Positions 1 to 64,000 of a DNA stretch of 64,000 nt are shown here, one piece after another (within the stretch, counting starts at the first letter, position 1; the number at the start of each line of letters is the position of its first letter). The notes beneath the pieces were generated by a model. It saw only the letters and a list, made by a program, of their open reading frames with translations, was not told where the DNA came from and did not search any database. The DNA is from Thiobacillus sp. (lineage in GTDB: Bacteria > Pseudomonadota > Gammaproteobacteria > Burkholderiales > Thiobacillaceae), in contig JAUXRY010000042.1 of the NCBI GenBank assembly GCA_030679915.1, forward strand, positions 62,001-126,000, written 5' to 3'. The position numbers and the translations under genes are program-made.

Positions 1-456
1 GCTGAAATGAGCAAGCAAGGGGTGGTGATCAAACGCACGCAATCCGAGGTTGAACGGCGGGCTGAGAGAGTGCAGCTGGAAGAAGATCGGTTATCCGAGG
101 AAACGCGGCAACAGCAGGCGCAACAGGATCGCGCGCTGACCCAGACCTACACGACGGAAGCGGAGATCGATCTGGCACGTGACCGTGCACTGGCACACCA
201 TAACCTGGCGATCAAGGGTACGCAATTGCGGGCCAGAACCGTGGCCGATACCCTTGCTGAATTGAAGGAGCGGGTGGCCAGAATCGTTAAAGCCGGTCGA
301 CCGATTCCTCCGAATCTAAAGGATCAACTGGATCGGGCCGGCAAGGAAAGCCTGGAGTTGCGGCGCAGTGTGCTGAATCATGAAGAATCACTCATGAAGG
401 TGCGAGAGAAATACGATACAGACAAGATGCGGTTTCGCGAACTGACGCGCAAGTGA
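1..456 (+). CDS. Coiled-coil protein, probably 5'-truncated by the window edge
   Basis: The reading frame is open from base 1, and the ATG at base 7 has no visible ribosome binding site, so this is probably the C-terminal part of a longer gene. The visible 149 residues are highly charged, rich in Glu, Arg and Gln, and almost certainly alpha-helical with coiled-coil character. There is no signal peptide or membrane segment in the visible part. The segment resembles the C-terminal helical region of betaproteobacterial proteins that carry an N-terminal DUF4124 domain; that is recollection of family appearance, not a search result. It ends at a terminator shared with the convergent gatB. Function unknown. 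Confidence 0.6.
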   Translation, partial: AEMSKQGVVIKRTQSEVERRAERVQLEEDRLSEETRQQQAQQDRALTQTYTTEAEIDLARDRALAHHNLAIKGTQLRARTVADTLAELKERVARIVKAGRPIPPNLKDQLDRAGKESLELRRSVLNHEESLMKVREKYDTDKMRFRELTRK

Positions 457-504
457 TGCGCCAGGATTGGGTTTGTTAAACGGATAGCGGGGGGTTTAGG
501 GTGT

Positions 505-544
505 AAAACGCGTTGACCGGGGTAACCCGTCAACGCGTTTTTTT
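505..544. terminator. Bidirectional rho-independent terminator
   Basis: A 13-bp perfect inverted repeat (505-517 and 529-541) has an 11-base loop. The plus strand continues into a run of T (538-544), and the minus strand has a matching T run from the AAAA at 505-508. It lies between the coiled-coil gene (ends 456) and the convergent gatB (ends 553), so it most likely terminates both. Confidence 0.85.
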
Positions 545-552
545 ACGCTCTG

Positions 553-1980
553 CTATTGCAACTTGGCTTTCAGCAGGTCGTTGACCTGAGCCGGGTTGGC
601 TTTGCCCTTGCTGGCTTTCATCACCTGGCCGATCAGTGCGTTAAAGGCCTTTTCCTTGCCGGAACGGATTTCTTCAACCGATTTTTGATTGGCGGCGAGC
701 ACCTCGTCGATGATCTTTTCCAGTTCGCCGGAATCGGACATCTGCTTGAGGCCGCGGGCCTCGATGATGGCATCGACTTCGCCCGCGCCCTCCCACAAGC
801 CTTCGAATACCTGTTTGGCGAGCTTGCCCGACAGCGTGCCGTCCTGAATACGGGCAACCAGCGCGCCGAGTTGCCGTGAGGAAACGGGACTCTGCATAAT
901 GTCGAGTTCTGCCTTGTTCAAGGTGGCGGACAGTTCGCCCATGACCCAGTTGGCCACGAGCTTGCCTTGACCGCAGGCGCGCGCAGCCGCTTCGAAATAT
1001 TCAGCGAGCGCGCGTGAGCCCGTCAACAGCCCGGCATCGTAGGCCGATACGCCGAAATCGTTCTGGAAGCGCAGTTGCATGGCGGCGGGCAGTTCGGGCA
1101 ATGCAGCGCGCACGGACTCGATCCAGTCTTCGTCCAGCTTGACGGGCAGCAGGTCGGGGTCGGGGAAGTAGCGATAGTCGTGCGCATCTTCCTTGCTGCG
1201 CATCATGCGCGTCTCGCCGGTGTCGGGGTCGAACAGTACCGTGGCTTGCTCGATGCGACCGCCGTCTTCAAGGGTTTCGATCTGCCAGCGCACTTCGTAG
1301 TCGATGGCCTGCTGCAGAAAACGGAAGGAGTTAAGGTTCTTGATTTCGCGGCGGGTGCCGAATTCGGCTTGGCCCACCGGGCGCACGGAGACGTTGGCGT
1401 CGACACGGAAGCTGCCTTCCTGCATGTTGCCGTCGCAGATTCCGATCCAGGTCACCAGCGTGTGCAGCGCACGGGCGTAGGCAACGGCTTCGGCGCTGGA
1501 ACGCATCTCCGGCTCGGAGACGATTTCCAGCAGCGGGGTGCCGGCGCGGTTGAGATCGATCCCGGTCACACCCTGGAAGTTCTCGTGCAGCGATTTTCCG
1601 GCGTCCTCTTCCAGGTGGGCACGGGTGAGATTGATGATTCTTTCTTCGCCGTCCACCAAGATTTTCAGCGCTCCGCCTTCGACGATGGGCTTGGCCAGCT
1701 GGCTGATCTGGTAGCCCTTGGGCAGGTCGGGATAGAAATAGTTTTTGCGGTCGAACACGTTGATTCGGTTCAGCGTTGCACCGATGGCCAGGGCAAACTT
1801 GATCGCGCATTCCACCGCGCCCTTATTCAGCACCGGCAGCACGCCGGGCAGTGCGATATCGACCGCGCTTGCCTGGGTGTTGGGTGATGCACCAAACGCG
1901 GTGCTGCTACCCGAAAAAATCTTGGATTGGGTGGCGAGCTGGGTGTGGACTTCCAGCCCGATAACGGTCTCCCACTTCAT
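553..1980 (-). CDS. gatB: Aspartyl/glutamyl-tRNA amidotransferase subunit B
   Basis: GatB is the kinase/tRNA-binding subunit of the GatCAB amidotransferase, which converts Glu-tRNA(Gln) or Asp-tRNA(Asn) to the amidated forms in the cytoplasm using ammonia from GatA. The 475-residue protein starts with the family's typical [13 protein letters not shown] motif, has the [13 protein letters not shown] segment in the cradle domain, and ends in the helical GatB/YqeY tail domain. The start at 1980 is preferred over an upstream in-frame start because its ATG overlaps the gatA stop codon as ATGA, indicating translational coupling. It is the last gene of the gatCAB operon. Confidence 0.97.
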
Positions 1981-3434
1981 TTCAAACCCTCCGGCGCGCG
2001 CGCATGCCAATCGGTGACGCACTGGTATTGGTGGGCGACGTTGAGCATTTTCGCCTCGCTGAAATAATTGCCAACCAGCTGCAGGCCTATGGGCAGTCCC
2101 TGGCTGTCAAAGCCGCACGGCAGCGACATGCCGGGCAGGCCGGCGAGGTTGGCGGGAATCGTGTAGAGATCGTTCAGATACATTTCAACCGGATTGTCGG
2201 ATTTTTCGCCCAGCTTGAACGCAGTGCCGGGCGCGGTGGGGCCGAGAATCACGTCGCAGGTCTTGAACGCTTCGGTGAAGTCGTTGGCGATCAAGCGGCG
2301 GATTTTTTGCGCCTGCAGGTAATAGGCGTCGTAATAACCGTGGGAGAGCACATAGGCGCCGATCAGAATGCGGCGCTTTACTTCCGCGCCAAAGCCTTGC
2401 GCGCGGGTTTTGCAATACATGTCGTCGAGGTTGGCGTATTCCGGTGCGCGGTAACCGTAGCGCACGCCGTCGAAACGCGACAGATTGCTCGAAGCTTCGG
2501 CCGGCGCCAGCACGTAATACACCGGGATCGCGAGTTTCGAATTGGCAAGTGAAATCTCGACCGTGGTCGCGCCGAGTTTTTTCAGTTCGGTGACGGCGGC
2601 TTCAACCGCGGTGGCGACTTCATTGTTCAAACCCTCGGCGAAGAATTCGCGCGGCAAGCCAACGCGCAGGCCGGTCAGCGGCTTGTCCAGGTCGCGCGCG
2701 TAATCTTCTTTTTCACGTTCCAGACTGGTCGAGTCGTTGGGATCGAAGCCGGTCATCACGTTGAGGAGCAGTGCGCAATCTTCGGCCGAAGGTGCCATCG
2801 GACCGGCCTGGTCGAGGCTGGAGGCGAACGCGATCATGCCGAAGCGAGACACCAGACCATAGGTGGGTTTGAGACCGGTGATACCGCACAGCGCAGCGGG
2901 CTGACGGATCGATCCACCGGTGTCGGTGCCGGTGGCGGCGGGTGCCATCCGTGCAGCGACACAGGCTGCCGCGCCGCCCGAGGAGCCGCCGGGTACATAG
3001 GCGGTGTTCCAGGGATTCTTCACGGCGCCGAAATAACTGGTCTCATTGGATGACCCCATGGCAAATTCGTCCATGTTGGTCTTGCCCAGGCTCGGCATGC
3101 CTGCGGCCTTGAAGCGCTGGATCACGTGGGCATCGTAGGGCGCAATGAAATTGTGCAACATTTTCGAGCCGCAGGTGGTGAGCCAGCCGTCAGTGCAGAA
3201 AATGTCCTTGTGCGCGATCGGCACGCCGGTAAGTGGGCCGGCTTTGCCTTTGGCAATCAGCGCATCCGCGGCGGCGGCTTCAGTCAGTGTTTTGTCGGCA
3301 TCGACCGTGATGAAAGCGTTGAGGACGGGATTCAATGCCGTGATGCGGTCGAGATACTGCTGGGTAAGCTCCCGGCTGGACACCTGTTTGGCGGCGAGTT
3401 GCGCAGCGAGCGCGGAAAGGCTGGCGTCTGACAT
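1977..3434 (-). CDS. gatA: Aspartyl/glutamyl-tRNA amidotransferase subunit A
   Basis: GatA is the glutaminase subunit of GatCAB. It hydrolyses glutamine and channels ammonia to GatB for transamidation of mischarged tRNA. The 485-residue protein carries the amidase signature: Lys76 in a GVPIAHKD segment, then the Gly/Ser-rich stretch with Ser151 and Ser175, matching the Ser-cisSer-Lys triad of the family. Its start lies 3 bases after the gatC stop and its end overlaps gatB by 4 bases, so the three genes form one transcription unit. Length and motifs are normal. Confidence 0.97.
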
Positions 3435-3437
3435 GGT

Positions 3438-3725
3438 TTATTCGATGACTTTGGGGACGAGATACAGACCATTTTCAACGGCAGGCGCGATGGCCTGAAA
3501 CGCAGCGTGGTGGTCGGTTTCGGTGACGGAATCGGCACGCAGACGTTGATAGACTTCCTGCGCATGGGCCATCGGCGCGATGCCTTGGGTGTCCACAGCC
3601 TGCATGGTGGCAATGAGATCGAAGATGGAATTGAGCTGACTTTGCGAGGCCAGTGCTTGCGAATCGTCGATTTCGATGCGTGCAAGGCGCGCGATGCGCT
3701 TGACGTCGTCCGGAGAAAGGGACAT
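3438..3725 (-). CDS. gatC: Aspartyl/glutamyl-tRNA amidotransferase subunit C
   Basis: GatC is the small subunit that holds GatA and GatB together. At 95 residues it has the usual length, and it opens with the typical family start ([12 protein letters not shown]). It is the first gene of the gatCAB operon and is divergent from mreB. The 102-base gap to mreB (3726-3827) must carry promoters for both directions. A TATGAT hexamer on the minus strand (3774-3769) could be a -10 element, but no convincing -35 is seen. Confidence 0.95.
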
Positions 3726-3764
3726 GAAAACACCTGAATGGCTTACGGGAACGGAGCGCGTTAG

Positions 3765-4871
<1,107 letters not shown>

Positions 4872-4905
4872 TTAGCGTTGTGTGCGGCATCACGGAGAGT
4901 CACTG

Positions 4906-5796
4906 ATGGCTGCGCCAGATCAACTCATGTTCGCCCGTCGGCTGGGTCCGACCGGTCGTCTTTTTATTTGGTTTCTGATCGGCGTGGCGTGTGTGGTCGC
5001 GGATGCCCGTTATCACGCCCTCGAAGGGTTGCGTAGCGGGTTTTCCGTGCTGATACAACCCCTGCGCGTGGCCATGCGTGCACCCAACGACATGGCTTCC
5101 GAGCTCAGCGGGTTCTTTGTGAGACATCGGCAATTGCAGCAGCAGCGTGATGCCTTGCTGGCTGAACGTGCACAGCAATCCTTAAGCGTCAACGTCGCAC
5201 GAGAACTGGCACGCGAAAATGCCGAGCTTCGCGGGCTGCTTCAGTTGCAAACCCGACCGGGTCTTCAGGTAGCGCGTGCCGCTATGTTGTACAAGGGATA
5301 TGACTGGTTTGCCCAGCGTATCACCCTGGATCAGGGTGCTGGGTCGGGCTTGCGCGGTGGCTTGCCAGTGATGGATGCTCGAGGGTTAATGGGGCAGGTG
5401 AGCCGGGTCTTTCCCGGGTCGAGTGAAGTTACTCTGGTCAGCAGTCCGCAACAGCTGACCCCCATCCTTGTGGAACGCACCGGTCAGCGTGGATTGGTTG
5501 CAGGCACCGGCCAAGGGCGCCTGGAGCTGCGTTACATGCCGGCACAAACGGACATTCGGCAAGGTGACCGCCTGCTGACATCAGGTATTGACCGGGTCTA
5601 CCCAGCAGGCCTTCCGGTAGCAAGGGTGACCCGGGTTTCCCGTTCACAATCCAGCCCCTACCTGCGTGTGGAATGTTTGCCCCTGGCCGGCCTTGAGCAT
5701 TCTCGCGCCGTGCTGGTACTGATAGCCGAGCCACAAATCATTCAACCACCAGCATCCAAGCCCGCCGCAAGCAAGCCTCAGGGGGGTAAGTCATGA
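4906..5796 (+). CDS. mreC: Rod-shape-determining protein MreC
   Basis: MreC is a bitopic inner-membrane protein that links MreB to the periplasmic PBP2/RodA complex. The 296-residue protein shows a cytoplasmic N-terminus, one transmembrane helix (about residues 20-37), a Gln/Glu/Arg-rich coiled coil (about 60-105), and the periplasmic beta domains with the usual Gly-rich loops. The start at 4906 is chosen because a GGAGAG ribosome binding site (4894-4899) sits 6 bases upstream; an in-frame ATG at 4882 lacks one. The C-terminal tail is rich in Ala, Pro and Lys. The stop overlaps mreD as ATGA. Confidence 0.95.
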   Translation: MAAPDQLMFARRLGPTGRLFIWFLIGVACVVADARYHALEGLRSGFSVLIQPLRVAMRAPNDMASELSGFFVRHRQLQQQRDALLAERAQQSLSVNVARELARENAELRGLLQLQTRPGLQVARAAMLYKGYDWFAQRITLDQGAGSGLRGGLPVMDARGLMGQVSRVFPGSSEVTLVSSPQQLTPILVERTGQRGLVAGTGQGRLELRYMPAQTDIRQGDRLLTSGIDRVYPAGLPVARVTRVSRSQSSPYLRVECLPLAGLEHSRAVLVLIAEPQIIQPPASKPAASKPQGGKS

Positions 5797-6293
5797 TCAA
5801 TGCCGCGCAGAAAGCAGGAAACTGGCGCCGCGTGATGGGTACCTTGGCGGTGGCAGTTCTATTGGAACAGCTGCCTTGGGCAGGTTGGGTGATTGAATTG
5901 CTGCCCGATTTTGTGTTGGTTGGGGTGCTGTTCTGGGTACTCCATCAACCTGCCAAAGTAGGCTTTGGCCTGGCGTTCATGCTCGGACTGTTGGCCGATT
6001 TTCAGGATGGTGCGGTGTTTGGTCAACATGCCATTGCCTATGTGATCGGCGTGTATGTCGTGCTGTTCCTGCGCTTGCGGTTGCTGCAATTTGATCCGCT
6101 TCGGCAGGCGGCACAGCTCTTCCCCATTTTTCTGGCGGTGCAGTTGATCGTGTTGCTCGTCGGTTGGCTGGCTGTGACTCCGCCAGTGGGTCTGGGGATT
6201 CTGATGCCGGTGCTGGGAAGTACCGTACTGTGGTACCTGATCGCATTGTTTGTCCGGTTACTGCATGGTAAAGGGTTGCAGGACCACGCATGA
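5793..6293 (+). CDS. mreD: Rod-shape-determining protein MreD
   Basis: MreD is a small polytopic inner-membrane protein of the elongasome. The 166 residues are strongly hydrophobic, with about five predicted transmembrane helices. A typical family segment (LLADFQDGAVFGQHA) occurs mid-protein. The position between mreC and mrdA with 4-base ATGA overlaps at both ends supports the assignment; MreD sequences are poorly conserved, so context carries much of the call. Confidence 0.93.
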   Translation: MINAAQKAGNWRRVMGTLAVAVLLEQLPWAGWVIELLPDFVLVGVLFWVLHQPAKVGFGLAFMLGLLADFQDGAVFGQHAIAYVIGVYVVLFLRLRLLQFDPLRQAAQLFPIFLAVQLIVLLVGWLAVTPPVGLGILMPVLGSTVLWYLIALFVRLLHGKGLQDHA

Positions 6294-8182
6294 GGCGCGC
6301 CACTCCGCTGAAGAATCTGAGTTTTGAACTGATGTGCTTTCAGCGGCGCCTGAAAATGGGTGGGTTCTTTATCTTGTTGTTAGCGCTGGGCCTGTTGTCG
6401 CGCAGTTTTTACCTGCAAATTGTGCAGCACGAATACTATATCCAGCGCGCCGAAAGCAATCGAACTTCACTGGTACCGACTGCGCCAAATCGCGGGCTGA
6501 TCGTCGATCGTCAGGGGCGCACGCTGGCTGAAAACTACTCGGCTTACACTGTGGAAATCACCCGCGCAGAAATGGCCAGTTTGGAAAAAACACTGATCGA
6601 GCTGGGCAAACTGATTGAAGTGACGCCCGGGCAGTTGCGACGTTTTCGGCGTTTGCTCAGTGAATCTCACGAGTTTGAGACTGTTCCGCTAAAAAGCAAG
6701 TTGACCGATGAGGAAGTGGCGATTCTGGCGGCCAATCGCTATCGCCTGCCGGGCGTTGAGGTGAAGGCACGCTTGTTCCGCAACTATCAGGCTGGGCCGG
6801 GCATGGCGCACGTGGTTGGGTTTGTCGGGCGTATCAATGACCGAGACCTGAAGAGTCTGCGCGAGCAAGACCGCGAGCAGAACTACAAGGGCAGCGTTCA
6901 TATTGGCAAGACCGGATTGGAGCAGAGTTACGAAACAACGCTGCATGGCCGCACCGGTTTTGATCAAATGGAGACCGACGCAAGCGGACGCGCTGTCCGT
7001 ATGCTGTCGCGGATTCCGCCGGTGCCGGGAAAGGATTTGCGGTTGCATCTGGACGTGGAGTTGCAGGCCGTAGCCGAGCACGCATTTGGTGATTATCTGG
7101 GTGGCCTGGTGGCACTGGATCCCAATACTGGCGGAGTGTTGGCGCTGGTCAGTCGACCCGGATTTGACCCCAATCTGTTTGTCGATGGTATCGACCCTGA
7201 AACCTGGAAGTCGCTCAACGAGTCACCGGACCGTCCAATGGTCAACCGGGCGTTACGCGGAATTTACCCCCCAGGCTCAACTATCAAGCCGTTCATGGCG
7301 ATGGCTGGGCTGGAACTCGGTCTGCGCAAACCGGGCGATTCGATTTCCGATCCTGGTTATTACAGCCTGCCCAATAGCCGTCATCAATTTCGGGACTGGA
7401 AAAAAGGCGGACATGGTGTGGTGGATTTGAAGCGTTCAATTGCGCAATCGTGTGATGTTTATTATTACAAGCTGGCCGTGGATATGGGCATCGACCGCAT
7501 GCATGATTCGCTGGCGAAATTTGGTTTTGGTGAAAAAACCGGGATCGATCTGGAAGGGGAATCGGCGGGATTGCTCCCGTCTCGAGATTGGAAAAAACGT
7601 CGCTGGAACAAAGTCTGGTATCCGGGTGAAACGGTGATTGCCGGAATTGGCCAGGGTTATCACCTCAGTACCCCCTTACAGCTGGCCGTGGCGACAGCCA
7701 TGCTCGCCAATGGCGGCATCCGCATCGAACCGCGGCTGGCTGAGGCTGTGCGTGATCCCGTTACGCACATTTGGCAACCTCTGGCCAAGGCGCCGCAGCG
7801 TATGGTTAATTTTGATCCGGCCAATATGACCGTGGTGCGTGAAGGCATGATGGATGTCATGCGGCCAGGAGGCACTGCGGCGGCTTCGGCGGCTGGTGCG
7901 AGTTACACACTCGCCGGGAAAACGGGCACCGCACAAGTGGTCGGTATCAAGCAGGGAGCCCGGTACGATTCCAGCCAGTTGTCCCGGAAAAATCGTGATC
8001 ATGCACTGTTCATGGCTTTTGCCCCTGTCGAGAATCCCCGAATTGTGATTGCAGTGATAGTCGAGAATGGAGAGCATGGTAGCTCGACCGCAGCGCCTAT
8101 TGCCCGCGCAGTCTTTGATTATTATTTGACCGGGAAACGACCGGGCACGATGAACCTGGAAGCACGCGATGCCACGGAATAG
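6290..8182 (+). CDS. mrdA: Penicillin-binding protein 2, elongasome DD-transpeptidase
   Basis: PBP2 cross-links peptidoglycan during lateral wall growth, working with RodA. The 630-residue protein has a short cytoplasmic N-terminus, one transmembrane helix (about 24-45), the PBP dimerisation domain, and a C-terminal transpeptidase domain. The catalytic motifs are intact: S330-T-I-K333, S387-C-D389 (the form usual for PBP2) and K544-T-G546. The start overlaps the mreD stop as ATGA, and the end overlaps rodA by 14 bases. These intact motifs contrast with the degenerate motifs of the DacA-like protein three genes downstream. Confidence 0.97.
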   Translation: MRRATPLKNLSFELMCFQRRLKMGGFFILLLALGLLSRSFYLQIVQHEYYIQRAESNRTSLVPTAPNRGLIVDRQGRTLAENYSAYTVEITRAEMASLEKTLIELGKLIEVTPGQLRRFRRLLSESHEFETVPLKSKLTDEEVAILAANRYRLPGVEVKARLFRNYQAGPGMAHVVGFVGRINDRDLKSLREQDREQNYKGSVHIGKTGLEQSYETTLHGRTGFDQMETDASGRAVRMLSRIPPVPGKDLRLHLDVELQAVAEHAFGDYLGGLVALDPNTGGVLALVSRPGFDPNLFVDGIDPETWKSLNESPDRPMVNRALRGIYPPGSTIKPFMAMAGLELGLRKPGDSISDPGYYSLPNSRHQFRDWKKGGHGVVDLKRSIAQSCDVYYYKLAVDMGIDRMHDSLAKFGFGEKTGIDLEGESAGLLPSRDWKKRRWNKVWYPGETVIAGIGQGYHLSTPLQLAVATAMLANGGIRIEPRLAEAVRDPVTHIWQPLAKAPQRMVNFDPANMTVVREGMMDVMRPGGTAAASAAGASYTLAGKTGTAQVVGIKQGARYDSSQLSRKNRDHALFMAFAPVENPRIVIAVIVENGEHGSSTAAPIARAVFDYYLTGKRPGTMNLEARDATE

Positions 8183-9269
8183 CCACTGGATACTGCGCCG
8201 TCTGCGTCATGTCGACGGGATTCTCCTGACGCTGGTTGTCATGCTGCTGGGCATCAGTCTGGCAGTGGTGGCGAGTGCTTCGGGGCAAAGCCCTGGACGC
8301 ATCAGTGGTCATATGATCAACATGGGTTTGGCGTTGATGGTGATGGTGGTCGTCGCCAATATCCCGCCGCATTTGCTGTCAAAGTTTGGCCCCCCTCTTT
8401 ATGTTGCCGGGATGGTGATGCTTGTCGGGGTGGCCCTGTTTGGCGAAATCCGCAATGGATCTCGGCGCTGGCTGAATCTGGGGGTGATGGCATTCCAGCC
8501 CTCTGAATTGTTGAAACTTGCACTCCCATTGTTGCTGGCCTGGTATTTTCAGCGAAACGAAACCGTGTTGCGTGCCAAGCATTACTTGTTTGGTGGCGTG
8601 CTGCTGCTGGTACCGTTCTTGATGATTTTGCGTCAACCTGACCTGGGAACGGCGATGATGATTGGCGCTTCGGGTTTTTACCTGCTGTTTTTTGCCGGCC
8701 TGCCGTGGAAGGTGATCCTGGGTGGCGGCGTGTTTGGCGGAGCCAGTTTGCCGCTGGTATGGGGGATGATGCACGACTACCAGCAGCGTCGTGTGCTGAC
8801 CCTGCTCGACCCTTCGGCCGACCCGCTGGGCGCGGGTTATCACATCATCCAGTCGACTATTGCGATTGGCTCGGGTGGCTTGTTCGGCAAAGGCTGGATG
8901 GAGGGCACGCAAAGCCAGCTCGATTTCATTCCCGAGCGTACGACCGATTTTATCTTTGCGGTATTTGGCGAAGAGTTTGGCTATCTGGGCACGATCCTGC
9001 TGGTCGCTGTGTATCTGGCCATCGTGGTGCGAGGCCTTACCATTGCGGCGCATGCGCCCACTTTGTTTGGTCGCTTGATGGCGGCCACCCTGAGCTTGAA
9101 TCTGTTCACTTATGTATTCGTCAACATGGGCATGGTGTCGGGCATTTTGCCCGTGGTTGGCGTGCCGCTTCCGCTCATGAGCTATGGCGGTACGGCACTG
9201 ATTACCCTGCTGCTTGGAATGGGCATCCTGATGAGTGTGGCCACGCATCGTCAACTCAATAAATCGTGA
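8169..9269 (+). CDS. rodA: Peptidoglycan glycosyltransferase RodA (SEDS family)
   Basis: RodA polymerises lipid II into glycan strands in complex with PBP2. The 366-residue protein is polytopic with about ten transmembrane helices and shows SEDS landmarks: the segment GSRRWLNLG, the loop with QPSELLKLALPL, and the C-terminal MSYGGTALI. It overlaps mrdA by 14 bases. The name mrdB is a synonym. Confidence 0.97.
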   Translation: MPRNSHWILRRLRHVDGILLTLVVMLLGISLAVVASASGQSPGRISGHMINMGLALMVMVVVANIPPHLLSKFGPPLYVAGMVMLVGVALFGEIRNGSRRWLNLGVMAFQPSELLKLALPLLLAWYFQRNETVLRAKHYLFGGVLLLVPFLMILRQPDLGTAMMIGASGFYLLFFAGLPWKVILGGGVFGGASLPLVWGMMHDYQQRRVLTLLDPSADPLGAGYHIIQSTIAIGSGGLFGKGWMEGTQSQLDFIPERTTDFIFAVFGEEFGYLGTILLVAVYLAIVVRGLTIAAHAPTLFGRLMAATLSLNLFTYVFVNMGMVSGILPVVGVPLPLMSYGGTALITLLLGMGILMSVATHRQLNKS

Positions 9270-9286
9270 CGGGATAAAATGACGTG

Positions 9287-10129
9287 ATGAAAACAATCCT
9301 GATTTTGGGGGTGGCTGCCGTCACCCTGGTACTGGCAGGATGCGGCAGTGGTCCATCGGCTCAAGCCAAAACTACCCCATCTGCGGCAGCCAAGAGCGGT
9401 GGCTATTATCTCGATGATGGTCCCGAAGCCAATCCTCCATCGAGGCTTGACAGCATTCCCGATGCCGTGCCGCGTGATGAACCCATGCACCGCTACGCCA
9501 ACCGCACCTACGTTGTTCTGGGAAACACTTATAAACCGCAGACTGAACGCCGCGCCTATAGCCAAGAAGGTCTGGCATCGTGGTACGGCCGTCGTTTTCA
9601 CGGCAAAAAAACGTCATCCGGTGAGCCTTATGATATGTACGCCATGACGGCAGCGCATCCTACGCTGCCGATTCCCAGCTATGCACGCGTTACGTCACTG
9701 GTGAATGGCCGGTCGGTGGTGGTGCGGATCAACGATCGCGGCCCGTTCCACAAAAACCGTCTGATCGATTTGTCGTATACCGCTGCACACAAGCTGGGCT
9801 ATCTGGGAAAGGGCAGTGCACGGGTAAGGGTAGAAAGCATCGATCCTGCCGCTAATGGCATCCCGGACGAAGCGTCCGTCGATGGCTTGTTCCTGCAGGT
9901 CGGGGCATTTGGCCAGCCTGAGAATGCGCAAAAGTTGCTCAAGCGAATCAAACGCGAGTTGGGGGTGGATGACACCCGTATTCAGGTTGTCCTGATTGGT
10001 ACGCTGCATCGCGTACAGATCGGCCCTTATGCGAACGAAGAGGATGCGCGTGCCGATCGTGCACAAGTACGGGAACGTCTTGATCTCAATGCAGTCATGG
10101 TCAGACGTGAAAGACTGGAGCAGTCATGA
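9287..10129 (+). CDS. rlpA: Septal-ring lytic transglycosylase-type lipoprotein RlpA
   Basis: RlpA is an outer-membrane-anchored lipoprotein that in characterised relatives cleaves glycan strands lacking stem peptides. The protein (280 residues from the ATG at 9287; a GTG at 9284 is also in frame) has a lipoprotein signal ending in a lipobox LAGC with Cys19, a double-psi beta-barrel domain (about 95-185) with the conserved ASWYG and VRINDRGPF segments, and a C-terminal SPOR domain (about 200-278) that binds denuded peptidoglycan. It sits between rodA and the dacA-like gene, overlapping the latter by 4 bases. Confidence 0.94.
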   Translation: MKTILILGVAAVTLVLAGCGSGPSAQAKTTPSAAAKSGGYYLDDGPEANPPSRLDSIPDAVPRDEPMHRYANRTYVVLGNTYKPQTERRAYSQEGLASWYGRRFHGKKTSSGEPYDMYAMTAAHPTLPIPSYARVTSLVNGRSVVVRINDRGPFHKNRLIDLSYTAAHKLGYLGKGSARVRVESIDPAANGIPDEASVDGLFLQVGAFGQPENAQKLLKRIKRELGVDDTRIQVVLIGTLHRVQIGPYANEEDARADRAQVRERLDLNAVMVRRERLEQS

Positions 10130-11241
10130 AAAGATTTTGGTATTTGGTTGTAATGCTGGCCGCCACTTCGGCGTGGGCCGAGCCCACTGGCATCACATCG
10201 CGTGCCTGGGTCGTGATCGACCAGGCCAGCGGACGCGAACTGGCCGCGCACCAGGCTGATCTGCCCTTGGCCCCCGCTTCGTTGACGCAGCTGATGACAG
10301 CTTATGTTCTGCTGGGGGATATCAAAAAAAATAAAATGAGTTTGGGCGAGATGGTCACCATCCCGGAAGCGGCCACGCAGACAGATGGCGCGCGTGTATT
10401 TCTCAAGGCGGGCGATCAGGTCAGTGTGGATACCCTGCTGCAGGCCATGTTATTGCAGTCGGCCAGCGACGCGACCTTGGCACTGGTAATGGCTTCGGAT
10501 GGCAACGAGACTGCATTCGTCGGTCGCATGAATAGCATGGCCAAATGGCTGGGCATGAATAAAACCCATTTCATGAATGCCACCGGGCTGACCGAGCCAG
10601 GCCATGAATCCAGCGCGCGCGACATGGCTTTTCTGGGGCGTGCGTTGGTGCGCGACTTTCCCAGCCGCCAGGCATTTTTTAATCAAAAAGAGCTCGCCAT
10701 TAAAGGCATCACCTACTACAACGGCAATCGTTTGTTGTGGCGTGACAGCACGGTCACTGGCCTGAAAGTGGGTCGCACTGTGCAGGCAGGGTATTGCATG
10801 GCGGCGGCGGGCCAGCGGGGCAATCAACGGCGGGTTGCAGTGGTGCTCGGTGCGCGTTCGGATGCGCTGCGTACTCAGGATGCCCTCAAGCTGCTGAACT
10901 ATGGCTTCGAAAACTTCGACAGTGTGCGGCTATACAGGGCGCGTCAACCGGTCAAGATGGCCTCGCTGTATCGGGGTGCACGGGCTTCGGTGAGCATGGG
11001 ATTCGAGCAGGATTTTTATTTGCTGACCCCGCGCGGCAGCTCCGGTCGGGTAAAGGCCCAAGTGATCACCAAGCAGCCCATCGTTGCCCCCATTAATCGA
11101 GGGCAACGCATGGGCACCCTACGGTTGACGCTGGATGGAAAGTCGCTGGGTGATTTCCCCCTGCTTGCCCTGCATGACGTCGGTGTGGCCGGTATCCTGG
11201 GACGTGGCTGGGACACCATTCGACTCTTCTTCGGACAGTGA
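10126..11241 (+). CDS. DacA/PBP5-like protein with degenerate catalytic motifs
   Basis: The fold assignment is to D-alanyl-D-alanine carboxypeptidases of the PBP5/6 family: 371 residues, signal peptide ending near AWA (18), peptidase S11 domain (about 22-260), beta-rich PBP5 C-terminal domain, and a C-terminal amphipathic segment that would tether it to the membrane. The three active-site motifs are all altered. The usual SxxK is S52-L-T-Q55 (codon CAG), the usual SGN is S112-A-S114, and the usual KTG is K214-V-G216. The surrounding segments (PASLT, SSARDMA, NATGL) are conserved, so the alignment is firm. I infer loss of carboxypeptidase activity, with a possible structural or regulatory role. 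The frame is intact, arguing against a decaying pseudogene. It overlaps rlpA by 4 bases and the aminotransferase by 4. Confidence 0.88.
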   Translation: MKRFWYLVVMLAATSAWAEPTGITSRAWVVIDQASGRELAAHQADLPLAPASLTQLMTAYVLLGDIKKNKMSLGEMVTIPEAATQTDGARVFLKAGDQVSVDTLLQAMLLQSASDATLALVMASDGNETAFVGRMNSMAKWLGMNKTHFMNATGLTEPGHESSARDMAFLGRALVRDFPSRQAFFNQKELAIKGITYYNGNRLLWRDSTVTGLKVGRTVQAGYCMAAAGQRGNQRRVAVVLGARSDALRTQDALKLLNYGFENFDSVRLYRARQPVKMASLYRGARASVSMGFEQDFYLLTPRGSSGRVKAQVITKQPIVAPINRGQRMGTLRLTLDGKSLGDFPLLALHDVGVAGILGRGWDTIRLFFGQ

Positions 11242-12101
11242 GCATTTACCTCAACGGCGCTTTCATGCCCCTCGCCGAGGCCAAGATATCGGTGCTTGAC
11301 CGGGGCTTTGTGTTTGGAGATGGCGTGTATGAAACGGTGCCGGTGTATTCAAGGCAGCCATTTCGATTGGATAGCCATCTGCGGCGCTTGCAAAGCAGTC
11401 TCGATGGCATCCGTCTGGCCAATCCGCTTGGGCTGGATGCGTGGAACGATCTGATCGCCCGATTGATCGCCGAGCAGGCGTTTTCTGATCAATCCATCTA
11501 TATTCAGGTCACACGGGGTACGCCCGGAGTAGAGCAGCCGCCGCGTGACCAGGCTTTTCCTGCAGGGGTGCCGCCGACCGTTTTCATGTTTGCCCAGCCG
11601 TTGGGAACAGCCACCTCAGCGCAAAAGCAGGCAGGGGTGTGTGCGATTACCGCCGTTGACAATCGCTGGCAGCGTTGCAATATCAAAGCCATCTCGTTGT
11701 TGCCGAATATTTTGCTGCGGCAGCAGGCGGTAGATGTGGACTGTGCTGAAACGGTGATGTTGCGCGATGGCTTTTTAACCGAAGGCAGCGCGAGCAATAT
11801 TTTCGTGGTGAAGAACGGTGTATTGCTAGCGCCCCCGCCCTCGAACCTGATGCTGACGGGGGTGACTTATGATTTGGTGCTGGAGCTCGCTGTAGCGCAC
11901 GGCATTCCTCATGAGATTCGCATGATCACCGAAGCCGAAGTGCGCAACGCCGACGAGTTGTGGATGACTTCGTCGAGCAAGGAAGTTATGGCCATCGTGA
12001 AACTGGACGGCGTAGCGGTGGGTGCCGGCGTGCCGGGGCCGCTGGCGCAACAGATGGATACCTTGTATCAAACTTTCAAACATCAGGTGATGCGCGCATG
12101 A
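11238..12101 (+). CDS. Class IV PLP aminotransferase, D-amino-acid transaminase type
   Basis: This 287-residue enzyme belongs to fold-type IV aminotransferases (D-amino acid / branched-chain / 4-amino-4-deoxychorismate lyase). The early segment DRGFVFGDGVYETV is typical, Lys150 (in RCNIKAISLLPN) is the predicted PLP Schiff-base lysine, and Glu182 in TEGSASNIF supports the cofactor. D-alanine transaminase is the likeliest activity given the position after cell-wall genes, since it would supply D-Ala and D-Glu; a branched-chain or lyase activity cannot be excluded. The start is GTG, overlapping the previous stop as GTGA. The end overlaps the next gene as ATGA. Confidence 0.88.
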   Translation: MSIYLNGAFMPLAEAKISVLDRGFVFGDGVYETVPVYSRQPFRLDSHLRRLQSSLDGIRLANPLGLDAWNDLIARLIAEQAFSDQSIYIQVTRGTPGVEQPPRDQAFPAGVPPTVFMFAQPLGTATSAQKQAGVCAITAVDNRWQRCNIKAISLLPNILLRQQAVDVDCAETVMLRDGFLTEGSASNIFVVKNGVLLAPPPSNLMLTGVTYDLVLELAVAHGIPHEIRMITEAEVRNADELWMTSSSKEVMAIVKLDGVAVGAGVPGPLAQQMDTLYQTFKHQVMRA

Positions 12102-12364
12102 GCGAAGAAGAAACCCTGCTGAAATTCCCCACCGATTTTCCCGTCAAGATCATGGGTGAACGGCGCGATGATTTTGCGCAAACCATGGTGGAACTGGTGC
12201 AACGCCATGCGCCGGATTTTAAGGCGGAAACCATTGAATTGCGCGAATCGAGCGGGGGAAACTACCTGTCGGTAACCTGCGTCATACGCGCCACCTCTCG
12301 CTCCCAACTTGATGCGTTGTATCGAGAAATCACGGCCCACCCCTGGGTGAAGATGGCACTTTGA
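12098..12364 (+). CDS. ybeD: DUF493 (YbeD-family) protein
   Basis: An 88-residue protein of the DUF493/YbeD family, a small ferredoxin-like alpha/beta fold that in proteobacteria is regularly encoded just upstream of lipB. The conserved features are [12 protein letters not shown] near the start and the closing segment [13 protein letters not shown]. The molecular function is unproven; an allosteric regulatory role has been suggested for the fold. The start is set by an ATGA overlap with the aminotransferase; a longer in-frame reading from 11960 would lie inside that gene. Confidence 0.92.
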
Positions 12365-12380
12365 GCGCCGTGACACCCGC

Positions 12381-13016
12381 ATGAGCAGTCCGATGGAAAG
12401 CGATTTTTCTCAGGCGGTCGTTCGCCACCTTGGGTTGGTTGAATATGAACCGACCTGGCGAGCGATGCAGGCCTTCACCGCTCAACGGTCGCCCGATACG
12501 CCGGACGAAATCTGGTTGCTGGAGCACCCGCCTGTTTATACCCAAGGCCAGGCGGGCAAGCCCGAACATCTAATCGCAGCGACGGACATTCCGGTTATTC
12601 CCATCGACCGTGGCGGCCAGATTACTTATCACGGGCCGGGGCAGGTGGTTGCCTATGTGCTGGTTGATCTGCGGCGTCGCGGTTACGGCATCCGCGAACT
12701 GGTGACGCGGATGGAGCAGGCGGTTATTGATCTATTGGCGGCGCAGGGCGTAACGGCCACGCGGCAAGCGGGCGCACCCGGCGTGTACGTCGAGGGTGCA
12801 AAAATCGCCGCACTTGGCTTGCGGGTCAAACATGGCTGCACTTATCACGGGCTGGCTTTGAATGTGGACATGGATCTGCGTCCTTTCGCAGCCATCAATC
12901 CCTGCGGCTATGCGGGAATGCGTGTCACGCAAGCCCGCGATCTGGGCATTCCGGAAACTCCGCAGGCACAGGGGCTGACGCTGGTAAGCCGGTTGCAGGA
13001 GTCGATCTATAGTTGA
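12381..13016 (+). CDS. lipB: Octanoyltransferase LipB
   Basis: LipB transfers octanoate from acyl carrier protein to lipoyl domains, the first step of endogenous lipoate synthesis. The 211-residue protein has the conserved [12 protein letters not shown] segment, catalytic Lys141 in a GAKIAALG context, and catalytic Cys175 in INPCGYAGM. The start at 12381 is 16 bases after ybeD; an internal ATG at 12393 is a possible alternative. LipA, which acts next, is encoded about 2.6 kb downstream. Confidence 0.96.
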
Positions 13017-13065
13017 CTAAATTAGTCAGATATTAGTATTCTTGCAACTTCTAATGGAGTAATTC

Positions 13066-14181
13066 ATGAGCATAGACACCTTGCCGACCGACCCCAAGTT
13101 ATTGATGCGTTCGATTATTCAGCGCATTGCCACCGGCCCCGACCTGTCGAAGAACATCAGCCGCACCGAGGCCCATCTGGGGACCAAGGCAATTATCGAA
13201 AACGCCATTGATCCGATCCAGGTCGGCATTTTCTTTATTGCCCTGCGCATGAAGCGTGAGACGCAGGATGAAAACCGCGGGGCGCTGGATGCCGTGCTCG
13301 AGACTACCCAGCGGGTCACGGCTGCGGTCGACGAAGTGGTCGATATCGGCGATCCCTATGATGGCTATACGCGTTGCCTGCCTGCGGCCCCTTTTCTGGG
13401 CCCGTTGCTGGCTGAGCTGGGTGTGCACGTGGTCAACCATGGCCTCGACAAGGTTGGCCCTAAATACGGGGTGACGGCGCGGCATGTGCTGGAAGCAGCC
13501 GGAGTGCCAGTGAATTTGACTCCCACCGAGGCGGCTGCGCGGTTGAGCGATCCGGCTTTGGGCTGGTCTTATGTCGATCAGGCGCAGTCCAACCCTGGCA
13601 TGCACAAGCTGATTCCGCTGCGTTCGCAAATGATCAAACGCCAAGTGCTGACCACGGTGGAAGTGTTGTCCAAGCCGATCATGGGCAAACTGAAAACCCA
13701 CTTCGTCACCGGATATGTGCACAAGCCCTATCCGCCGGTGTACGCCGATCTCGCGCGCGAAGCCGGATTTGATACCGCGTGTATCGTGCGCGGCGTCGAA
13801 GGGGGCGTGATTCCGTCGCTGCGTCAGACCGGCAAGTATTTCCAGTATCACGACAAGGGCGCTGAAATCGAGGCGACGGTGGATCCGGTCGCACTTGGTA
13901 TTGATCAGCCGGTGCGTGCGGTGCCGCTGCCCGGTAGCGTGGCCGCCGAAGAAGGTGCGGATGAAATCGTTGCCGCAATTGACATCAACGCAACGGCTCG
14001 CGCTGCCGCAGAAGCCGGCATGCAGGCCTTGAAGGGTGACAAGAACGCCACCTATGACTCCCTGCTGCTGGCCGGCTCGATCATCCTGCATCACGTGGGG
14101 CGTGCTGCGAGCGTCGCTGAAGCGGCCACGCTGATCAGGGCCGCGTTGGATTCCGGCAAAGCCGCCGCACGGGTGCGTTGA
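13066..14181 (+). CDS. Anthranilate-phosphoribosyltransferase-like protein (TrpD2/YbiB type)
   Basis: The 371-residue protein has the nucleoside phosphorylase/TrpD fold: an N-terminal helical part and an alpha/beta domain. The PRPP-loop region of true TrpD (GTGGD type) is replaced by DIGDPYDGY, and the KHGNR region by a NHGLDKVGPKYG form. This matches TrpD2-type paralogues (YbiB) rather than the tryptophan enzyme, and no other trp gene is nearby. YbiB itself is reported to bind nucleic acid; activity here is unknown. A GGAG ribosome binding site (13053-13056) precedes the ATG. Only one base separates it from the Rieske gene, so the two are probably co-translated. Confidence 0.75.
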   Translation: MSIDTLPTDPKLLMRSIIQRIATGPDLSKNISRTEAHLGTKAIIENAIDPIQVGIFFIALRMKRETQDENRGALDAVLETTQRVTAAVDEVVDIGDPYDGYTRCLPAAPFLGPLLAELGVHVVNHGLDKVGPKYGVTARHVLEAAGVPVNLTPTEAAARLSDPALGWSYVDQAQSNPGMHKLIPLRSQMIKRQVLTTVEVLSKPIMGKLKTHFVTGYVHKPYPPVYADLAREAGFDTACIVRGVEGGVIPSLRQTGKYFQYHDKGAEIEATVDPVALGIDQPVRAVPLPGSVAAEEGADEIVAAIDINATARAAAEAGMQALKGDKNATYDSLLLAGSIILHHVGRAASVAEAATLIRAALDSGKAAARVR

Positions 14182-14182
14182 T

Positions 14183-14491
14183 ATGAGCGAATTCGTAGCC
14201 ATCGCCGCTGCCGACGAACTCAAGCCGGCCGAGATGAAGCGCGTCGTCATCGACGGCAAACGCCTGCTGCTGTGCAATGCCAGCGGTACGCACTATGTGG
14301 TCGATGAAATGTGCACCCATGAGGATTATTCGCTGTATCTGGGCTGCATCAAGGACAATAAGATCAAGTGCTCGCTGCACGGCAGTTACTTTGACCTGAC
14401 CACCGGTCAGCCAACCTGCGACCCGGCCGACGAGCCGATCAAAACCTATCCGGTGAAAATAGAGGCCGGACAGGTTTGGGTTCAGGTCTGA
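14183..14491 (+). CDS. Rieske-type [2Fe-2S] ferredoxin
   Basis: A 102-residue soluble protein with a single Rieske domain. The cluster ligands are visible as C-T-H (about residues 44-46) and C-S-L-H (about 64-67), the CxH...CxxH pattern of Rieske ferredoxins such as the NirD-like and dioxygenase ferredoxin subunits. No signal peptide or membrane helix, so it should act as a cytoplasmic electron carrier. It is paired with the TrpD2-like gene upstream and ends directly against the convergent TlpA gene. The redox partner is not identifiable. Confidence 0.9.
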   Translation: MSEFVAIAAADELKPAEMKRVVIDGKRLLLCNASGTHYVVDEMCTHEDYSLYLGCIKDNKIKCSLHGSYFDLTTGQPTCDPADEPIKTYPVKIEAGQVWVQV

Positions 14492-15037
14492 TTACGGTTT
14501 GAGCAAGGCCCGGATTGACCGGACCATATCGGGATGGTCGAACTCTCGGCCACCGATTGCGCCCGCCACCACGCGTCCTTTCTTGTCGACCAGATAGGTT
14601 GTTGGCAAACCGGAAATTTTCCAGGATTGCATGGATTGGCTACTTCGATCGAGCAAAATCGGGAAGCTCAAGTCAGCATCCAGCTGGCTGGTGAACAGCT
14701 CGATGTCATTGACGCTTTCACCCACATTGACGGCCAGCACGCTGAAGGCCTCGCCTTTCAGCTGTTGCGTCAAGCGTTCCATCGACGGCATTTCGCGCCG
14801 GCAAGGTGGACACCAGGTCGCCCAGAAGTTGATCAGCACCACGCGCCCCTTGAGTTGGGACAGGTCGTGTGCTGCGCCACGCATATCGTTCAGCTTTAGT
14901 GCCGGGGCAGGCTTCGGCGTGAGCTTTGTCAGGCTGTGAGACAGGGGCGGCAGCTCTGCGGCCACCCCTGCGGCAGGCAGGCCGAACAAGAGACCGAGTA
15001 CGGCAACCTGTCCCGCCCAGCGCTTCAATTTATTCAT
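14492..15037 (-). CDS. TlpA-like thiol:disulfide oxidoreductase
   Basis: A 181-residue periplasmic thioredoxin-fold protein with an N-terminal signal peptide (cleavage near VAA-EL, about residue 27). The active site is W75-C76-P-P-C79 with the cis-proline segment GLPTTYLV downstream. This group (TlpA/ResA) usually reduces disulfides, for example in cytochrome c maturation or periplasmic protein repair. The first 8 bases overlap the upstream secreted protein of unknown function, which may be a partner. Confidence 0.92.
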   Translation of the reverse strand: MNKLKRWAGQVAVLGLLFGLPAAGVAAELPPLSHSLTKLTPKPAPALKLNDMRGAAHDLSQLKGRVVLINFWATWCPPCRREMPSMERLTQQLKGEAFSVLAVNVGESVNDIELFTSQLDADLSFPILLDRSSQSMQSWKISGLPTTYLVDKKGRVVAGAIGGREFDHPDMVRSIRALLKP

Positions 15038-15584
15038 GACTGCACCTCACATTTTCAATCAGGCCTGAATGGGTTTTTCCATCGGCGCGCCAGACGAATC
15101 GCAGGACGAAAGCGGTGTCGCGCGGTACGCTGTAAGTGGTCATCCCCTGATTCCAGTCGCCCGGCGCAAAGGTTTGCGTGGAGGGGATTTGCGCCCAGGT
15201 GAAGGCAATGCGCGCGGAGGCCTTCACGCCCAGTTTTTTCCAGATCCGTTCCCACTCGGTTTTACTGCGGATCGACTGGGGAGGCTGGTCGGATACCACA
15301 TAGCGCCAGTCGGCCAAACGATGCTGGATCGGGGTTTCACCGACATTGCGTACCACGGTCATGAAGACGCACTCCGCGACGTAGCGTTCCGTTGCTGCAG
15401 CAGAAAAGCCGCGGGCGATATAAAAGGCGCGGGCCTGGTCGGGGCTGATCTGGGTCAGCCGTACCTGAATACCCGCTTGCTCGGTTTGCCAACTGCTCAG
15501 CCCGGTGTCGGTGTCCACGGTGAGCTCGGCAGCTTTGACAATGGGCCCCCACAAAGCCAGCAGGGTTAGGGATAGCAATCGCAT
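15030..15584 (-). CDS. Secreted protein of unknown function, TlpA partner
   Basis: A 184-residue protein with a signal peptide (MRLLSLTLLALWGPIVKA, cleavage near residue 18). The rest is a soluble, probably beta-rich domain with Cys in two places (about 70 and near the C-terminus), which could form a disulfide. I do not recognise a family. Its end overlaps the start of the TlpA gene by 8 bases, so the two are probably co-expressed, and its disulfide may be the thioredoxin's substrate (inference). Confidence 0.75.
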   Translation of the reverse strand: MRLLSLTLLALWGPIVKAAELTVDTDTGLSSWQTEQAGIQVRLTQISPDQARAFYIARGFSAAATERYVAECVFMTVVRNVGETPIQHRLADWRYVVSDQPPQSIRSKTEWERIWKKLGVKASARIAFTWAQIPSTQTFAPGDWNQGMTTYSVPRDTAFVLRFVWRADGKTHSGLIENVRCSHE

Positions 15585-15622
15585 AGGCTAAAATCCGGGT
15601 TCAATGTTGTTCCGAGTCCATT

Positions 15623-16549
15623 ATGGCAGACCCCATCCAGCACAAGGGCGCAGCAAAAACTGCGCGTATTCCGATCAAGATCGTGCCGCAGCCGCGCATG
15701 CGCCTGCCGCCGTGGATCCGTGCCAAGTCGCCCAATGTGCCCAACGTGGCCCGGCTGAAAGGCATCCTGCGCGAAGCCAAGTTGCATACCGTGTGCGAGG
15801 AAGCATCGTGTCCCAATCTGGGTGAATGCTTTGGCCACGGCACCGCCACCTTCATGATTCTGGGCGACCTGTGTACGCGGCGCTGCCCGTTCTGCGATGT
15901 CGGCCACGGTACCCCGCTGCCACCCGATGAGGATGAGCCGCGCCATCTGGCCGAAACCATTGCACTGATGGGATTGAAATATGTGGTGATCACCAGTGTC
16001 GATCGTGATGACTTGCGCGACGGCGGCGCTGACCATTTCGCGTTGTGCATTGCTGCGGTGCGTGAGAAATCGCCCTCAACCCGGATCGAAATTCTCACCC
16101 CGGATTTTCGCGGGCGGCTGGACAAGGCGCTGGATCGCCTCGACCTCGCGCCGCCCGACGTGATGAATCACAATCTGGAAACCGTGCCGCGTCTCTACAA
16201 AGCAGCACGCCCCGGTGCCGATTACGCGCATTCGCTCAAAGTATTGCAGGATTTCAAGCTGCGCCACCCCGACATCCCCACCAAATCCGGGCTGATGCTC
16301 GGCCTGGGCGAAGACGACGACGAAATTCTGCAGGTGATGCGCGACCTGCGCGCGCACGACGTCGACATGCTGACGCTTGGACAATATCTACAGCCCTCGC
16401 AGCATCACCTGCCCGTGTTGCGCTTCGTGACACCCGAACGCTTTGTCCAGTTTGAACAGGAAGCGCTGGCAATGGGCTTTAAACACGCGGCCTGCGGTCC
16501 GATGGTGCGCTCCAGCTACCACGCGGATCAACAGGCGGCTGGGGTTTGA
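15623..16549 (+). CDS. lipA: Lipoyl synthase LipA
   Basis: LipA inserts two sulfurs into protein-bound octanoate by radical SAM chemistry. The 308-residue protein shows the auxiliary-cluster cysteines C58-x4-C63-x5-C69, the radical SAM motif C84-T-R-R-C88-P-F-C91, and the C-terminal RSSY segment that ligates the auxiliary cluster. Length is normal. It is separated from lipB by the TrpD2/Rieske and TlpA pairs. The divergent secreted protein starts 38 bases upstream, so both promoters must lie in or near that gap. Confidence 0.97.
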
Positions 16550-16631
16550 CCCAGGGCAGCTAACCATCCTGTGTATATCTAATTTAATATGGTTTATCGT
16601 TAATGAATAAACTAACATAACTTCCATAAAT

Positions 16632-17813
16632 ATGGACCCACGGATTAATCCCTACGCGCCCGGGGCGGGTACGCAACCGCCGGAATTGGCGGGGCGCGAC
16701 GAAATCATCGAGAGAGCGGCTATTGCGCTTGATCGGTTTCGCAATGGGTTGTCGGCGAGGAGTCTGCTGCTTGTCGGACTCAGGGGCGTGGGCAAGACAG
16801 TATTGCTGACACGCATCGCGCAGGAAACAGAGGCGCGGGGTTTTGTCGTGGTGTCGATTGAGTCGCCAGAGAAACGTTCGTTGCCAGCGCTGTTGATTCC
16901 CTCGTTGCGAATGGCTTTGCTAAAGCTGGATCGAATTGCAGCAATTGGCGATTTGGCAAAAAAAGCACTCAGAGCGCTCGGCGGATTCGTCGGGGCAATG
17001 AAACTTAAATACGAGGATATCGAGTTCGGGGTTGATCTCGGGAGTGAGCCTGGGATCGCCGATTCGGGCGACTTGGAACACGATCTTATTAGCCTCTTTG
17101 TTGCGCTGGGACATGCCGCAAAAGAGAAACATACCGCAGTTGTTTTCTTTATCGACGAGTTGCAATACGTTGATGAGGAAGAATTTGCAGCGCTTATTAC
17201 CGCACTGCATAAATGCGCGCAATCCCAATTGCCAATAGCACTGATAGGCGCGGGTCTGCCTCAGCTAGTGGGACGTGCTGGGCGCGCCAAATCCTATGCG
17301 GAACGCTTATTCGAGTATCCCGAAATCGGTGCGCTTAAGGATGCAGAGGCGAGGAAAGCGCTGGTTGCCCCGGCCGAAAGGCTCGGCGTGCAGTATGAAG
17401 AAGGCGCTCTGGTTGAGATATTGTTGCAAACGAAAGCCTATCCCTATTTCCTGCAGGAATGGGGCAAGCACAGTTGGCATTGTGCGAGCGCTTCACCAAT
17501 CACGCGAGAAAACGCGCGTTCAGCAACCGATCTCGCCATGTTGGAGCTAGACGCCAGTTTTTTCAGGGTGCGGTTTGATCGGCTTACGCCTGCGGAGAAG
17601 AAATATATACGCGCCATGGCAGAGCTAGGCGAGGGGCCGCACCGCTCGGGGGATATCGCACACTTGCTGAATAGGGATGTTCAGGCGGTTGCGCCGATTC
17701 GCGCGAACTTGATTAGTAAAGGAATGATTTATAGTCAGTCACACGGTGATAACAGCTTCACCGTGCCGCTATTCGATGAATACATGAAGCGCGTCATGCC
17801 AGAGTTGTTGTAA
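16632..17813 (+). CDS. Solitary AAA+ ATPase with C-terminal winged-helix-like region
   Basis: A 393-residue soluble ATPase. Walker A is G49-LRGVG-K55-T56 and Walker B is VVFFIDELQY (about 167-176). The C-terminal 100 residues (SGDIAHLL, then a basic and hydrophobic segment) look like a winged helix. It resembles the STAND/archaeal-type ATPases often found alone or on mobile DNA. The 82-base upstream gap is visibly AT-rich and no ribosome binding site is evident before the ATG. Flanking genes (lipA and a minus-strand ABC exporter) are unrelated, so it may be a recent insertion. No transposase or repeats flank it. Biological role unknown. Confidence 0.8.
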   Translation: MDPRINPYAPGAGTQPPELAGRDEIIERAAIALDRFRNGLSARSLLLVGLRGVGKTVLLTRIAQETEARGFVVVSIESPEKRSLPALLIPSLRMALLKLDRIAAIGDLAKKALRALGGFVGAMKLKYEDIEFGVDLGSEPGIADSGDLEHDLISLFVALGHAAKEKHTAVVFFIDELQYVDEEEFAALITALHKCAQSQLPIALIGAGLPQLVGRAGRAKSYAERLFEYPEIGALKDAEARKALVAPAERLGVQYEEGALVEILLQTKAYPYFLQEWGKHSWHCASASPITRENARSATDLAMLELDASFFRVRFDRLTPAEKKYIRAMAELGEGPHRSGDIAHLLNRDVQAVAPIRANLISKGMIYSQSHGDNSFTVPLFDEYMKRVMPELL

Positions 17814-17833
17814 TTGCAGAAGGGAATCTTCGT

Positions 17834-18628
17834 CTATTTCAATAGACGCCGCCGTGTCAGCGCCAGGGCAATGACGTAACCGAGGCTGCCGTAAACCAGC
17901 AACGCGGCGACGTGCAGCGCGATGTTGTCGGGCACGTTGCCGACCACCAGCGGACGCACCAGGTCGATGGCGTGGGTGAGCGGTAGCCAGGCCGAGACGC
18001 TCTGAACCACTTCCGGCAATTGCGTGACCGGGAAGAACACCCCGCACAGCAGCACCATCGGCGTGATCACCAGTGAGAAGTAATAGAGAAAAAAATCATA
18101 GCTGGGTGATACGGCATTCATGACCAGTCCCATGCCGCCAAAGCAGAAACCGACCATTGCGACCACGGGAATGATCCATAGCGTCATCCAGAAGTTGCCG
18201 AACAGGCCCAATCCCCAGATCACCGCCAGGATCGCCAGCCCGGAGAGCAGGCTTTTGGTAACGGCCCAGGTCAGCTCGCCCAGCATCACGTCATCGAGCG
18301 TCAGCGGCGCGTTCATGATGGCATCCCAGGTGCGCTGCACATGCATCCGCGAAAAGCTCGAATACAGCACTTCAAAAGTGGCGGCGTTCATCGTGCTGTA
18401 AGCGACCGTGCCGGCGGCGAGGAAGGTGAGGTAGGGCATGCCGCCGACATCCGGCAACAGGCTGCCGAGGCCGTAGCCGAGCCCGAGCATGTAGAGCATC
18501 GGGTCGGCGAGGTTGCCGAGGATGGCCGGACTGGCGAGCTTTTTCCACACCAGATAATTGCGGTGCCACACCGGGATAAAGCGCCATGACAGCTGGGGCA
18601 AGTGAAGAAGTTTAATCACGTAAATCAC
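17834..18628 (-). CDS. ABC-2 type exporter permease (NodJ-like)
   Basis: The 264-residue membrane protein has about six transmembrane helices and the ABC-2 signature region in the C-terminal half ([13 protein letters not shown], then [14 protein letters not shown]). It matches NodJ-type permeases that export lipo-oligosaccharides or related glycoconjugates. It is preceded by its ATPase, overlapping it by 17 bases. The substrate cannot be read from sequence; proximity to the exopolysaccharide locus 3 kb away is suggestive only. Confidence 0.9.
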
Positions 18629-19517
18629 GCCCGGTGAGTTTGAGGAAAACGTCTTCGAGGCTGGACGGGCGATGCAGGTAACGCAATGTCGGGGCGTGTT
18701 TCAAGGCCTCGATCACCGTATCGGCGTTGCTGTTGTAGCAGAACAGGGTTTCGCCGACGGTCTCGAAGCGTTGGCACAAGCTTGCCGCGTGATTGCGCGT
18801 CCAGTCGGCCAGGCCTTCGCCGAAGACTTCGACCACGACCGGCTCAATGTGCGATTCAATCAATGCACGCGGCGCCCCTTCAGCGACAAGGCAGCCATGG
18901 TCGAGGATGGCAAGGCGATCGGTCAGCCGCTCGGCTTCGTCCATGAAATGCGTTGTCAGCACGATGGTTTTGCCGTCGGCGATCAGTTGACGCAGCCCTT
19001 GCCAGATGAGGTGACGCGCTTGTGGATCCAGCCCGGTGGTGGGCTCGTCGAGAAACAGGATGTCGGGGTCGTGTACCAGCGCGCGCGCCAGGGTGAGCCG
19101 CCGCTTCATCCCGCCCGACAATTGGGTGATCTTCGCATCGGCCTTGTGCGCCAATCCGGCAAATTCCAGTAAATGAGGAACACGCGCGGCGATGGCCGAT
19201 TTCTCCATGCCGAAGTAACGGCCGTAGGCAAACAGGTTTTCGCGCACGCTGAAATCAGGGTCGAGGTTGTCCATCTGTGGCACTACGCCGACTTTCATCC
19301 GCGCCTCGCGCGCATGCTTGGGCACGGAAAAGCCGGCCAGTTCAATGCTGCCACTGTCGGGTTCGATCAAGCCCAGCAACAATCGCAGTGTGGTGGTTTT
19401 GCCGGCACCATTGGGACCCAATAAGCCAAAACACTCACCACGTCGGACTGTCAGGTCAAGACCGCGCAAGACTTCGGTGTCGCCATATTTTTTGGTGAGC
19501 CCGCGTACCTTCAGCAT
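18612..19517 (-). CDS. ABC transporter ATP-binding protein (NodI-like)
   Basis: A 301-residue ATPase with Walker A G34-PNGAGK-T41, the signature LSGGMKRRL, Walker [13 protein letters not shown], and the switch histidine in TTHFMDE. The C-terminal extension of about 80 residues is typical of the NodI/DrrA group. It powers the adjacent permease. Its end overlaps the permease start by 17 bases and its start overlaps the end of the hydrolase gene by 7 bases. Confidence 0.93.
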
Positions 19518-20113
19518 GGGCAGGCCTCCATGAAAGCCTGTTTAAGCTCTTTCAGCTTGCCGTGAAAAAAGTGTCCGGCCTGCGGAATGACTTTTTGCGT
19601 GAGGTGTTGCTGTTCAGCCCAAAGCTGGATGGCGCTGGGCGGGATCAATTCGTCGGCGTCGCCGTAAATGACGACGGTGTCGGCTGGCACCGGATCAAAT
19701 TCGTACATGGTGACCGCTGGCGCAACCAGAATCAGCCGGCGCGCATCAAGTTGCTGGCGCAGCCGGTGTTGCACAAACGCACCGAATGAAAATCCGGCCA
19801 GCGCCCAAGGCAGCCCCGGGTAACTGGCCTCGACAAAGCGGGCAACCGCAAGCAAATCGTCGGTCTCGCCGATGCCGGCATCGAATGCGCCGTCGCTCAT
19901 GCCGACGCCGCGAAAATTGGGGCGCACCGACACCCAGCCTGCTTCGTTGGCTGCTTTGGCCAGCGTGGTCACGACCTTGTTGTCCATGCTGCCGCCGTGT
20001 AGCGGGTGGGGGTGGGCGACCAGCAGCAGGCCGCGGCGATCGGATTCGGGGTCGTCGATCACCGTTTCCAGCTTGCCTGCCGGCACCGGGATGCGCAGTT
20101 TGAACCGCTTCAT
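19511..20113 (-). CDS. Alpha/beta hydrolase, small serine-esterase type
   Basis: A 200-residue cytoplasmic alpha/beta hydrolase. The nucleophile elbow is G107-F-S109-F-G; the acid is probably the Asp in YGDADELI, and the base His lies in [10 protein letters not shown]. The N-terminal [13 protein letters not shown] segment is typical of a conserved family of uncharacterised hydrolases. It precedes the NodIJ-like genes with a 7-base overlap. Substrate unknown. Confidence 0.88.
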
Positions 20114-20123
20114 TCCGGCCGCG

Positions 20124-20441
20124 TCATTTCAGTCTCAAGCGTTCGACGATGTGCCCTTGCTTGAGGTGAACATCAAAGATTTCATCAATATCGGATTCAT
20201 CCACATAGGTGTACCAGACGCCCTCGGGATAGACGACCAGAACCGGACCCTCATTGCAGCGATCCAGGCATCCGGCGCTGTTGATGCGGCACTTGCCTTT
20301 GCCGGCGAGGTTGGCGTGTTTGGATTTCTTCTTCAAATAGTCGCGCATCTGCTGGCCGCCAGAGGCACCGCAGCATTGGGCGCCGTCATCGCGTTGATTG
20401 GTACAGAAAAAAACATGGTGCTTGTAATAAGACTTAGTCAT
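20124..20441 (-). CDS. Thioredoxin-like [2Fe-2S] ferredoxin
   Basis: A 105-residue protein of the (2Fe-2S) ferredoxin/thioredoxin-fold family related to the NuoE C-terminal domain. Cluster-type cysteines are Cys13 (in FFCTNQR), Cys23/24, Cys51, Cys58 and Cys62. The start at 20441 gives the family's usual beginning (a KHHVFFCTNQR segment) and overlaps the upstream stop by 8 bases; a longer reading would run back inside that gene. The electron-transfer partner is unknown. Confidence 0.88.
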   Translation of the reverse strand: MTKSYYKHHVFFCTNQRDDGAQCCGASGGQQMRDYLKKKSKHANLAGKGKCRINSAGCLDRCNEGPVLVVYPEGVWYTYVDESDIDEIFDVHLKQGHIVERLRLK

Positions 20442-20823
20442 CTGAGCTGTTTTGATTAGGTAGGTTGACCGAAGACTTGAGCGCATTGCCGTACGCCTGG
20501 TCGACCGGGTATTTTCTCGCATTAATCACCAACTTGTCGGCAGCCGCTTCCAGGAGGTCGATTTCCAGTATATCGGCCAGCCGGGTCAGGTAAATCAGCA
20601 CGTCGGCGATTTCCTGGCGGACTGCCTCATGTTGCTCGGCATTCAACTGGTGACTCTGTTCTGCCGTCAGCCATTGAAAGGGCTCCAGCAACTCAGAGAC
20701 TTCCACGCTTAACGCCATCACCAGATTCTTCGGGGTGTGGTAGCGTTCCCAGGCGCGAGCCAAGGCAAACTCACGAATGTGCAGGCGCAGGGTATCGAGG
20801 CTGTCGATTGCGGTATTGATCAT
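20434..20823 (-). CDS. MazG-like nucleotide pyrophosphohydrolase
   Basis: A 129-residue all-alpha NTP-PPase of the MazG/RS21-C6 (dCTP pyrophosphatase-like) group. Metal-binding acidic motifs are visible as EVSELLEPFQW (about 43-53) and EIADVLIYL (about 72-80). Such enzymes hydrolyse non-canonical (d)NTPs to (d)NMPs and pyrophosphate. The ATG at 20823 faces the 224-base regulatory gap before the exopolysaccharide operon; the ferredoxin gene overlaps its end. Confidence 0.9.
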   Translation of the reverse strand: MINTAIDSLDTLRLHIREFALARAWERYHTPKNLVMALSVEVSELLEPFQWLTAEQSHQLNAEQHEAVRQEIADVLIYLTRLADILEIDLLEAAADKLVINARKYPVDQAYGNALKSSVNLPNQNSSDD

Positions 20824-20944
20824 GGCGGCATAATACCTTGGCAGACGATGGCTTCATGACGCTTCTGTTGGCAGATCGTCGCACTGGTTTGATGAGATCG
20901 GGTAGATTCTTAATGGTAGAGGGATTCACGGGCATTGTTTGGAC

Positions 20945-20960
20945 TGGCCTGTGAATTGCT
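20945..20960 (+). promoter_or_regulatory. Candidate sigma-54 (-24/-12) promoter, distal
   Basis: TGGCCT, five bases, TTGCT. The invariant GG (20946-20947) and GC (20958-20959) are separated by exactly ten bases, and both TGGC and TTGC cores are perfect. It lies 88 bases before the exopolysaccharide operon start codon. In Zoogloea, exopolysaccharide/PEP-CTERM gene expression depends on RpoN and the PrsK/PrsR pair, so a sigma-54 promoter here is expected from established knowledge. Confidence 0.6.
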
Positions 20961-20999
20961 TATGTATTCTTGTAATCAGGTTTGGTATTTAATCTGCTC

Positions 21000-21015
21000 T
21001 GGCATAATGTCTGCG
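21000..21015 (+). promoter_or_regulatory. Candidate sigma-54 (-24/-12) promoter, proximal
   Basis: TGGCAT, five bases, CTGC. The GG (21001-21002) and GC (21013-21014) again lie ten bases apart. The predicted start of transcription would be near 21026, about 20 bases before the start codon and just upstream of the strong ribosome binding site at 21034-21041. An overlapping CATAAT (21003-21008) could instead be a sigma-70 -10, but no good -35 is present. Confidence 0.5.
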
Positions 21016-21033
21016 GATTAATTGCAATTATAT

Positions 21034-21041
21034 AAGGGAGG
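21034..21041 (+). promoter_or_regulatory. Strong ribosome binding site deciding the epsE start
   Basis: AAGGGAGG sits 6 bases before the ATG at 21048 but directly touches an in-frame ATG at 21042. The spacing makes 21048 the start. Confidence 0.8.
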
Positions 21042-21047
21042 ATGGAC

Positions 21048-21671
21048 ATGTTTACGATCAACAATCACATCGCACGCGCTAGCGTGGTGTTGGCAGTTGC
21101 TGCGCTGGCTGGATGCTCCAGTACGCCCGCTTATCCGCCCGCACCGACACAGACAGGTAATGTCGACTGGAACTATCTGGTCGGCCCGGGTGACTCGGTT
21201 CAGGTCTTTGTCTGGCGCAACCCCGAAGTGACGGGCACTTTCCCGGTGCGTCCGGATGGCAAGATGACGATGAATCTGATCGAAGATCTGCAGGCCTCGG
21301 GCAAAACGCCCACTCAGCTGGCGCGAGATATCGAAAAGACACTTTCCAAATATATTCAGGAACCCATCGTTACCGTGATCGTATCGGGCGGTGTAGGCCC
21401 GTTTGATCAGCAGATCCGTGTGGTGGGCGAAGCGGCCAAGCCGCAGGCGCTGAACTATCGCGAAAAAATGAGTTTGATTGACCTGATGATTTCGGTGGGC
21501 GGTTTGACCGACTTCGCGGCAGGTAACAAGGCTTATATTCTTCGTACAACCGAAGGTAAGCAGGCGCGTCTGGGGGTTCGGTTGGAAGACCTGCTCAAAG
21601 GCGGTGACGTTTCTGCCAACGTGGATATGCGTCCCGGCGATGTGTTGGTGGTCCCGGAAAGTCTGTTTTAA
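21048..21671 (+). CDS. epsE: XrtA-system polysaccharide export lipoprotein (Wza/OPX family)
   Basis: An outer-membrane polysaccharide export protein through which the exopolysaccharide leaves the cell. The 207-residue lipoprotein has a signal with lipobox ALAGC (Cys23), a polysaccharide-export (PES) domain (about 45-130) beginning YLVGPGDSVQVFVWRNPE, and one SLBB-like segment (about 130-200). It is shorter than E. coli Wza, as is usual for the XrtA-linked group. It is the first gene of the exopolysaccharide operon, preceded by two sigma-54-like elements. Confidence 0.92.
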   Translation: MFTINNHIARASVVLAVAALAGCSSTPAYPPAPTQTGNVDWNYLVGPGDSVQVFVWRNPEVTGTFPVRPDGKMTMNLIEDLQASGKTPTQLARDIEKTLSKYIQEPIVTVIVSGGVGPFDQQIRVVGEAAKPQALNYREKMSLIDLMISVGGLTDFAAGNKAYILRTTEGKQARLGVRLEDLLKGGDVSANVDMRPGDVLVVPESLF

Positions 21672-21728
21672 ATTGACTTACGCCGTCCTCGGCTGCACTT
21701 TTTGATGGAACGAACATTCGCATAGCAT

Positions 21729-23264
21729 ATGGATCAGGTACTGCAACAAATTCTGGGGTATGCGAAAGCCACCTGGTATCGGCGCTGGTGGGGCGTGGCG
21801 ATGGCCTGGCTGGTATGCATTGTCGGTTGGACCTGGGTGATGGTGCTGCCCGACCGTTATGAGGCGTCGGCACGTGTCTATGTTGATACGCAGACGTTGC
21901 TCAAGCCCTTGTTGGCCGGGTTGGCAGCCGAGCCCAACGTGGAGCAGCAGATCAAGCTGATGACGCGTCAGCTGGTGAGCCGGCCCACGCTGGAAAAAGT
22001 TGCGCGCATGACCGATCTGGATGTGCGGGCCAAAACGCCGGAGCAGACCGAATCCATGTTGGACGGCTTGGCTGGCAAGATTTCGATTGCCGATGCGGGT
22101 CGTGAAAACCTGTATACCATCAGTTATCAGGATGCCAATGGCGATCTAGCCAAAAAAGTGGTGCAGTCCTTGTTGACCATTTTTGTGGAAGGCAGTCTGG
22201 GTAAAACCCGCCAGGATATTTCTAGTTCAGCGCGTTTTATTGAAGAGCAGTTGCAGCAGTACCAGCAAAAGCTCAACGATGCCGAAGGCGCGCTTACGGA
22301 ATTCAAGCAGAAACACATTGGCATGATGCCCGGACAGGGCGGTGACTATTACACCAAGCTGGCGGAAACCTCAGGCCAATTGCGGCAGGCGCAGTTGGAC
22401 CAGCAGGAGGCTACCAATCGGCGTAATCAGCTCAAGCGTCAGTTGTCCGACGAAGAGCCGGAGCTCACCGCTGCTGCGGCTGCGGTGTCAACCCACAGCG
22501 AAGTGGATGGCCGAATTCAGGCGCTGCAGCAGCAGATGGATCAACTCCGCCTGCAATATACCGATCTGCACCCCGATATTCAGTCGACAAAACGGTTGAT
22601 CGACAAGCTGGAAGCGCAGAAGAAAATTGACCTTGCCGACCGTAAAAAAGACCCTGCAGGCTCGAAAATACAGAACCCTGTCTATCAACAACTCACCATC
22701 GCAATTGCGGAAGCGGACGCCACGGTCTCCTCGCTGGGCGCGCGTGTGGCTGAATACCAGCGTCGTTATAGCGAATTACGTAATGCGTCCAACATGATCC
22801 CTCAGGTCGAGCAGGACTACACCCAGCTGATGCGCGACTATGACGTTTATCGTCAGAACTACGATGCTTTATTGAAGCGTCGTGAGTCGGTCACCATGTC
22901 GGGTGAGGTTGAAAGCAAGACCGACACCGTGGATTTCCGCGTGATTGATCCGCCGTTTGTGCCGAGTCAACCCGCGTGGCCGAACCGACCACTGCTACTG
23001 TCTTTGGTCACGCTAGGAGGCTTGGGTGCAGGCATTGCCGTTGCTTTCCTGCTGAGTCAGCTGCGCCGTACTGTGACCGACCGCAAGGCCTTGCGTGAAT
23101 TGACCGGTTTGCCTCTGCTGGGTGCGGTTTCACGGGTGGAAACCACTGAAACCTTGCGCCGCAAGCGCAAAGGCCTGCTGACGTATATGGCTGCGCTGGG
23201 GAGCTTGATTGCTGCCTATGGGGCGGTGATGGTCGTGCAACTCGTGTTGTCGCGAGCGGGCTAG
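21729..23264 (+). CDS. XrtA-system polysaccharide chain-length determinant (Wzz/GNVR)
   Basis: A 511-residue inner-membrane co-polymerase that sets polysaccharide chain length and couples to the tyrosine kinase. One transmembrane helix lies near residues 22-41; a long periplasmic region with coiled coils (about 165-320) follows; the GNVR-type segment VEQDYTQLMRDYDVYRQNY precedes the second transmembrane helix (about 420-443). There is a further hydrophobic stretch at the C-terminus (about 480-505). Wzz fold plus position between export lipoprotein and kinase make the assignment secure. Confidence 0.94.
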   Translation: MDQVLQQILGYAKATWYRRWWGVAMAWLVCIVGWTWVMVLPDRYEASARVYVDTQTLLKPLLAGLAAEPNVEQQIKLMTRQLVSRPTLEKVARMTDLDVRAKTPEQTESMLDGLAGKISIADAGRENLYTISYQDANGDLAKKVVQSLLTIFVEGSLGKTRQDISSSARFIEEQLQQYQQKLNDAEGALTEFKQKHIGMMPGQGGDYYTKLAETSGQLRQAQLDQQEATNRRNQLKRQLSDEEPELTAAAAAVSTHSEVDGRIQALQQQMDQLRLQYTDLHPDIQSTKRLIDKLEAQKKIDLADRKKDPAGSKIQNPVYQQLTIAIAEADATVSSLGARVAEYQRRYSELRNASNMIPQVEQDYTQLMRDYDVYRQNYDALLKRRESVTMSGEVESKTDTVDFRVIDPPFVPSQPAWPNRPLLLSLVTLGGLGAGIAVAFLLSQLRRTVTDRKALRELTGLPLLGAVSRVETTETLRRKRKGLLTYMAALGSLIAAYGAVMVVQLVLSRAG

Positions 23265-23272
23265 GAGAATTC

Positions 23273-24214
23273 ATGAGCATTATTGAAAAAGCTGCTGGCA
23301 AAATCGGATCGGGTGTCCCACGTCCTTTGGCCCAGAGCAGCGAGACTGATCCTGTTAAGGAAACCAGCCTGATAGAAGAGGCGCTCAACAAACAGCGCAG
23401 CACTCAGGCGACGCCCTTTGTTGCGACCCCCGTGGATCCGGTGTTCAGCGAACCGGACGCCGAAGTGATGGAGGGCAACAGTCAGGTTCAGACAATTAAC
23501 CTGGCGCGTCTGCATCGAATGGGTGTGGTGTCACCCGATGCGGAAAAAAGCCAGATCGCCGAAGAATTTCGCATCATCAAGCGGCCATTGATTGCCAACG
23601 CCTTTGGGCAAGGTACTGCACGGGTCAAGAATGGCAACCTCATCATGGTGACGAGTTCGTTGCCGGGTGAAGGCAAAAGCTTTTGCGCGCTCAATCTTGC
23701 CATTTCCATGGCAATGGAAATGGATCGCACCGTGCTGCTGATCGATGCCGACGTTGCAAAACCGCGCATCCCCGAATACCTGGGCATACATGCTGACAAG
23801 GGATTGCTGGATGTGTTGCAGGATAAAGACCTCAAGCTGTCCGATGTGATGATCCGGACGGATATCGCCAAGCTGACGGTTTTGCCGGCAGGCCGCACTT
23901 ACAAACGCGCAACCGAATTGCTCGCCAGCGCCGCGATGACCCGATTGATTGAGGATATCGGGAACCGTTATCCAGACCGCATCATTCTGTTCGATTCTCC
24001 ACCGTTGTTGGCCACCAGCGAATCGAGCGTGCTGGCCACACACATGGGACAGATCGTCATGGTGGTTGAGGCCGAAAAAACCTCGCAGGATGCCGTACGC
24101 GAAGCGCTCAGCCACATCCAGTCATGCGAAGTGGTCAGCATGTTGTTGAACAAAACCACCCCGACGCCAGGTGCAGATTACTACTATGGTTACTATGGCA
24201 GCTACGGTAAATAA
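23273..24214 (+). CDS. XrtA-associated tyrosine autokinase (BY-kinase)
   Basis: The cytoplasmic BY-kinase partner of the chain-length protein. In the 313 residues, Walker A is S129-LPGEG-K135-S, the Walker A' motif LLIDADVAKP is at about 154-163, and the C-terminus is a Tyr cluster (YYYGYYGSYG, 303-312), the autophosphorylation site. The N-terminal 90 residues are a low-complexity linker. Phosphorylation of the Tyr cluster would control association with the Wzz-like protein. Its end is followed within 17 bases by the beta-barrel gene. Confidence 0.94.
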   Translation: MSIIEKAAGKIGSGVPRPLAQSSETDPVKETSLIEEALNKQRSTQATPFVATPVDPVFSEPDAEVMEGNSQVQTINLARLHRMGVVSPDAEKSQIAEEFRIIKRPLIANAFGQGTARVKNGNLIMVTSSLPGEGKSFCALNLAISMAMEMDRTVLLIDADVAKPRIPEYLGIHADKGLLDVLQDKDLKLSDVMIRTDIAKLTVLPAGRTYKRATELLASAAMTRLIEDIGNRYPDRIILFDSPPLLATSESSVLATHMGQIVMVVEAEKTSQDAVREALSHIQSCEVVSMLLNKTTPTPGADYYYGYYGSYGK

Positions 24215-24230
24215 GCTCGGCCCGCGTGAA

Positions 24231-25775
24231 ATGAGTCGATCTGCGCTTCGGCAGGCGCCGTTCGCAGGCATTGTGTCTATCTTCATGGCGATGACTTGCG
24301 CGTTACCCGCATACGCCACCGACTGGCGCTTTGAACCCAGCGTAGGGGCGTCAGCCACCTACACCGATAATGTCAATCAGAGTGAAAACAATCCGGAAGA
24401 TGCGCTGATATTGAGTGTGACGCCAGGTTTCAGTCTGCGCTCTCAGGGTTCTCGTCGCGTTCAGGCGTCCATGAATTACAGCCTGACGGGCGTATCGCGC
24501 TATAGCGAGGACAACAGCACCGACCTTTTCCATAATCTGGCTGCCGTGGGCAAGGCCGAACTGATCGAAGATTTCCTGTTCCTGGACGGCACAGCCAGCA
24601 TTTCGCAGGCATTATTGTCGTTGACGGGGTCGCCCGCAGAGGCCACAACCAATAATTCGAACCGGGCTACTGTGGGAGTCTATTCTCTAAGCCCTTATAT
24701 CCAGAAACGTTTCGGAACCTTTGCCACCGGGCAGGCCCGCTATTCGACTGGCGGCGCAATATTCGGTGACAATTCAGGCTCAGACTCGGTAAGCAATGCA
24801 TTCACTGCGGGCTTGAGTAGTGGTCCCCAATTCAACGATTTGAGCTGGGGACTCAATTATTCGCTCCGCCAGCTGGATAGCAGTGCCACCGGCGGCAATT
24901 CAACCTTTGAACGCACGTCTGGCACCCTGGGTTACGCGCTTACCCGTAAGTTCCGCATTTTTGGAACCTATGGCCAAGAGCAAAATGACTATTTAAACGC
25001 GAGCGGTGCCGACGGTGTTTTTTACAGTGTCGGCTTTGGTTGGGCGCCCTCGCGACGCACCAGCATCGAAGCTTCGATAGGCGAACGGTATTTCGGACGG
25101 ACCTACAGCTTTTCAGGGAATCATCGTACGCGTGCTTCGAACTGGCGATTGAGCTACTCAGAGGATGTTAGTGATATCACGGAGCGGCTTCTGGCGGATA
25201 GCGCACGAGCGATCTGGCGTTGCCCGAACGTTGTGGGGGGGCAGTATTATTTGACACCGGGCCTGACGCCCCCGTTTCCAACAGGATGCTCCGCTCCATT
25301 AACGGCCGCGACTGCGCGCGCGCTTGGCGCGACGGATGCGGACCTTGCGCCTCTGGGTTTGCTTGATGTCAGCCTTAATAGTGGCGTGTTTGTTATCAAG
25401 AGCCTGATTGCCGGCGTATCTTGGTCAAAGGGGCGCCTGGGTCTTGGATTATCGGCATTCGATACCAAGCGCATCTATCAAAGTGTTGCCGGGACGGAAG
25501 ACCACACGCAGGGCGTGTCCGGTACCGCCAGTTACCGGCTGTCACCCCACACCAGCGCAAACGGAAGCGTTTCGCTCTCCCGCAACAGCACGGTGTCTCC
25601 GATCAATCCATCGCGTCAAGATGATCTGGCGACACTCAGTCTGGGAATGAACCATCGATTCGATAAGGACCTGTCGGGTGCGTTGACATACCGGTTCCAG
25701 CAACGGAATTCAGACGCACCCAATTCCGACTTCAACGAAAACAGTCTGACAGCTACCGCCAATATACGCTTCTGA
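24231..25775 (+). CDS. PEP-CTERM-system-associated outer-membrane beta-barrel protein (TIGR03016-like)
   Basis: A 514-residue protein with a signal peptide (cleavage near AYA-TDW) followed by repeated amphipathic beta-strands and a C-terminal aromatic (final residues NIRF), characteristic of an outer-membrane barrel. The TDNVNQS...SVTPGFSL start of the mature chain is typical of the family found next to XrtA genes. Its role is probably export or surface organisation of the polysaccharide; the mechanism is not established. Starts at 24171 (GTG), 24186 and 24195 are also in frame but would overlap the kinase; 24231 gives a standard signal peptide. Confidence 0.88.
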   Translation: MSRSALRQAPFAGIVSIFMAMTCALPAYATDWRFEPSVGASATYTDNVNQSENNPEDALILSVTPGFSLRSQGSRRVQASMNYSLTGVSRYSEDNSTDLFHNLAAVGKAELIEDFLFLDGTASISQALLSLTGSPAEATTNNSNRATVGVYSLSPYIQKRFGTFATGQARYSTGGAIFGDNSGSDSVSNAFTAGLSSGPQFNDLSWGLNYSLRQLDSSATGGNSTFERTSGTLGYALTRKFRIFGTYGQEQNDYLNASGADGVFYSVGFGWAPSRRTSIEASIGERYFGRTYSFSGNHRTRASNWRLSYSEDVSDITERLLADSARAIWRCPNVVGGQYYLTPGLTPPFPTGCSAPLTAATARALGATDADLAPLGLLDVSLNSGVFVIKSLIAGVSWSKGRLGLGLSAFDTKRIYQSVAGTEDHTQGVSGTASYRLSPHTSANGSVSLSRNSTVSPINPSRQDDLATLSLGMNHRFDKDLSGALTYRFQQRNSDAPNSDFNENSLTATANIRF

Positions 25776-25789
25776 CCCGCCTGCCTGAA

Positions 25790-25804
25790 TGGCACAGCCA
25801 TTAC
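25790..25804 (+). promoter_or_regulatory. Possible internal sigma-54-like element (imperfect)
   Basis: TGGCAC, five bases, TTAC. The -24 box is perfect but the -12 box has A in place of the conserved G. It is in the 81-base gap (25776-25856) before the XrtA-associated ATPase, so it could be a secondary promoter. Weak evidence. Confidence 0.25.
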
Positions 25805-25856
25805 TTCACATTCGGTGAGTATTGTCGCTGTGTCCCACCAAGATAACGGATCACTC

Positions 25857-26891
25857 ATGTACGAAGACTATTACCGCTTTAGTGCCAAGCCGTTCCAGCT
25901 CAACCCCGACCCCCGTTTTTTCTATGGGTCCAAGGGGCACAAGCGGGCGATGGCCTATCTCGATTATGGTCTGTCACTCGGCGAAGGCTTTATTGTCATT
26001 ACCGGCGAGGTGGGCGCGGGCAAGACCACCCTGATGCGCAATCTGTTTCGGCAGCTGGAAACCCACAACCTGATCGCCGCGCAACTGGTGTCGACTCAAT
26101 TGGATGCCGAAGACACGCTACGGAGCGTGGCCGCCTCATTTGGCCTGGAGCACGAAGGGCTGGCCAAGTCTTCACTATTAAAGAACCTGGAAAACTTCCT
26201 GATTGCCGCAACCCGTCAGGGCAAGCGCGCATTACTGGTGGTGGATGAAGCGCAGAACCTGACACCGCGCGCGGTGGAAGAATTGCGTATGCTTTCCAAC
26301 TTCCAGAACAACGAACGCTCCCTGATCCAGACCTTTTTGCTGGGGCAACCCGAGTTTCGCGGCATCCTGCAAAGTCCGGACATGCAGCAGTTGCGCCAGC
26401 GTGTGGTGGCGTCCTATCACCTGGGGCCGATCGATGCCGACGAAACCCGGGGCTATATCGAACATCGTCTTCGGACGGTCGGCTGGGATGGCACACCGGG
26501 GTTCAGCGACGAAGCGTTCTCCGCATTGCATCGCTTTACCGGTGGCATTCCGCGACGCCTCAACACCACGTGTGACCGTCTGTTGCTGTTTGGTTTTCTG
26601 GAAGAGAAGAACCACTTTGGCGAGGCTGAGGTTAACGAAGTCATCACCGATCTGAAAAGCGAAGTGGCCCATCAGGATTTCAATGGTTCGACTGGCGTCA
26701 ACAATCATGTCCCTGCAGACGGCGTGATGCACAATGAAGATACGGTTCGCCTGACGCAACGTGTTGAACAAATGGAACGCTCGATCAATCGTATCTTGCC
26801 TATCGTGCGCAAGATTCTCTATACCGTGAGTGATCGCCAGTCTGAGGCGGGCGAAAATAACCCGTCGGAGCATAACGACGCGACGCATTAA
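25857..26891 (+). CDS. XrtA/PEP-CTERM-system-associated ATPase (ExeA-like)
   Basis: A 344-residue AAA ATPase of the ExeA/GspA type that is a marker of XrtA exopolysaccharide loci. Walker A is G50-EVGAG-K56-T, Walker B is ALLVVDEAQNL, with sensor and lid segments LLLGQPEFRGIL and GGIPRRLNTTCDRLL. The C-terminal 60 residues are charged and coiled. The start at 25857 gives the family's standard beginning MYEDYYRFSAKPF; a GTG at 25815 would add 14 residues. Function is thought to concern secretion or assembly at the envelope but is unproven. Confidence 0.92.
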   Translation: MYEDYYRFSAKPFQLNPDPRFFYGSKGHKRAMAYLDYGLSLGEGFIVITGEVGAGKTTLMRNLFRQLETHNLIAAQLVSTQLDAEDTLRSVAASFGLEHEGLAKSSLLKNLENFLIAATRQGKRALLVVDEAQNLTPRAVEELRMLSNFQNNERSLIQTFLLGQPEFRGILQSPDMQQLRQRVVASYHLGPIDADETRGYIEHRLRTVGWDGTPGFSDEAFSALHRFTGGIPRRLNTTCDRLLLFGFLEEKNHFGEAEVNEVITDLKSEVAHQDFNGSTGVNNHVPADGVMHNEDTVRLTQRVEQMERSINRILPIVRKILYTVSDRQSEAGENNPSEHNDATH

Positions 26892-28039
26892 TGGCAGCCA
26901 TGACCCAGATATTATGTGTCGCAGGGGCACGTCCCAATTTCATGAAAATCGCACCGGTGATGGCGGCACTGGCCGAAACCGGTATCGCCGCGCAGCTGCT
27001 GCACACCGGCCAGCATTACGATGCGGCAATGAGCGACAGCTTTTTCGCCGACCTCGGGATTCCGCGTCCTGATCATCACCTGGAAGTGGGTTCCGGCAGC
27101 CATGCCGTGCAAACGGCCGAAGTCATGAAACGTTTCGAACCGGTGCTCGACAGTGTGCAACCTCAGGCGGTGCTGGTGGTGGGCGATGTCAATTCCACCA
27201 TTGCGTGCGCGCTGGTGGCGGCCAAACGTGGCGTGAAAGTCATCCACGTTGAAGCCGGTCTGCGCAGCTATGACCGCGGCATGCCGGAAGAAATCAACCG
27301 CGTGCTCACCGACCAGATATCCGACTTGCTGTTTATTACCGAGAAGAGTGCGCTCGCCAACCTGCAGCGCGAGGGGATCGACCCTGCACGTGTCGAGTTC
27401 GTCGGCAACGTGATGATCGATACCTTGTACCGCAACCTTGAGCATGCGGTGTCGGCCAGCCAAACGTTGGGTACATCGCTTGCCAAATACGCGGTGCTGA
27501 CTTTGCATCGCCCGTCCAATGTTGACGATCCCGCTACGCTTGCTGCACTGCTCGATGTGGTGGGCGAAATCAACCGCAGATTGCCCGTGGTGATTCCCAT
27601 GCATCCGCGTACACGGGGAAATATCGAGAAGTTTGGATTGACCGCAAAACTTGATGGTCTGCTTATCCTGCCGCCCTTGGGTTATCTGGAAATGCTGGGT
27701 CTGATGCGTGATGCAAAACTGGTGCTCACCGATTCAGGCGGCATACAGGAAGAAACGACGGCGCTGGGTGTGCCCTGTTTGACGTTGCGTGAAAACACCG
27801 AACGCCCGATCACGATCGTCGAAGGGACCAACACGCTGGTTGGCCCGAACCCCGACGCGATCCGGGCAGCCTTTAATGAGGTGATGGATCATGGCGGCAA
27901 GGCCGGTCGCATTCCCGAATACTGGGATGGCCGCGCTGCTATGCGCATCGCGCATACGCTGAAGGGCTGGTTGCCGCCGCACAAGGGCACACGCATCGAG
28001 CCTTTAATCACGCCCAACAGCAATTTTAAGGCGGCGTGA
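26891..28039 (+). CDS. wecB: UDP-N-acetylglucosamine 2-epimerase (non-hydrolysing)
   Basis: Interconverts UDP-GlcNAc and UDP-ManNAc in the cytoplasm, giving an amino-sugar precursor for the polysaccharide. The 382-residue protein has the GT-B fold with family segments VAGARPNFMKIAP (N-terminal), HVEAGLRSYDRGMPEE(I), LTLHRPSNVD and LTDSGGIQEE, which include the catalytic Asp/Glu/His positions. It starts on the stop codon of the ATPase (one-base overlap). A full complement of motifs suggests it is active. Confidence 0.96.
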   Translation: MAAMTQILCVAGARPNFMKIAPVMAALAETGIAAQLLHTGQHYDAAMSDSFFADLGIPRPDHHLEVGSGSHAVQTAEVMKRFEPVLDSVQPQAVLVVGDVNSTIACALVAAKRGVKVIHVEAGLRSYDRGMPEEINRVLTDQISDLLFITEKSALANLQREGIDPARVEFVGNVMIDTLYRNLEHAVSASQTLGTSLAKYAVLTLHRPSNVDDPATLAALLDVVGEINRRLPVVIPMHPRTRGNIEKFGLTAKLDGLLILPPLGYLEMLGLMRDAKLVLTDSGGIQEETTALGVPCLTLRENTERPITIVEGTNTLVGPNPDAIRAAFNEVMDHGGKAGRIPEYWDGRAAMRIAHTLKGWLPPHKGTRIEPLITPNSNFKAA

Positions 28040-28882
28040 ATGAGAGGGATCAAGAATGCCATGTCGATCGATGTCGAAGACTATTTTCAGGTCTCGGCAT
28101 TTGCGCCGCATATCCGGCGTGAAGACTGGGACACTTTACCCTGCCGGGTCGAACGCAACGTCGATGTGATACTCGGTCTGCTGGATGAGGCGGATGCCAA
28201 GGCGACCTTTTTCACCCTCGGGTGGATTGCCGAACGCTATCCTCAAGTGGTGCGTCGTATTGTGGATAACGGCCATGAACTCGCCAGTCATGGCTACGGC
28301 CACCAGCGCGCCAGTGATCTCACCCCTGAACAGTTTCGCGAAGACATTACGCGTGCCAAACAGATTCTGGAAGCGCTTGGGGGCGTTGCGGTTCGCGGCT
28401 ACCGTGCACCGAGTTTTTCCATTAACGAGAAAAACTGGTGGGCGGTCGAAGAACTGGAAAAGGCGGGGTATGAGTACAGCTCCAGTATTTATCCGGTGCG
28501 CCACGATCATTACGGCATGCCCGATGCACCGCGTTTCGCCCATCGCCCCAATGGCGAGAACGGCATTCTGGAACTGCCGCCAACAACCGTCATGCTGATG
28601 GGCCGCAATTTGCCCGCGGCGGGAGGGGGCTGGTTCCGCCTGCTGCCTTATGCGTTATCGCGCTGGATGCTGCGCCGCGTCAATTCACAGGACCAAGCAC
28701 CGTGCATGTTCTACTTTCACCCTTGGGAGATCGACGCCGAACAACCGCGGCAGTCCGGTTTATCCGCCAAAACGCACTTTCGTCATTATGTGAACCTGCA
28801 CCGTATGCCGGGAAGGTTGCGTCATCTGCTCAACGACTTTGAATGGGACCGCATCGACCGCGTGTTCCTCGCTGCCAATTGA
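28040..28882 (+). CDS. XrtA-system polysaccharide deacetylase (NodB fold)
   Basis: A 280-residue cytoplasmic-looking NodB-homology enzyme of the group linked to XrtA (DUF3473-containing). The metal site can be seen as SIDVEDYF (about 9-16), the SHGYGH histidines mid-protein, the RGYRAPSFS segment and the C-terminal FYFHPWEID. It should remove N- or O-acetyl groups from the glycan or its precursor. There is no signal peptide. It follows wecB without a gap. Confidence 0.93.
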   Translation: MRGIKNAMSIDVEDYFQVSAFAPHIRREDWDTLPCRVERNVDVILGLLDEADAKATFFTLGWIAERYPQVVRRIVDNGHELASHGYGHQRASDLTPEQFREDITRAKQILEALGGVAVRGYRAPSFSINEKNWWAVEELEKAGYEYSSSIYPVRHDHYGMPDAPRFAHRPNGENGILELPPTTVMLMGRNLPAAGGGWFRLLPYALSRWMLRRVNSQDQAPCMFYFHPWEIDAEQPRQSGLSAKTHFRHYVNLHRMPGRLRHLLNDFEWDRIDRVFLAAN

Positions 28883-28911
28883 ATGTCCGATCAGAACTGC
28901 CTGATGCGCCC

Positions 28912-29970
28912 ATGCCGTTCGGTGTGAGCGCAGCAGAAGCGGCGGACATCACGGTTCAGCCGTTGGGTCAACACGACGTATCCCGATGGGATGCGTATGT
29001 GCTGGCGCATCCGGAAGCGACATTTTTTCATCGCGCGGGTTGGCAGCGGGTGATCAAGGATGCCTTTGGCCACCGCACGCATTTTTTGCTGGCACTGCGC
29101 GGTGAGCGCATCGTGGGCGTGCTGCCCTTGGCAGAAATCAACAGCCGCTTGTTTGGCCACAGTCTGGGGTCACTGCCGTTTTGTGCCTACGGCGGCATTC
29201 TGGCCGACGATGAGGCTGTTGCCCAAGCACTCGACGAAGCGGCGCAGACGCTGGCGATTCAACGCAAGGTGGGTGCCTATGAATGCCGCAACCAGGTTGC
29301 CCGACATGCGGACTGGCCCACCAAGGATCTGTACGTCACGTTCAAGAAGGCCATCGATCCCGAACTTGAGGCCAATATGACGGCTATCCCGCGCAAGCAG
29401 CGGGCGATGGTGAGAAAAGGCATCAAGGCAGGGTTGGTGAGCGAGATCGACACCGACACCACGCGCTTCTTTCAGGCCTATTCAGCCAGTGTGCATCGTT
29501 TGGGAACGCCCGTTTTCTCGCGCAAGTTTTTTCGGCTGCTGAAAGACGAGTTTGCCGACGATTGTGAAGTGTTGACCATCACGCTGGATGGAAATGTGAT
29601 TTCCAGCGTGCTTTCATTCTATTTTCGCGATGAAGTGCTGCCGTATTACGGTGGTGGGGTGGATGCTGCGCGTGCCGTGGCAGGAAACGATTTCATGTAT
29701 TGGGAGTTGATGCGGCGCGGCTGCGAGCGCGGACTGAAAGTGTTCGATTTTGGTCGCAGCAAACGCGGGACCGGTTCGTTCGATTTCAAGAAGAACTGGG
29801 GCTTTGAAGCCACGCTGCTGTATTACGAGTATTTCCTGGTGACGGACAAAACCGTACCCGAGATCAACCCGCTCAATCCAAAATACCGGCTCTTCATCCA
29901 GGCCTGGAAAAAGATGCCGCTGGCAATCGCCAATATCGTTGGGCCCTATATCGTCAAGAATTTAGGCTGA
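28912..29970 (+). CDS. FemAB-like XrtA/PEP-CTERM-system protein
   Basis: A 352-residue protein with two GNAT-like halves typical of the FemAB family, whose characterised members transfer amino acids from aminoacyl-tRNA to a cell-wall precursor. The XrtA-linked branch has no proven activity; aminoacylation or other acylation of a glycan is plausible. Conserved features include SLPFCAYGGI, PRKQRAMVRKG and FDFGRSKRGTGSFDFKKNW. The ATG at 28912 is chosen; the longer reading from 28843 lies inside the deacetylase. Confidence 0.9.
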   Translation: MPFGVSAAEAADITVQPLGQHDVSRWDAYVLAHPEATFFHRAGWQRVIKDAFGHRTHFLLALRGERIVGVLPLAEINSRLFGHSLGSLPFCAYGGILADDEAVAQALDEAAQTLAIQRKVGAYECRNQVARHADWPTKDLYVTFKKAIDPELEANMTAIPRKQRAMVRKGIKAGLVSEIDTDTTRFFQAYSASVHRLGTPVFSRKFFRLLKDEFADDCEVLTITLDGNVISSVLSFYFRDEVLPYYGGGVDAARAVAGNDFMYWELMRRGCERGLKVFDFGRSKRGTGSFDFKKNWGFEATLLYYEYFLVTDKTVPEINPLNPKYRLFIQAWKKMPLAIANIVGPYIVKNLG

Positions 29971-29973
29971 TCG

Positions 29974-31194
29974 ATGGACGGACTGCTGTTTCTGGCCCAT
30001 CGCATTCCGTTTCCGCCCAATAAAGGCGACAAGATTCGCTCGTTTCATTTGTTGCGTCATCTCAGTACCCGTTACGCCATTCACCTGGGTGCTTTTGTGG
30101 ATGACCCTGACGATTGGCAATATCAGGACGCGTTGAAACCCTATTGTGCGTCGATCAAACTGCTGCCGCTGAACCCACGTCGGGCCAAACTGGGCAGTCT
30201 GCGCGGTTTGTTTTCAGGTGAGGCCCTCACCCTGCCGTATTACCGGAACACGGAACTCCAGCATTGGGCGGCCGGCTTGGCTGATACCGGAAAAGTGTCG
30301 CGCGGCTTGGCCTTTTCTTCGGCGATGGCGCAGTTCATGCCAGACACGCTCGAGCGGCGCGTGCTGGATATGGTTGATGTGGATTCTGACAAATGGACGC
30401 AATATGCGCCAACTCAACGCTGGCCGATTGCCTGGGTATATCGCCGCGAGGGGCAGAAGCTGGCCGAATGGGAGGGTAAGGTGGCACAGGATTTCGATGC
30501 CACTCTCCTGGTGTCGCAGGCCGAAGCGGCCCTGCTGCAACAACGTGCACCGCATGCACAACATAAAATCAGTGCCTTCGAGAACGGCGTGGATGCCGCG
30601 TACTTTTCACCCGACCGTGATTACCCCAACCCCTATGCTCAAACGGTTCAAAGCATTGTGTTCACCGGGGCGATGGATTACTGGCCGAATGTCGATGCGG
30701 TTACCTGGTTTGCCGAGCATATCTTTCCGCGGGTTCGTGAAGTGATTCCCGGTGCGCAGTTTACCATTGTGGGCAGCCGACCTAGCGAAGCCGTGCTGGC
30801 GCTGGCATCTCATCCCGGCGTCGTTGTCACCGGCGGTGTTCCCGATGTGCGGCCTTACCTGGCCCATGCGGCCTGTGCAGTCGCGCCGCTGCGAATCGCA
30901 CGTGGGGTACAAAACAAAGTGCTGGAGGCCATGGCGATGGCGCGTCCGGTTATTGCCAGTGCCCAGGCTGCGGAAGGCCTGCGCGCTGAGGCGGGGCGTG
31001 ACTTCACGCTGGCCCAGGGTGAGGCCGAGTTCGCTCGGGCCGTCGTAGACAAATTACAGCACCCGGAATCTGCAGCTTTAGCCCGTGAAAGCGTGTTGGC
31101 GCATTACGACTGGGCCCGTAATCTGGCTGTGATTGACACTTTATTTGAAAAACCGCTGGTTCCCTCTTCTGTATCGGAGATACACATCCAATGA
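29974..31194 (+). CDS. XrtA-system glycosyltransferase, TIGR03087 type
   Basis: A 406-residue GT-B enzyme (GT4-like) of the subfamily found almost only in XrtA loci. It opens with FLAHRIPFPPNKGDKIR, typical of the subfamily, and its C-terminal nucleotide-sugar domain shows FTGAMDYWPN, FTIVGSRPS and APLRIARGVQNKVLEAMAM. It should add one sugar to the lipid-linked repeat unit at the cytoplasmic face. It overlaps xrtA as ATGA. Confidence 0.93.
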   Translation: MDGLLFLAHRIPFPPNKGDKIRSFHLLRHLSTRYAIHLGAFVDDPDDWQYQDALKPYCASIKLLPLNPRRAKLGSLRGLFSGEALTLPYYRNTELQHWAAGLADTGKVSRGLAFSSAMAQFMPDTLERRVLDMVDVDSDKWTQYAPTQRWPIAWVYRREGQKLAEWEGKVAQDFDATLLVSQAEAALLQQRAPHAQHKISAFENGVDAAYFSPDRDYPNPYAQTVQSIVFTGAMDYWPNVDAVTWFAEHIFPRVREVIPGAQFTIVGSRPSEAVLALASHPGVVVTGGVPDVRPYLAHAACAVAPLRIARGVQNKVLEAMAMARPVIASAQAAEGLRAEAGRDFTLAQGEAEFARAVVDKLQHPESAALARESVLAHYDWARNLAVIDTLFEKPLVPSSVSEIHIQ

Positions 31195-32738
31195 GTGACT
31201 TGATCAAACACCAGTTCGCCACACTAAAAGGAAGATGGCTATATTCGGGCGCGTTGACCCTCGGTGCACTGTCGATTCTGTTTGTCCTGTTCTGGTCGAC
31301 GTTTTACTCGATGGCCGAAGTTTGGGAGCGTTCTGAAACGTTCGCTCATGGCTATCTCATCTTTCCGATCACAATCTGGTTGATCTGGCGGAAACGGCAT
31401 ACGCTGGCAAATATTCCGCCGCATCCCGATTTGCGTGGCCTGGTGTTGATGGGACTGGCGGGTGCTGGCTGGTTGTTGGCGAATGCAGGCAGCGTCAATG
31501 TAATCGAACAGTACGCCTTCATCACCTTGCTAATCGCAGCCGTGTGGACACTGTTGGGTTTGCCCTTTTTTCGCGCGGTATTCTTTCCCCTCATGTTCCT
31601 GTTTTTTGCGGTTCCCGTCGGTGAATTTCTGATTGAGCCCTTGATGGGGGTGACCGCAGATTTCACGGTGGCACTGTTACAGGCCACGGGTATTCCGGTA
31701 TTTCGGGAAGGTACCTTTTTCAGCATTCCGAGTGGCGACTGGTCGGTGGTGGAGGGATGCTCCGGTCTGCGTTATCTGATTGCTTCGGTGACACTCGGCG
31801 TTTTGTACGCTTATCTCACCTATCGCTCGTGGAAGCGGCGCCTGTTGTTTTCCATCGCGGCCATTATTGTGCCCATCTTGGCGAACAGTGGGCGTGCCTA
31901 CATGATCGTGATGATCGCGCATCTGTCCGACATGAAGCTGGCATTGGGTATTGATCATTACATCTACGGCTGGGTGTTTTTTGGATTGGTCATGATGTTG
32001 CTGTTCTGGATAGGCGGATTCTGGCGGGAGGATGACTTGCCTGAGCCGGCGGATTCGGTTTCAACCCTGCAAGCCAGTGATATCGGAGCGCGTAGGCCGA
32101 TTTTGCCAATGGCTGTTGGTGCTCTGCTGATTGCAGGGCTGTGGCCAGCTTACGCAGCGTGGTTGAATGCACGTCCATTACCCTATATGCCAGTATTACA
32201 GGTAGAAACGCAGGGCGGATGGCAGCCCGGTACGATCTTTACGACCTGGACACCCCATTGGGTAGGCGCGGATCGCCAGCTACGTCGCGCGTATGTGCAG
32301 GCTGGGCGCCAAGTGATGCTGGATCTTAATTACTACGGCACGCAGCGACAGGATGCCGAGCTCATCAACTCGCAGAACTTCATGATCAAGCAGAAGGACC
32401 CGGTATGGTCGAATATCGGCGAAACCGTGATTTCGGTGCAAATAGCAGGGCAAGCGCAGCAAGTGCGTCAGGCCAAGATGCGCAGCATCAACGGACAGCG
32501 TTTGCTGGTGTGGCAGTGGAACCGGGTCAATCAGCATTTAACCGTCAACGACTACACCGCAAAATTGATACTGGCCATGGATCGGGTTCGATTGGCACGT
32601 GATGATGGCCTGTCGGTATTGATCGCAACCCCATACGATGACGTCGGGATCAAGGTTGCAAGCAATACCCTGGCAACTTTCGCGACAGACATGAAGCCTG
32701 CAATTGGGCGTGCGCTGGATCGGGTAGACGGAAAGTGA
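31191..32738 (+). CDS. xrtA: Exosortase A fused to an EpsI domain
   Basis: Exosortase A is a polytopic transpeptidase-like enzyme that recognises the PEP-CTERM sorting signal on secreted proteins. The 515-residue protein has about eight transmembrane helices in the first 290 residues. The predicted catalytic triad is intact: Cys190 in VEGCSGLRYL, Arg235 in ANSGRAYM and His256 in GIDHYIYGW. After a ninth helix (about 310) a soluble EpsI-type domain (about 330-515) follows, here fused rather than separate as is common in Betaproteobacteria. It lies inside the glycan operon; no PEP-CTERM substrate is visible in the window. Confidence 0.96.
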   Translation: MSDLIKHQFATLKGRWLYSGALTLGALSILFVLFWSTFYSMAEVWERSETFAHGYLIFPITIWLIWRKRHTLANIPPHPDLRGLVLMGLAGAGWLLANAGSVNVIEQYAFITLLIAAVWTLLGLPFFRAVFFPLMFLFFAVPVGEFLIEPLMGVTADFTVALLQATGIPVFREGTFFSIPSGDWSVVEGCSGLRYLIASVTLGVLYAYLTYRSWKRRLLFSIAAIIVPILANSGRAYMIVMIAHLSDMKLALGIDHYIYGWVFFGLVMMLLFWIGGFWREDDLPEPADSVSTLQASDIGARRPILPMAVGALLIAGLWPAYAAWLNARPLPYMPVLQVETQGGWQPGTIFTTWTPHWVGADRQLRRAYVQAGRQVMLDLNYYGTQRQDAELINSQNFMIKQKDPVWSNIGETVISVQIAGQAQQVRQAKMRSINGQRLLVWQWNRVNQHLTVNDYTAKLILAMDRVRLARDDGLSVLIATPYDDVGIKVASNTLATFATDMKPAIGRALDRVDGK

Positions 32739-33874
32739 TTCCCCATATCGTACATATCGTCCACCGCTTTGATACCGGCGGTATGGAAAACGGTATGGTG
32801 AACCTGCTCAATACGCTCCCCCCGGATCGCTTTCGCCATAGCATCATCGCACTCACGGATTACAGTGATTTCAGTCAGCGAATCAACGCACAGCCAGTAG
32901 ATTTTTATGCGCTACACCGCGCGCCAGGACACGGGTTGGTCTGGATGGTGCGGCTATGGAAACTGTTGCGGCGACTCAAGCCGGATTTGGTTCACACGCG
33001 TAATCTGGCTGCACTCGAAGCGCAGTTTGTTGCTGCGTTGATCGGCGTGCGTGCAACCATACACGGTGAACATGGACGAGATGTGTTCGACCTGTATGGG
33101 CAGAACTGGAAATACAACCTGTTACGGCGTGTCGCCCAGCCTTTTGTGTCGAATTACATTGCCGTAAGCCAGGACATTGAAACCTGGTTGCATTTGGCCA
33201 TACGCGTGCCGCCGCGCAAGCTGCATCAGATCTACAGCGGGGTGGATAGCATCAAGTTTCATCCGCGCGAGGACGGGAAGCCCGACCTGCTTCCCCCTGG
33301 CTTTTCTGACGCGGGCTGTATTGTGTTTGGCTCAGTGGGACGCATGGTTGAGGTCAAGGACTATCCAACTCTCACACGTGCCTTTATTCAGTTATTGCAA
33401 CAGCAACCGGCGCGTGCTGCACATGCCCGGCTGGTTATCGTGGGGGAAGGTCCTGCGCGTGTGGAATGCATTGACATGTTGCAGGCTGCGGGTCTGGCGC
33501 ATCTCGCCTGGCTACCGGGTGAGCGTCACGATATTGCAGCAGTGATGCAGACGTTCGACGTGTTTGTGCTGCCTTCCAAAAATGAAGGTATTTCCAATAC
33601 CATTCTGGAAGCGATGGCGAGCGGTGTGCCTGTCATCGCCACTGCAGTCGGGGGCAACGTCGAACTGGTGGAGCCGGACATTAACGGATTGCTGGTTCAA
33701 CCGGGCGATGTGGCCAACCTGGCACAGGCCTTGCTCTCATATCTGGATACGCCAGCGCGCATCGCTGAGCACGCCGGCCAGGCAAGACGCTATGCCGAGC
33801 AGCGCTTTGGTATTCCTGCCATGGCCGAAGCCTATGCCACGGTTTACGATCAAACCTTGGGCCGGTGGCGCTGA
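32735..33874 (+). CDS. XrtA-system glycosyltransferase, TIGR03088 type
   Basis: A 379-residue GT4 glycosyltransferase. The N-terminal acceptor domain starts HIVHRFDTGGMENGMVNL, and the C-terminal donor domain carries FGSVGRMVEVKDYPTL and the EX7E-type segment SKNEGISNTILEAMA. The start is GTG, overlapping the xrtA stop as GTGA. It is a standard member of the XrtA locus and probably builds the polysaccharide repeat unit. Confidence 0.93.
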   Translation: MIPHIVHIVHRFDTGGMENGMVNLLNTLPPDRFRHSIIALTDYSDFSQRINAQPVDFYALHRAPGHGLVWMVRLWKLLRRLKPDLVHTRNLAALEAQFVAALIGVRATIHGEHGRDVFDLYGQNWKYNLLRRVAQPFVSNYIAVSQDIETWLHLAIRVPPRKLHQIYSGVDSIKFHPREDGKPDLLPPGFSDAGCIVFGSVGRMVEVKDYPTLTRAFIQLLQQQPARAAHARLVIVGEGPARVECIDMLQAAGLAHLAWLPGERHDIAAVMQTFDVFVLPSKNEGISNTILEAMASGVPVIATAVGGNVELVEPDINGLLVQPGDVANLAQALLSYLDTPARIAEHAGQARRYAEQRFGIPAMAEAYATVYDQTLGRWR

Positions 33875-33926
33875 AGTGCCATCAAGCAGCCCGAGAACTC
33901 GACAGCTATAGGGATAAATAACAATC

Positions 33927-35846
33927 ATGTGCGGCATTACCGGCATCTTCGACACCCTCGACAAGAGCGAAATTTCGCGTGAGTTGTTGCATCGCATGAA
34001 CGAAACCCAGCTTCACCGGGGGCCTGACGAAGGCGGGTTGCATCTGGAGCCAGGTATTGGCCTGGGCCACCGGCGACTTTCGATTATTGACTTGTCCTCC
34101 GGGCAGCAGCCGCTGTTCAACGAAGACAACTCGGTTGTCGTTGTATTCAACGGCGAAATCTACAATTTTCAGGAGCTGGTGCCTGAGCTCGAAGCGCTCG
34201 GACATACCTTCCGCACCCATTCCGACACTGAGGTGATCGTTCATGCTTGGGAAGCTTGGGGCGAAGCCTGCGTCGCCCGTTTTCGGGGCATGTTTGCATT
34301 TGCGCTGTGGGACCGCAACCAGGAAACGCTGTTTGTCGTGCGCGACCGATTTGGCGTCAAGCCGTTGTATTACGCCTTTTTAGATACCGGTGAGTTCATT
34401 TTTGGCTCTGAGCTGAAGTCGCTGATGAAGCACCCCTGTCTGACGCGCGACATTGACCCCATGGCGGTTGAAGAGTATTTCGCCTACGGCTATGTGCCCG
34501 AACCACGCACCATTTTCAAGCGCGCGTACAAGCTTCCCCCCGGATTTACCCTGACGCTCAAACGTGGCCAGCCGCGTGCGCTGCCCAAACAATATTGGGA
34601 CATGCCTTTCACCCCGGTGGCAGTGAAGGACGAAGACAGTGCCATGGATGAGTTGGTCGAGCGAATGAAGGAATCGATACGCCTGCGCATGATTGCTGAT
34701 GTGCCACTGGGTGCCTTCTTATCGGGCGGCGTGGATTCCAGTGCGGTGGTGGCGATGATGGCCACGCAGTCTTCCACGCCGGTGAATACGTGTTCGATTG
34801 GTTTTGACGACCCGGCCTTCAATGAAATTGAATATGCGCAACAGGTTGCCGACCGTTATCGCACGCACCATCACGTTGAAACCGTTGCCTCCAATGACTT
34901 CGGCCTGGTAGACAAACTGGCCAAGGTCTACGACGAACCCTTTGCCGATTCGTCGGCGCTGCCCACCTACCGGGTTTGCGAACTGGCACGCAAACACGTG
35001 AAAGTGGCCTTGTCGGGCGACGGCGGCGACGAACATTTCGCGGGCTACCGGCGCTATCGCTGGTTTCGCTACGAAGAGCGGATGCGCTCGGTCATGCCGC
35101 TGATGTTGCGCCGCCCGCTGTTCGGCGCGCTGGGAAAACTGTATCCCAAGGCCGACTGGGCGCCCAAAGTGTTTCGTGCCAAGACGACTTTCGAGGCCTT
35201 GTCGCGCGACACGGTTGAAGGCTATTTTCATGGCGTGTCACTGCTGTCCGACGAACAGCGCAAGCAACTGTTTTCGCCCTCATTCAAACGGGAGTTACAG
35301 GGCTACGAGGCGGTGGAGGTGTTGCGTCGTCACGCAGCCGTCTCCCCCACCGATGATCCGTTGTCGCTGGTGCAGTATCTCGACATGAAAACCTATCTGG
35401 TCGGCGACATCCTCACCAAAGTGGATCGCGCCAGCATGGCTCATGGGCTCGAAGTGCGCGAACCGCTGCTCGACCATGAATTGATGGGCTGGGTCTCCGG
35501 GCTCCCCATCGACTTGAAGTTACGCGGCACCGAAGGCAAATACTTGCTGAAGAAATCGATGGAGCCCTATCTTCCACATGGGGTTCTTTACCGCAAAAAA
35601 ATGGGCTTTTCTGTTCCGCTGGCGGCCTGGTTCAGGGGGCCGTTGGCGGTCACAATCCGCAATGTGGTGCTGGGTGAGCGACTGGCATCAACCGACTTGT
35701 TCAATCAGGACTATCTGCGTGCCGTGGTGGAAGCGCATCAATCCGGTCGTCGTGACTACTCGGTGATCCTGTGGACGGTGCTGATGTTCGATGCTTTTCT
35801 GGGGCAGGTGTTGGGAATCGATGAAAAAGAGCGGGCAGCCGCATGA
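33927..35846 (+). CDS. XrtA-system asparagine-synthase-type amidotransferase
   Basis: A 639-residue class II glutamine amidotransferase fused to an ATP-pyrophosphatase synthetase domain, as in AsnB. Cys2 (MCGITGIF) is the glutaminase nucleophile, and RGPD and NGEIYNF complete that domain. The synthetase domain has SGGVDSS (about 265) and GDGGDEHFAGYRRY. In XrtA loci this gene is thought to amidate a uronic acid or related group in the polysaccharide rather than make asparagine (inference from context). Its end overlaps the next glycosyltransferase as ATGA. Compare the Cys2-lacking homologue at 44045. Confidence 0.94.
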   Translation: MCGITGIFDTLDKSEISRELLHRMNETQLHRGPDEGGLHLEPGIGLGHRRLSIIDLSSGQQPLFNEDNSVVVVFNGEIYNFQELVPELEALGHTFRTHSDTEVIVHAWEAWGEACVARFRGMFAFALWDRNQETLFVVRDRFGVKPLYYAFLDTGEFIFGSELKSLMKHPCLTRDIDPMAVEEYFAYGYVPEPRTIFKRAYKLPPGFTLTLKRGQPRALPKQYWDMPFTPVAVKDEDSAMDELVERMKESIRLRMIADVPLGAFLSGGVDSSAVVAMMATQSSTPVNTCSIGFDDPAFNEIEYAQQVADRYRTHHHVETVASNDFGLVDKLAKVYDEPFADSSALPTYRVCELARKHVKVALSGDGGDEHFAGYRRYRWFRYEERMRSVMPLMLRRPLFGALGKLYPKADWAPKVFRAKTTFEALSRDTVEGYFHGVSLLSDEQRKQLFSPSFKRELQGYEAVEVLRRHAAVSPTDDPLSLVQYLDMKTYLVGDILTKVDRASMAHGLEVREPLLDHELMGWVSGLPIDLKLRGTEGKYLLKKSMEPYLPHGVLYRKKMGFSVPLAAWFRGPLAVTIRNVVLGERLASTDLFNQDYLRAVVEAHQSGRRDYSVILWTVLMFDAFLGQVLGIDEKERAAA

Positions 35847-37063
35847 AAATCCTCCACGTGTTCGACCATACGCTGCCGCTGCACTCGGGTTACACCTTCC
35901 GTAGCGCAGCGATCTTGCGCAATCAAAAAAAACTGGGCTGGGAGACGTACCACCTGTCCGGGCCCAAACAGTTGAATTGCAGCGTGAACGAAGAGGTGGC
36001 CGATGGCCTGCATTTTTATCGCACGCCGAAACCGAAAGGCTGGTTAAGCAAATTGCCGGGTGCTGATCCGTTTGCGGTGATGGGCGCCATAGAAAAGCGC
36101 TTGCTGCAATTAACGCGTGAACTGGGTCCGGACGTGATCCATGCCCATTCGCCCGTGTTGGATGCGGTGCCAGCGATACGGGTGGGGAGAAAACTGGGCA
36201 TCCCTGTCGTCTATGAAATCCGTGCCTTCTGGGAGGATGCCGCCGTCGATCATGGCAGCACGCAAGAAGGCAGCCTGCGCTATCGGCTCACGCGCGCGCT
36301 TGAAACCTGGGCAGTCAAGAAAGCCGACGCAGTCACGGTCATTTGCGAAGGGCTACGCAAGGATTTGATCGCGCGCGGCATTGAATCGAGCAAGATCACC
36401 GTGATTCCAAATGCGGTTGATGTCGAACAGTTTTCAGTTGGTGGCAAGCCTGATGATGAATTGAAAATGAAACTCGGACTCGGTGGAAGCCGGGTGCTGG
36501 GGTTTATTGGTTCGTTCTACGCATACGAAGGGCTGGATCTGCTGATTACCGCGTTGCCTGTCATCCTTAAAAACATGCCCGATGTGAAGGTCTTGCTGGT
36601 CGGGGGCGGACCCCAGGATCGCGATTTGAAGCAGCAGGTTATGGCGCTGGATTTAAAGGACCGCGTCGTTTTCACTGGACGTGTGCCGCATGATGAAGTG
36701 AACCGCTACTATGATCTGGTCGACGTGCTGGTATATCCCCGTCATCCCATGCGACTGACCGAACTGGTTACGCCGCTGAAGCCGCTGGAAGCCATGGCAC
36801 AGGGCCGGCTGATGGTGGCCTCGGACGTCGGTGGGCACAAGGAGCTGATTCAGGACGGCAAGACCGGCGTGCTTTTCCACGCGGGCAATTCGGGCGATCT
36901 CGCCAGAAAAGTGGTGTCGCTGCTGCAGGATACGCAGAGCTGGGACAGCATGAAAAAAAATGGGCGCCAGTTTGTCGAAACCGAGCGCAATTGGGTCGCC
37001 AGCGTCGCGCGTTATCGCGGCGTGTATGACGGGTTGCTGAAGCCGGGGGCTGACATTGGCTGA
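35843..37063 (+). CDS. XrtA-system glycosyltransferase, TIGR04063 type
   Basis: A 406-residue GT4 enzyme. Typical N-terminal segment LHVFDHTLPLHSGYTFR; donor domain with FIGSFYAYEGLDLLI, VLLVGGGPQ and the C-terminal VTPLKPLEAMAQG segment. The family is characteristic of XrtA exopolysaccharide loci. Start set by the ATGA overlap with the amidotransferase. Confidence 0.93.
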   Translation: MKILHVFDHTLPLHSGYTFRSAAILRNQKKLGWETYHLSGPKQLNCSVNEEVADGLHFYRTPKPKGWLSKLPGADPFAVMGAIEKRLLQLTRELGPDVIHAHSPVLDAVPAIRVGRKLGIPVVYEIRAFWEDAAVDHGSTQEGSLRYRLTRALETWAVKKADAVTVICEGLRKDLIARGIESSKITVIPNAVDVEQFSVGGKPDDELKMKLGLGGSRVLGFIGSFYAYEGLDLLITALPVILKNMPDVKVLLVGGGPQDRDLKQQVMALDLKDRVVFTGRVPHDEVNRYYDLVDVLVYPRHPMRLTELVTPLKPLEAMAQGRLMVASDVGGHKELIQDGKTGVLFHAGNSGDLARKVVSLLQDTQSWDSMKKNGRQFVETERNWVASVARYRGVYDGLLKPGADIG

Positions 37064-38288
37064 GCTGGTTGTTTTCAGCGCGCTGTTTCCGAGTGCAGCC
37101 CGTCCAGGTGCGGGCCTGTTTATCCGCGAGCGCATGTTCAGGGTAGCGCAGCATCGCTCCCTGGTGGTGGTCTCGCCGCAGCCCTGGTTCCCAGGTCAGT
37201 CGTTAATCAGCTGGTTTCGTCCCGGCTATCGCCCGCATGCCCCCGCAATGGAGGTCCAGCAGGGCATCCGGGTGTATCACCCGCGTTTTCTGTCCGTACC
37301 CGGCATGCTGCGTCAGTTCGATGGCTGGTCGATGGCGTTGTGCAGTTTTCTGTTGCTCAAACGGCTTAAAACCGAAGGTGCACGCCTTATCGATGCACAT
37401 TTTACTTTCCCCGACGGTGAAGCCGCCACACGCCTGGGGCGTTGGCTAGGTCTGCCCGTGACGATCACGCTGCGTGGCACTGAAGTGCCGCACAGCAAGA
37501 ATCCTGCGCTGCGCCCACGTCTGTCGCGTGCGCTTAAAGCCGCCGCTTATGTTTTTTCGGTTTCCGGTTCCTTGCGACGACTCGCGCTAGAACTGGGTGC
37601 AACACCTGATAAAACCGAAGTGGTTGGAAATGGCGTCGACACAACGCGCTTCCATCCCGTTGAACGCATGGAAGCACGGCGCCGATACGGCCTGCCGGAT
37701 AGCGCACAAATTCTGATTTCAGTTGGCGGACTGGTCGAGCGCAAGGGCATGCATCGCGTCATCGACTGTTTGCCGGCACTGGTCGGCCCAATGCCCAATC
37801 TGCATTACCTTATTGTTGGGGGCGGGAGCCCGGAAGGCGATATGCGTGCTGAACTCGACGCGCAGGTATCCCGGCTCGGGCTTGCTGATTGCGTGCATTT
37901 TCTCGGCCCGTTGCCGCCAGATGATTTGAAATGGCCACTGTCGGCTTCCGATGTCTTTGTGCTCTCTACACGCAATGAAGGTTGGGCCAATGTGTTTCTC
38001 GAAGCGATGGCGTGTGGCGTGCCGGTTGTGAGTACCGATGTCGGGGGCAATGCAGAAGTGGTGTGTCGGGAAGCATTGGGCAGCATCGTGCCATTTGGTG
38101 ATGCGATTGCCTTGCAGGCGGCGTTGAGTGCCGCACTTAGCAAGAACTGGGATCGTAAGGCCATCATCGAATATGCCCAGGACAACCAGTGGGATAAACG
38201 CGTTGAACAATTGTTACGGGTATTCGGACAATTGCTGGAATCTTCTCCGCAGGATGATACCGCTTCAGTGAGGCCTGTAGAACAATGA
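37056..38288 (+). CDS. GT4 glycosyltransferase
   Basis: A 410-residue GT-B glycosyltransferase. The N-terminal LFPSAARPGAGLFIRERM segment and the donor-domain SVGGLVERKGMHRVI and RNEGWANVFLEAMACGVPVV segments place it in GT4 with an EX7E motif. No ATG gives a full-length protein; the TTG at 37056 (8-base overlap with the upstream gene) is the best start. Specificity unknown. Confidence 0.9.
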   Translation: MAELVVFSALFPSAARPGAGLFIRERMFRVAQHRSLVVVSPQPWFPGQSLISWFRPGYRPHAPAMEVQQGIRVYHPRFLSVPGMLRQFDGWSMALCSFLLLKRLKTEGARLIDAHFTFPDGEAATRLGRWLGLPVTITLRGTEVPHSKNPALRPRLSRALKAAAYVFSVSGSLRRLALELGATPDKTEVVGNGVDTTRFHPVERMEARRRYGLPDSAQILISVGGLVERKGMHRVIDCLPALVGPMPNLHYLIVGGGSPEGDMRAELDAQVSRLGLADCVHFLGPLPPDDLKWPLSASDVFVLSTRNEGWANVFLEAMACGVPVVSTDVGGNAEVVCREALGSIVPFGDAIALQAALSAALSKNWDRKAIIEYAQDNQWDKRVEQLLRVFGQLLESSPQDDTASVRPVEQ

Positions 38289-39127
38289 ATAACGCAAAAC
38301 CCGCCACTGGCCATGATGCGCGTAGCTTGACTACACGCCTACGTCATGCTGCCTGGCGTCGGGGAAAATCATGGTTCCAGCGGTTGCTTCCGCGGCCACT
38401 TGAGCGGCATGTGTTTGTTGCCGGGATGCAGCGATCCGGTACCAATCTGTTGATGGATGTTCTGGATGCCAGTGCTGTGACCCAGGTGTTTCACGAGACC
38501 GATCCACGTGCTTTCGATCATTATGAAATGCGTGATGTAACCGTGATCAAACAACTCGTCGAAAAGTGCCCGGCACCGGTATTTGTCATCAAGGCGCTTT
38601 GCGAACTCGACCGCATCAACTTGTTAATGGATACATTTCAGCCCGCACAAACCTTGTGGGTCGTGCGCGATTGGCGCGACAGTGCCAATTCTGCAATCAA
38701 GTCATTCGGAAACTTTGTACCGCAATGGGCGCGCTTGATGAAGGGTGACGCCAGTGATTGGCGAGGGCGCGGGATGTCGTCAGCAACCCGTACGCAACTG
38801 GCCGAATTGTATCGTCCGGATGCGAGCGAAGCCGAGGGCGCAGCCATCATGTGGTACTACCGCAATATCCTCTTTTTCGAGCAGTTGGCAGACGATCCTC
38901 GCGTGCGTGTCGTGTTTTATGAAGCGCTCGTGCAGCACCCCATGCGCGAAGTTGCTGCCGTCTATACTTTTCTTGAATTACCCGGATTCAATACGAGTAT
39001 TGCCAACCGGATATATTCGCGTTCAGTCAGACATCGCAGCCCACCCGATATCCGTCCAGAGGTGGGTGCGCTATGCGACACCTTGTTGGCGCGTTTCAAA
39101 GCCTTGCCAAGTCAGGGACAACGATGA
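38285..39127 (+). CDS. Sulfotransferase-family protein
   Basis: A 280-residue PAPS-dependent sulfotransferase-like protein. The 5'-phosphosulfate loop is G47-MQRSGT-N54 and the 3'-phosphate motif is R128-DWRDS-A134. No signal peptide. It could sulfate a glycan or lipid-linked sugar. It lies between a glycosyltransferase and the CapK-like gene, with ATGA overlaps at both sides, which argues for a role in polysaccharide modification. No PAPS-synthesis genes are in the window. Confidence 0.85.
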   Translation: MNNAKPATGHDARSLTTRLRHAAWRRGKSWFQRLLPRPLERHVFVAGMQRSGTNLLMDVLDASAVTQVFHETDPRAFDHYEMRDVTVIKQLVEKCPAPVFVIKALCELDRINLLMDTFQPAQTLWVVRDWRDSANSAIKSFGNFVPQWARLMKGDASDWRGRGMSSATRTQLAELYRPDASEAEGAAIMWYYRNILFFEQLADDPRVRVVFYEALVQHPMREVAAVYTFLELPGFNTSIANRIYSRSVRHRSPPDIRPEVGALCDTLLARFKALPSQGQR

Positions 39128-40512
39128 GCGTACCTGCCTGGTTTGCCCGAACGGTTTTTCGCGCACAGGAAGCGGCGATGCAACGTCCCACTTTCTGCAT
39201 GTTGGCAGAGCTCGAGCGCAGCCAGTGGATGTCGACAGACGCGATGCGCGCATTACAGACCCACCGGTTGAACGGCCTGCTGCAAGGTGCCTGGGCGCAT
39301 AGCCCTTGGCATGCTGCGCGTTTGAATGATGCCGGGCTGGCCGACGCTGTTCACGCGGGCACGGTTTCATTGGATGATTTGTCGCGGTTGCCGACAATGA
39401 ACAAACGCGATGCGCGCGATAACGTTGAGCAACTGGTTTGGCGGGAGGTTCCGGGCGGCGTGTTCAAATACACCACTGGGGGTTCCAGTGGCGAGCCGCT
39501 GATTTTTTACTTTGGTCGTTCGCGGCAGGCTGCTGATGCGGCATGCCGGCTGCGTGCACGGCGCTGGTGGGGACTGAATCCGGGCGAGCGTGAGGTGTAT
39601 CTCTGGGGGGCGCCGGTTGAGTTGTCCAAAACTGATCGAATCAAAACCGTGCGCGACCGCCTGGTCAATCAGTTGCTTTTGAACGCATTCGAGATGTCAC
39701 CTGCGCGCATGGACGACTACCTTAGCGCGATCCAGGCCTGGAATCCCAAAGCGATTTACGGTTATGCGAGCAGCCTGGCGCTGATCGCGGCGCACGCCGA
39801 GTCGAATGGCGTTATACCCAAGTTGCCTGCACTGCGGGTGGTGAATGCCACCGGCGAACCGCTGTTTCCACATCAACGTGAACTCATCGAGCGCGTGTTC
39901 GGGGTGTCGGTCGCCATCGAATATGGCGCGCGTGATGCCGGACTCATGGCATTGCAGTCGCCTGATGGCACGCTGCTGACGATGGATGAAACGCACCTGA
40001 TCGAGATACTGGACAACGCTGGAAACCCGGTTGAGCCGGATGAAGAAGGCGAAGCGGTAGTGACCAGTCTGGTGTCCGAGGCGCAGCCCTTTATTCGCTA
40101 CCGCACGGGCGATGTCGTTCGACGTTCCGGTCAGGTTGACCCCGGCAAACGGGGACTCACCGTGTTGGATGCTGTGGTGGGGCGGCAAACCGATTTTATC
40201 GTCGCTGCCGATGGTCGCATCATGCATGCGCTGGCGGTGATTTATGTGCTGCGTGCGATTCCTGGGGTCGGACAATTCAAACTGATCCAGCATACGGTTG
40301 ATCGGATGGAAGTGCTGGTCGTACCGGATACGCGATGGAATGAGGCGGCGCGCCTTGGTGTCATTCAAGGTCTGCAGGCTAGACTGGGTGCGGGACTTCA
40401 AGTGGATTTGAAATTACAGGATGTCATTGCCCCGGAGGCTTCAGGGAAGCATCGCTACGTGGTCAGTCATGTTCCGCTACAGCAAGGGCTGGCACAGGCC
40501 AGTGCAGGATAG
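39124..40512 (+). CDS. CapK-like adenylate-forming enzyme (phenylacetate-CoA ligase family)
   Basis: A 462-residue member of the CapK/PaaK branch of adenylate-forming enzymes. The ATP-binding TTGGSSGEPL segment (about 117-126) and the motif YRTGD (about 327-331) are present, with the C-terminal domain after. In capsule loci CapK-like proteins probably activate an acyl group for attachment to the glycan; here it is a candidate for that step. The start at 39124 overlaps the sulfotransferase stop as ATGA; an upstream in-frame reading from 39073 lies inside that gene. Confidence 0.87.
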   Translation: MSVPAWFARTVFRAQEAAMQRPTFCMLAELERSQWMSTDAMRALQTHRLNGLLQGAWAHSPWHAARLNDAGLADAVHAGTVSLDDLSRLPTMNKRDARDNVEQLVWREVPGGVFKYTTGGSSGEPLIFYFGRSRQAADAACRLRARRWWGLNPGEREVYLWGAPVELSKTDRIKTVRDRLVNQLLLNAFEMSPARMDDYLSAIQAWNPKAIYGYASSLALIAAHAESNGVIPKLPALRVVNATGEPLFPHQRELIERVFGVSVAIEYGARDAGLMALQSPDGTLLTMDETHLIEILDNAGNPVEPDEEGEAVVTSLVSEAQPFIRYRTGDVVRRSGQVDPGKRGLTVLDAVVGRQTDFIVAADGRIMHALAVIYVLRAIPGVGQFKLIQHTVDRMEVLVVPDTRWNEAARLGVIQGLQARLGAGLQVDLKLQDVIAPEASGKHRYVVSHVPLQQGLAQASAG

Positions 40513-40514
40513 TC

Positions 40515-41627
40515 ATGATGAAACCCTCCGCATGGTTTGATGCGTTGCTACCTTACAAGCCTTGGCGCTCGGGGCAGCTACGCTGGATGATGCTGGATCT
40601 GGCCGGAACCGCGCGCCAGCCCGAGCAGGATCCGCGCACGCATTTGCGCGCATCGCTTGAGTGGCTGTGTCGTGCACAGGATGCATGCCCGACGGAACCA
40701 GGTTGTGGGTGCGTGTCTGCGGGCTGGTCATTCGAATCGGGCTGGTTACCGGGCAGCATCGACACCACGGGATGGCTGGTTGAGACTTACCTGCCCGCCG
40801 CCGATTATCTGGTTTGGCCGTTACTTGAAAATCGTGCACGGGCCATGCTCAATGTTTTGCTGGCCCAACCCGATGGGACATCGCTGGGTCGGATACATGG
40901 ATTGATTGCCGGGCATGTCCAACTGGGGCATGCCGATTGTCTGGAACGTGCGGTGCGCAGTGCGCATACCTTGCTCGACGCACCCCTGGTGTCCGTAGTG
41001 CATCTTGCCAAGGTGGCACATACCCTGGCGGCACTGGGCATCCTCGCAGAGGACGCCGTGCTTAGCCAGGCAGCGCAGAAATATCTGGATGCGGTACTCA
41101 CACGGCAAACCCCGTGTGGGTGGTTTGCCGACGGATCAGCCCCCATCGCCACCCCGCTGAGCGTACTGGCTTGCACGCTACGCAGCCTGATTGAACTCGC
41201 CGTGATCCTGGATGATCAGCGTGCACTCCAGTCGGCACACCGTATCGCACATGCCTTGCGTGACAACCTGAGTGGTGACGGCTTGCTGGCGGGTGCCTAT
41301 GACGATGGCTGGATGCCAGCAGCAAACCATGTTTGCATGTCGGGCCTAGCGCAATTGACGACCTGCTGGGTTCGCTTGTCACAATTGGAACCGGGTGCAA
41401 TATGGAACGACGCGATCTGGCGTGCGCTGGCCTGGATCAAGCGCAACCAACGCACCGAGGGCGAAGATCTTGCCACCCGAGACGCCTTGCCCAACACCGT
41501 GCCTATTTGGCGAGGTCCGGGCGCATTCGGTTTTGATTCCATGAATGCCAAATATTTTGCCGATGCCCTGATGATGGATAGGGTGGGCATCACAATACCG
41601 TCTGCTGCACGAAAGAAAAATCAATGA
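40515..41627 (+). CDS. Uncharacterised helical (possibly alpha/alpha-toroid) protein
   Basis: A 370-residue protein without signal peptide or transmembrane segments. The sequence has repeated helical pairs and glycine/tryptophan spots (SAGWSFES, GWFADGS, GAYDDGWMPA, CMSGLAQLTTC) that recall alpha/alpha-toroid proteins such as six-hairpin glycosidases or terpenoid-cyclase folds. I do not recognise a defined family. It lies 2 bases after the CapK-like gene and overlaps the ligase-like gene as ATGA, so it belongs to the operon. A role in glycan trimming or modification is an inference only. Confidence 0.7.
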   Translation: MMKPSAWFDALLPYKPWRSGQLRWMMLDLAGTARQPEQDPRTHLRASLEWLCRAQDACPTEPGCGCVSAGWSFESGWLPGSIDTTGWLVETYLPAADYLVWPLLENRARAMLNVLLAQPDGTSLGRIHGLIAGHVQLGHADCLERAVRSAHTLLDAPLVSVVHLAKVAHTLAALGILAEDAVLSQAAQKYLDAVLTRQTPCGWFADGSAPIATPLSVLACTLRSLIELAVILDDQRALQSAHRIAHALRDNLSGDGLLAGAYDDGWMPAANHVCMSGLAQLTTCWVRLSQLEPGAIWNDAIWRALAWIKRNQRTEGEDLATRDALPNTVPIWRGPGAFGFDSMNAKYFADALMMDRVGITIPSAARKKNQ

Positions 41628-42946
41628 GAGACTTGCTTGTAACCGCTATTGTCTTTGGCATCCTTCCCTTTGTTTTTAAACGTCCATGGGTTGGCATTCT
41701 GCTGTGGTCGTGGCTAGGCTATATGAATCCCCACAAGCAAGCTTGGGGGTTTGCCCAAAATTTTCCATTCGCCCTGGTCGTGGGCATCGTCATCATCGTG
41801 GCATTTTTCTTCTCTCGAGAGAAGAAGGAAATGCTATGGACGCGCGAAACTGTGTTGCTGCTAATGTTTGTGGGCTGGATGTTATTGACAACCTTTTTCG
41901 CTTTTTATTCTGATCCGGCCTGGGAACAATGGGACAAGGTCTGGAAAATTCAGTTGATGGTTTTTCTCACCGTGCTCATCATCAAAGAGCGTCAGCATTT
42001 GCATTGGCTGATATGGGTGATTGCGCTGTCGCTAGGTTATTACGGTGTCAAAGGTGGCATATTCACAATTGCCAATGGCGGGGTGTACCGGGTACAAGGC
42101 CCTGAAAATACCTTTATCGGCGGCAACAACGAAATCGCGTTGGCACTGGTGATGGTTATTCCCCTCATACGCTATCTGCACCTTCAGGCAACGCAGCAAT
42201 GGGTCCGTTTGGGCTTGGCAAGCGCAATGGTGTTGAGCGGCGTGGCCGCAGTCGGCAGTCAGTCTAGAGGCGGCCTCGTTGCCATGCTGGCAATGGGCTT
42301 TTTTCTCTGGACCAAAAGCCGGAACAAGTTGATTACCGGAGTCTATATGGTGCTGGCCGTGGCCATTATCGGAATGGTCATGCCACAAGCCTGGTATGAC
42401 CGCATGAATACGATCCAGAATTATCAGCAGGACGACTCGGCGCTTGGACGGATCAATGCCTGGCACACTGCTTTTAACGTTGCCTCAGACCGAATAACTG
42501 GCGGTGGCTTTGAGACATTCCTGCCCCCTACCTTTCAGCAATATGCTCCGAATCCATTTATGGTGCACGATGTGCATAGCATCTATTTTGAGATCATGGG
42601 AGAGCAGGGGTTTATTGGTTTCGCCATGTTCATGTTGTTGGGCGTGTTTGCCTGGCTGCGGGCCCGACAGATCATCCGTGCCTGCAAAAATGATCCCAGC
42701 CGAAAATGGGCATCGGATATGGCAGCCATGTTGCAGGTGAGTTTGATTGGCTATGCGGCGGGAGGGGCGTTCCTGGGATTGGGCTATTTCGATTTGCCTT
42801 ATCACCTGATGATGCTTATCTTGCTGGCGGCGAAGTTTTCGGGTGTGTTGGACAAAGATTCCCAGAACAGGGCTCTCGGAGGGGAGAAGCGTCTCCCGCA
42901 TCCCTCCAGCAGTCTGGTCAGGAATATTTCCGGACAAAAAAATTGA
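41624..42946 (+). CDS. Exosortase-A-associated O-antigen-ligase/polymerase-like membrane protein
   Basis: A 440-residue polytopic protein with about ten transmembrane helices and a large periplasmic loop (about 250-330) with the family residues DSALGRINAW and HDVHSIYFEIMGEQGF. It matches the exosortase-A-linked putative O-glycosylation ligases (TIGR03097 type), related to WaaL/Wzy. It may polymerise the polysaccharide or attach glycan to proteins sorted by exosortase. Which of the two cannot be decided from sequence. Confidence 0.9.
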   Translation: MRDLLVTAIVFGILPFVFKRPWVGILLWSWLGYMNPHKQAWGFAQNFPFALVVGIVIIVAFFFSREKKEMLWTRETVLLLMFVGWMLLTTFFAFYSDPAWEQWDKVWKIQLMVFLTVLIIKERQHLHWLIWVIALSLGYYGVKGGIFTIANGGVYRVQGPENTFIGGNNEIALALVMVIPLIRYLHLQATQQWVRLGLASAMVLSGVAAVGSQSRGGLVAMLAMGFFLWTKSRNKLITGVYMVLAVAIIGMVMPQAWYDRMNTIQNYQQDDSALGRINAWHTAFNVASDRITGGGFETFLPPTFQQYAPNPFMVHDVHSIYFEIMGEQGFIGFAMFMLLGVFAWLRARQIIRACKNDPSRKWASDMAAMLQVSLIGYAAGGAFLGLGYFDLPYHLMMLILLAAKFSGVLDKDSQNRALGGEKRLPHPSSSLVRNISGQKN

Positions 42947-42982
42947 AGCTCGTTTTCTGCAACCTCGATAAGGCCTGAAGCC

Positions 42983-43945
42983 ATGCTCGATGTATTTTTC
43001 ACCGTGGATATCGAGATTTGGTGTGATGGCTGGCAGAACATTGACGAAAAGTTTCCAGATGCTTTCCGCAAGTACATATATGGTCCCACAGCGAAAGGCG
43101 ATTTCGGATTACCTTACCAGCTGCGGGTGTTGAATGAGCATGGCCTGAAAGGAGTGTTTTTCATAGAGCCGCTTTTTTCGTCGCGTTTTGGCAAGCAGCC
43201 TCTGGCTGAGATCGTGGGGCTTGTTGGTGAAAATGGTCACGAGGTGCAGCTTCACTTGCACCCCGAATGGGTCGATGAGTCAAAAATCCCCTTGCTTGCA
43301 GGTATCCACAGCAAGCGGAATCATCTTCGAAATTTTTCGACCGCGGAACAAACAACCTTGATCGGTGCAGGGGCCAAGCTGCTGGAGCAAGCGGGTGCAA
43401 GTAATATCAATGCATTTCGCGCAGGGGGATTCGCCTTTAATAAAGATACGCTGAGTGCGCTTTCGGCCAACGGCATCCTGTTCGACAGCAGCTACAACGC
43501 AAGCCTTTTTGGGCCGGACAGTGGGGTGATGCCGGGTGTTGCGGTCGTAGAGCCGATTGAATGCGCCAGTGTTTTTGAATATCCCATGACTGTGTTCAAC
43601 GATGGTACTCAATCACTGCGTCACGCTCAGCTGACCTCCTGTTCATATCAGGAAATGGAGGGGCTGTTATGGCAGGCACTGGAAGCTGAACGTAGCGCGT
43701 TCGTCATCCTGTCGCATGGTTCGGAACTTCTTAATCTAGCCAAAAACCGGCCCGATGAAGTCGTGGTCAAACGGTTTCATAAATTATGTTCGTTTTTGGA
43801 CCGGAATCGGGATTCCTTCTGTGTGCGGGGATTTCAGGGGTTGAAGCCGCGGGCTGTGCTGCAGCAACCGCTTCCTCTTGTCTCCCCTGTTTGGAAAACA
43901 GGCGCCAGAATGCTCGAGCAAGCCTACCGCAGAAAATATCAGTGA
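42983..43945 (+). CDS. NodB-fold polysaccharide deacetylase-like protein
   Basis: A 320-residue protein. The first motif is TVDIEIWCDG (D9, E11), where the second Asp of NodB enzymes is Glu; the histidine motif is HEVQLHLHPEW (His at about 82, 86, 88), and FRAGGFAFN follows. The motif form differs from classical NodB but resembles other bacterial deacetylase-like proteins in surface-glycan loci. It is the last gene of the plus-strand operon, 36 bases after the ligase-like gene. Confidence 0.85.
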   Translation: MLDVFFTVDIEIWCDGWQNIDEKFPDAFRKYIYGPTAKGDFGLPYQLRVLNEHGLKGVFFIEPLFSSRFGKQPLAEIVGLVGENGHEVQLHLHPEWVDESKIPLLAGIHSKRNHLRNFSTAEQTTLIGAGAKLLEQAGASNINAFRAGGFAFNKDTLSALSANGILFDSSYNASLFGPDSGVMPGVAVVEPIECASVFEYPMTVFNDGTQSLRHAQLTSCSYQEMEGLLWQALEAERSAFVILSHGSELLNLAKNRPDEVVVKRFHKLCSFLDRNRDSFCVRGFQGLKPRAVLQQPLPLVSPVWKTGARMLEQAYRRKYQ

Positions 43946-43964
43946 CTGTCGGGCCTGGTTCTTG

Positions 43965-44030
43965 ACCGAACTGAAAGGGTGGCGCTAACCGTGTCCCCGT
44001 CTACAGGTTCCATACCGTCAATTCGGTTTT
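43965..44030 (+). terminator. Possible terminator with long loop at the end of the exopolysaccharide operon
   Basis: A 10-base imperfect inverted repeat (43965-43974 and 44018-44027, 9 of 10 paired) precedes TTTT (44027-44030). The 43-base loop is long for an intrinsic terminator. Its position between the convergent deacetylase and asparagine synthase genes fits, but the structure is weak. Confidence 0.3.
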
Positions 44031-44044
44031 AATAGCCATCTGCT

Positions 44045-45871
44045 TCAATGTTCATTGGCTTGCAGCCACTGCTCCAACATCATCATTACCCAGATCATGA
44101 CCCCGTAGTAGCTTGCATGGGGACCGCGATGCATGGTTAGCATATGGTCGAGATAGTCAGGCTGGACCCAGCCGCGCTGCTTGAACGCCGACAGGCTGTC
44201 GCCAACTAGATCACCGAGCGGCGCGTATTGGTTACTCCACACACCGAATGGCAGGCCGAAACCATGCTTGCTTTTGTTGATGATTTTTTCCGGGAGAAGG
44301 TCGTCCAGCGCTTGCTTGAAAAACCAGCGCAGTTTCTGGCCACGCACCTTGTAATCTACCGGAAGTGCATTGGCGAAGGCCACCAGGCGGTCGTCTAGTA
44401 GCGGATAGTGCACCTCAATACCTGCCGCTTCAGTCATGGTCCCCACTTTGCGTAAATCGTTGTCAGCCAGGGTGAACTTCATGTCCAGATGCATCAGGCG
44501 GTTAAGATATTGGTCAGTAGTCGAGCGCTCATAGACTTCGGTGAGCGCAGCATCGGGCGATGTGGGATCAATGGTCGAGATGAAGTCACCGGTGAAGATC
44601 TGTTCAAGCGGCGTGCGGTGCAGAAAGTTATAGCTTTCAAGGCGTAGTGGCAGCCCGATTTTGGCTTGATCAATGTAGCTTTTCAGCTTGCTGAGCGGGA
44701 ATCGGCTGGACAGGCCAGGCAGGTGAGTGATGGGTTCAATGATTCCGCATCTCACCACGGCGGGCAAGTGCGCATAAATTTCGAACAGGTGCTGTTTGGC
44801 GTAACGCGCATTGCCGCCAAATATTTCATCGCCACCATCACCGGCAAGCATGCGTTTAAACCCGGCCTCATGTGCGGTCCTGGCGCAGAAATAGGTGGGC
44901 ACTGCCGACGCATTACCCAGCGGTTCGTCGTATTCACGCGCGATGACGGGAATCGCACTCACGATATCGTCAGGCTTCAGGTAATACTCGTGGGGGCGGC
45001 TGCCATAACGCTCGACGGCACACCGGGCGTACTCCATTTCATCGAAGCCTTCAGCATCAAAGCCAATGGAAAAGGTGTCGACCGGGGCACCACGCGCTGC
45101 GGTCAGCGCGCCCACAATGGTTGAACTGTCGGTACCGCCGGATAGAAAAGCAGCAGTTCCGGGGGCGTCAGCATCGCGCACGGCCCGGTCAAGCACGCTG
45201 CGGAATTGGCTGCGCTGGGCGTCAAAGCCTGCCGGAACCGGGGTGTAATCGGCTTGCCAATAGAAGTTGGCATGCATCTGGCCGTCTTTCAACGTCAAGA
45301 TTTGCCCTGGCATCAATTTCTGGACGCCTTGGTAGATGCTGCGCGGCGCAGGGATGGCGTGGAAGTACAGATAATCGTATATGGCCTGTGGGTCGATGAC
45401 ACGTCCCACAGCAGGGTGCGCGGCCACGCTCTGTACGCTGGTCCCGAATACCATCTGGCCATTTCGTCTGGCATAACATAAGCGCTCCGAACCCACGCGA
45501 TCGAGCACCAGACAGGCGCGCTTTTTCAAGGGTTCGAGCACGGCGAAAGCAAAATTACCGCGCATCAGGGTGGGCAGCTTTTCGCCAAAGCGTATCCAGC
45601 CATGCGCCACCGCGACCGCAGGATTCTGGTCGCGGGCCACAAAAGCCAGTTCATCGTCGATAAAATGAGGTCGACCGGTCAGCGTGGCGGCCAAGCCACT
45701 TTCCACGTGGATGTGTGCTTTTTCGAAACGTGAACACGCCGCCACGCCCAGTATCTGGCTGCTATGGGCATGCAACAGCCCTTCCGGAGAGAAGCGAGCT
45801 GCTTGCCGCATTTGCTTGATTACATCCTGATGCGCGCCGTGCTCGCCCAGCCAGCCAAAAATTCCGTCCAT
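44045..45871 (-). CDS. Asparagine-synthase homologue lacking Cys2
   Basis: A 608-residue protein with the N-terminal glutamine-amidotransferase fold and C-terminal synthetase domain of AsnB. The glutaminase nucleophile Cys2 is replaced by Asp (M-D-G-I-F-G-W; codon GAC). The rest of that domain is also diverged: no clear RGPD segment. The synthetase domain is intact with SGGTDSS (about 244), LAGDGGDEIFGG and the KSKHGFGLP end segment. I infer a synthetase that uses ammonia or another amine, like the asparagine-synthase-related beta-lactam synthetases, or one that takes ammonia from a partner. It is alone on the minus strand between two plus-strand blocks. Confidence 0.87.
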   Translation of the reverse strand: MDGIFGWLGEHGAHQDVIKQMRQAARFSPEGLLHAHSSQILGVAACSRFEKAHIHVESGLAATLTGRPHFIDDELAFVARDQNPAVAVAHGWIRFGEKLPTLMRGNFAFAVLEPLKKRACLVLDRVGSERLCYARRNGQMVFGTSVQSVAAHPAVGRVIDPQAIYDYLYFHAIPAPRSIYQGVQKLMPGQILTLKDGQMHANFYWQADYTPVPAGFDAQRSQFRSVLDRAVRDADAPGTAAFLSGGTDSSTIVGALTAARGAPVDTFSIGFDAEGFDEMEYARCAVERYGSRPHEYYLKPDDIVSAIPVIAREYDEPLGNASAVPTYFCARTAHEAGFKRMLAGDGGDEIFGGNARYAKQHLFEIYAHLPAVVRCGIIEPITHLPGLSSRFPLSKLKSYIDQAKIGLPLRLESYNFLHRTPLEQIFTGDFISTIDPTSPDAALTEVYERSTTDQYLNRLMHLDMKFTLADNDLRKVGTMTEAAGIEVHYPLLDDRLVAFANALPVDYKVRGQKLRWFFKQALDDLLPEKIINKSKHGFGLPFGVWSNQYAPLGDLVGDSLSAFKQRGWVQPDYLDHMLTMHRGPHASYYGVMIWVMMMLEQWLQANEH

Positions 45872-45965
45872 GGTGTGTAGTGTCAGCGTGATGCAGGATA
45901 ATGTCCGTCAATATAAACGAGCGGAGCGATTGACACGAGCTCTGTAGATTGTGTGGTGGTCCACC

Positions 45966-46919
45966 ATGACCCGAAACCAGCAACAAAAGAAGGCAAAACG
46001 TTTGAATGATTTTTTGAACAAGGTTGGAAAAACGCTGGCGTTCCATGCCCGTCAGTTGCAGCGCCGTCTGCGCGGCGTGCAATGGGGCCGATCTCCCCGG
46101 CCCGCTTACCGTCCCATTATCGTAGTGGGCTGTTCGCGTGCGGGCACTACCCTGGTTTATAAAACCCTGTCCGAATCAAAAGAAATAGGCAGTCTGCAAC
46201 GTGAAACGCATGATTACTGGACCGACCTGCACCCCCCTCAGACCAAGAACTGGGATACCCATGCGCTGGATGCTGGAGACGCCAGTGCCGCGGATCGCGA
46301 TACCGTCAGCCGCTATTTCTACAGCTGGACTGGCCAGCATCGCTGGGTCGACAAAAATAACCAGAATGGCCTTTGCATACCCTATCTCGCGTCACTGTTT
46401 CCCGATGCCGTGTTTGTCTATATCAAGCGCAGCGCAGGGGATAACCTCAACTCGCTGATTGAAGGCTGGAGAAAGCCTGACGAATTCGCCACCTGGTCGA
46501 CCAATCTGCCCGCGAAGGTATCAGTTGAAGGTGGAAAGTTGAGTCAATGGTGCTTTTTCCTGGCGGAGGGCTGGCGTGACTATGTGAATGCCTCGGTTGA
46601 GGAGGTCGCTGCATTCCAGTACGTGGCCATCAATCAGGCCATTCTGCAGGCCAAGGCCAGCGTGCCTGCCGGGCAATGGGTTGAAGTGTTTTACGAAGAT
46701 TTTCTGCGCGACCCCGTCGTGACATTTCGTCAGGTGTTCGAAGGGTGTGGGTTGAATTTCGACACCCGCCTGCAAACCCATTGCGCAGGGGTGCTTGATA
46801 TTCCCTATAACGCATTTTCGGAAATCAGACTGGACAAATGGAAGGACGGCCGCAATCGTGAAAAGATTGACCGCGTGCTGCCCAAGGTGGAAGACGTTGC
46901 CAAACGGATGGGATATTGA
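45966..46919 (+). CDS. Sulfotransferase-family protein
   Basis: A 317-residue sulfotransferase-like protein with a basic N-terminus. The PAPS 5'-loop is G55-CSRAGT-T62; the 3'-phosphate segment is K154-RSAGDNLNS-L. A second sulfotransferase (38285) is in the main operon; the two share the fold but little visible sequence. Divergent from the asparagine-synthase homologue by a 94-base gap. The start at 45966 (ATG) is preferred over the GTG at 45951. Its end overlaps the next gene. Confidence 0.85.
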   Translation: MTRNQQQKKAKRLNDFLNKVGKTLAFHARQLQRRLRGVQWGRSPRPAYRPIIVVGCSRAGTTLVYKTLSESKEIGSLQRETHDYWTDLHPPQTKNWDTHALDAGDASAADRDTVSRYFYSWTGQHRWVDKNNQNGLCIPYLASLFPDAVFVYIKRSAGDNLNSLIEGWRKPDEFATWSTNLPAKVSVEGGKLSQWCFFLAEGWRDYVNASVEEVAAFQYVAINQAILQAKASVPAGQWVEVFYEDFLRDPVVTFRQVFEGCGLNFDTRLQTHCAGVLDIPYNAFSEIRLDKWKDGRNREKIDRVLPKVEDVAKRMGY

Positions 46920-48112
46920 TGGCTGTGTTAGCGCTCGCACTCGCGGCGATACTGATGTTGTGGGTGGCTGTGTTGCTCGCGTTTGCGGGCCCTTTGTCCG
47001 CCCGCTGGCGAGAACCAGTGTTGCGACACCCCGTGCTGATTATCGAAAGCGATGACTGGGGTGCCGGGCCGCTGACACAGGCCGACGCACTGAGTCGGCT
47101 CTCTGCCTTGTTGCAGCGGGTGCGTGACAGTAGCGGCCGTCCAGCCGTGATGACGCTGGGTGTAGTGCTGGAAGTGCCGGACGGCCCTCGCATTGCGGCA
47201 ACCCGGTGTTTGGAATATCACGCACTGTCGCTCGCAGATTCACGCTTTGATGCCGTGCGTGCAGCGATGCAGAGTGGAATGGATGCGGAGGTGTTCGCTC
47301 CGCAACTGCACGGCCAATGCCATTACTGGCCTGCTGCAGTAATGGCCGCTGCGAAATTGGATAGTCGTGTGCATGACTGGTTGACCGCGTCCGAACCCGC
47401 TGCCACGGAAGACTTGCCGTCTGTTTTGCAAAGTCGTTGGGTCGACGCGTCGATATTGCCTTCGCGCACGCTGTCGCCCGAAGCCGTCCAGCAGGCCGTC
47501 GCTGCTGAGGCGGCGTCTTATCAGGCCGTGTTGGGTCGTGCGCCGGAGGTGGCGATTGCCACCACCTTTGTCTGGAGCAGCCCGGTTGAGGCTGCATGGA
47601 GGCGGGCCGGCATCGAAGTTATCATCACCCCTGGACATCGCGCCACGTGTCGAAATGCTGCGGGTCAGCCAGGCTGTGAGGATGCATCCATGTTGGCAGG
47701 TGAGCGTTCGCTTTCAGGGCAAACCTATCTGGTACGTGATGTGTATTTTGAACCGGCACTTGGACATACCCCGCAGCGTCTGGTAGAAAGTTTGCAGACG
47801 CGAACCCGGCAGGGGCGAGCCAGTCTGATTGAAACCCATCGATTCAATTTCCTGCAGGCGCAGGATGCCAGTCTTGCTACCCTTGAATCAGGCCTGAACG
47901 CGGCGCTGGCCGCATGCCCTAATCTACATTTTATGACACCACTTGAATTGGCTCGTGTAATGAATGACCTTGACCCAAACTGGATTGAGTCCGGGCTGAT
48001 GGCACGCTGGGCTGCATGGAGCGCCCGCCTGGATGAAGTTCCGCGGTTTCGCCGGGTGGCTCGCTTAACAGGCCTGGCGTTGCCTTTGGCCTGGTTGGAG
48101 CATGCAGCATGA
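46919..48112 (+). CDS. Membrane-anchored protein with NodB-like deacetylase features, uncharacterised
   Basis: A 397-residue protein with an N-terminal signal anchor (about residues 2-24). The segment LIIESDDWGAG (about 42-52) and the motif QLHGQCHYWP (about 124-133) look like the Asp and His metal motifs of NodB-type deacetylases, though in unusual form, with further THRFNF near the C-terminus. I do not recognise a defined family. The ATG overlaps the sulfotransferase stop (TGATG); the end overlaps a GT2 gene as ATGA, placing it in a glycan operon. Confidence 0.7.
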   Translation: MAVLALALAAILMLWVAVLLAFAGPLSARWREPVLRHPVLIIESDDWGAGPLTQADALSRLSALLQRVRDSSGRPAVMTLGVVLEVPDGPRIAATRCLEYHALSLADSRFDAVRAAMQSGMDAEVFAPQLHGQCHYWPAAVMAAAKLDSRVHDWLTASEPAATEDLPSVLQSRWVDASILPSRTLSPEAVQQAVAAEAASYQAVLGRAPEVAIATTFVWSSPVEAAWRRAGIEVIITPGHRATCRNAAGQPGCEDASMLAGERSLSGQTYLVRDVYFEPALGHTPQRLVESLQTRTRQGRASLIETHRFNFLQAQDASLATLESGLNAALAACPNLHFMTPLELARVMNDLDPNWIESGLMARWAAWSARLDEVPRFRRVARLTGLALPLAWLEHAA

Positions 48113-49038
48113 CTCCTCGCTTCTCGATCATTATTCCAGCGTTTAATTCTGCAACCACTCTGTCGCGCGCGATCGAATCGGTGCGCGTACAAAGCTGGCC
48201 CGCGTACGAAATCATAGTTGTGGACGACGGTTCGACTGATGCGACTGCCGAGATTGCACGTCAATACGGCGATACCGTGCGGCTGATCCAGCAAGAGAAT
48301 AGCGGCGTCTCGGTCGCGCGCAATGCGGGAGCCGCGGTTGCCACGGGCAATTGGCTGGCGTTTCTGGATGCCGACGATTGGTATGCCGTTGACCGGATCA
48401 AACTGCATGCCGAACGGATTGCGCAGGATGCCGCGCTGAGCTTTTTGACCGGCGATTACGAGTACCGTGATGAAGAGGACAGCTTGCTCGGCACGTCGAT
48501 GGCGCAGCACGAGTCAGGCCGCATGTTGCTAGCCAAAGCCAAGGGTGAAACCTACGTGGTGATGGATAGTTCTATTGAGATTTCTGCATTTGTTGCCGAC
48601 CATTTCGGCGATACCCATACCTTGTCGTTGCCACGAGCCCGGTTTGTCGAACTGGGGGGTTATCCCACCGGCTTCAAAGTATGTGAAGACGTGCATTTCT
48701 TGACACGGCTGGTGGCAAAAAGCCAGCGCATTGGCGTGGTCTGTCAAAGTCTTGGCGTGTATGTGATTCATGGCGGAAGTGCCACACGCAGGCATCCGAT
48801 CGCTGCTCAGCGTGAAAACGTGCGCACGCTGAAAGACCTGGAGCGGCTTGCAGAAAACTTTCCGTTTCCGGTTAGAGAAGGCGTGGCTTTGCGCATGCAA
48901 GGCGCCCGCTACAACCTCGGTTGTGCGTTGAGCAAAACCGGCCAACGTGTGGCGGCCATCAATGCTGTTTTGCCCAGTCTGGCTGTACGTCCAGGTTGGC
49001 AGAGTTTGCGCAACGTCCTGTCGATGCTGAAAGGATAA
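48109..49038 (+). CDS. GT2 family glycosyltransferase
   Basis: A 309-residue GT-A enzyme. The family core is clear: FSIIIPAFNSATTLSRAI at the start, VVDDGSTDAT, SVARNAGA, then the DXD-type metal motif FLDADDW (about 84-90) and a later catalytic CEDVHF segment. No transmembrane helix. It probably adds one sugar to an intermediate; specificity unknown. Confidence 0.92.
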   Translation: MTPRFSIIIPAFNSATTLSRAIESVRVQSWPAYEIIVVDDGSTDATAEIARQYGDTVRLIQQENSGVSVARNAGAAVATGNWLAFLDADDWYAVDRIKLHAERIAQDAALSFLTGDYEYRDEEDSLLGTSMAQHESGRMLLAKAKGETYVVMDSSIEISAFVADHFGDTHTLSLPRARFVELGGYPTGFKVCEDVHFLTRLVAKSQRIGVVCQSLGVYVIHGGSATRRHPIAAQRENVRTLKDLERLAENFPFPVREGVALRMQGARYNLGCALSKTGQRVAAINAVLPSLAVRPGWQSLRNVLSMLKG

Positions 49039-49042
49039 GCGC

Positions 49043-50188
49043 TTGATCAGATTGTTGGTGCTGACCGAATTGTTTTTGCCCACCAAGGGCGGTACCGCTG
49101 TGTGGGCAGCCGAAGTGTATAAACGGCTTGGGGGCAAAGGAATTCATATTGTTACCGCTGACGTGCCGGGAGCGGAAACGGTCGATGCGACACATCCCAA
49201 TACAATCCACCGGATCAGTCTCAAGCGCGTGGCGTGGCTGCGCCCCGAATCTCTGGCGATGTATGCGCGTTTCTTCTTCAAGTCGTTGTGGCTGGGGGTG
49301 ACGCATCGCTTTGATGCCATTCATGCCTTTCGTGCACTGCCAGAAGGTCTGGTCGCCTGGGCTGTGGCGCGGCTCACTTTCCGGACGGTAGTGATCTACG
49401 CGCATGGTGAGGAACTCACCACTTGGGGGCGTGGGCGAAAATATCAGGTAATGTGTTTTGTCTTGCGACGCGCAGACAGGATTATTGCGAACAGTGAGCA
49501 CACGCGCGATACGTTGCTGGCAATGAATGTTCGCCCCGAACGCATCGGAATCATTTATCCCGGTGTGGATTTGGCTGTTTTCCGGCCAGAACTGGATATC
49601 ACGGGGCTGCGAGAAAGCTACGGCATACATCGCGATGAAAAGCTGGTTTTTTCAGTCGGTCGACTCTCGCGTCGCAAGGGGTTCGATCAGGTGATCTGCG
49701 CTATCGCGGCGTTGCGAGCAGAAAGTCTTCCGCTGCGCTATGTCATCGCGGGCATCGGCGAAGATGCGGATTATCTGGATGATCTGATACGGGAACATAC
49801 GCTGGAGAATGTTGCCCATCGCATTGGGGTCGTTAGCGAGGCCGATTTGCCGCGCTGGCTCAATGCCTGTGACGTGTTTGCCATGCCCAACCGCGATATT
49901 GCGGGTGATAGCGAAGGTTTTGGTATGGTTTTCATTGAGGCGGCTGCGTGTGGCAAGCCGGTTCTGGCAGGGGATGCGGGGGGCACTGGATCGGCAGTTC
50001 TGCACGAAGTGACCGGCCTGCGCGTAAATGGTGAGGATTTGGCGTCAGTGGTGGGTGGCTTGCGGCGCCTGATTGCGGATCACGACTGGGCGTTGCAACT
50101 GGGTCAGTCCGGACTGAAGCGGGTGCGTGAGCGTTTTGCCTGGGAGCAAGTCACACAGGCAACACATGAAATGATGAGAAGGGATTGA
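49043..50188 (+). CDS. GT4 family glycosyltransferase
   Basis: A 381-residue GT-B enzyme. The acceptor domain begins LLVLTELFLPTKGGTAVWA, and the donor domain has FSVGRLSRRKGFDQVI and the EX7E segment SEGFGMVFIEAAACGKPV. The start is TTG at 49043, supported by an AAAGGA ribosome binding site (49029-49034) 8 bases upstream. It follows the GT2 gene after 4 bases. Confidence 0.9.
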   Translation: MIRLLVLTELFLPTKGGTAVWAAEVYKRLGGKGIHIVTADVPGAETVDATHPNTIHRISLKRVAWLRPESLAMYARFFFKSLWLGVTHRFDAIHAFRALPEGLVAWAVARLTFRTVVIYAHGEELTTWGRGRKYQVMCFVLRRADRIIANSEHTRDTLLAMNVRPERIGIIYPGVDLAVFRPELDITGLRESYGIHRDEKLVFSVGRLSRRKGFDQVICAIAALRAESLPLRYVIAGIGEDADYLDDLIREHTLENVAHRIGVVSEADLPRWLNACDVFAMPNRDIAGDSEGFGMVFIEAAACGKPVLAGDAGGTGSAVLHEVTGLRVNGEDLASVVGGLRRLIADHDWALQLGQSGLKRVRERFAWEQVTQATHEMMRRD

Positions 50189-50189
50189 A

Positions 50190-50975
50190 ATGATTGCTCG
50201 ATTGATTGTGGTTAGTATGCTGGCGTGTGGCGTAACAGCAAAAGCCTATGCAGTGGATGAAAGTTATTACAACGCGTCGGACATTCCCAGAATGCAACCG
50301 TATTGCAAAGCCAGGCTCGTCCCTGGCGGTATGCCGGAAGGATGGGAATATTGGATAGCCCAAATCGGCGAAAACTTTAAGGACCTGCACCACTATTGCG
50401 CTGCGCTCAACTATATGAACCGTTACTGGAGTGTGCGTAATGCCAAAGACCGTGGTTATTTGCTGAGCATCGCCATGAATAACCTGAATTACATGGTCAA
50501 GGCAGAAAAGCCGGACTTTGTCCTGCGTGGCGAACTGTATTCAAACCGGGGTGAGGTGTTCAGATTGCAGGGTAAGCTTGGGCAAGCAGTGGGGGACTTC
50601 CGCCACGCCATTGAACTCAACCCGAAATTGACGCGACCTTATCTCCAGTTGATAAGTTACTACGAAGGCTACAAGAAACGGGGTGAAGCGCTGGAAATAG
50701 CAAAGACTGGGCTGCGTCACCGACCTGATTCCAAGGCCTTGCAACGGCACTATCTGGAACTGGGCGGCAAGAAACCGTTCCCGGAACCCATTGCCGCTCC
50801 AGTTGCCGAGCCGGTGTCTCCACAGACGGCTGATGCTGCACCCGCGCCCACACCTGAAACCGGGGTCACGCCTTCACCCGCCAACACCGATACCAATCAA
50901 ACAGTACCGGAAGCCGTGATAGCGCCCCCACCTATCGGAACGCCTTCAAACCCCTTTTGCCGTTTTTGTCCGTAG
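50190..50975 (+). CDS. Secreted TPR-repeat protein with proline-rich C-terminus
   Basis: A 261-residue protein with a signal peptide (cleavage near AYA, residue 21), a helical TPR-like region (about 55-190; LYSNRGEVFRLQGKLGQAV) and a proline/alanine-rich tail (about 190-250). It ends in a Cys-x-x-Cys motif (CRFCP). This tail does not contain the PEP-CTERM triad, helix and basic cluster, so it is not a predicted exosortase substrate. The AAGGGA ribosome binding site precedes the start. It is the last gene of the plus-strand block; 5' end one base after the GT4 gene. Function unknown. Confidence 0.8.
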   Translation: MIARLIVVSMLACGVTAKAYAVDESYYNASDIPRMQPYCKARLVPGGMPEGWEYWIAQIGENFKDLHHYCAALNYMNRYWSVRNAKDRGYLLSIAMNNLNYMVKAEKPDFVLRGELYSNRGEVFRLQGKLGQAVGDFRHAIELNPKLTRPYLQLISYYEGYKKRGEALEIAKTGLRHRPDSKALQRHYLELGGKKPFPEPIAAPVAEPVSPQTADAAPAPTPETGVTPSPANTDTNQTVPEAVIAPPPIGTPSNPFCRFCP

Positions 50976-50988
50976 TCAGGCTGAAGGA

Positions 50989-52083
50989 TCAGGCGCGGAC
51001 GTAACTCAATAGCAATTTTTCGAATTCCCTGACGGGTTGGGTCGTGAATTGCTGTTCTACCAGAGTGCGTCCCGCTTGCCCCATACGCGCGCGTAGGGAA
51101 GGGTCAGCGATCAAGGTGGCAACCCGGGTGGCCAGCATGTCAATATCGCATGGCTCAACCAGATAGCCATTCACCCCCTCTTCGATGACTTCCGGGATGC
51201 CGCCGACCCGGGTGGCCACAACGGGTTTGTGGCATGCACCGGCCTCCAGATTGATCAGTCCCAACGGCTCCTGCCAGCGTGAAGGCACCACCACTATGTC
51301 GGCGGTGTGATAAATGTTTTCCACTTCTCGCACATAACCGATGTAGCGGATGCGCGTATCGCCTCCCGATAAATTTTCGAGATCAGCCGGGCTATAACTT
51401 CCCGGATATTGAGCCGGGTCGCGGCATTCTCCTGCGATCAAGAAATGCGCGTGGGGTGCATCAATGGCACGCGCCATGGCGATAAAGTCTGATACGCCCT
51501 TGATCTCGCGAATTTGTCCGAGGAATGCAATCACCACATCCGATTCTGCCAGGCCCAGTTCCCCACGGAGGCTGTGGCCGTTGTCAAAGCGCGCAAGATT
51601 GACCGGGTTATAGATGACCGGCTTGGCTAGTCTCGGTGGGCCGGACTGCTCGGCGGTGTAGCGAGATACCGCAATTGCTGCGCGGCACCATTTCATTGCC
51701 GGTGCGGGTTCGTGGTTAATGACATGGTAATGCGCGAGGATGGGAATGCCACTGAGCTTGGCGGCAAGCAGTTCCGCCGGCCGCCAGAAATTGGCCCCGT
51801 TGACGTGAATAACCTCAACCTTTTCCCGGCGAAAAAATCGCCACGCCTTCCAGAATGCGCGCAGATAGGCGAGAGCCGATCCCGGTTCGGTAAAGGGTGA
51901 CCACACTTCGTAGCGGAATCCGCGGGCATCGAGTTCGGGCTCGATTGGCCCGTGACACGGCAGGACCAAAATGGGGTCAAGGGCGTTTGTGTCAAGCTGC
52001 CACAGATTCGTGTAGAGCACGCGGCTCGCCCCCCCCCAGTCACCACAGCTGGTAGTAAAAAAACATATTTTGGGTTTATGCAT
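50989..52083 (-). CDS. GT4 family glycosyltransferase with N-terminal homopolymer tracts
   Basis: A 364-residue GT-B glycosyltransferase. Acceptor domain segment DWGGASRVLY and donor-domain FLGQIREIKGV and VPSRWQEPLGLINLEAGA define GT4. The first 22 codons carry a run of seven T and a run of nine G (52037-52029), both prone to slippage. No clear ribosome binding site precedes the ATG. It is the last gene of the long minus-strand operon, 53 bases after the fusion gene. Confidence 0.9.
   Translation of the reverse strand: MHKPKICFFTTSCGDWGGASRVLYTNLWQLDTNALDPILVLPCHGPIEPELDARGFRYEVWSPFTEPGSALAYLRAFWKAWRFFRREKVEVIHVNGANFWRPAELLAAKLSGIPILAHYHVINHEPAPAMKWCRAAIAVSRYTAEQSGPPRLAKPVIYNPVNLARFDNGHSLRGELGLAESDVVIAFLGQIREIKGVSDFIAMARAIDAPHAHFLIAGECRDPAQYPGSYSPADLENLSGGDTRIRYIGYVREVENIYHTADIVVVPSRWQEPLGLINLEAGACHKPVVATRVGGIPEVIEEGVNGYLVEPCDIDMLATRVATLIADPSLRARMGQAGRTLVEQQFTTQPVREFEKLLLSYVRA
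52029..52037 (-). repeat. G9 homopolymer near the start of a glycosyltransferase
   Basis: Nine consecutive C on the plus strand (G on the coding strand) at codons 16-19 of the glycosyltransferase. Long mononucleotide tracts in glycan genes are known contingency loci in other bacteria. Slippage of one base would change the reading frame. Phase variation here is a hypothesis. Confidence 0.4.
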
Positions 52084-52136
52084 GTGGGCGTATGCAATGC
52101 ATGCGTGTCAATGGAGTTTCCCTTGTGTAAGGCAAG

Positions 52137-55100
52137 TCATGAATCAGGTACGGGTTCGCTTAGCCCGATCCAGTTGCGCAATGCGGGCCACAATTCGGCA
52201 GCAATATCGGCATGCTGATCGATCAGGTTTAGCTTGCACGATGGATCGGCTTCGACGTCAAAAAGTTGGAGAAGATAGCCATTTATGAGCGGCTGATAGG
52301 TCAGCTTCCAGTTACCGCGACGAATCATGCGATCCTTGGCCGCCATGATGCGGTCGTTGTATTCGGGCCTGATTCCCAGGGTGCCGGTCGCACTGTTTGG
52401 CACCTCCATCAGTTCCAGCAAGTCGGGGTAGCGCAAGTGTGCTTCGGGCAGGCCGGGAATGTCGGCGATCCAGATTCCGGTTTCGTTGAACGCGTCGAGT
52501 TGCGGACAATCGCCCTCTGCGCTCAGACAGTTCGCAAGCGACACGCCGTCCATACCAGGGACAGCGGGCGCGCCAGCCAACTCGAGCAGCGTAGGTGCCA
52601 AATCGATCGAGCGTACTACCTGATCAACAATGCCTCGTGCGGGTCGGCGCGGGTCGCGGATCACTAGCGGAATTCGCGGGCTGGCTTCGCCAACCGCGGA
52701 GTTTCCTTGCCCCCAGCTGTCGTGTTCGAAAAATTCCATTCCGTGATCAGAGTAGACAACGACTATGGTGTTGTCGGTCAGGCCGCAGGTTTGCAGATGT
52801 GCGAGCATTTTGCCCACTTCGTCATCGAATTCCGCCACACAGCCGTCGTACAGGTCGATGATCTGGTCGAGGTCGAACTCTTCCTTGGGCGCGCCCTGGC
52901 GGCGAATAATTTCGAATGGGTCGGTGAGCCGCGACATCGCAAACTTGGATGGACCCTTATAGCCCGGATCGGCAAAGCGCGTGTACCAGGGCCATTCCGA
53001 AGCAAAGGGCGGATGCGTCGTGGAATAGAATAGGTTAAGAAAAAATGGTTCAGCATTTTCTGCCAGACGTGAAACCAGTCGTCGTGCGCGTTTACCCAAC
53101 GGTTGTGTCAGTGGCACGCCGCCCAGGTAATATAGTTCGGGAAGCAGCAAGCGTCCGAGTCGGTTATGGACAAAAAGGGATAAATACAGGCGTAAATCCT
53201 TGGGCCCCTGGCGGATCAGGTATTTCAGATTCCACTGATCTTGTGGAAAGTCGGTGTAGTCAAAGCCAAACGAATACTTTCCCATGTCCGAACCGCACCA
53301 GTCCGAAATCGCGGCAGTGCGATAGCCGGATTTTTTCAGCAGCGTGGGCAAGGCCTCCACTTTTAACCGCGTATTGTCATCTCCAGTAAAGTTGTCGCGG
53401 ACACCGTGCGTGTGTGGCCAGGTCCCTGTCAACATGGAAATCAAGCTGGGTGCAGTGCGCGCGCAAGGAACATAACAATGGGTGAAGAGCGTGCCTGATG
53501 CTCCCAGTTCGTCAATTCGCGGGGTCAGGGCGCGATGATAGCCCAGCGCGCCCAAGCGGTCCGCACGTAGCGTGTCCGAGCCTATCATCAGGATGTTGGG
53601 TGGCGTGTCGGGTGCGCGGGCTGGAAAATTGCGTGGCGCACGTGGTTGCGGTTGCCACTCCGCCCAAAGGATTGTGCCCGCAACAAACAAGGTAGCACCC
53701 CATAGTGCGATGAGGTCACCAATATGGTTGTCTATAGCCAATTGCCAGGAAGCGGCTGCGAACAACACCCCGATCATCCCCAATCCCAACCAAAGCATGA
53801 TGCGCAGGCGGATGGGGGTGACCCAGTTCCACAAGCCATACAACCGGCTCATGCGGTAATGCATCGAGGCCACCAGCAGGCCTGGGTTCCAATGCAGCTT
53901 GCGGACAAACTGCAGCGAGAAGGCACCGAGGATTCCCACAACGGCCGCAAAGAATGCCAGACCCAGCGTCCACGGTATCCCTAACACCTTACTGAGCATG
54001 AAGGTCAGCAACACCCCTGCGCTACCGGTAAACAACATCAAGGCAAATGCCCAGGCCGTCAGTCGAGCCAGTGCAAACAGGGTATAGCGCTGGTAATGCG
54101 TGAGCACTTCTTCGCGAATGCGCGGCCCGGTTTGCGTAAAACTCCGGAGCGATTTGGCCAGCAGGGCAACCGAACCGATGAAAGCGGCCAACATGGCAGG
54201 GAGCAGGCCGGCCCAATGCCCCCCGCCACTGGCAAACCATGCGACCAGACCACTGGCGGTTGTGAAAAGGGCCAATGCCTCAATGCGCAACATGCCTTGG
54301 TCGGGCGGTAATTGAAGCCGGTTCCTGTGATTCGTACCGGCAGGATCAGACGGATCCAGATCAGCCACGGAGGCAACGCCCATATAGTTGAGTTGCCAGG
54401 TGATATAGGCGGGATTCGAATAGCGGTCCCAGCGACCGCGGAGAAAGCCGTACAGATTGGTTATCCGAACAAACTCCATGACCCCTAGAACACGGATCCG
54501 CATCTGCCAGCTTTTTTCGGCGGTTGCGCTACTCGCCTGTGGCCACAAGTTGCGGTAAAAATGCCATCCGGCCACCACCAATGCTGCACTCAAAAAAGGG
54601 AGAAACCACAGGCTTGCAATCAACGACACGATCAATACGGCATGCACTTTGAGATTGGTCAGATAGCCTTCTGTGCCGATTCCTACGCGTGAATTGCCAC
54701 GCGAAAAGTTGATCCGTTGTCTGGCCAGCGCCTGCCAGGTTTCTCGCGGGCGCCAACGCACGATGGCGTCTCGACAAAATACAAAGCGTAAACCCAGTTG
54801 ACGCATGCGGATGTTAAACAGGGTGTCTTCCGCGGCATACAGCCATTCCGGATAGCCGCCAGCTTGTTCCCAGGCCGCCTTGGTAAAAGCAACCGAACGG
54901 CTAGATGGGTAGTAACGTGCCGTTTCGGTATGGTCACGATTGGGCTGAAAGGTCGCGAGAACCACGGCCTCTTCAAATGGCGTTTGTGTCTCAAAGCGAA
55001 AGTTTCCAGCAACCACATCGGGATGGCAGTCCGATTCAAAACACCGCTCGATATGCGCTAGCCAGTCTGGCTCCACCTGGCATCCCGCATCGGTGACCGC

Positions 55101-55346
55101 AAGGTGGGTGCCTTGCGCGGCAGTGATGCCCAGATTGCGCCCTTCGGCGATATTGCAGGGTTGTGAAATAACACGCAACAGGCCGCGCGAAGCATAGTCT
55201 TCGAGAATTTCAAGGGTGCCGTCATTGCTTTCGCCGTCGACGATCAGAATTTCATCAGGCTTGCGCGTCTGCTCCAGTAACGAGTCCACGAATCCGTGGA
55301 TGGTGCCGGCTTCGTTGCGGACAGTGGCGATGAGCGTGAATTTCAC
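52137..55346 (-). CDS. GT2 glycosyltransferase - membrane - alkaline-phosphatase-superfamily (sulfatase-fold) fusion
   Basis: A 1069-residue protein. Residues about 1-230 are a GT2 domain (TLIATVRNEAGTI, VDGESNDGT, DAGCQVEPDW). About 235-575 hold multiple hydrophobic segments, estimated at six to nine helices. About 582-1065 are a sulfatase-fold (PF00884-like) domain with metal-type residues in ILMIGSDTLRADRLG (D591) and YSDHGM (D867, H868). At the nucleophile site the segment is ARTAPSLISMLTG: Thr631 stands where FGly-sulfatases have Cys/Ser in C/SxPxR, and the Arg is missing. I infer phosphatase- or phosphotransferase-like chemistry, not FGly sulfatase activity. The GTG start at 55346 overlaps the upstream stop as GTGA; a longer ORF from 55436 would run inside that gene. 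No close relative comes to mind as characterised. Confidence 0.85.
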   Translation of the reverse strand: MKFTLIATVRNEAGTIHGFVDSLLEQTRKPDEILIVDGESNDGTLEILEDYASRGLLRVISQPCNIAEGRNLGITAAQGTHLAVTDAGCQVEPDWLAHIERCFESDCHPDVVAGNFRFETQTPFEEAVVLATFQPNRDHTETARYYPSSRSVAFTKAAWEQAGGYPEWLYAAEDTLFNIRMRQLGLRFVFCRDAIVRWRPRETWQALARQRINFSRGNSRVGIGTEGYLTNLKVHAVLIVSLIASLWFLPFLSAALVVAGWHFYRNLWPQASSATAEKSWQMRIRVLGVMEFVRITNLYGFLRGRWDRYSNPAYITWQLNYMGVASVADLDPSDPAGTNHRNRLQLPPDQGMLRIEALALFTTASGLVAWFASGGGHWAGLLPAMLAAFIGSVALLAKSLRSFTQTGPRIREEVLTHYQRYTLFALARLTAWAFALMLFTGSAGVLLTFMLSKVLGIPWTLGLAFFAAVVGILGAFSLQFVRKLHWNPGLLVASMHYRMSRLYGLWNWVTPIRLRIMLWLGLGMIGVLFAAASWQLAIDNHIGDLIALWGATLFVAGTILWAEWQPQPRAPRNFPARAPDTPPNILMIGSDTLRADRLGALGYHRALTPRIDELGASGTLFTHCYVPCARTAPSLISMLTGTWPHTHGVRDNFTGDDNTRLKVEALPTLLKKSGYRTAAISDWCGSDMGKYSFGFDYTDFPQDQWNLKYLIRQGPKDLRLYLSLFVHNRLGRLLLPELYYLGGVPLTQPLGKRARRLVSRLAENAEPFFLNLFYSTTHPPFASEWPWYTRFADPGYKGPSKFAMSRLTDPFEIIRRQGAPKEEFDLDQIIDLYDGCVAEFDDEVGKMLAHLQTCGLTDNTIVVVYSDHGMEFFEHDSWGQGNSAVGEASPRIPLVIRDPRRPARGIVDQVVRSIDLAPTLLELAGAPAVPGMDGVSLANCLSAEGDCPQLDAFNETGIWIADIPGLPEAHLRYPDLLELMEVPNSATGTLGIRPEYNDRIMAAKDRMIRRGNWKLTYQPLINGYLLQLFDVEADPSCKLNLIDQHADIAAELWPALRNWIGLSEPVPDS

Positions 55347-56257
55347 GCGTTTGTGACCCGCTTGGAATTGTTCAGAATGGCCCGCAGCATGTCTTCGTAA
55401 TCTGATGTTGGAATATTGAGGTTGGACTGAATGCACAGCGTGATCTTGTCTGCCGGCAGTGAACGATTATTGAGTACATCCAATCTGATTGTATCGAATG
55501 AAGCACGATCCCACGCAATCAGGTCGAATCCATGGTCGCGTACCGTCAGGTTGTCGGGCTTCAATACTTCGTCAACAAATACACCATAAAGCGTGTACTC
55601 GGAAATATTGAAATCCGCCGCGAGCAATGCCTTCTGCCAGGGCCTGCCCTTGAGTTTCTCGATATGTTTCTGCATCTGGTTCAACCAGTCCGGGTGCCAG
55701 ATGGCTGGGTAGGCCATGTAGGTGGTATCGGTGGGACCTTCAGGCAGTTCAAAAAACTGCCGTGAGTGGGTTATATGGTGCCGGTGTTTTCCGCTCTCGG
55801 ATTCCGGAAGAATGCGAACCAGAACGCGCTTTCCGTCGTGCAAGCCAAGATCTTCTTCAAGCGAAAAGCGGCGATAGAAGAAAATATCCGAATCGAGAAA
55901 AATAATCGGCTCGTTTTCGATCAGGCGGTTGCTGGAAAGCTTGACGATCTGCTGAATGATCCAACCTGGCTTCCCCGCATGCTTGTCTAGGCGCCACACT
56001 TGTCCCGGCGCTATCTTTTTTGTCAGCTTATATAAGTTGTCTGGATAAAATCCGGAGTCGACCAGTTCTTCTTGGCAAATGAGCTCAATCTCTTTTGAGT
56101 GGCCCAAAGCATTTTGAAACGCGCGCAAGTCATGCTTGGGGACGGCAATGATATGACGTGTTGGCGTATCGAGAAATGCCTCAATTGAGCGCCGTAGCCA
56201 GACCACGCGCGCCAGATCACCGATATAGGAAGGTGTGAAGAACGTGCCCGTTGTCAT
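55343..56257 (-). CDS. DUF6492-like protein with GT-A-type DxD motif
   Basis: A 304-residue cytoplasmic protein. The FLDSDIFFYRRF segment (about 122-133) has an Asp-x-Asp motif in a hydrophobic strand, as in GT-A glycosyltransferases, and the N-terminus begins TPSYIGDLARV. It matches my recollection of the DUF6492 family found in polysaccharide loci. The start at 56257 follows an AGGGGG segment 9 bases upstream; ATGs at 56287 and 56302 are alternatives. It is translationally coupled to the fusion gene. A 118-base gap (56258-56375) separates it from the upstream GT2 gene; no clear promoter seen there. Confidence 0.75.
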   Translation of the reverse strand: MTTGTFFTPSYIGDLARVVWLRRSIEAFLDTPTRHIIAVPKHDLRAFQNALGHSKEIELICQEELVDSGFYPDNLYKLTKKIAPGQVWRLDKHAGKPGWIIQQIVKLSSNRLIENEPIIFLDSDIFFYRRFSLEEDLGLHDGKRVLVRILPESESGKHRHHITHSRQFFELPEGPTDTTYMAYPAIWHPDWLNQMQKHIEKLKGRPWQKALLAADFNISEYTLYGVFVDEVLKPDNLTVRDHGFDLIAWDRASFDTIRLDVLNNRSLPADKITLCIQSNLNIPTSDYEDMLRAILNNSKRVTNA

Positions 56258-56375
56258 GCTGTGTTTCCCCCTGATACTCGGTTTCATTATCTTGTGGAGC
56301 AATTCAATCGATTTTGACCGAACCTTTTTTGCATTGGGGCCATTTTGGCTTTTACATCTTGTTCTTCTTGCGGGC

Positions 56376-57296
56376 TTACCGCTTCAGCAGTCCGCGTATC
56401 AAACCCAGCGCATGGGTGGCGTTCATTCCCTGCCGCAGGTAGCCGGGTCGCGCCACAACAGCCATCGATAGCGCTCTTATGCTTTGGCGCAAAGCCTGGA
56501 CGATCAAAAAAGGCGGAACGCCAAAAAGCTTGTTCGGATAATCCGGATATTCGTGGAGCCCTTTGCGTACGCCTGCCAGATAGTGCAGGCGTAAAAAATA
56601 GCGTTTACTCAGGCGCCAGGGTTCGACGCCATGGTCAACCGCCATATCCGGGCGGTAACGTATTTTTGCACTCAGAGCCAGCAGTCGTCGCAGCATCACG
56701 ACATCTTCGCCGCCCCCCGAGCCGCTCGCACTTGCCCCTTCCCGGTTGTAGCGGGTGTCAAATTGCAAGCCATGTACGCGCAGAAACGACATGCGATATG
56801 CGATGTTGCTCGTCCATATGGGTGTGTCCTCACCCTGGATCCAGAAAGCCTGTGCGCCATGATTGATTGCAGCGAGAAAGCCCAGCAAATCTTCGCCGAG
56901 CCATGCCGGTCGTCCATGCGGCGCGAAATCAATGGCCACACTGCCTCCCACACAATCCGCCGCTTCGTTTTCCAAGGCGTCATATGCGGCGTTGAGCAAT
57001 CCCGGATGAGGTAATTCATCATCGTCGATAAAAACCAGGAACTCACTGGCTTGCGCTTCTGCCAGGACACGGTTGCGGGCGGGCACAATGCCGGGCGCGT
57101 TTTCGGTGATGATCCGGATGGGTGCACCCGGTTTGCGTTGCAGGCTTTCCAGCACCTCCAGCGTATCGTCGCGGCTGTTGTTGTTGACCACCAGAATCTC
57201 GAATGGAACAGGGCAAGCCTGCGCGCGCATCGCTGCAACAAGTTTTTCCAGTCGATCCGCACGGTTGAACGTACAGAAGGCAAAAGTCAGCTTCAT
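56376..57296 (-). CDS. GT2 family glycosyltransferase
   Basis: A 306-residue GT-A enzyme. Core motifs: TFAFCTFNRADRLEKL at the start, VVNNNSRDDT, the metal motif FIDDDELPHPG (about 90-99) and a catalytic GGGEDVVMLRRL segment (about 198-208). The C-terminus has hydrophobic and basic stretches, possibly membrane-associated. Overlaps the upstream GT2 gene by 4 bases. Confidence 0.92.
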   Translation of the reverse strand: MKLTFAFCTFNRADRLEKLVAAMRAQACPVPFEILVVNNNSRDDTLEVLESLQRKPGAPIRIITENAPGIVPARNRVLAEAQASEFLVFIDDDELPHPGLLNAAYDALENEAADCVGGSVAIDFAPHGRPAWLGEDLLGFLAAINHGAQAFWIQGEDTPIWTSNIAYRMSFLRVHGLQFDTRYNREGASASGSGGGEDVVMLRRLLALSAKIRYRPDMAVDHGVEPWRLSKRYFLRLHYLAGVRKGLHEYPDYPNKLFGVPPFLIVQALRQSIRALSMAVVARPGYLRQGMNATHALGLIRGLLKR

Positions 57297-58252
57297 GGCC
57301 GGTCCGGTGTTCTGCTTGATGCTGGAGGTTGATTATTGCCTAGCAACCCCAGCAAAAATTGATGGACGCGCAGAGGGAGCAGCGATGGCAACATATAGAG
57401 CCAGTCCCTGACCCCGCCAAAGCCCGCCTGCATGACACGTCGGAAGATCACGCGTGCCGTCGGGAGGTCACGTTTCCAGTATGCCGCATACCCTTTTTGC
57501 ATGAGTGGTTCATACAGGATTACGCGGCGTGCGTTTCCGAGTTGCGTACCAAATTCAGGGTGCCGATCAAGATAAGCCTGTTGCGCTGCAAGCAGTTGCA
57601 GCGCGGCACGGGCCTGGTTATCTGAAGCCTGGCCTGTGCCGTGGAAGTGATAATACGCAAGGACGTCAGGTACACGAACAATCGGTTGTGTGCCTGCGAT
57701 CTCGAGCCAGAGTGCGTAATCTTCTGCATTCTTCAGGCGCGGATCAAATCCCCCCGCAGACAGGATTGCCTCGCGCCGTGTCAACGCGGCATGAATGGGC
57801 CAACGGCAGCCAGCAAACAAGGTTGTACGTTTATTTGGCGCTTCGTAATCGGGGGGTACGAAAGGCTGGCTCCGGTCACCCGGAAGCCCCACATTTTGCC
57901 AACCGCAATAAGCCAACATTGCGTCAGGATTGAGTTGCAGTGCGGCCACCATTTTGTCCAGGAAGCGTGCATCCCACGTGTCATCCGCATCCAGAAAGGC
58001 CACATAAAGGCCACTTGCTGCGGCAAGCCCGGCGTTGCGTGCTGCACTGACCCCCTGATTGGGCTGGGCGTGGACACGAAGGCGTGGATCGGTTTGTGCC
58101 CGCAGCCATTTGAGCGTGTGGTCAGTGGAGCCGTCATCGATGGCAATCAATTCCCAGTCGCTGAATGTCTGCGCCATGACGCTCCCCACGCTGGACGGCA
58201 AATGCGCTGACGCGTTATGGCAAGGCATGATGATCGTAGCGATCGGCGTCAT
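57293..58252 (-). CDS. GT2 family glycosyltransferase
   Basis: A 319-residue GT-A enzyme. Core motifs: ATIIMPCHNASAHLP, AIDDGSTDHT, SAARNAGL, the DXD-type FLDADDTWD (about 87-95) and NAEDYALWL (about 174-182). It is distinct from the neighbouring GT2 genes, so not a recent duplicate. ATGA overlaps at both ends. Confidence 0.92.
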   Translation of the reverse strand: MTPIATIIMPCHNASAHLPSSVGSVMAQTFSDWELIAIDDGSTDHTLKWLRAQTDPRLRVHAQPNQGVSAARNAGLAAASGLYVAFLDADDTWDARFLDKMVAALQLNPDAMLAYCGWQNVGLPGDRSQPFVPPDYEAPNKRTTLFAGCRWPIHAALTRREAILSAGGFDPRLKNAEDYALWLEIAGTQPIVRVPDVLAYYHFHGTGQASDNQARAALQLLAAQQAYLDRHPEFGTQLGNARRVILYEPLMQKGYAAYWKRDLPTARVIFRRVMQAGFGGVRDWLYMLPSLLPLRVHQFLLGLLGNNQPPASSRTPDRP

Positions 58253-59052
58253 GTCGTTCGATCTTTCCGGAAGCGCCGCAAGCCGCTACCGGCAATATCC
58301 TGCCAGCGCACATCATGGCTGCCGAGATAGAGTTTTCGCGCCAGCATGCTGGCCGTATCGGTATTGAAAACGGTTAATCGCCGTACCTGAAAGGGGTCGT
58401 TGTCGCGCAGCGCCCATCCTGTTTGGGTGGTGCAGGCCGAGGTATAGCCGGCTTGTTTTACCGCCATGGCGCAGCGTGTATCCGATGTGCCATAGGGGTA
58501 GGCAAAACTGTTGACTGCGTTGCCGAGAATGGCTTCCAGTGCCGCTTTGGAATCCGTGAGTTCTTGCATCATGCGCGTATCGTCGACGTCGGTCAGACGG
58601 ACGTGATTGACAGTATGGGAACCGATTTCCATACCCGCCGCCTGCATTTCGCATAGCTCACTCGCGTTGAGCATCCGTCCTGCGGGTCGGCCATCATCTG
58701 GCCATTGAGGTGTCTTGCCGACCGCACTGGATACGATATACCAGGTGGCGCGCATTCCGCGCAGCTGCAATTCGGAACAGGCATCGATGTTGTCGACATA
58801 TCCGTCGTCAAAGCTGATGAAAGCTGTCCGTTCTGGCCAGGGCTGGGTGCGGGTCAGCAGTTCGCTGATTGTCGGTGTAACGTAGCCCTCGGCAGCCAGG
58901 ACATCCAGCTGCTCGGCAAACTGGTTTTTTGAAACGGCCCATGGCCAGTCAGGGTTTCTGCGGCCAGGTTGTACCGAGTGATACATGAGCCCCACAGGCC
59001 CATGGGGTTGTGCGCTATGGCGCAGAATGAACCGGGTCAAGCGCGCCGGCAT
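58249..59052 (-). CDS. Polysaccharide deacetylase (NodB fold, classical motifs)
   Basis: A 267-residue protein with the classical NodB motifs: SFDDGYVDN (about 79-87, catalytic and metal Asp), GSHTVNH (about 143-149, two metal His) and FAYPYGT. Among the deacetylase-like proteins in this window it is the most canonical. No clear signal peptide. It shares one base with the upstream glycosyltransferase gene and overlaps the downstream GT2 gene as ATGA. Confidence 0.92.
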   Translation of the reverse strand: MPARLTRFILRHSAQPHGPVGLMYHSVQPGRRNPDWPWAVSKNQFAEQLDVLAAEGYVTPTISELLTRTQPWPERTAFISFDDGYVDNIDACSELQLRGMRATWYIVSSAVGKTPQWPDDGRPAGRMLNASELCEMQAAGMEIGSHTVNHVRLTDVDDTRMMQELTDSKAALEAILGNAVNSFAYPYGTSDTRCAMAVKQAGYTSACTTQTGWALRDNDPFQVRRLTVFNTDTASMLARKLYLGSHDVRWQDIAGSGLRRFRKDRTT

Positions 59053-60092
59053 CAGGCTTCTCCCACTGCATTCTGGTAAACCTGATCATGCACTGCTGCC
59101 ATCTCGTTCCATGACGAGGCTTCTGCACGCAGCCGCGCATTCACTGCCATCTGGGCAAGGGGTGCATGCGTTGCTTCTAAGATTGCGCGAGTCAGGTCAC
59201 CCGGTTTCGCGGGGTCGAACAGTATGCCGCTGTCGCTTCCCACATACTCCGGCAAGGTGGCAATGGCCGGGACGATGACCGGGCAGCCATAACTCAAGGC
59301 AAGCATCAAAGAACCGCTGGTCTGGGTTTGGCGAAACGGGAACACCACCACATTCGCGGCGCGGAAGAAATACTGAATCTCATCATCGCTAATGTAGGCC
59401 AGATGCGTGCGGATGCGCGAGTCGGTAGCTGCAAGCGTTTCCACATCATGTTTGATCGCATCATCGAGTGGCTTGCCCACGATGTACAGCACCGCATTTT
59501 TGTCAGGCAGCTGGCCAAATGCCCGGATTAAATCTTCAACCCCTTTGTAAGGCTTGATGTAGCCGAAATAGAGAAATACTTGAGCATCTTCTGGCAGATC
59601 GAGCTTGCGCCGCGCCTGTTCACGCGTCACCTCGTCCTTGTACCAGCCAATGTAAGAAGAATGACGCGCAACATGAATGGGGCGGCGATAGCCGTATTGT
59701 TCAATCAGTACGCTACGAGTGTGCTCGCCGTGCACGATCAGGCAGCAACTTAATTTCATCACAACAGAACGAAGCCATGCATCCCTTCGGGGGTGAAGCG
59801 ATTCATAAGCATCCAGTTCGTGCACTGTCCAGACCACATTATTTTTCAGAAGGCGGTATGCAGCGAGGGTAATCAGTACATGCAAGAATTGCAGCGGGGT
59901 CTTGTAGGTTCCATGTGGCCAATGCACGTGCAGCACATCCAGACCGTCACGGCCGACCAGCAGGCGTAGCAGGCTCAAAGATGGATTGCCGATGACGCGC
60001 ATCCCCAATTTATTCAACTCCTGCTTAAGCAAAACCTGGTAGGGGTTAGCGGGCCACCAGGGCAGAAAGCCAACCGTTATTTTCCCCATCAT
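59052..60092 (-). CDS. GT4-like glycosyltransferase
   Basis: A 346-residue GT-B protein. N-terminal GFLPWWPANPYQVLLKQ; donor domain with FLYFGYIKPYKGVEDLI, LYIVGKPLDD and the segment RQTQTSGSLMLALSYGCPV near the EX7E position. The segment lacks the first conserved Glu of typical GT4 enzymes (Q in TQTSGS), which may signal a different activity. Start set by ATGA overlap with the upstream GT2 gene. Confidence 0.85.
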   Translation of the reverse strand: MMGKITVGFLPWWPANPYQVLLKQELNKLGMRVIGNPSLSLLRLLVGRDGLDVLHVHWPHGTYKTPLQFLHVLITLAAYRLLKNNVVWTVHELDAYESLHPRRDAWLRSVVMKLSCCLIVHGEHTRSVLIEQYGYRRPIHVARHSSYIGWYKDEVTREQARRKLDLPEDAQVFLYFGYIKPYKGVEDLIRAFGQLPDKNAVLYIVGKPLDDAIKHDVETLAATDSRIRTHLAYISDDEIQYFFRAANVVVFPFRQTQTSGSLMLALSYGCPVIVPAIATLPEYVGSDSGILFDPAKPGDLTRAILEATHAPLAQMAVNARLRAEASSWNEMAAVHDQVYQNAVGEA

Positions 60093-61093
60093 CCGCGCAC
60101 TTTCAAACAACGAACTTCATCTGGACAGTCGCCGAACCTGCGCAGCAGATAATCACGGAACCCAAGGTATCGTGCTCTTCCTGTCACGTCATCCCCATCA
60201 CGCCGCAGGCGCCGCCAAACTGAAAGACAACCCCAAACCCAGCGCTTGAGCAGGGGGCCGTCCTCGATGGGTGACATGCTGAATCGAATCGAATTTCTTA
60301 ATGTCTTGCGGAAAAGGGACCAATAGGCAGCACGAGGTAAATACCGTTCAGCCCACAGCAGGATATTTCGTGAATAGAAATATATTTGAAGTGGAGATTC
60401 CACCCCGCCAAATGACGCCGACACCTTGTGCCAGAGTTTGGCGCCAGGTACAAACAGACACTTGAAATCTGCTGCACGCGCCCGGTAGCACCAATCAGAT
60501 TCCTCATAAGTCAGGAAGAACTTCGGGTCCATCAGGCCAATTTTATTGATGACTTCAGCTCGAATAAACAACGCACACCCGCTGGCGTAATCGGTTTCAA
60601 CCACGTCTTCATAGCGTTTTCTGTCGTCAATTTCTCCGATTCCGACATGCTGAAAATGCTGTTCGTCTGCCAGCCATTTAGCGCCTGCATACCAAAGCTT
60701 ATCGGGCTCGGCGTGATAAAAGATCTTTGCGGAGAACACCCCGCCTTCAGGATGTAATTTTGCAGCATCCACGAATGCACTCACAAGATATGGATCGACC
60801 ACAGTATCGTTATTCAGCAACAACACGGCGTCCGCGCCAGTTTCGAGTGCGGCGCGGACGCCCACATTGTTCCCCTCGGCAAAACCAAGGTTGGCACCCG
60901 TTTCGATAAGCGTCAGCGGATAAGGCGCCCTATAAGGGCGCAGAAGGGCAAGAGAATCATCGGACGAACCATTGTCCACCACGATCACATTGAAGTTGGG
61001 ATGCGTAAGCGAGGTGAGCGAATCCAGGCAGGCGAGCGTGTCATTTGCCCCGTTCCAGTTGAGGATGATGATGGCAATAGGCGGTATTGTCAT
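60089..61093 (-). CDS. GT2 family glycosyltransferase (rhamnosyltransferase-like)
   Basis: A 334-residue GT-A enzyme. Core motifs: IAIIILNWNGANDTL, VVDNGSSDDS, GFAEGNNVGVR, the metal motif LLNNDTVVDPY and a FLTYEESDWCYRAR segment. This pattern is common in rhamnosyl- and galactosyl-transferases (WbbL-like). The start at 61093 is chosen for its ATGA overlap; the longer frame from 61267 lies inside the upstream gene. The C-terminus is basic. Confidence 0.92.
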   Translation of the reverse strand: MTIPPIAIIILNWNGANDTLACLDSLTSLTHPNFNVIVVDNGSSDDSLALLRPYRAPYPLTLIETGANLGFAEGNNVGVRAALETGADAVLLLNNDTVVDPYLVSAFVDAAKLHPEGGVFSAKIFYHAEPDKLWYAGAKWLADEQHFQHVGIGEIDDRKRYEDVVETDYASGCALFIRAEVINKIGLMDPKFFLTYEESDWCYRARAADFKCLFVPGAKLWHKVSASFGGVESPLQIYFYSRNILLWAERYLPRAAYWSLFRKTLRNSIRFSMSPIEDGPLLKRWVWGCLSVWRRLRRDGDDVTGRARYLGFRDYLLRRFGDCPDEVRCLKVRG

Positions 61094-62298
61094 TGAGGCA
61101 GGCGCCAGGCTATATGTCGCATATAAAACTGTTGGAAGGGGGCCATTAACCGCTTTGTCATGGGAATTTTTCGAGGTGGCAAATCGACTAGATTCTCCAG
61201 ACTTGAGTCGAGCAAACGCGCCACCGCTGGGACAGAGTAATGCTTGTCGATAAAATCGTAACCGCACTTCGCAATGCTCGAATGCAGTACGGCATCGTCC
61301 AACAGGACGATCACTTGCGACGCAAAAGTTTCAGCTGTGTCGCCAACTAGCAAGTCCTTGCCGGGCTGGAGGCCAAAGCCTTCAGCGCCGAACGTGGTCG
61401 TGACAACCGGCAGCCCATATGACATGGCTTCGCCAACCTTGCCTTTCATGCCGCCACCGTAACGGAGGGGTGCTACAGAAATATAGGAATTTTTGAGATA
61501 CGGACCGGTTTCCAGCACGTAGCCCAGAACTTCCACATGATCGCTTGCCAATGCAAGTATTGATTGCGGCGGATTACTCCCAATGATTTTCAGCCGTGCT
61601 TGTGGATGTGCGACACGGATACGCGGCATGACTTCGCTGCAGAAATAGAGCATGGCGTCCACATTGGGGTCATGTCTGAAGCCACCGACAAAAATCAATT
61701 CGCCGTATTGACGTGCTGACGGGTCGGTGAAAGAGGGTATGACATGAACGTTGGGAACGACCTCAATGGACATATCCGGCAACGCCTGTCGGATCAGCTG
61801 CCGATCGTCTTCGCTTACCGCTATGATCATGTCGGCACTGCCATAAGCGGCCAGCTCGCGTGCCTTCATCTGGCTTGCAGCTAATTCATCTTCTGGAATT
61901 TTGGTCAGCCGGGCCTTGGTTTCAAGCCGGTTGAAATGGACATCGACCGAGTCCACCACAATTTTTGCCTGGGGGCAGTAGCGCGCGAGCAGACTCAGAT
62001 AGTCCTGGCGGGCCTGATAATGGAATTCAAACCAGACTATGTCGGGCGTGAATTGCTTAAGCACATGTTGCAGATTAATTTCACCCAACGTTATGCCGGC
62101 CTGCTCAAGTCGAGCACCGGCCTCATTACGAGGGATAGCTGTGGCGTTGTTATCCAAACCACAGAAAATCAGCTTGTGCTTGCGCGCCAGAAGCGAGAGC
62201 AACGTAAAAAAGCGAAGATCGCCTGAAGCCTGGTCTGGGTGCGGATAAGTCGCAGAAATTACAAGAAGATTACGCATTGTTATTGCGATTTTGCTCAT
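61090..62298 (-). CDS. GT4 family glycosyltransferase
   Basis: A 402-residue GT-B protein. N-terminal NLLVISATYPHPDQASGDLR; donor domain with FVGGFRHDPNVDAMLYF, LKIIGSNPPQ and APLRYGGGMKGKVGEAMSYGLPVV, a form typical of glycosyltransferases in O-antigen loci. Start set by ATGA overlap with the WbsX-like gene; ATG at 62277 is an alternative. Confidence 0.9.
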   Translation of the reverse strand: MSKIAITMRNLLVISATYPHPDQASGDLRFFTLLSLLARKHKLIFCGLDNNATAIPRNEAGARLEQAGITLGEINLQHVLKQFTPDIVWFEFHYQARQDYLSLLARYCPQAKIVVDSVDVHFNRLETKARLTKIPEDELAASQMKARELAAYGSADMIIAVSEDDRQLIRQALPDMSIEVVPNVHVIPSFTDPSARQYGELIFVGGFRHDPNVDAMLYFCSEVMPRIRVAHPQARLKIIGSNPPQSILALASDHVEVLGYVLETGPYLKNSYISVAPLRYGGGMKGKVGEAMSYGLPVVTTTFGAEGFGLQPGKDLLVGDTAETFASQVIVLLDDAVLHSSIAKCGYDFIDKHYSVPAVARLLDSSLENLVDLPPRKIPMTKRLMAPFQQFYMRHIAWRLPQ

Positions 62299-63536
62299 TT
62301 GGGGGGAACCCGATTCTTCAGGTGCCACAGCATGGCCGCAATAGTCACGCGCATTGCAGTAATTAAATGGGTGGCGCGCCAATAAATTTCTTTAATCTGA
62401 GTTGGCTTAGGGCTATTTTTTGACTGGACGGCAGCTTCATCCGTGTCAAGTTGTGCAGTAAGTGCATCACGCGTAGCTTCCAGATAGGCTAATCCCCATT
62501 TCTCATCTGGCTCAAGATGGCAGCCTTCTGCCCATTCATTCCAGGCATTGATGAATACAATGCCGTCATCGCCTTCATACCGTAGCCGTGTTCGCGCAAT
62601 GATTTCTTTAAGCCACTGCTTGAATAGTACTGGAGTTGAGCCAATAAAAATATTGGCATTGACGCTACGCCGGGCACTGTTGTCCCACATCGGTGAGACA
62701 CAACGAAACCAGGGGTAATCTGGTTCGGGTTTGGATAACATCCCCTGCACGGTGGCCGAATACGAATATACCTGATTGTGACGAAAGACGGCAGGCAACA
62801 GGTTGAGTTTACCTAACAGCGTGGACATGTAGTCACGGAACAATGCTTTCCCCGCTTTGGATGCATCAGGAGCAAATTCAATCGCAGCGTCGAATCCAAT
62901 GGTTCGAGGATCAACCGCTCTAACAAAGTTCTCGACACGTGCAAGATAAAGCCCAGGCAACCCGGCTCTCTTTACCTCTTCTTGCCAGAGGGCGGCTGTT
63001 TTTGCAGGATCGGGGAGTCGTTCAGTTCGATACACCAGAAATAACGGCTTACCATCGATGCGGATATAGCGGGAATCCTTGAATGCTGGTATCAGGCTAC
63101 GGATATGCGCCAGATCATCTTCTGGGCTGTATTGCTGACCTAGCAGAACATCACGTTCACCGCCATCCCATACACGTGTCCAGTTCTCATTTGCCCAGCA
63201 GAGGCAAAAAGGAAAGTCAGGCTTGCCAGTTTCCAGTATCTCGTTAAAGGGGCGTTCCAGGATACGGCGTCCATTAAACCAGTAATGGTAATAACAGAAA
63301 CCATGTATGCCATGCTGGTGCGCCAGTTTTGCTTGTGCTTCGCGTACTTCGGGTAGCCTAAGATCGTAAAATCCAAGATCGGAAGGCGAGTGAGGTTGGT
63401 AATGGCCTTGGAATAGCGGTTTGGCCTTGATGACATTACGCCATTCGGTAAAACCATTACCCCACCATTCGTCGTTTTCAGGTATGGGGTGGTATTGGGG
63501 TAGGTAAAAGGCGATCGCCCTTATGTTTGCATTCAT
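62295..63536 (-). CDS. WbsX-like / glycoside-hydrolase-99-like protein
   Basis: A 413-residue cytoplasmic protein with a TIM-barrel-type fold. Typical WbsX segments: AIAFYLPQYHPIPENDEWWG (first strand), GFTEWRNVIKAKPLF, ENWTRVWDG and NAWNEWAEG(C). This family is related to GH99 endo-mannosidases and is found in O-antigen and capsule loci; its activity is mostly unproven. ATGA overlap with the methyltransferase upstream. The C-terminal tail is basic and hydrophobic. Confidence 0.9.
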   Translation of the reverse strand: MNANIRAIAFYLPQYHPIPENDEWWGNGFTEWRNVIKAKPLFQGHYQPHSPSDLGFYDLRLPEVREAQAKLAHQHGIHGFCYYHYWFNGRRILERPFNEILETGKPDFPFCLCWANENWTRVWDGGERDVLLGQQYSPEDDLAHIRSLIPAFKDSRYIRIDGKPLFLVYRTERLPDPAKTAALWQEEVKRAGLPGLYLARVENFVRAVDPRTIGFDAAIEFAPDASKAGKALFRDYMSTLLGKLNLLPAVFRHNQVYSYSATVQGMLSKPEPDYPWFRCVSPMWDNSARRSVNANIFIGSTPVLFKQWLKEIIARTRLRYEGDDGIVFINAWNEWAEGCHLEPDEKWGLAYLEATRDALTAQLDTDEAAVQSKNSPKPTQIKEIYWRATHLITAMRVTIAAMLWHLKNRVPPK

Positions 63537-64000
63537 AAAGGTTTTCTGCTTACGAACACTTCGAGAAACTCACCGGCAAGTCCCATTTTTCGGTCTTGTG
63601 TTAGGAAGGCTGTCGTTATGAGTCCACTATACTTGAAGATGTACTCGGGCAAATCCCTGCCCCATTCTGTGACAACGAGCACCCCTTCTTCATTGATGGG
63701 ATCGCCGTGATAGTCTTTTTTAGCATTATATTGAATGCTTCCCCTAACCTCGGCCGCACGGATGAACGTAGCCATAGGTGCATACCATGGCACGGTAAAC
63801 ACATGTGCGCCTCCCGGCTTTAATGTGCGTGCAATTTCAGAAAAGGCCAGGTCAGGATTCATTACATGTTCCATAACATCTTGAGTGATCACCAAGTCAA
63901 AGGTGGCATCTGCAAAATTGAGGGCCTCAAGATTCTCGCATCGAACTCCATTTCTTAAAGTCCCAGGGGCCGTATCCGGCCAGAAATACGTTGGTAGATA
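63533..64000 (-). CDS. Class I SAM-dependent methyltransferase, N-terminus beyond window
   Basis: The frame is open to the right edge, so the visible 155 residues are the C-terminal part. Motifs of a Rossmann-fold methyltransferase remain: FDLVITQDVMEHV (motif between strands 4 and 5) and LKPGGAHVFTVPWY. The start codon and SAM-binding GxGxG lie outside. It heads the minus-strand operon within the window and may methylate a sugar. ATGA overlap with the WbsX-like gene. Confidence 0.88.
   Translation of the reverse strand, partial: YLPTYFWPDTAPGTLRNGVRCENLEALNFADATFDLVITQDVMEHVMNPDLAFSEIARTLKPGGAHVFTVPWYAPMATFIRAAEVRGSIQYNAKKDYHGDPINEEGVLVVTEWGRDLPEYIFKYSGLITTAFLTQDRKMGLAGEFLEVFVSRKPL

Follow-up and report, generated by a model that had tools for sequence, protein, structure and literature searches.

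A sulfatase-fold membrane module with exchanged glycosyltransferase partners in XrtA-type exopolysaccharide clusters hints at a putative two-step assembly tool

Described systems and architecture of the fusion protein

Hydrolysing sulfatases and phosphonate monoester hydrolases (PMHs) use FGly, and in sulfatases two adjacent Asp residues early in the domain bind metal. In LtaS, EptA and YejM (LapC) the nucleophile is Thr, with Asp/Glu, Asp and His as metal ligands, and the catalytic domain is positioned outside the inner membrane (PMC7576196). Two genes annotated as 'sulfatase (wbbL)', one in Rubrivivax gelatinosus psc1 (RGS1_10427) and one in Thauera MZ1T (Tmz1t_3253), appear as list entries in the accessible portions of two reports on exopolysaccharide (EPS) clusters, and the Rubrivivax table does not mark RGS1_10427 as hit by a transposon (PMC3684757, PMC4784049). 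The same portions tie EPS clusters of the XrtA kind to flocculation and aggregation: in Thauera, flocculation was restored by a deacetylase of the cluster, and autoaggregation was tied to psc1 genes. Judged from names and neighbours, both genes look like the gene described here. Their clusters, as far as these excerpts show them, hold PEP-CTERM deacetylase, FemAB and AsnB genes like the window (the whole 64,000-nucleotide stretch of Thiobacillus sp. DNA that was analysed), and GT2, hypothetical and polysaccharide deacetylase genes lie a few genes away, in an order somewhat different from that of the window. Among the loci compared below, two from Thauera carry the module, L130 as a fusion and L151 as a stand-alone form. 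A functional study of the fusion was not found in the open-access literature (PMC), although other papers may exist; the initial annotation likewise knew of no characterised protein of this architecture.

The features of the locus are listed in Table 1. The interval assigned to the gene beforehand, 52137-55346, holds, and its strand, which had not been given, is minus: translation of this strand yields 1069 residues with no internal stop, while the plus-strand frame over the same interval contains many stops. The GTG start is backed by homology from residue 1-2 onward, and the overlap of the DUF6492 stop with this start suggests that the two genes may be translationally coupled. Pfam searches placed PF00535 at residues 5-141 (E 5.8e-21, 75.6 bits against a cut-off of 23.3) and PF00884 at residues 583-926 (E 1.2e-47, 163.1 bits against 25). 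In the AlphaFold2 model, membrane helices span residues 350-372, 376-401, 419-455, 461-486, 511-538 and 542-563, and the GT2 domain ends in a hydrophobic hairpin of its own (helices 225-244 and 250-274, also seen by hydropathy). The glycosyltransferase, the membrane region and the sulfatase-fold domain are thus found in one protein, as had been proposed. Hereafter, "module" denotes the six membrane helices plus the sulfatase-fold (PF00884) domain without GT2; GT2 partners were sorted into three types, A, B and C, the window protein being of type A.

Table 1. Coordinates of the fusion gene, its parts and the neighbouring genes in the window
Feature	Position	Strand	Evidence or remark
Fusion gene, 1069 aa	52137..55346	-	GTG start; stop codon 52137-52139
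GT2 domain, type A, residues 1-337	54336..55346	-	PF00535, AlphaFold2, hydropathy; exchanged in relatives
Six membrane helices, residues 350-563	53658..54299	-	AlphaFold2, hydropathy, charge
Sulfatase/alkaline-phosphatase-superfamily domain, residues 583-1062	52161..53600	-	PF00884 and structural match
Asp591, predicted metal ligand	53574..53576	-	alignment
Thr631, predicted nucleophile in ARTAPSL	53454..53456	-	invariant in A2/A1; opposite 6hhm Cys
His778 (THPPF), opposite sulfatase active-site His	53013..53015	-	alignment
Asp867-His868, predicted metal ligands	52743..52748	-	alignment
GTGA, upstream DUF6492 stop overlapping fusion start	55343..55346	-	
DUF6492 gene (PF20102), upstream of fusion	55343..56302	-	Pfam
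Group-1 glycosyltransferase-kind gene (PF00534), downstream of fusion	50989..52083	-	Pfam
GT4, group-1 glycosyltransferase gene tracking module	49043..50188	+	phi 0.84, 117 genomes
Sulfotransferase-family gene (PF13469) tracking module	45951..46919	+	phi 0.83
Putative O-glycosylation ligase, exosortase A system-associated	41624..42946	+	TIGR03097 588.9 bits, cut-off 188.1
Exosortase A (XrtA), ~20 kb from fusion	31191..32738	+	TIGR03109 356.5 bits, cut-off 208

A joining of two separate genes by a sequencing error had been considered as a refutation. Full-length fusions with type-A GT2 also occur in genomes G077, G080 and G090, and 64 of the 80 related loci kept from the genome-contig scan have the module fused to a GT2, which rules such an error out.

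For the GT2 domains, the nearest NCBIfam glycosyltransferase models were EPS_EpsD for type A (63.2 bits, cut-off 370) and EPS_HpsE for type B (98.6, cut-off 300). Among solved GT2 structures type A had weak matches, the best being 5hea (E 3.6e-7), and the type-B domain of L105 scored 51.3 bits with PF00535. The fusion GT2 differs from the EpsD and HpsE enzymes of EPS clusters in scoring below every listed equivalog cut-off and in carrying the module.

Active site of the sulfatase-fold domain

The best structural match listed for residues 581-1062 was 6hr5 (Z 38.1), with 350 residues aligned at 2.3 A. The fold is shared with S1 sulfatases and PMHs (6hr5, 4upl, 4uph, 2w8s) over 350-406 residues at Z 35-38 and 24-28% identity, the PMHs among these neighbours including 4uph (Z 35.9) and 2w8s (Z 35.1). 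The best 50 structural matches listed were sulfatases and PMHs, with neither LtaS nor EptA among them, an absence that does not exclude a kinship with either. At the family level, the closest NCBIfam models stayed far under cut-off (arylsulfatase 122.9/481 bits, choline-sulfatase 104.4/433 bits), as did the curated families LtaS (24.4/970), LapC (23.1/825) and CptA (PRK10649, 15.3/404). With S1 sulfatases and PMHs the protein has in common the first metal Asp, the Asp-His pair and the active-site His. It differs from them in having Thr631 in place of Cys/Ser, Leu635 in place of Arg and Thr592 in place of the second Asp, and in carrying membrane helices and a GT2 on the same chain; basic residues of the sulfatase site are presumably replaced as well. 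LtaS, EptA and YejM share with it the Thr nucleophile, similar metal ligands and helices ahead of the catalytic domain, but lack an attached GT2.

Conservation was followed in two alignments, A2 (60 rows: the window protein and 59 of the 80 loci) and A1 (22 rows). The motif ARTAPSL (residues 629-635) places Thr631 at the FGly position and Leu635 at the position of the Arg, and a phmmer alignment to 6hhm sets the Cys of its CAPSR opposite Thr631. Asp591, Thr631, His778, Asp867 and His868 are invariant in all 60 rows of A2, and Thr631 in all 22 of A1; we take Asp591, Asp867 and His868 to be metal ligands and His778 to be the active-site His. Leu635 is found in 59 rows of A2, the remaining row having Met, and Thr592 in 60/60 rows of A2 and 21/22 of A1. 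Scanning the whole sequence for [CS]-x-[PA]-x-R gave no match in the 1069 residues, so that an FGly motif hidden nearby or elsewhere in the protein is ruled out. These data agree with the initial annotation in all three of its points on the site, namely loss of the FGly motif with Leu replacing Arg, Thr631 as the candidate nucleophile, and retention of the metal-binding Asp and His residues.

Four cysteines (624, 628, 836 and 1037) are all present in 60/60 rows of A2 and 19/22 of A1, and all four are missing together from the same three A1 rows (L048, L049, L050). Such joint loss is expected of disulfides and is therefore a hint of an oxidising compartment, counter to a cytoplasmic location; a Cys4 metal site would give the same pattern.

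Exchange of the GT2 partner within XrtA-type clusters

The module is the constant part of the protein, and its GT2 partner has been exchanged repeatedly among three types. The 64 fused loci comprise 48 with type B, 12 with type C and 4 with type A. On the module tree, in which 26 of 77 forks are weak, at least 15 changes among the four states (A, B, C or none) are needed, and a single clade of type-A fusions was rejected (AU test, p-AU 0.000359). Among loci with a stand-alone module, 10 of the 11 uncut by a contig end in one set and 5/12 further ones in the other have a GT gene of one of the three types nearby as a gene of its own, against 0/65 fused loci; Fisher values on this comparison of split with fused loci disregard genome relatedness. 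Nine separate type-B genes have 51-59% identity to three fused type-B domains. The earlier idea of joint action between the sulfatase-fold domain and its fused GT is backed by the fusions and by this split-gene pattern. That relatives keep the membrane and sulfatase half and swap the GT half hints at a two-step assembly tool of putative activity, and a constant module with an exchanged partner shows which two assembly steps belong together.

The module gene belongs to XrtA/PEP-CTERM-type EPS clusters. In the window, TIGR03027, 03007, 03016, 03006, 03019, 03109, 03108 and 03097 all scored above cut-off. Over 117 genomes, 60 have both module and XrtA, 5 the module only, 18 XrtA only and 34 neither, and the 5 and 18 genomes having one without the other rule out a strict tie. 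The two lie on different contigs in 25 of the 60 genomes having both; in the other 35 they share a contig, and there the module is 16-44 kb from XrtA in every case. The sulfotransferase is present in 59 of 65 module genomes and absent from 48 of 52 others; this association, like the other phi and Fisher values over the 117 genomes, disregards relatedness. Six module genomes, including G011 and G019 (98-99% complete), have no match at 1e-40, which excludes a strict tie here too. Because the GT4 gene tracks the module equally well, the link of the sulfotransferase is to the cluster.

Predicted topology and possible mechanism

The initial annotation had put the sulfatase-fold domain in the periplasm. 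AlphaFold2 models of both a type-A and a type-B protein have six membrane helices, and hydropathy gives the same number for 63 of the 64 fused sequences. The GT and the sulfatase-fold domain are predicted to share one membrane side with the long loops rich in Arg and Lys; in the window protein this side carries 19 K+R against 1 on the other. The helix number and the charge bias together predict that both the GT2 and the sulfatase-fold domain are cytoplasmic and disfavour the periplasmic placement. As controls, EptA and LapC were called correctly, with five helices and the catalytic domain outside, at narrow K+R margins of 10:7 and 12:9; the fusion protein, with six helices and its domain predicted inside, differs from both. 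When the hydropathy threshold was set to its strictest value (1.5), the window protein lost helix 1, and the charges still put the sulfatase-fold domain inside, with the N-terminus outside. Stand-alone forms bear on the same point. Of the 22 rows listed from 25 such loci, 17, with unsure start codons, lack a segment where helix 1 would be, and their N-terminus would then have to lie outside. The N-terminal charges of these 22 rows give weak support, with L048 counter to the trend; they are affected by uncertain start codons and by a helix caller that split or merged some segments. In L105 the sulfatase-fold domain is followed on the same chain by a CDP-glycerol-transferase-like domain (PF04464, E 6.5e-13); domains of that kind work in the cytoplasm. 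Homologues of this extra domain occur at 2/80 loci, and in L137 a gene 55% identical to it adjoins downstream.

We favour, at a probability of about 0.4, a bifunctional glycan-assembly enzyme of the XrtA/PEP-CTERM-type EPS cluster, in which a cytoplasm-facing Thr transferase decorates the glycan of its GT partner. The fused or neighbouring GT2 would add a sugar to a lipid-linked glycan at the inner membrane face. The sulfatase-fold domain, aided by a divalent metal (Asp591, Asp867, His868), would form a covalent intermediate at Thr631, and the module would pass the group captured there to the sugar newly added by GT2; this group would most probably be a substituent linked through phosphate, with a phosphodiester as its donor. 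The GT partner may dictate the acceptor sugar, and in this proposal lineages change the GT and keep the module for that reason. Catalysis itself, transfer over hydrolysis, phosphate over sulfate, the lipid-linked acceptor and its choice by the GT are what we infer. It is possible, if doubtful, that the protein is an inside-facing counterpart of LtaS and EptA, that is, a membrane-bound alkaline-phosphatase-superfamily transferase that decorates a glycan during its assembly on the lipid carrier and acts in one polypeptide with a plug-in GT, which lineages would exchange according to their glycan.

The same Thr nucleophile and metal ligand set, being similar to those of LtaS, EptA and YejM (PMC7576196), would also suit a transferase with the GT inside and the sulfatase-fold domain adding a phospho-group in the periplasm, as in EptA and LtaS. 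The co-lost cysteines, if disulfides, and the frequent lack of helix 1 in stand-alone forms fit such an outward arrangement. We nevertheless consider it unlikely in view of the six helices in both models and nearly all fused sequences, the 19:1 charge bias and the CDP-glycerol-transferase-like domain of L105. A hydrolytic role, in which the enzyme would trim or edit an ester of phosphate or sulfate on a lipid-linked intermediate for quality control or release of a protecting group, is rather improbable: the best structural neighbours of the domain do hydrolyse, and the Thr-bearing YejM is reported to be a Mg-dependent phosphatase (PMC7576196), but FGly is replaced by Thr in 60/60 rows.

Little likelihood is given to a role in sulfate handling, with the domain moving or removing glycan sulfate placed by the neighbouring PAPS-type sulfotransferase. 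The S1 fold, the co-occurrence of the sulfotransferase gene (phi 0.83, kinship ignored) and its position between the separate GT and module in L145 speak for it; the GT4 gene tracks the module as well (phi 0.84), a sulfotransferase match at 1e-40 is missing from six module genomes, and the protein has no FGly. Equally hard to credit is a catalytically idle domain that serves the GT as a scaffold or as a membrane anchor binding glycan. It would accord with the constant coupling to a GT and with the replacement of the second Asp, the Arg and presumably the basic residues of the sulfatase site, yet a scaffold would need none of the Thr, His and metal ligands that are invariant in 60/60 rows.

New in the present analysis are the constant module with swapped GT2, the split-gene pattern, the predicted cytoplasmic domains and the proximity to XrtA. 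If the topology is true, the favoured cytoplasm-facing transferase would break the expectation, derived from LtaS, EptA and YejM, that Thr-type membrane members act outside the inner membrane. When other PF00884 proteins of the order (30 loci and the own-genome paralogue L003) were surveyed for their nucleophiles by regular expression, both CSPTR-type and ETARA-type proteins were found, the latter presumably EptA-like; the survey missed the motif in many rows and is too crude for frequencies.

The fusion gene, its fold and its active site

The GTG start of the fusion gene and the stop codon of the DUF6492 gene upstream overlap in GTGA, and the open frame of the fusion gene joins a GT2 domain to a module of six membrane helices and a sulfatase-fold domain. 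The fusion is real, which we regard as practically certain. Three kinds of GT2, here types A, B and C, are found fused to the module, and the window protein is of type A.

Features of the window and co-occurrence with the module, given as genomes with both, module only, partner only and neither among 117 genomes
Feature	Position	Strand	Basis	Both/module only/partner only/neither	phi
Fusion gene, 1069 codons	52137-55346	minus	translation		
PF00535	residues 5-141 of fusion protein		Pfam		
PF00884	residues 583-926 of fusion protein		Pfam		
XrtA				60/5/18/34	0.61
Sulfotransferase	45951-46919			59/6/4/48	0.83
GT4	49043-50188			62/3/6/46	0.84
Deacetylase	58249-59052			33/32/0/52	0.56
Second AsnB-like gene (PF00733)	44045-45871	minus			
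398-aa protein	46916-48112				

The window protein was modelled with AlphaFold2 on alignment A2, whose 60 rows are the window protein and 59 relatives selected by hand from the 80 loci kept from the scan. In the model (mean pLDDT 87.4, pTM 0.75), the N-terminal part is alpha/beta and is followed by a pair of hydrophobic helices (225-274), by six long helices (350-563) and, from 584, by a second alpha/beta domain. The same six helices, at 315-528, were seen in a second AlphaFold2 model, that of the type-B relative L077 (47 rows; pLDDT 83.8, pTM 0.76), in which the helices that take the position of the type-A hairpin lack its hydrophobicity (highest mean over 19 residues 0.38, versus 2.24 in the window protein). 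By structure comparison, the sulfatase-fold domain is closest to S1 sulfatases and phosphonate monoester hydrolases (6hr5, Z 38.1, rmsd 2.3 over 350; 4uph, Z 35.9, rmsd 3.2 over 393). For the GT part, solved structures were compared by sequence only, which gave 11 weak GT matches, the best being 5hea (E 3.6e-7).

A formylglycine sulfatase was ruled out because the defining C/S-x-P/A-x-R motif was absent from the whole fusion protein in a motif scan. In the phmmer alignment with 6hhm, the catalytic Cys lies opposite Thr631 and the motif Arg opposite Leu635. Asp591, Thr592, Arg630, Thr631, Asp682, His778, Asp867, His868, His875 and Gln880 are identical in 60/60 rows of A2, and Leu635 in 59/60. 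In the wider alignment A1 (22 rows), Asp591, Thr631, Leu635, His778, Asp867, His868 and Gln880 are invariant, while Thr592 is kept in 21 rows and His875 in 18. The Thr with its ligands resembles that of LtaS, EptA and YejM as described in PMC7576196. The sulfatase-fold domain is predicted to be catalytically active, which we consider likely. Transfer to a glycan is the putative reaction, slightly favoured over hydrolysis, and the chances that the putative transferred group is phosphate-linked are even.

Cys 624, 628, 836 and 1037 are present in 19/22 rows of A1, all four being gone from the same three rows; they might pair as two disulfides or bind a metal as a Cys4 site.

Pairing and exchange of the glycosyltransferase

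Matches at E 1e-30 or better were found in 65 of the 117 genomes of the family, and 19 of 399 genomes sampled from the order matched the module profile at 1e-80. Two peptide patterns were used to scan genome contigs for relatives, and the best 80 of 155 were kept; their records bear the titles Thiobacillus, Hydrogenophilales, Nitrotoga, Sulfuricella, Sulfuriferula, Thauera, Aromatoleum and Marichromatium or are proteobacterial bins. Among these best 80 of 155, the fused GT2 is of type B in 48, type C in 12 and type A in 4; 16 loci have no GT in frame, five of them cut by the contig end (L075, L082, L117, L118, L126). The modules in the records titled Sulfuriferula multivorans Bin2_2 (L075) and Rhizobium sp. 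B91 (L101) nest among Thiobacillus modules (97% identity to the window; end branch 0.016), and that of a Sulfuriferula strain (L144) is distant, unlike L075; both bins are probably misnamed.

At none of the 65 fused loci (the window plus 64) was a GT gene of type A, B or C found outside the fusion at a profile score >250; the DNA covered reached no further than 10 kb to either side, frequently less, and spanned 64 kb at the window. Among the 16 loci that lack a GT in frame, 10 have such a gene nearby, or 10 of 11 once the five cut loci are dropped (stand-alone versus fused loci, Fisher p 1.2e-11, a value that ignores relatedness); at the sole miss, L150, the contig begins about 1.6 kb upstream. 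Type B accounts for eight of these ten genes; with that of L045 they make nine separate type-B genes, which show 51-59% identity to three fused type-B domains. The remaining two, at L149 and L151, belong to type A; they share 66-67% identity with the window GT and lie some 4.8 kb downstream of the module.

A further 15 stand-alone loci were collected within the family (cut loci L046, L072 and L073 excluded), and 7 of them had a separate GT gene. When L039, L043 and L070 were taken as repeats of L150, L145 and L147, whose contigs are equally long, 12 new loci remained, 5 of them with such a gene (L038, L041, L042, L044, L045). None scoring >250 was found at L040, L047, L048, L049, L050, L069 and L071; L049 and L071 are near a contig end, and directly upstream of the L047 module lies a more weakly matching relative of type A, with 39% identity across 225 residues. 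From 10/11 versus 5/12, the pairing is therefore strong in loci close to the window and less so in divergent ones. A functional pairing of GT and module is very likely.

BLAST gave 41-42% identity between one type-C domain and three type-B domains, and no significant match of type A to type B or C. In the rows listed, types A, B and C all pass into the module at one common point, around residue 338-345 of the window protein. A tree of the sulfatase-fold domain was built by a quick method (80 rows, 75 with a state; 77 inner branches, 28 starred and 26 weak). On it no fewer than 15 changes are required among four states (GT type A, B or C, defined beforehand, or module alone), compared with an average of 26.1 after label shuffling; the minimum imposed by the starred branches is 9 changes for B, 7 for C and 2 for A. 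A single clade of the five type-A rows, a test picked after inspection of the tree, was rejected (p-AU 0.000359, lnL difference 82.4). These results indicate that the GT is the exchangeable part of the fusion.

Orientation in the membrane

The window protein has six hydrophobic segments, with long Arg/Lys-rich loops alternating with short ones. At hydropathy thresholds of 0.9-1.3, 19 K+R fall on the GT/sulfatase-fold side versus 1 on the other; at 1.5 helix 1 is lost, and the charges still place the sulfatase-fold domain inside. Over 50 fused rows, mean K+R is 3.5, 4.0, 6.0 and 3.8 in the GT-side loops and 0.8, 0.2 and 1.2 on the other side, and six segments were counted in 63/64 fused rows (seven in one). 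E. coli EptA and LapC, run through the same script as controls, came out with five segments and the catalytic domain outside (margins 10:7 and 12:9), in agreement with the periplasmic domains described for them in PMC7576196.

At L105 (Candidatus Nitrotoga sp. 1052, 8942-13309), the frame runs 425 residues past the sulfatase-fold domain into PF04464 (48.8 bits, cut-off 22.1), giving a four-part fusion of GT2, membrane part, sulfatase-fold domain and PF04464. PF04464-type enzymes use cytoplasmic CDP-polyols. The longer fusion may be an assembly accident, because it is seen in this locus only; a PF04464 gene 55% identical to the extra domain lies just downstream of the fusion at L137 (7793-9145). 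Two observations count against the cytoplasmic side, namely the joint loss of the four cysteines from the same 3/22 rows and the lack of helix 1 in 17/22 stand-alone rows. On balance, both domains are predicted to lie on the inner side, which seems probable. The whole proposed chain, a Thr631 transferase facing the cytoplasm and decorating the glycan extended by its GT partner, is given a probability of about 0.42, because the steps depend on one another in part and because the core of the chain, a Thr-based, GT-paired, inward-facing transferase, would hold even if the group were not phosphate-linked.

Gene neighbourhood

The signature gene set of XrtA (exosortase A)/PEP-CTERM EPS clusters is present in the window. 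Of the 60 genomes that have both the module and XrtA (over its cut-off), 35 carry the two on a single contig, where their match starts are separated by 16.2-44.4 kb (median 21.9 kb), and 25 carry them on separate contigs of draft assemblies. The phi values of 0.83-0.84 versus 0.61 show that the module tracks the sub-cluster with the sulfotransferase and GT4 better than XrtA itself. The gene order in L145 is type-B GT, sulfotransferase, GT2, module. For Rubrivivax and Thauera, PMC3684757 and PMC4784049 describe clusters tied to aggregation or flocculation in which a 'sulfatase (wbbL)' is listed close to GT2 genes and to a deacetylase gene; going by name and neighbours, it may correspond to the module.

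Beside the sulfotransferase gene, the 398-aa protein, with a hydrophobic N-terminus and no Pfam or NCBIfam match at 1e-5, is found in 35/48 type-B loci. The XrtA amidotransferase model aligns with the AsnB-like gene no earlier than model position 101 and, at 293 of 817 bits, stays far under its cut-off; the glutaminase end of this gene looks degenerate. Sulfotransferase homologues carry one in-frame stop in six genomes (G059, G069, G078, G080, G086, G090), with three different stop codons and a second copy without a stop in G090; perhaps this gene is subject to recurrent loss.
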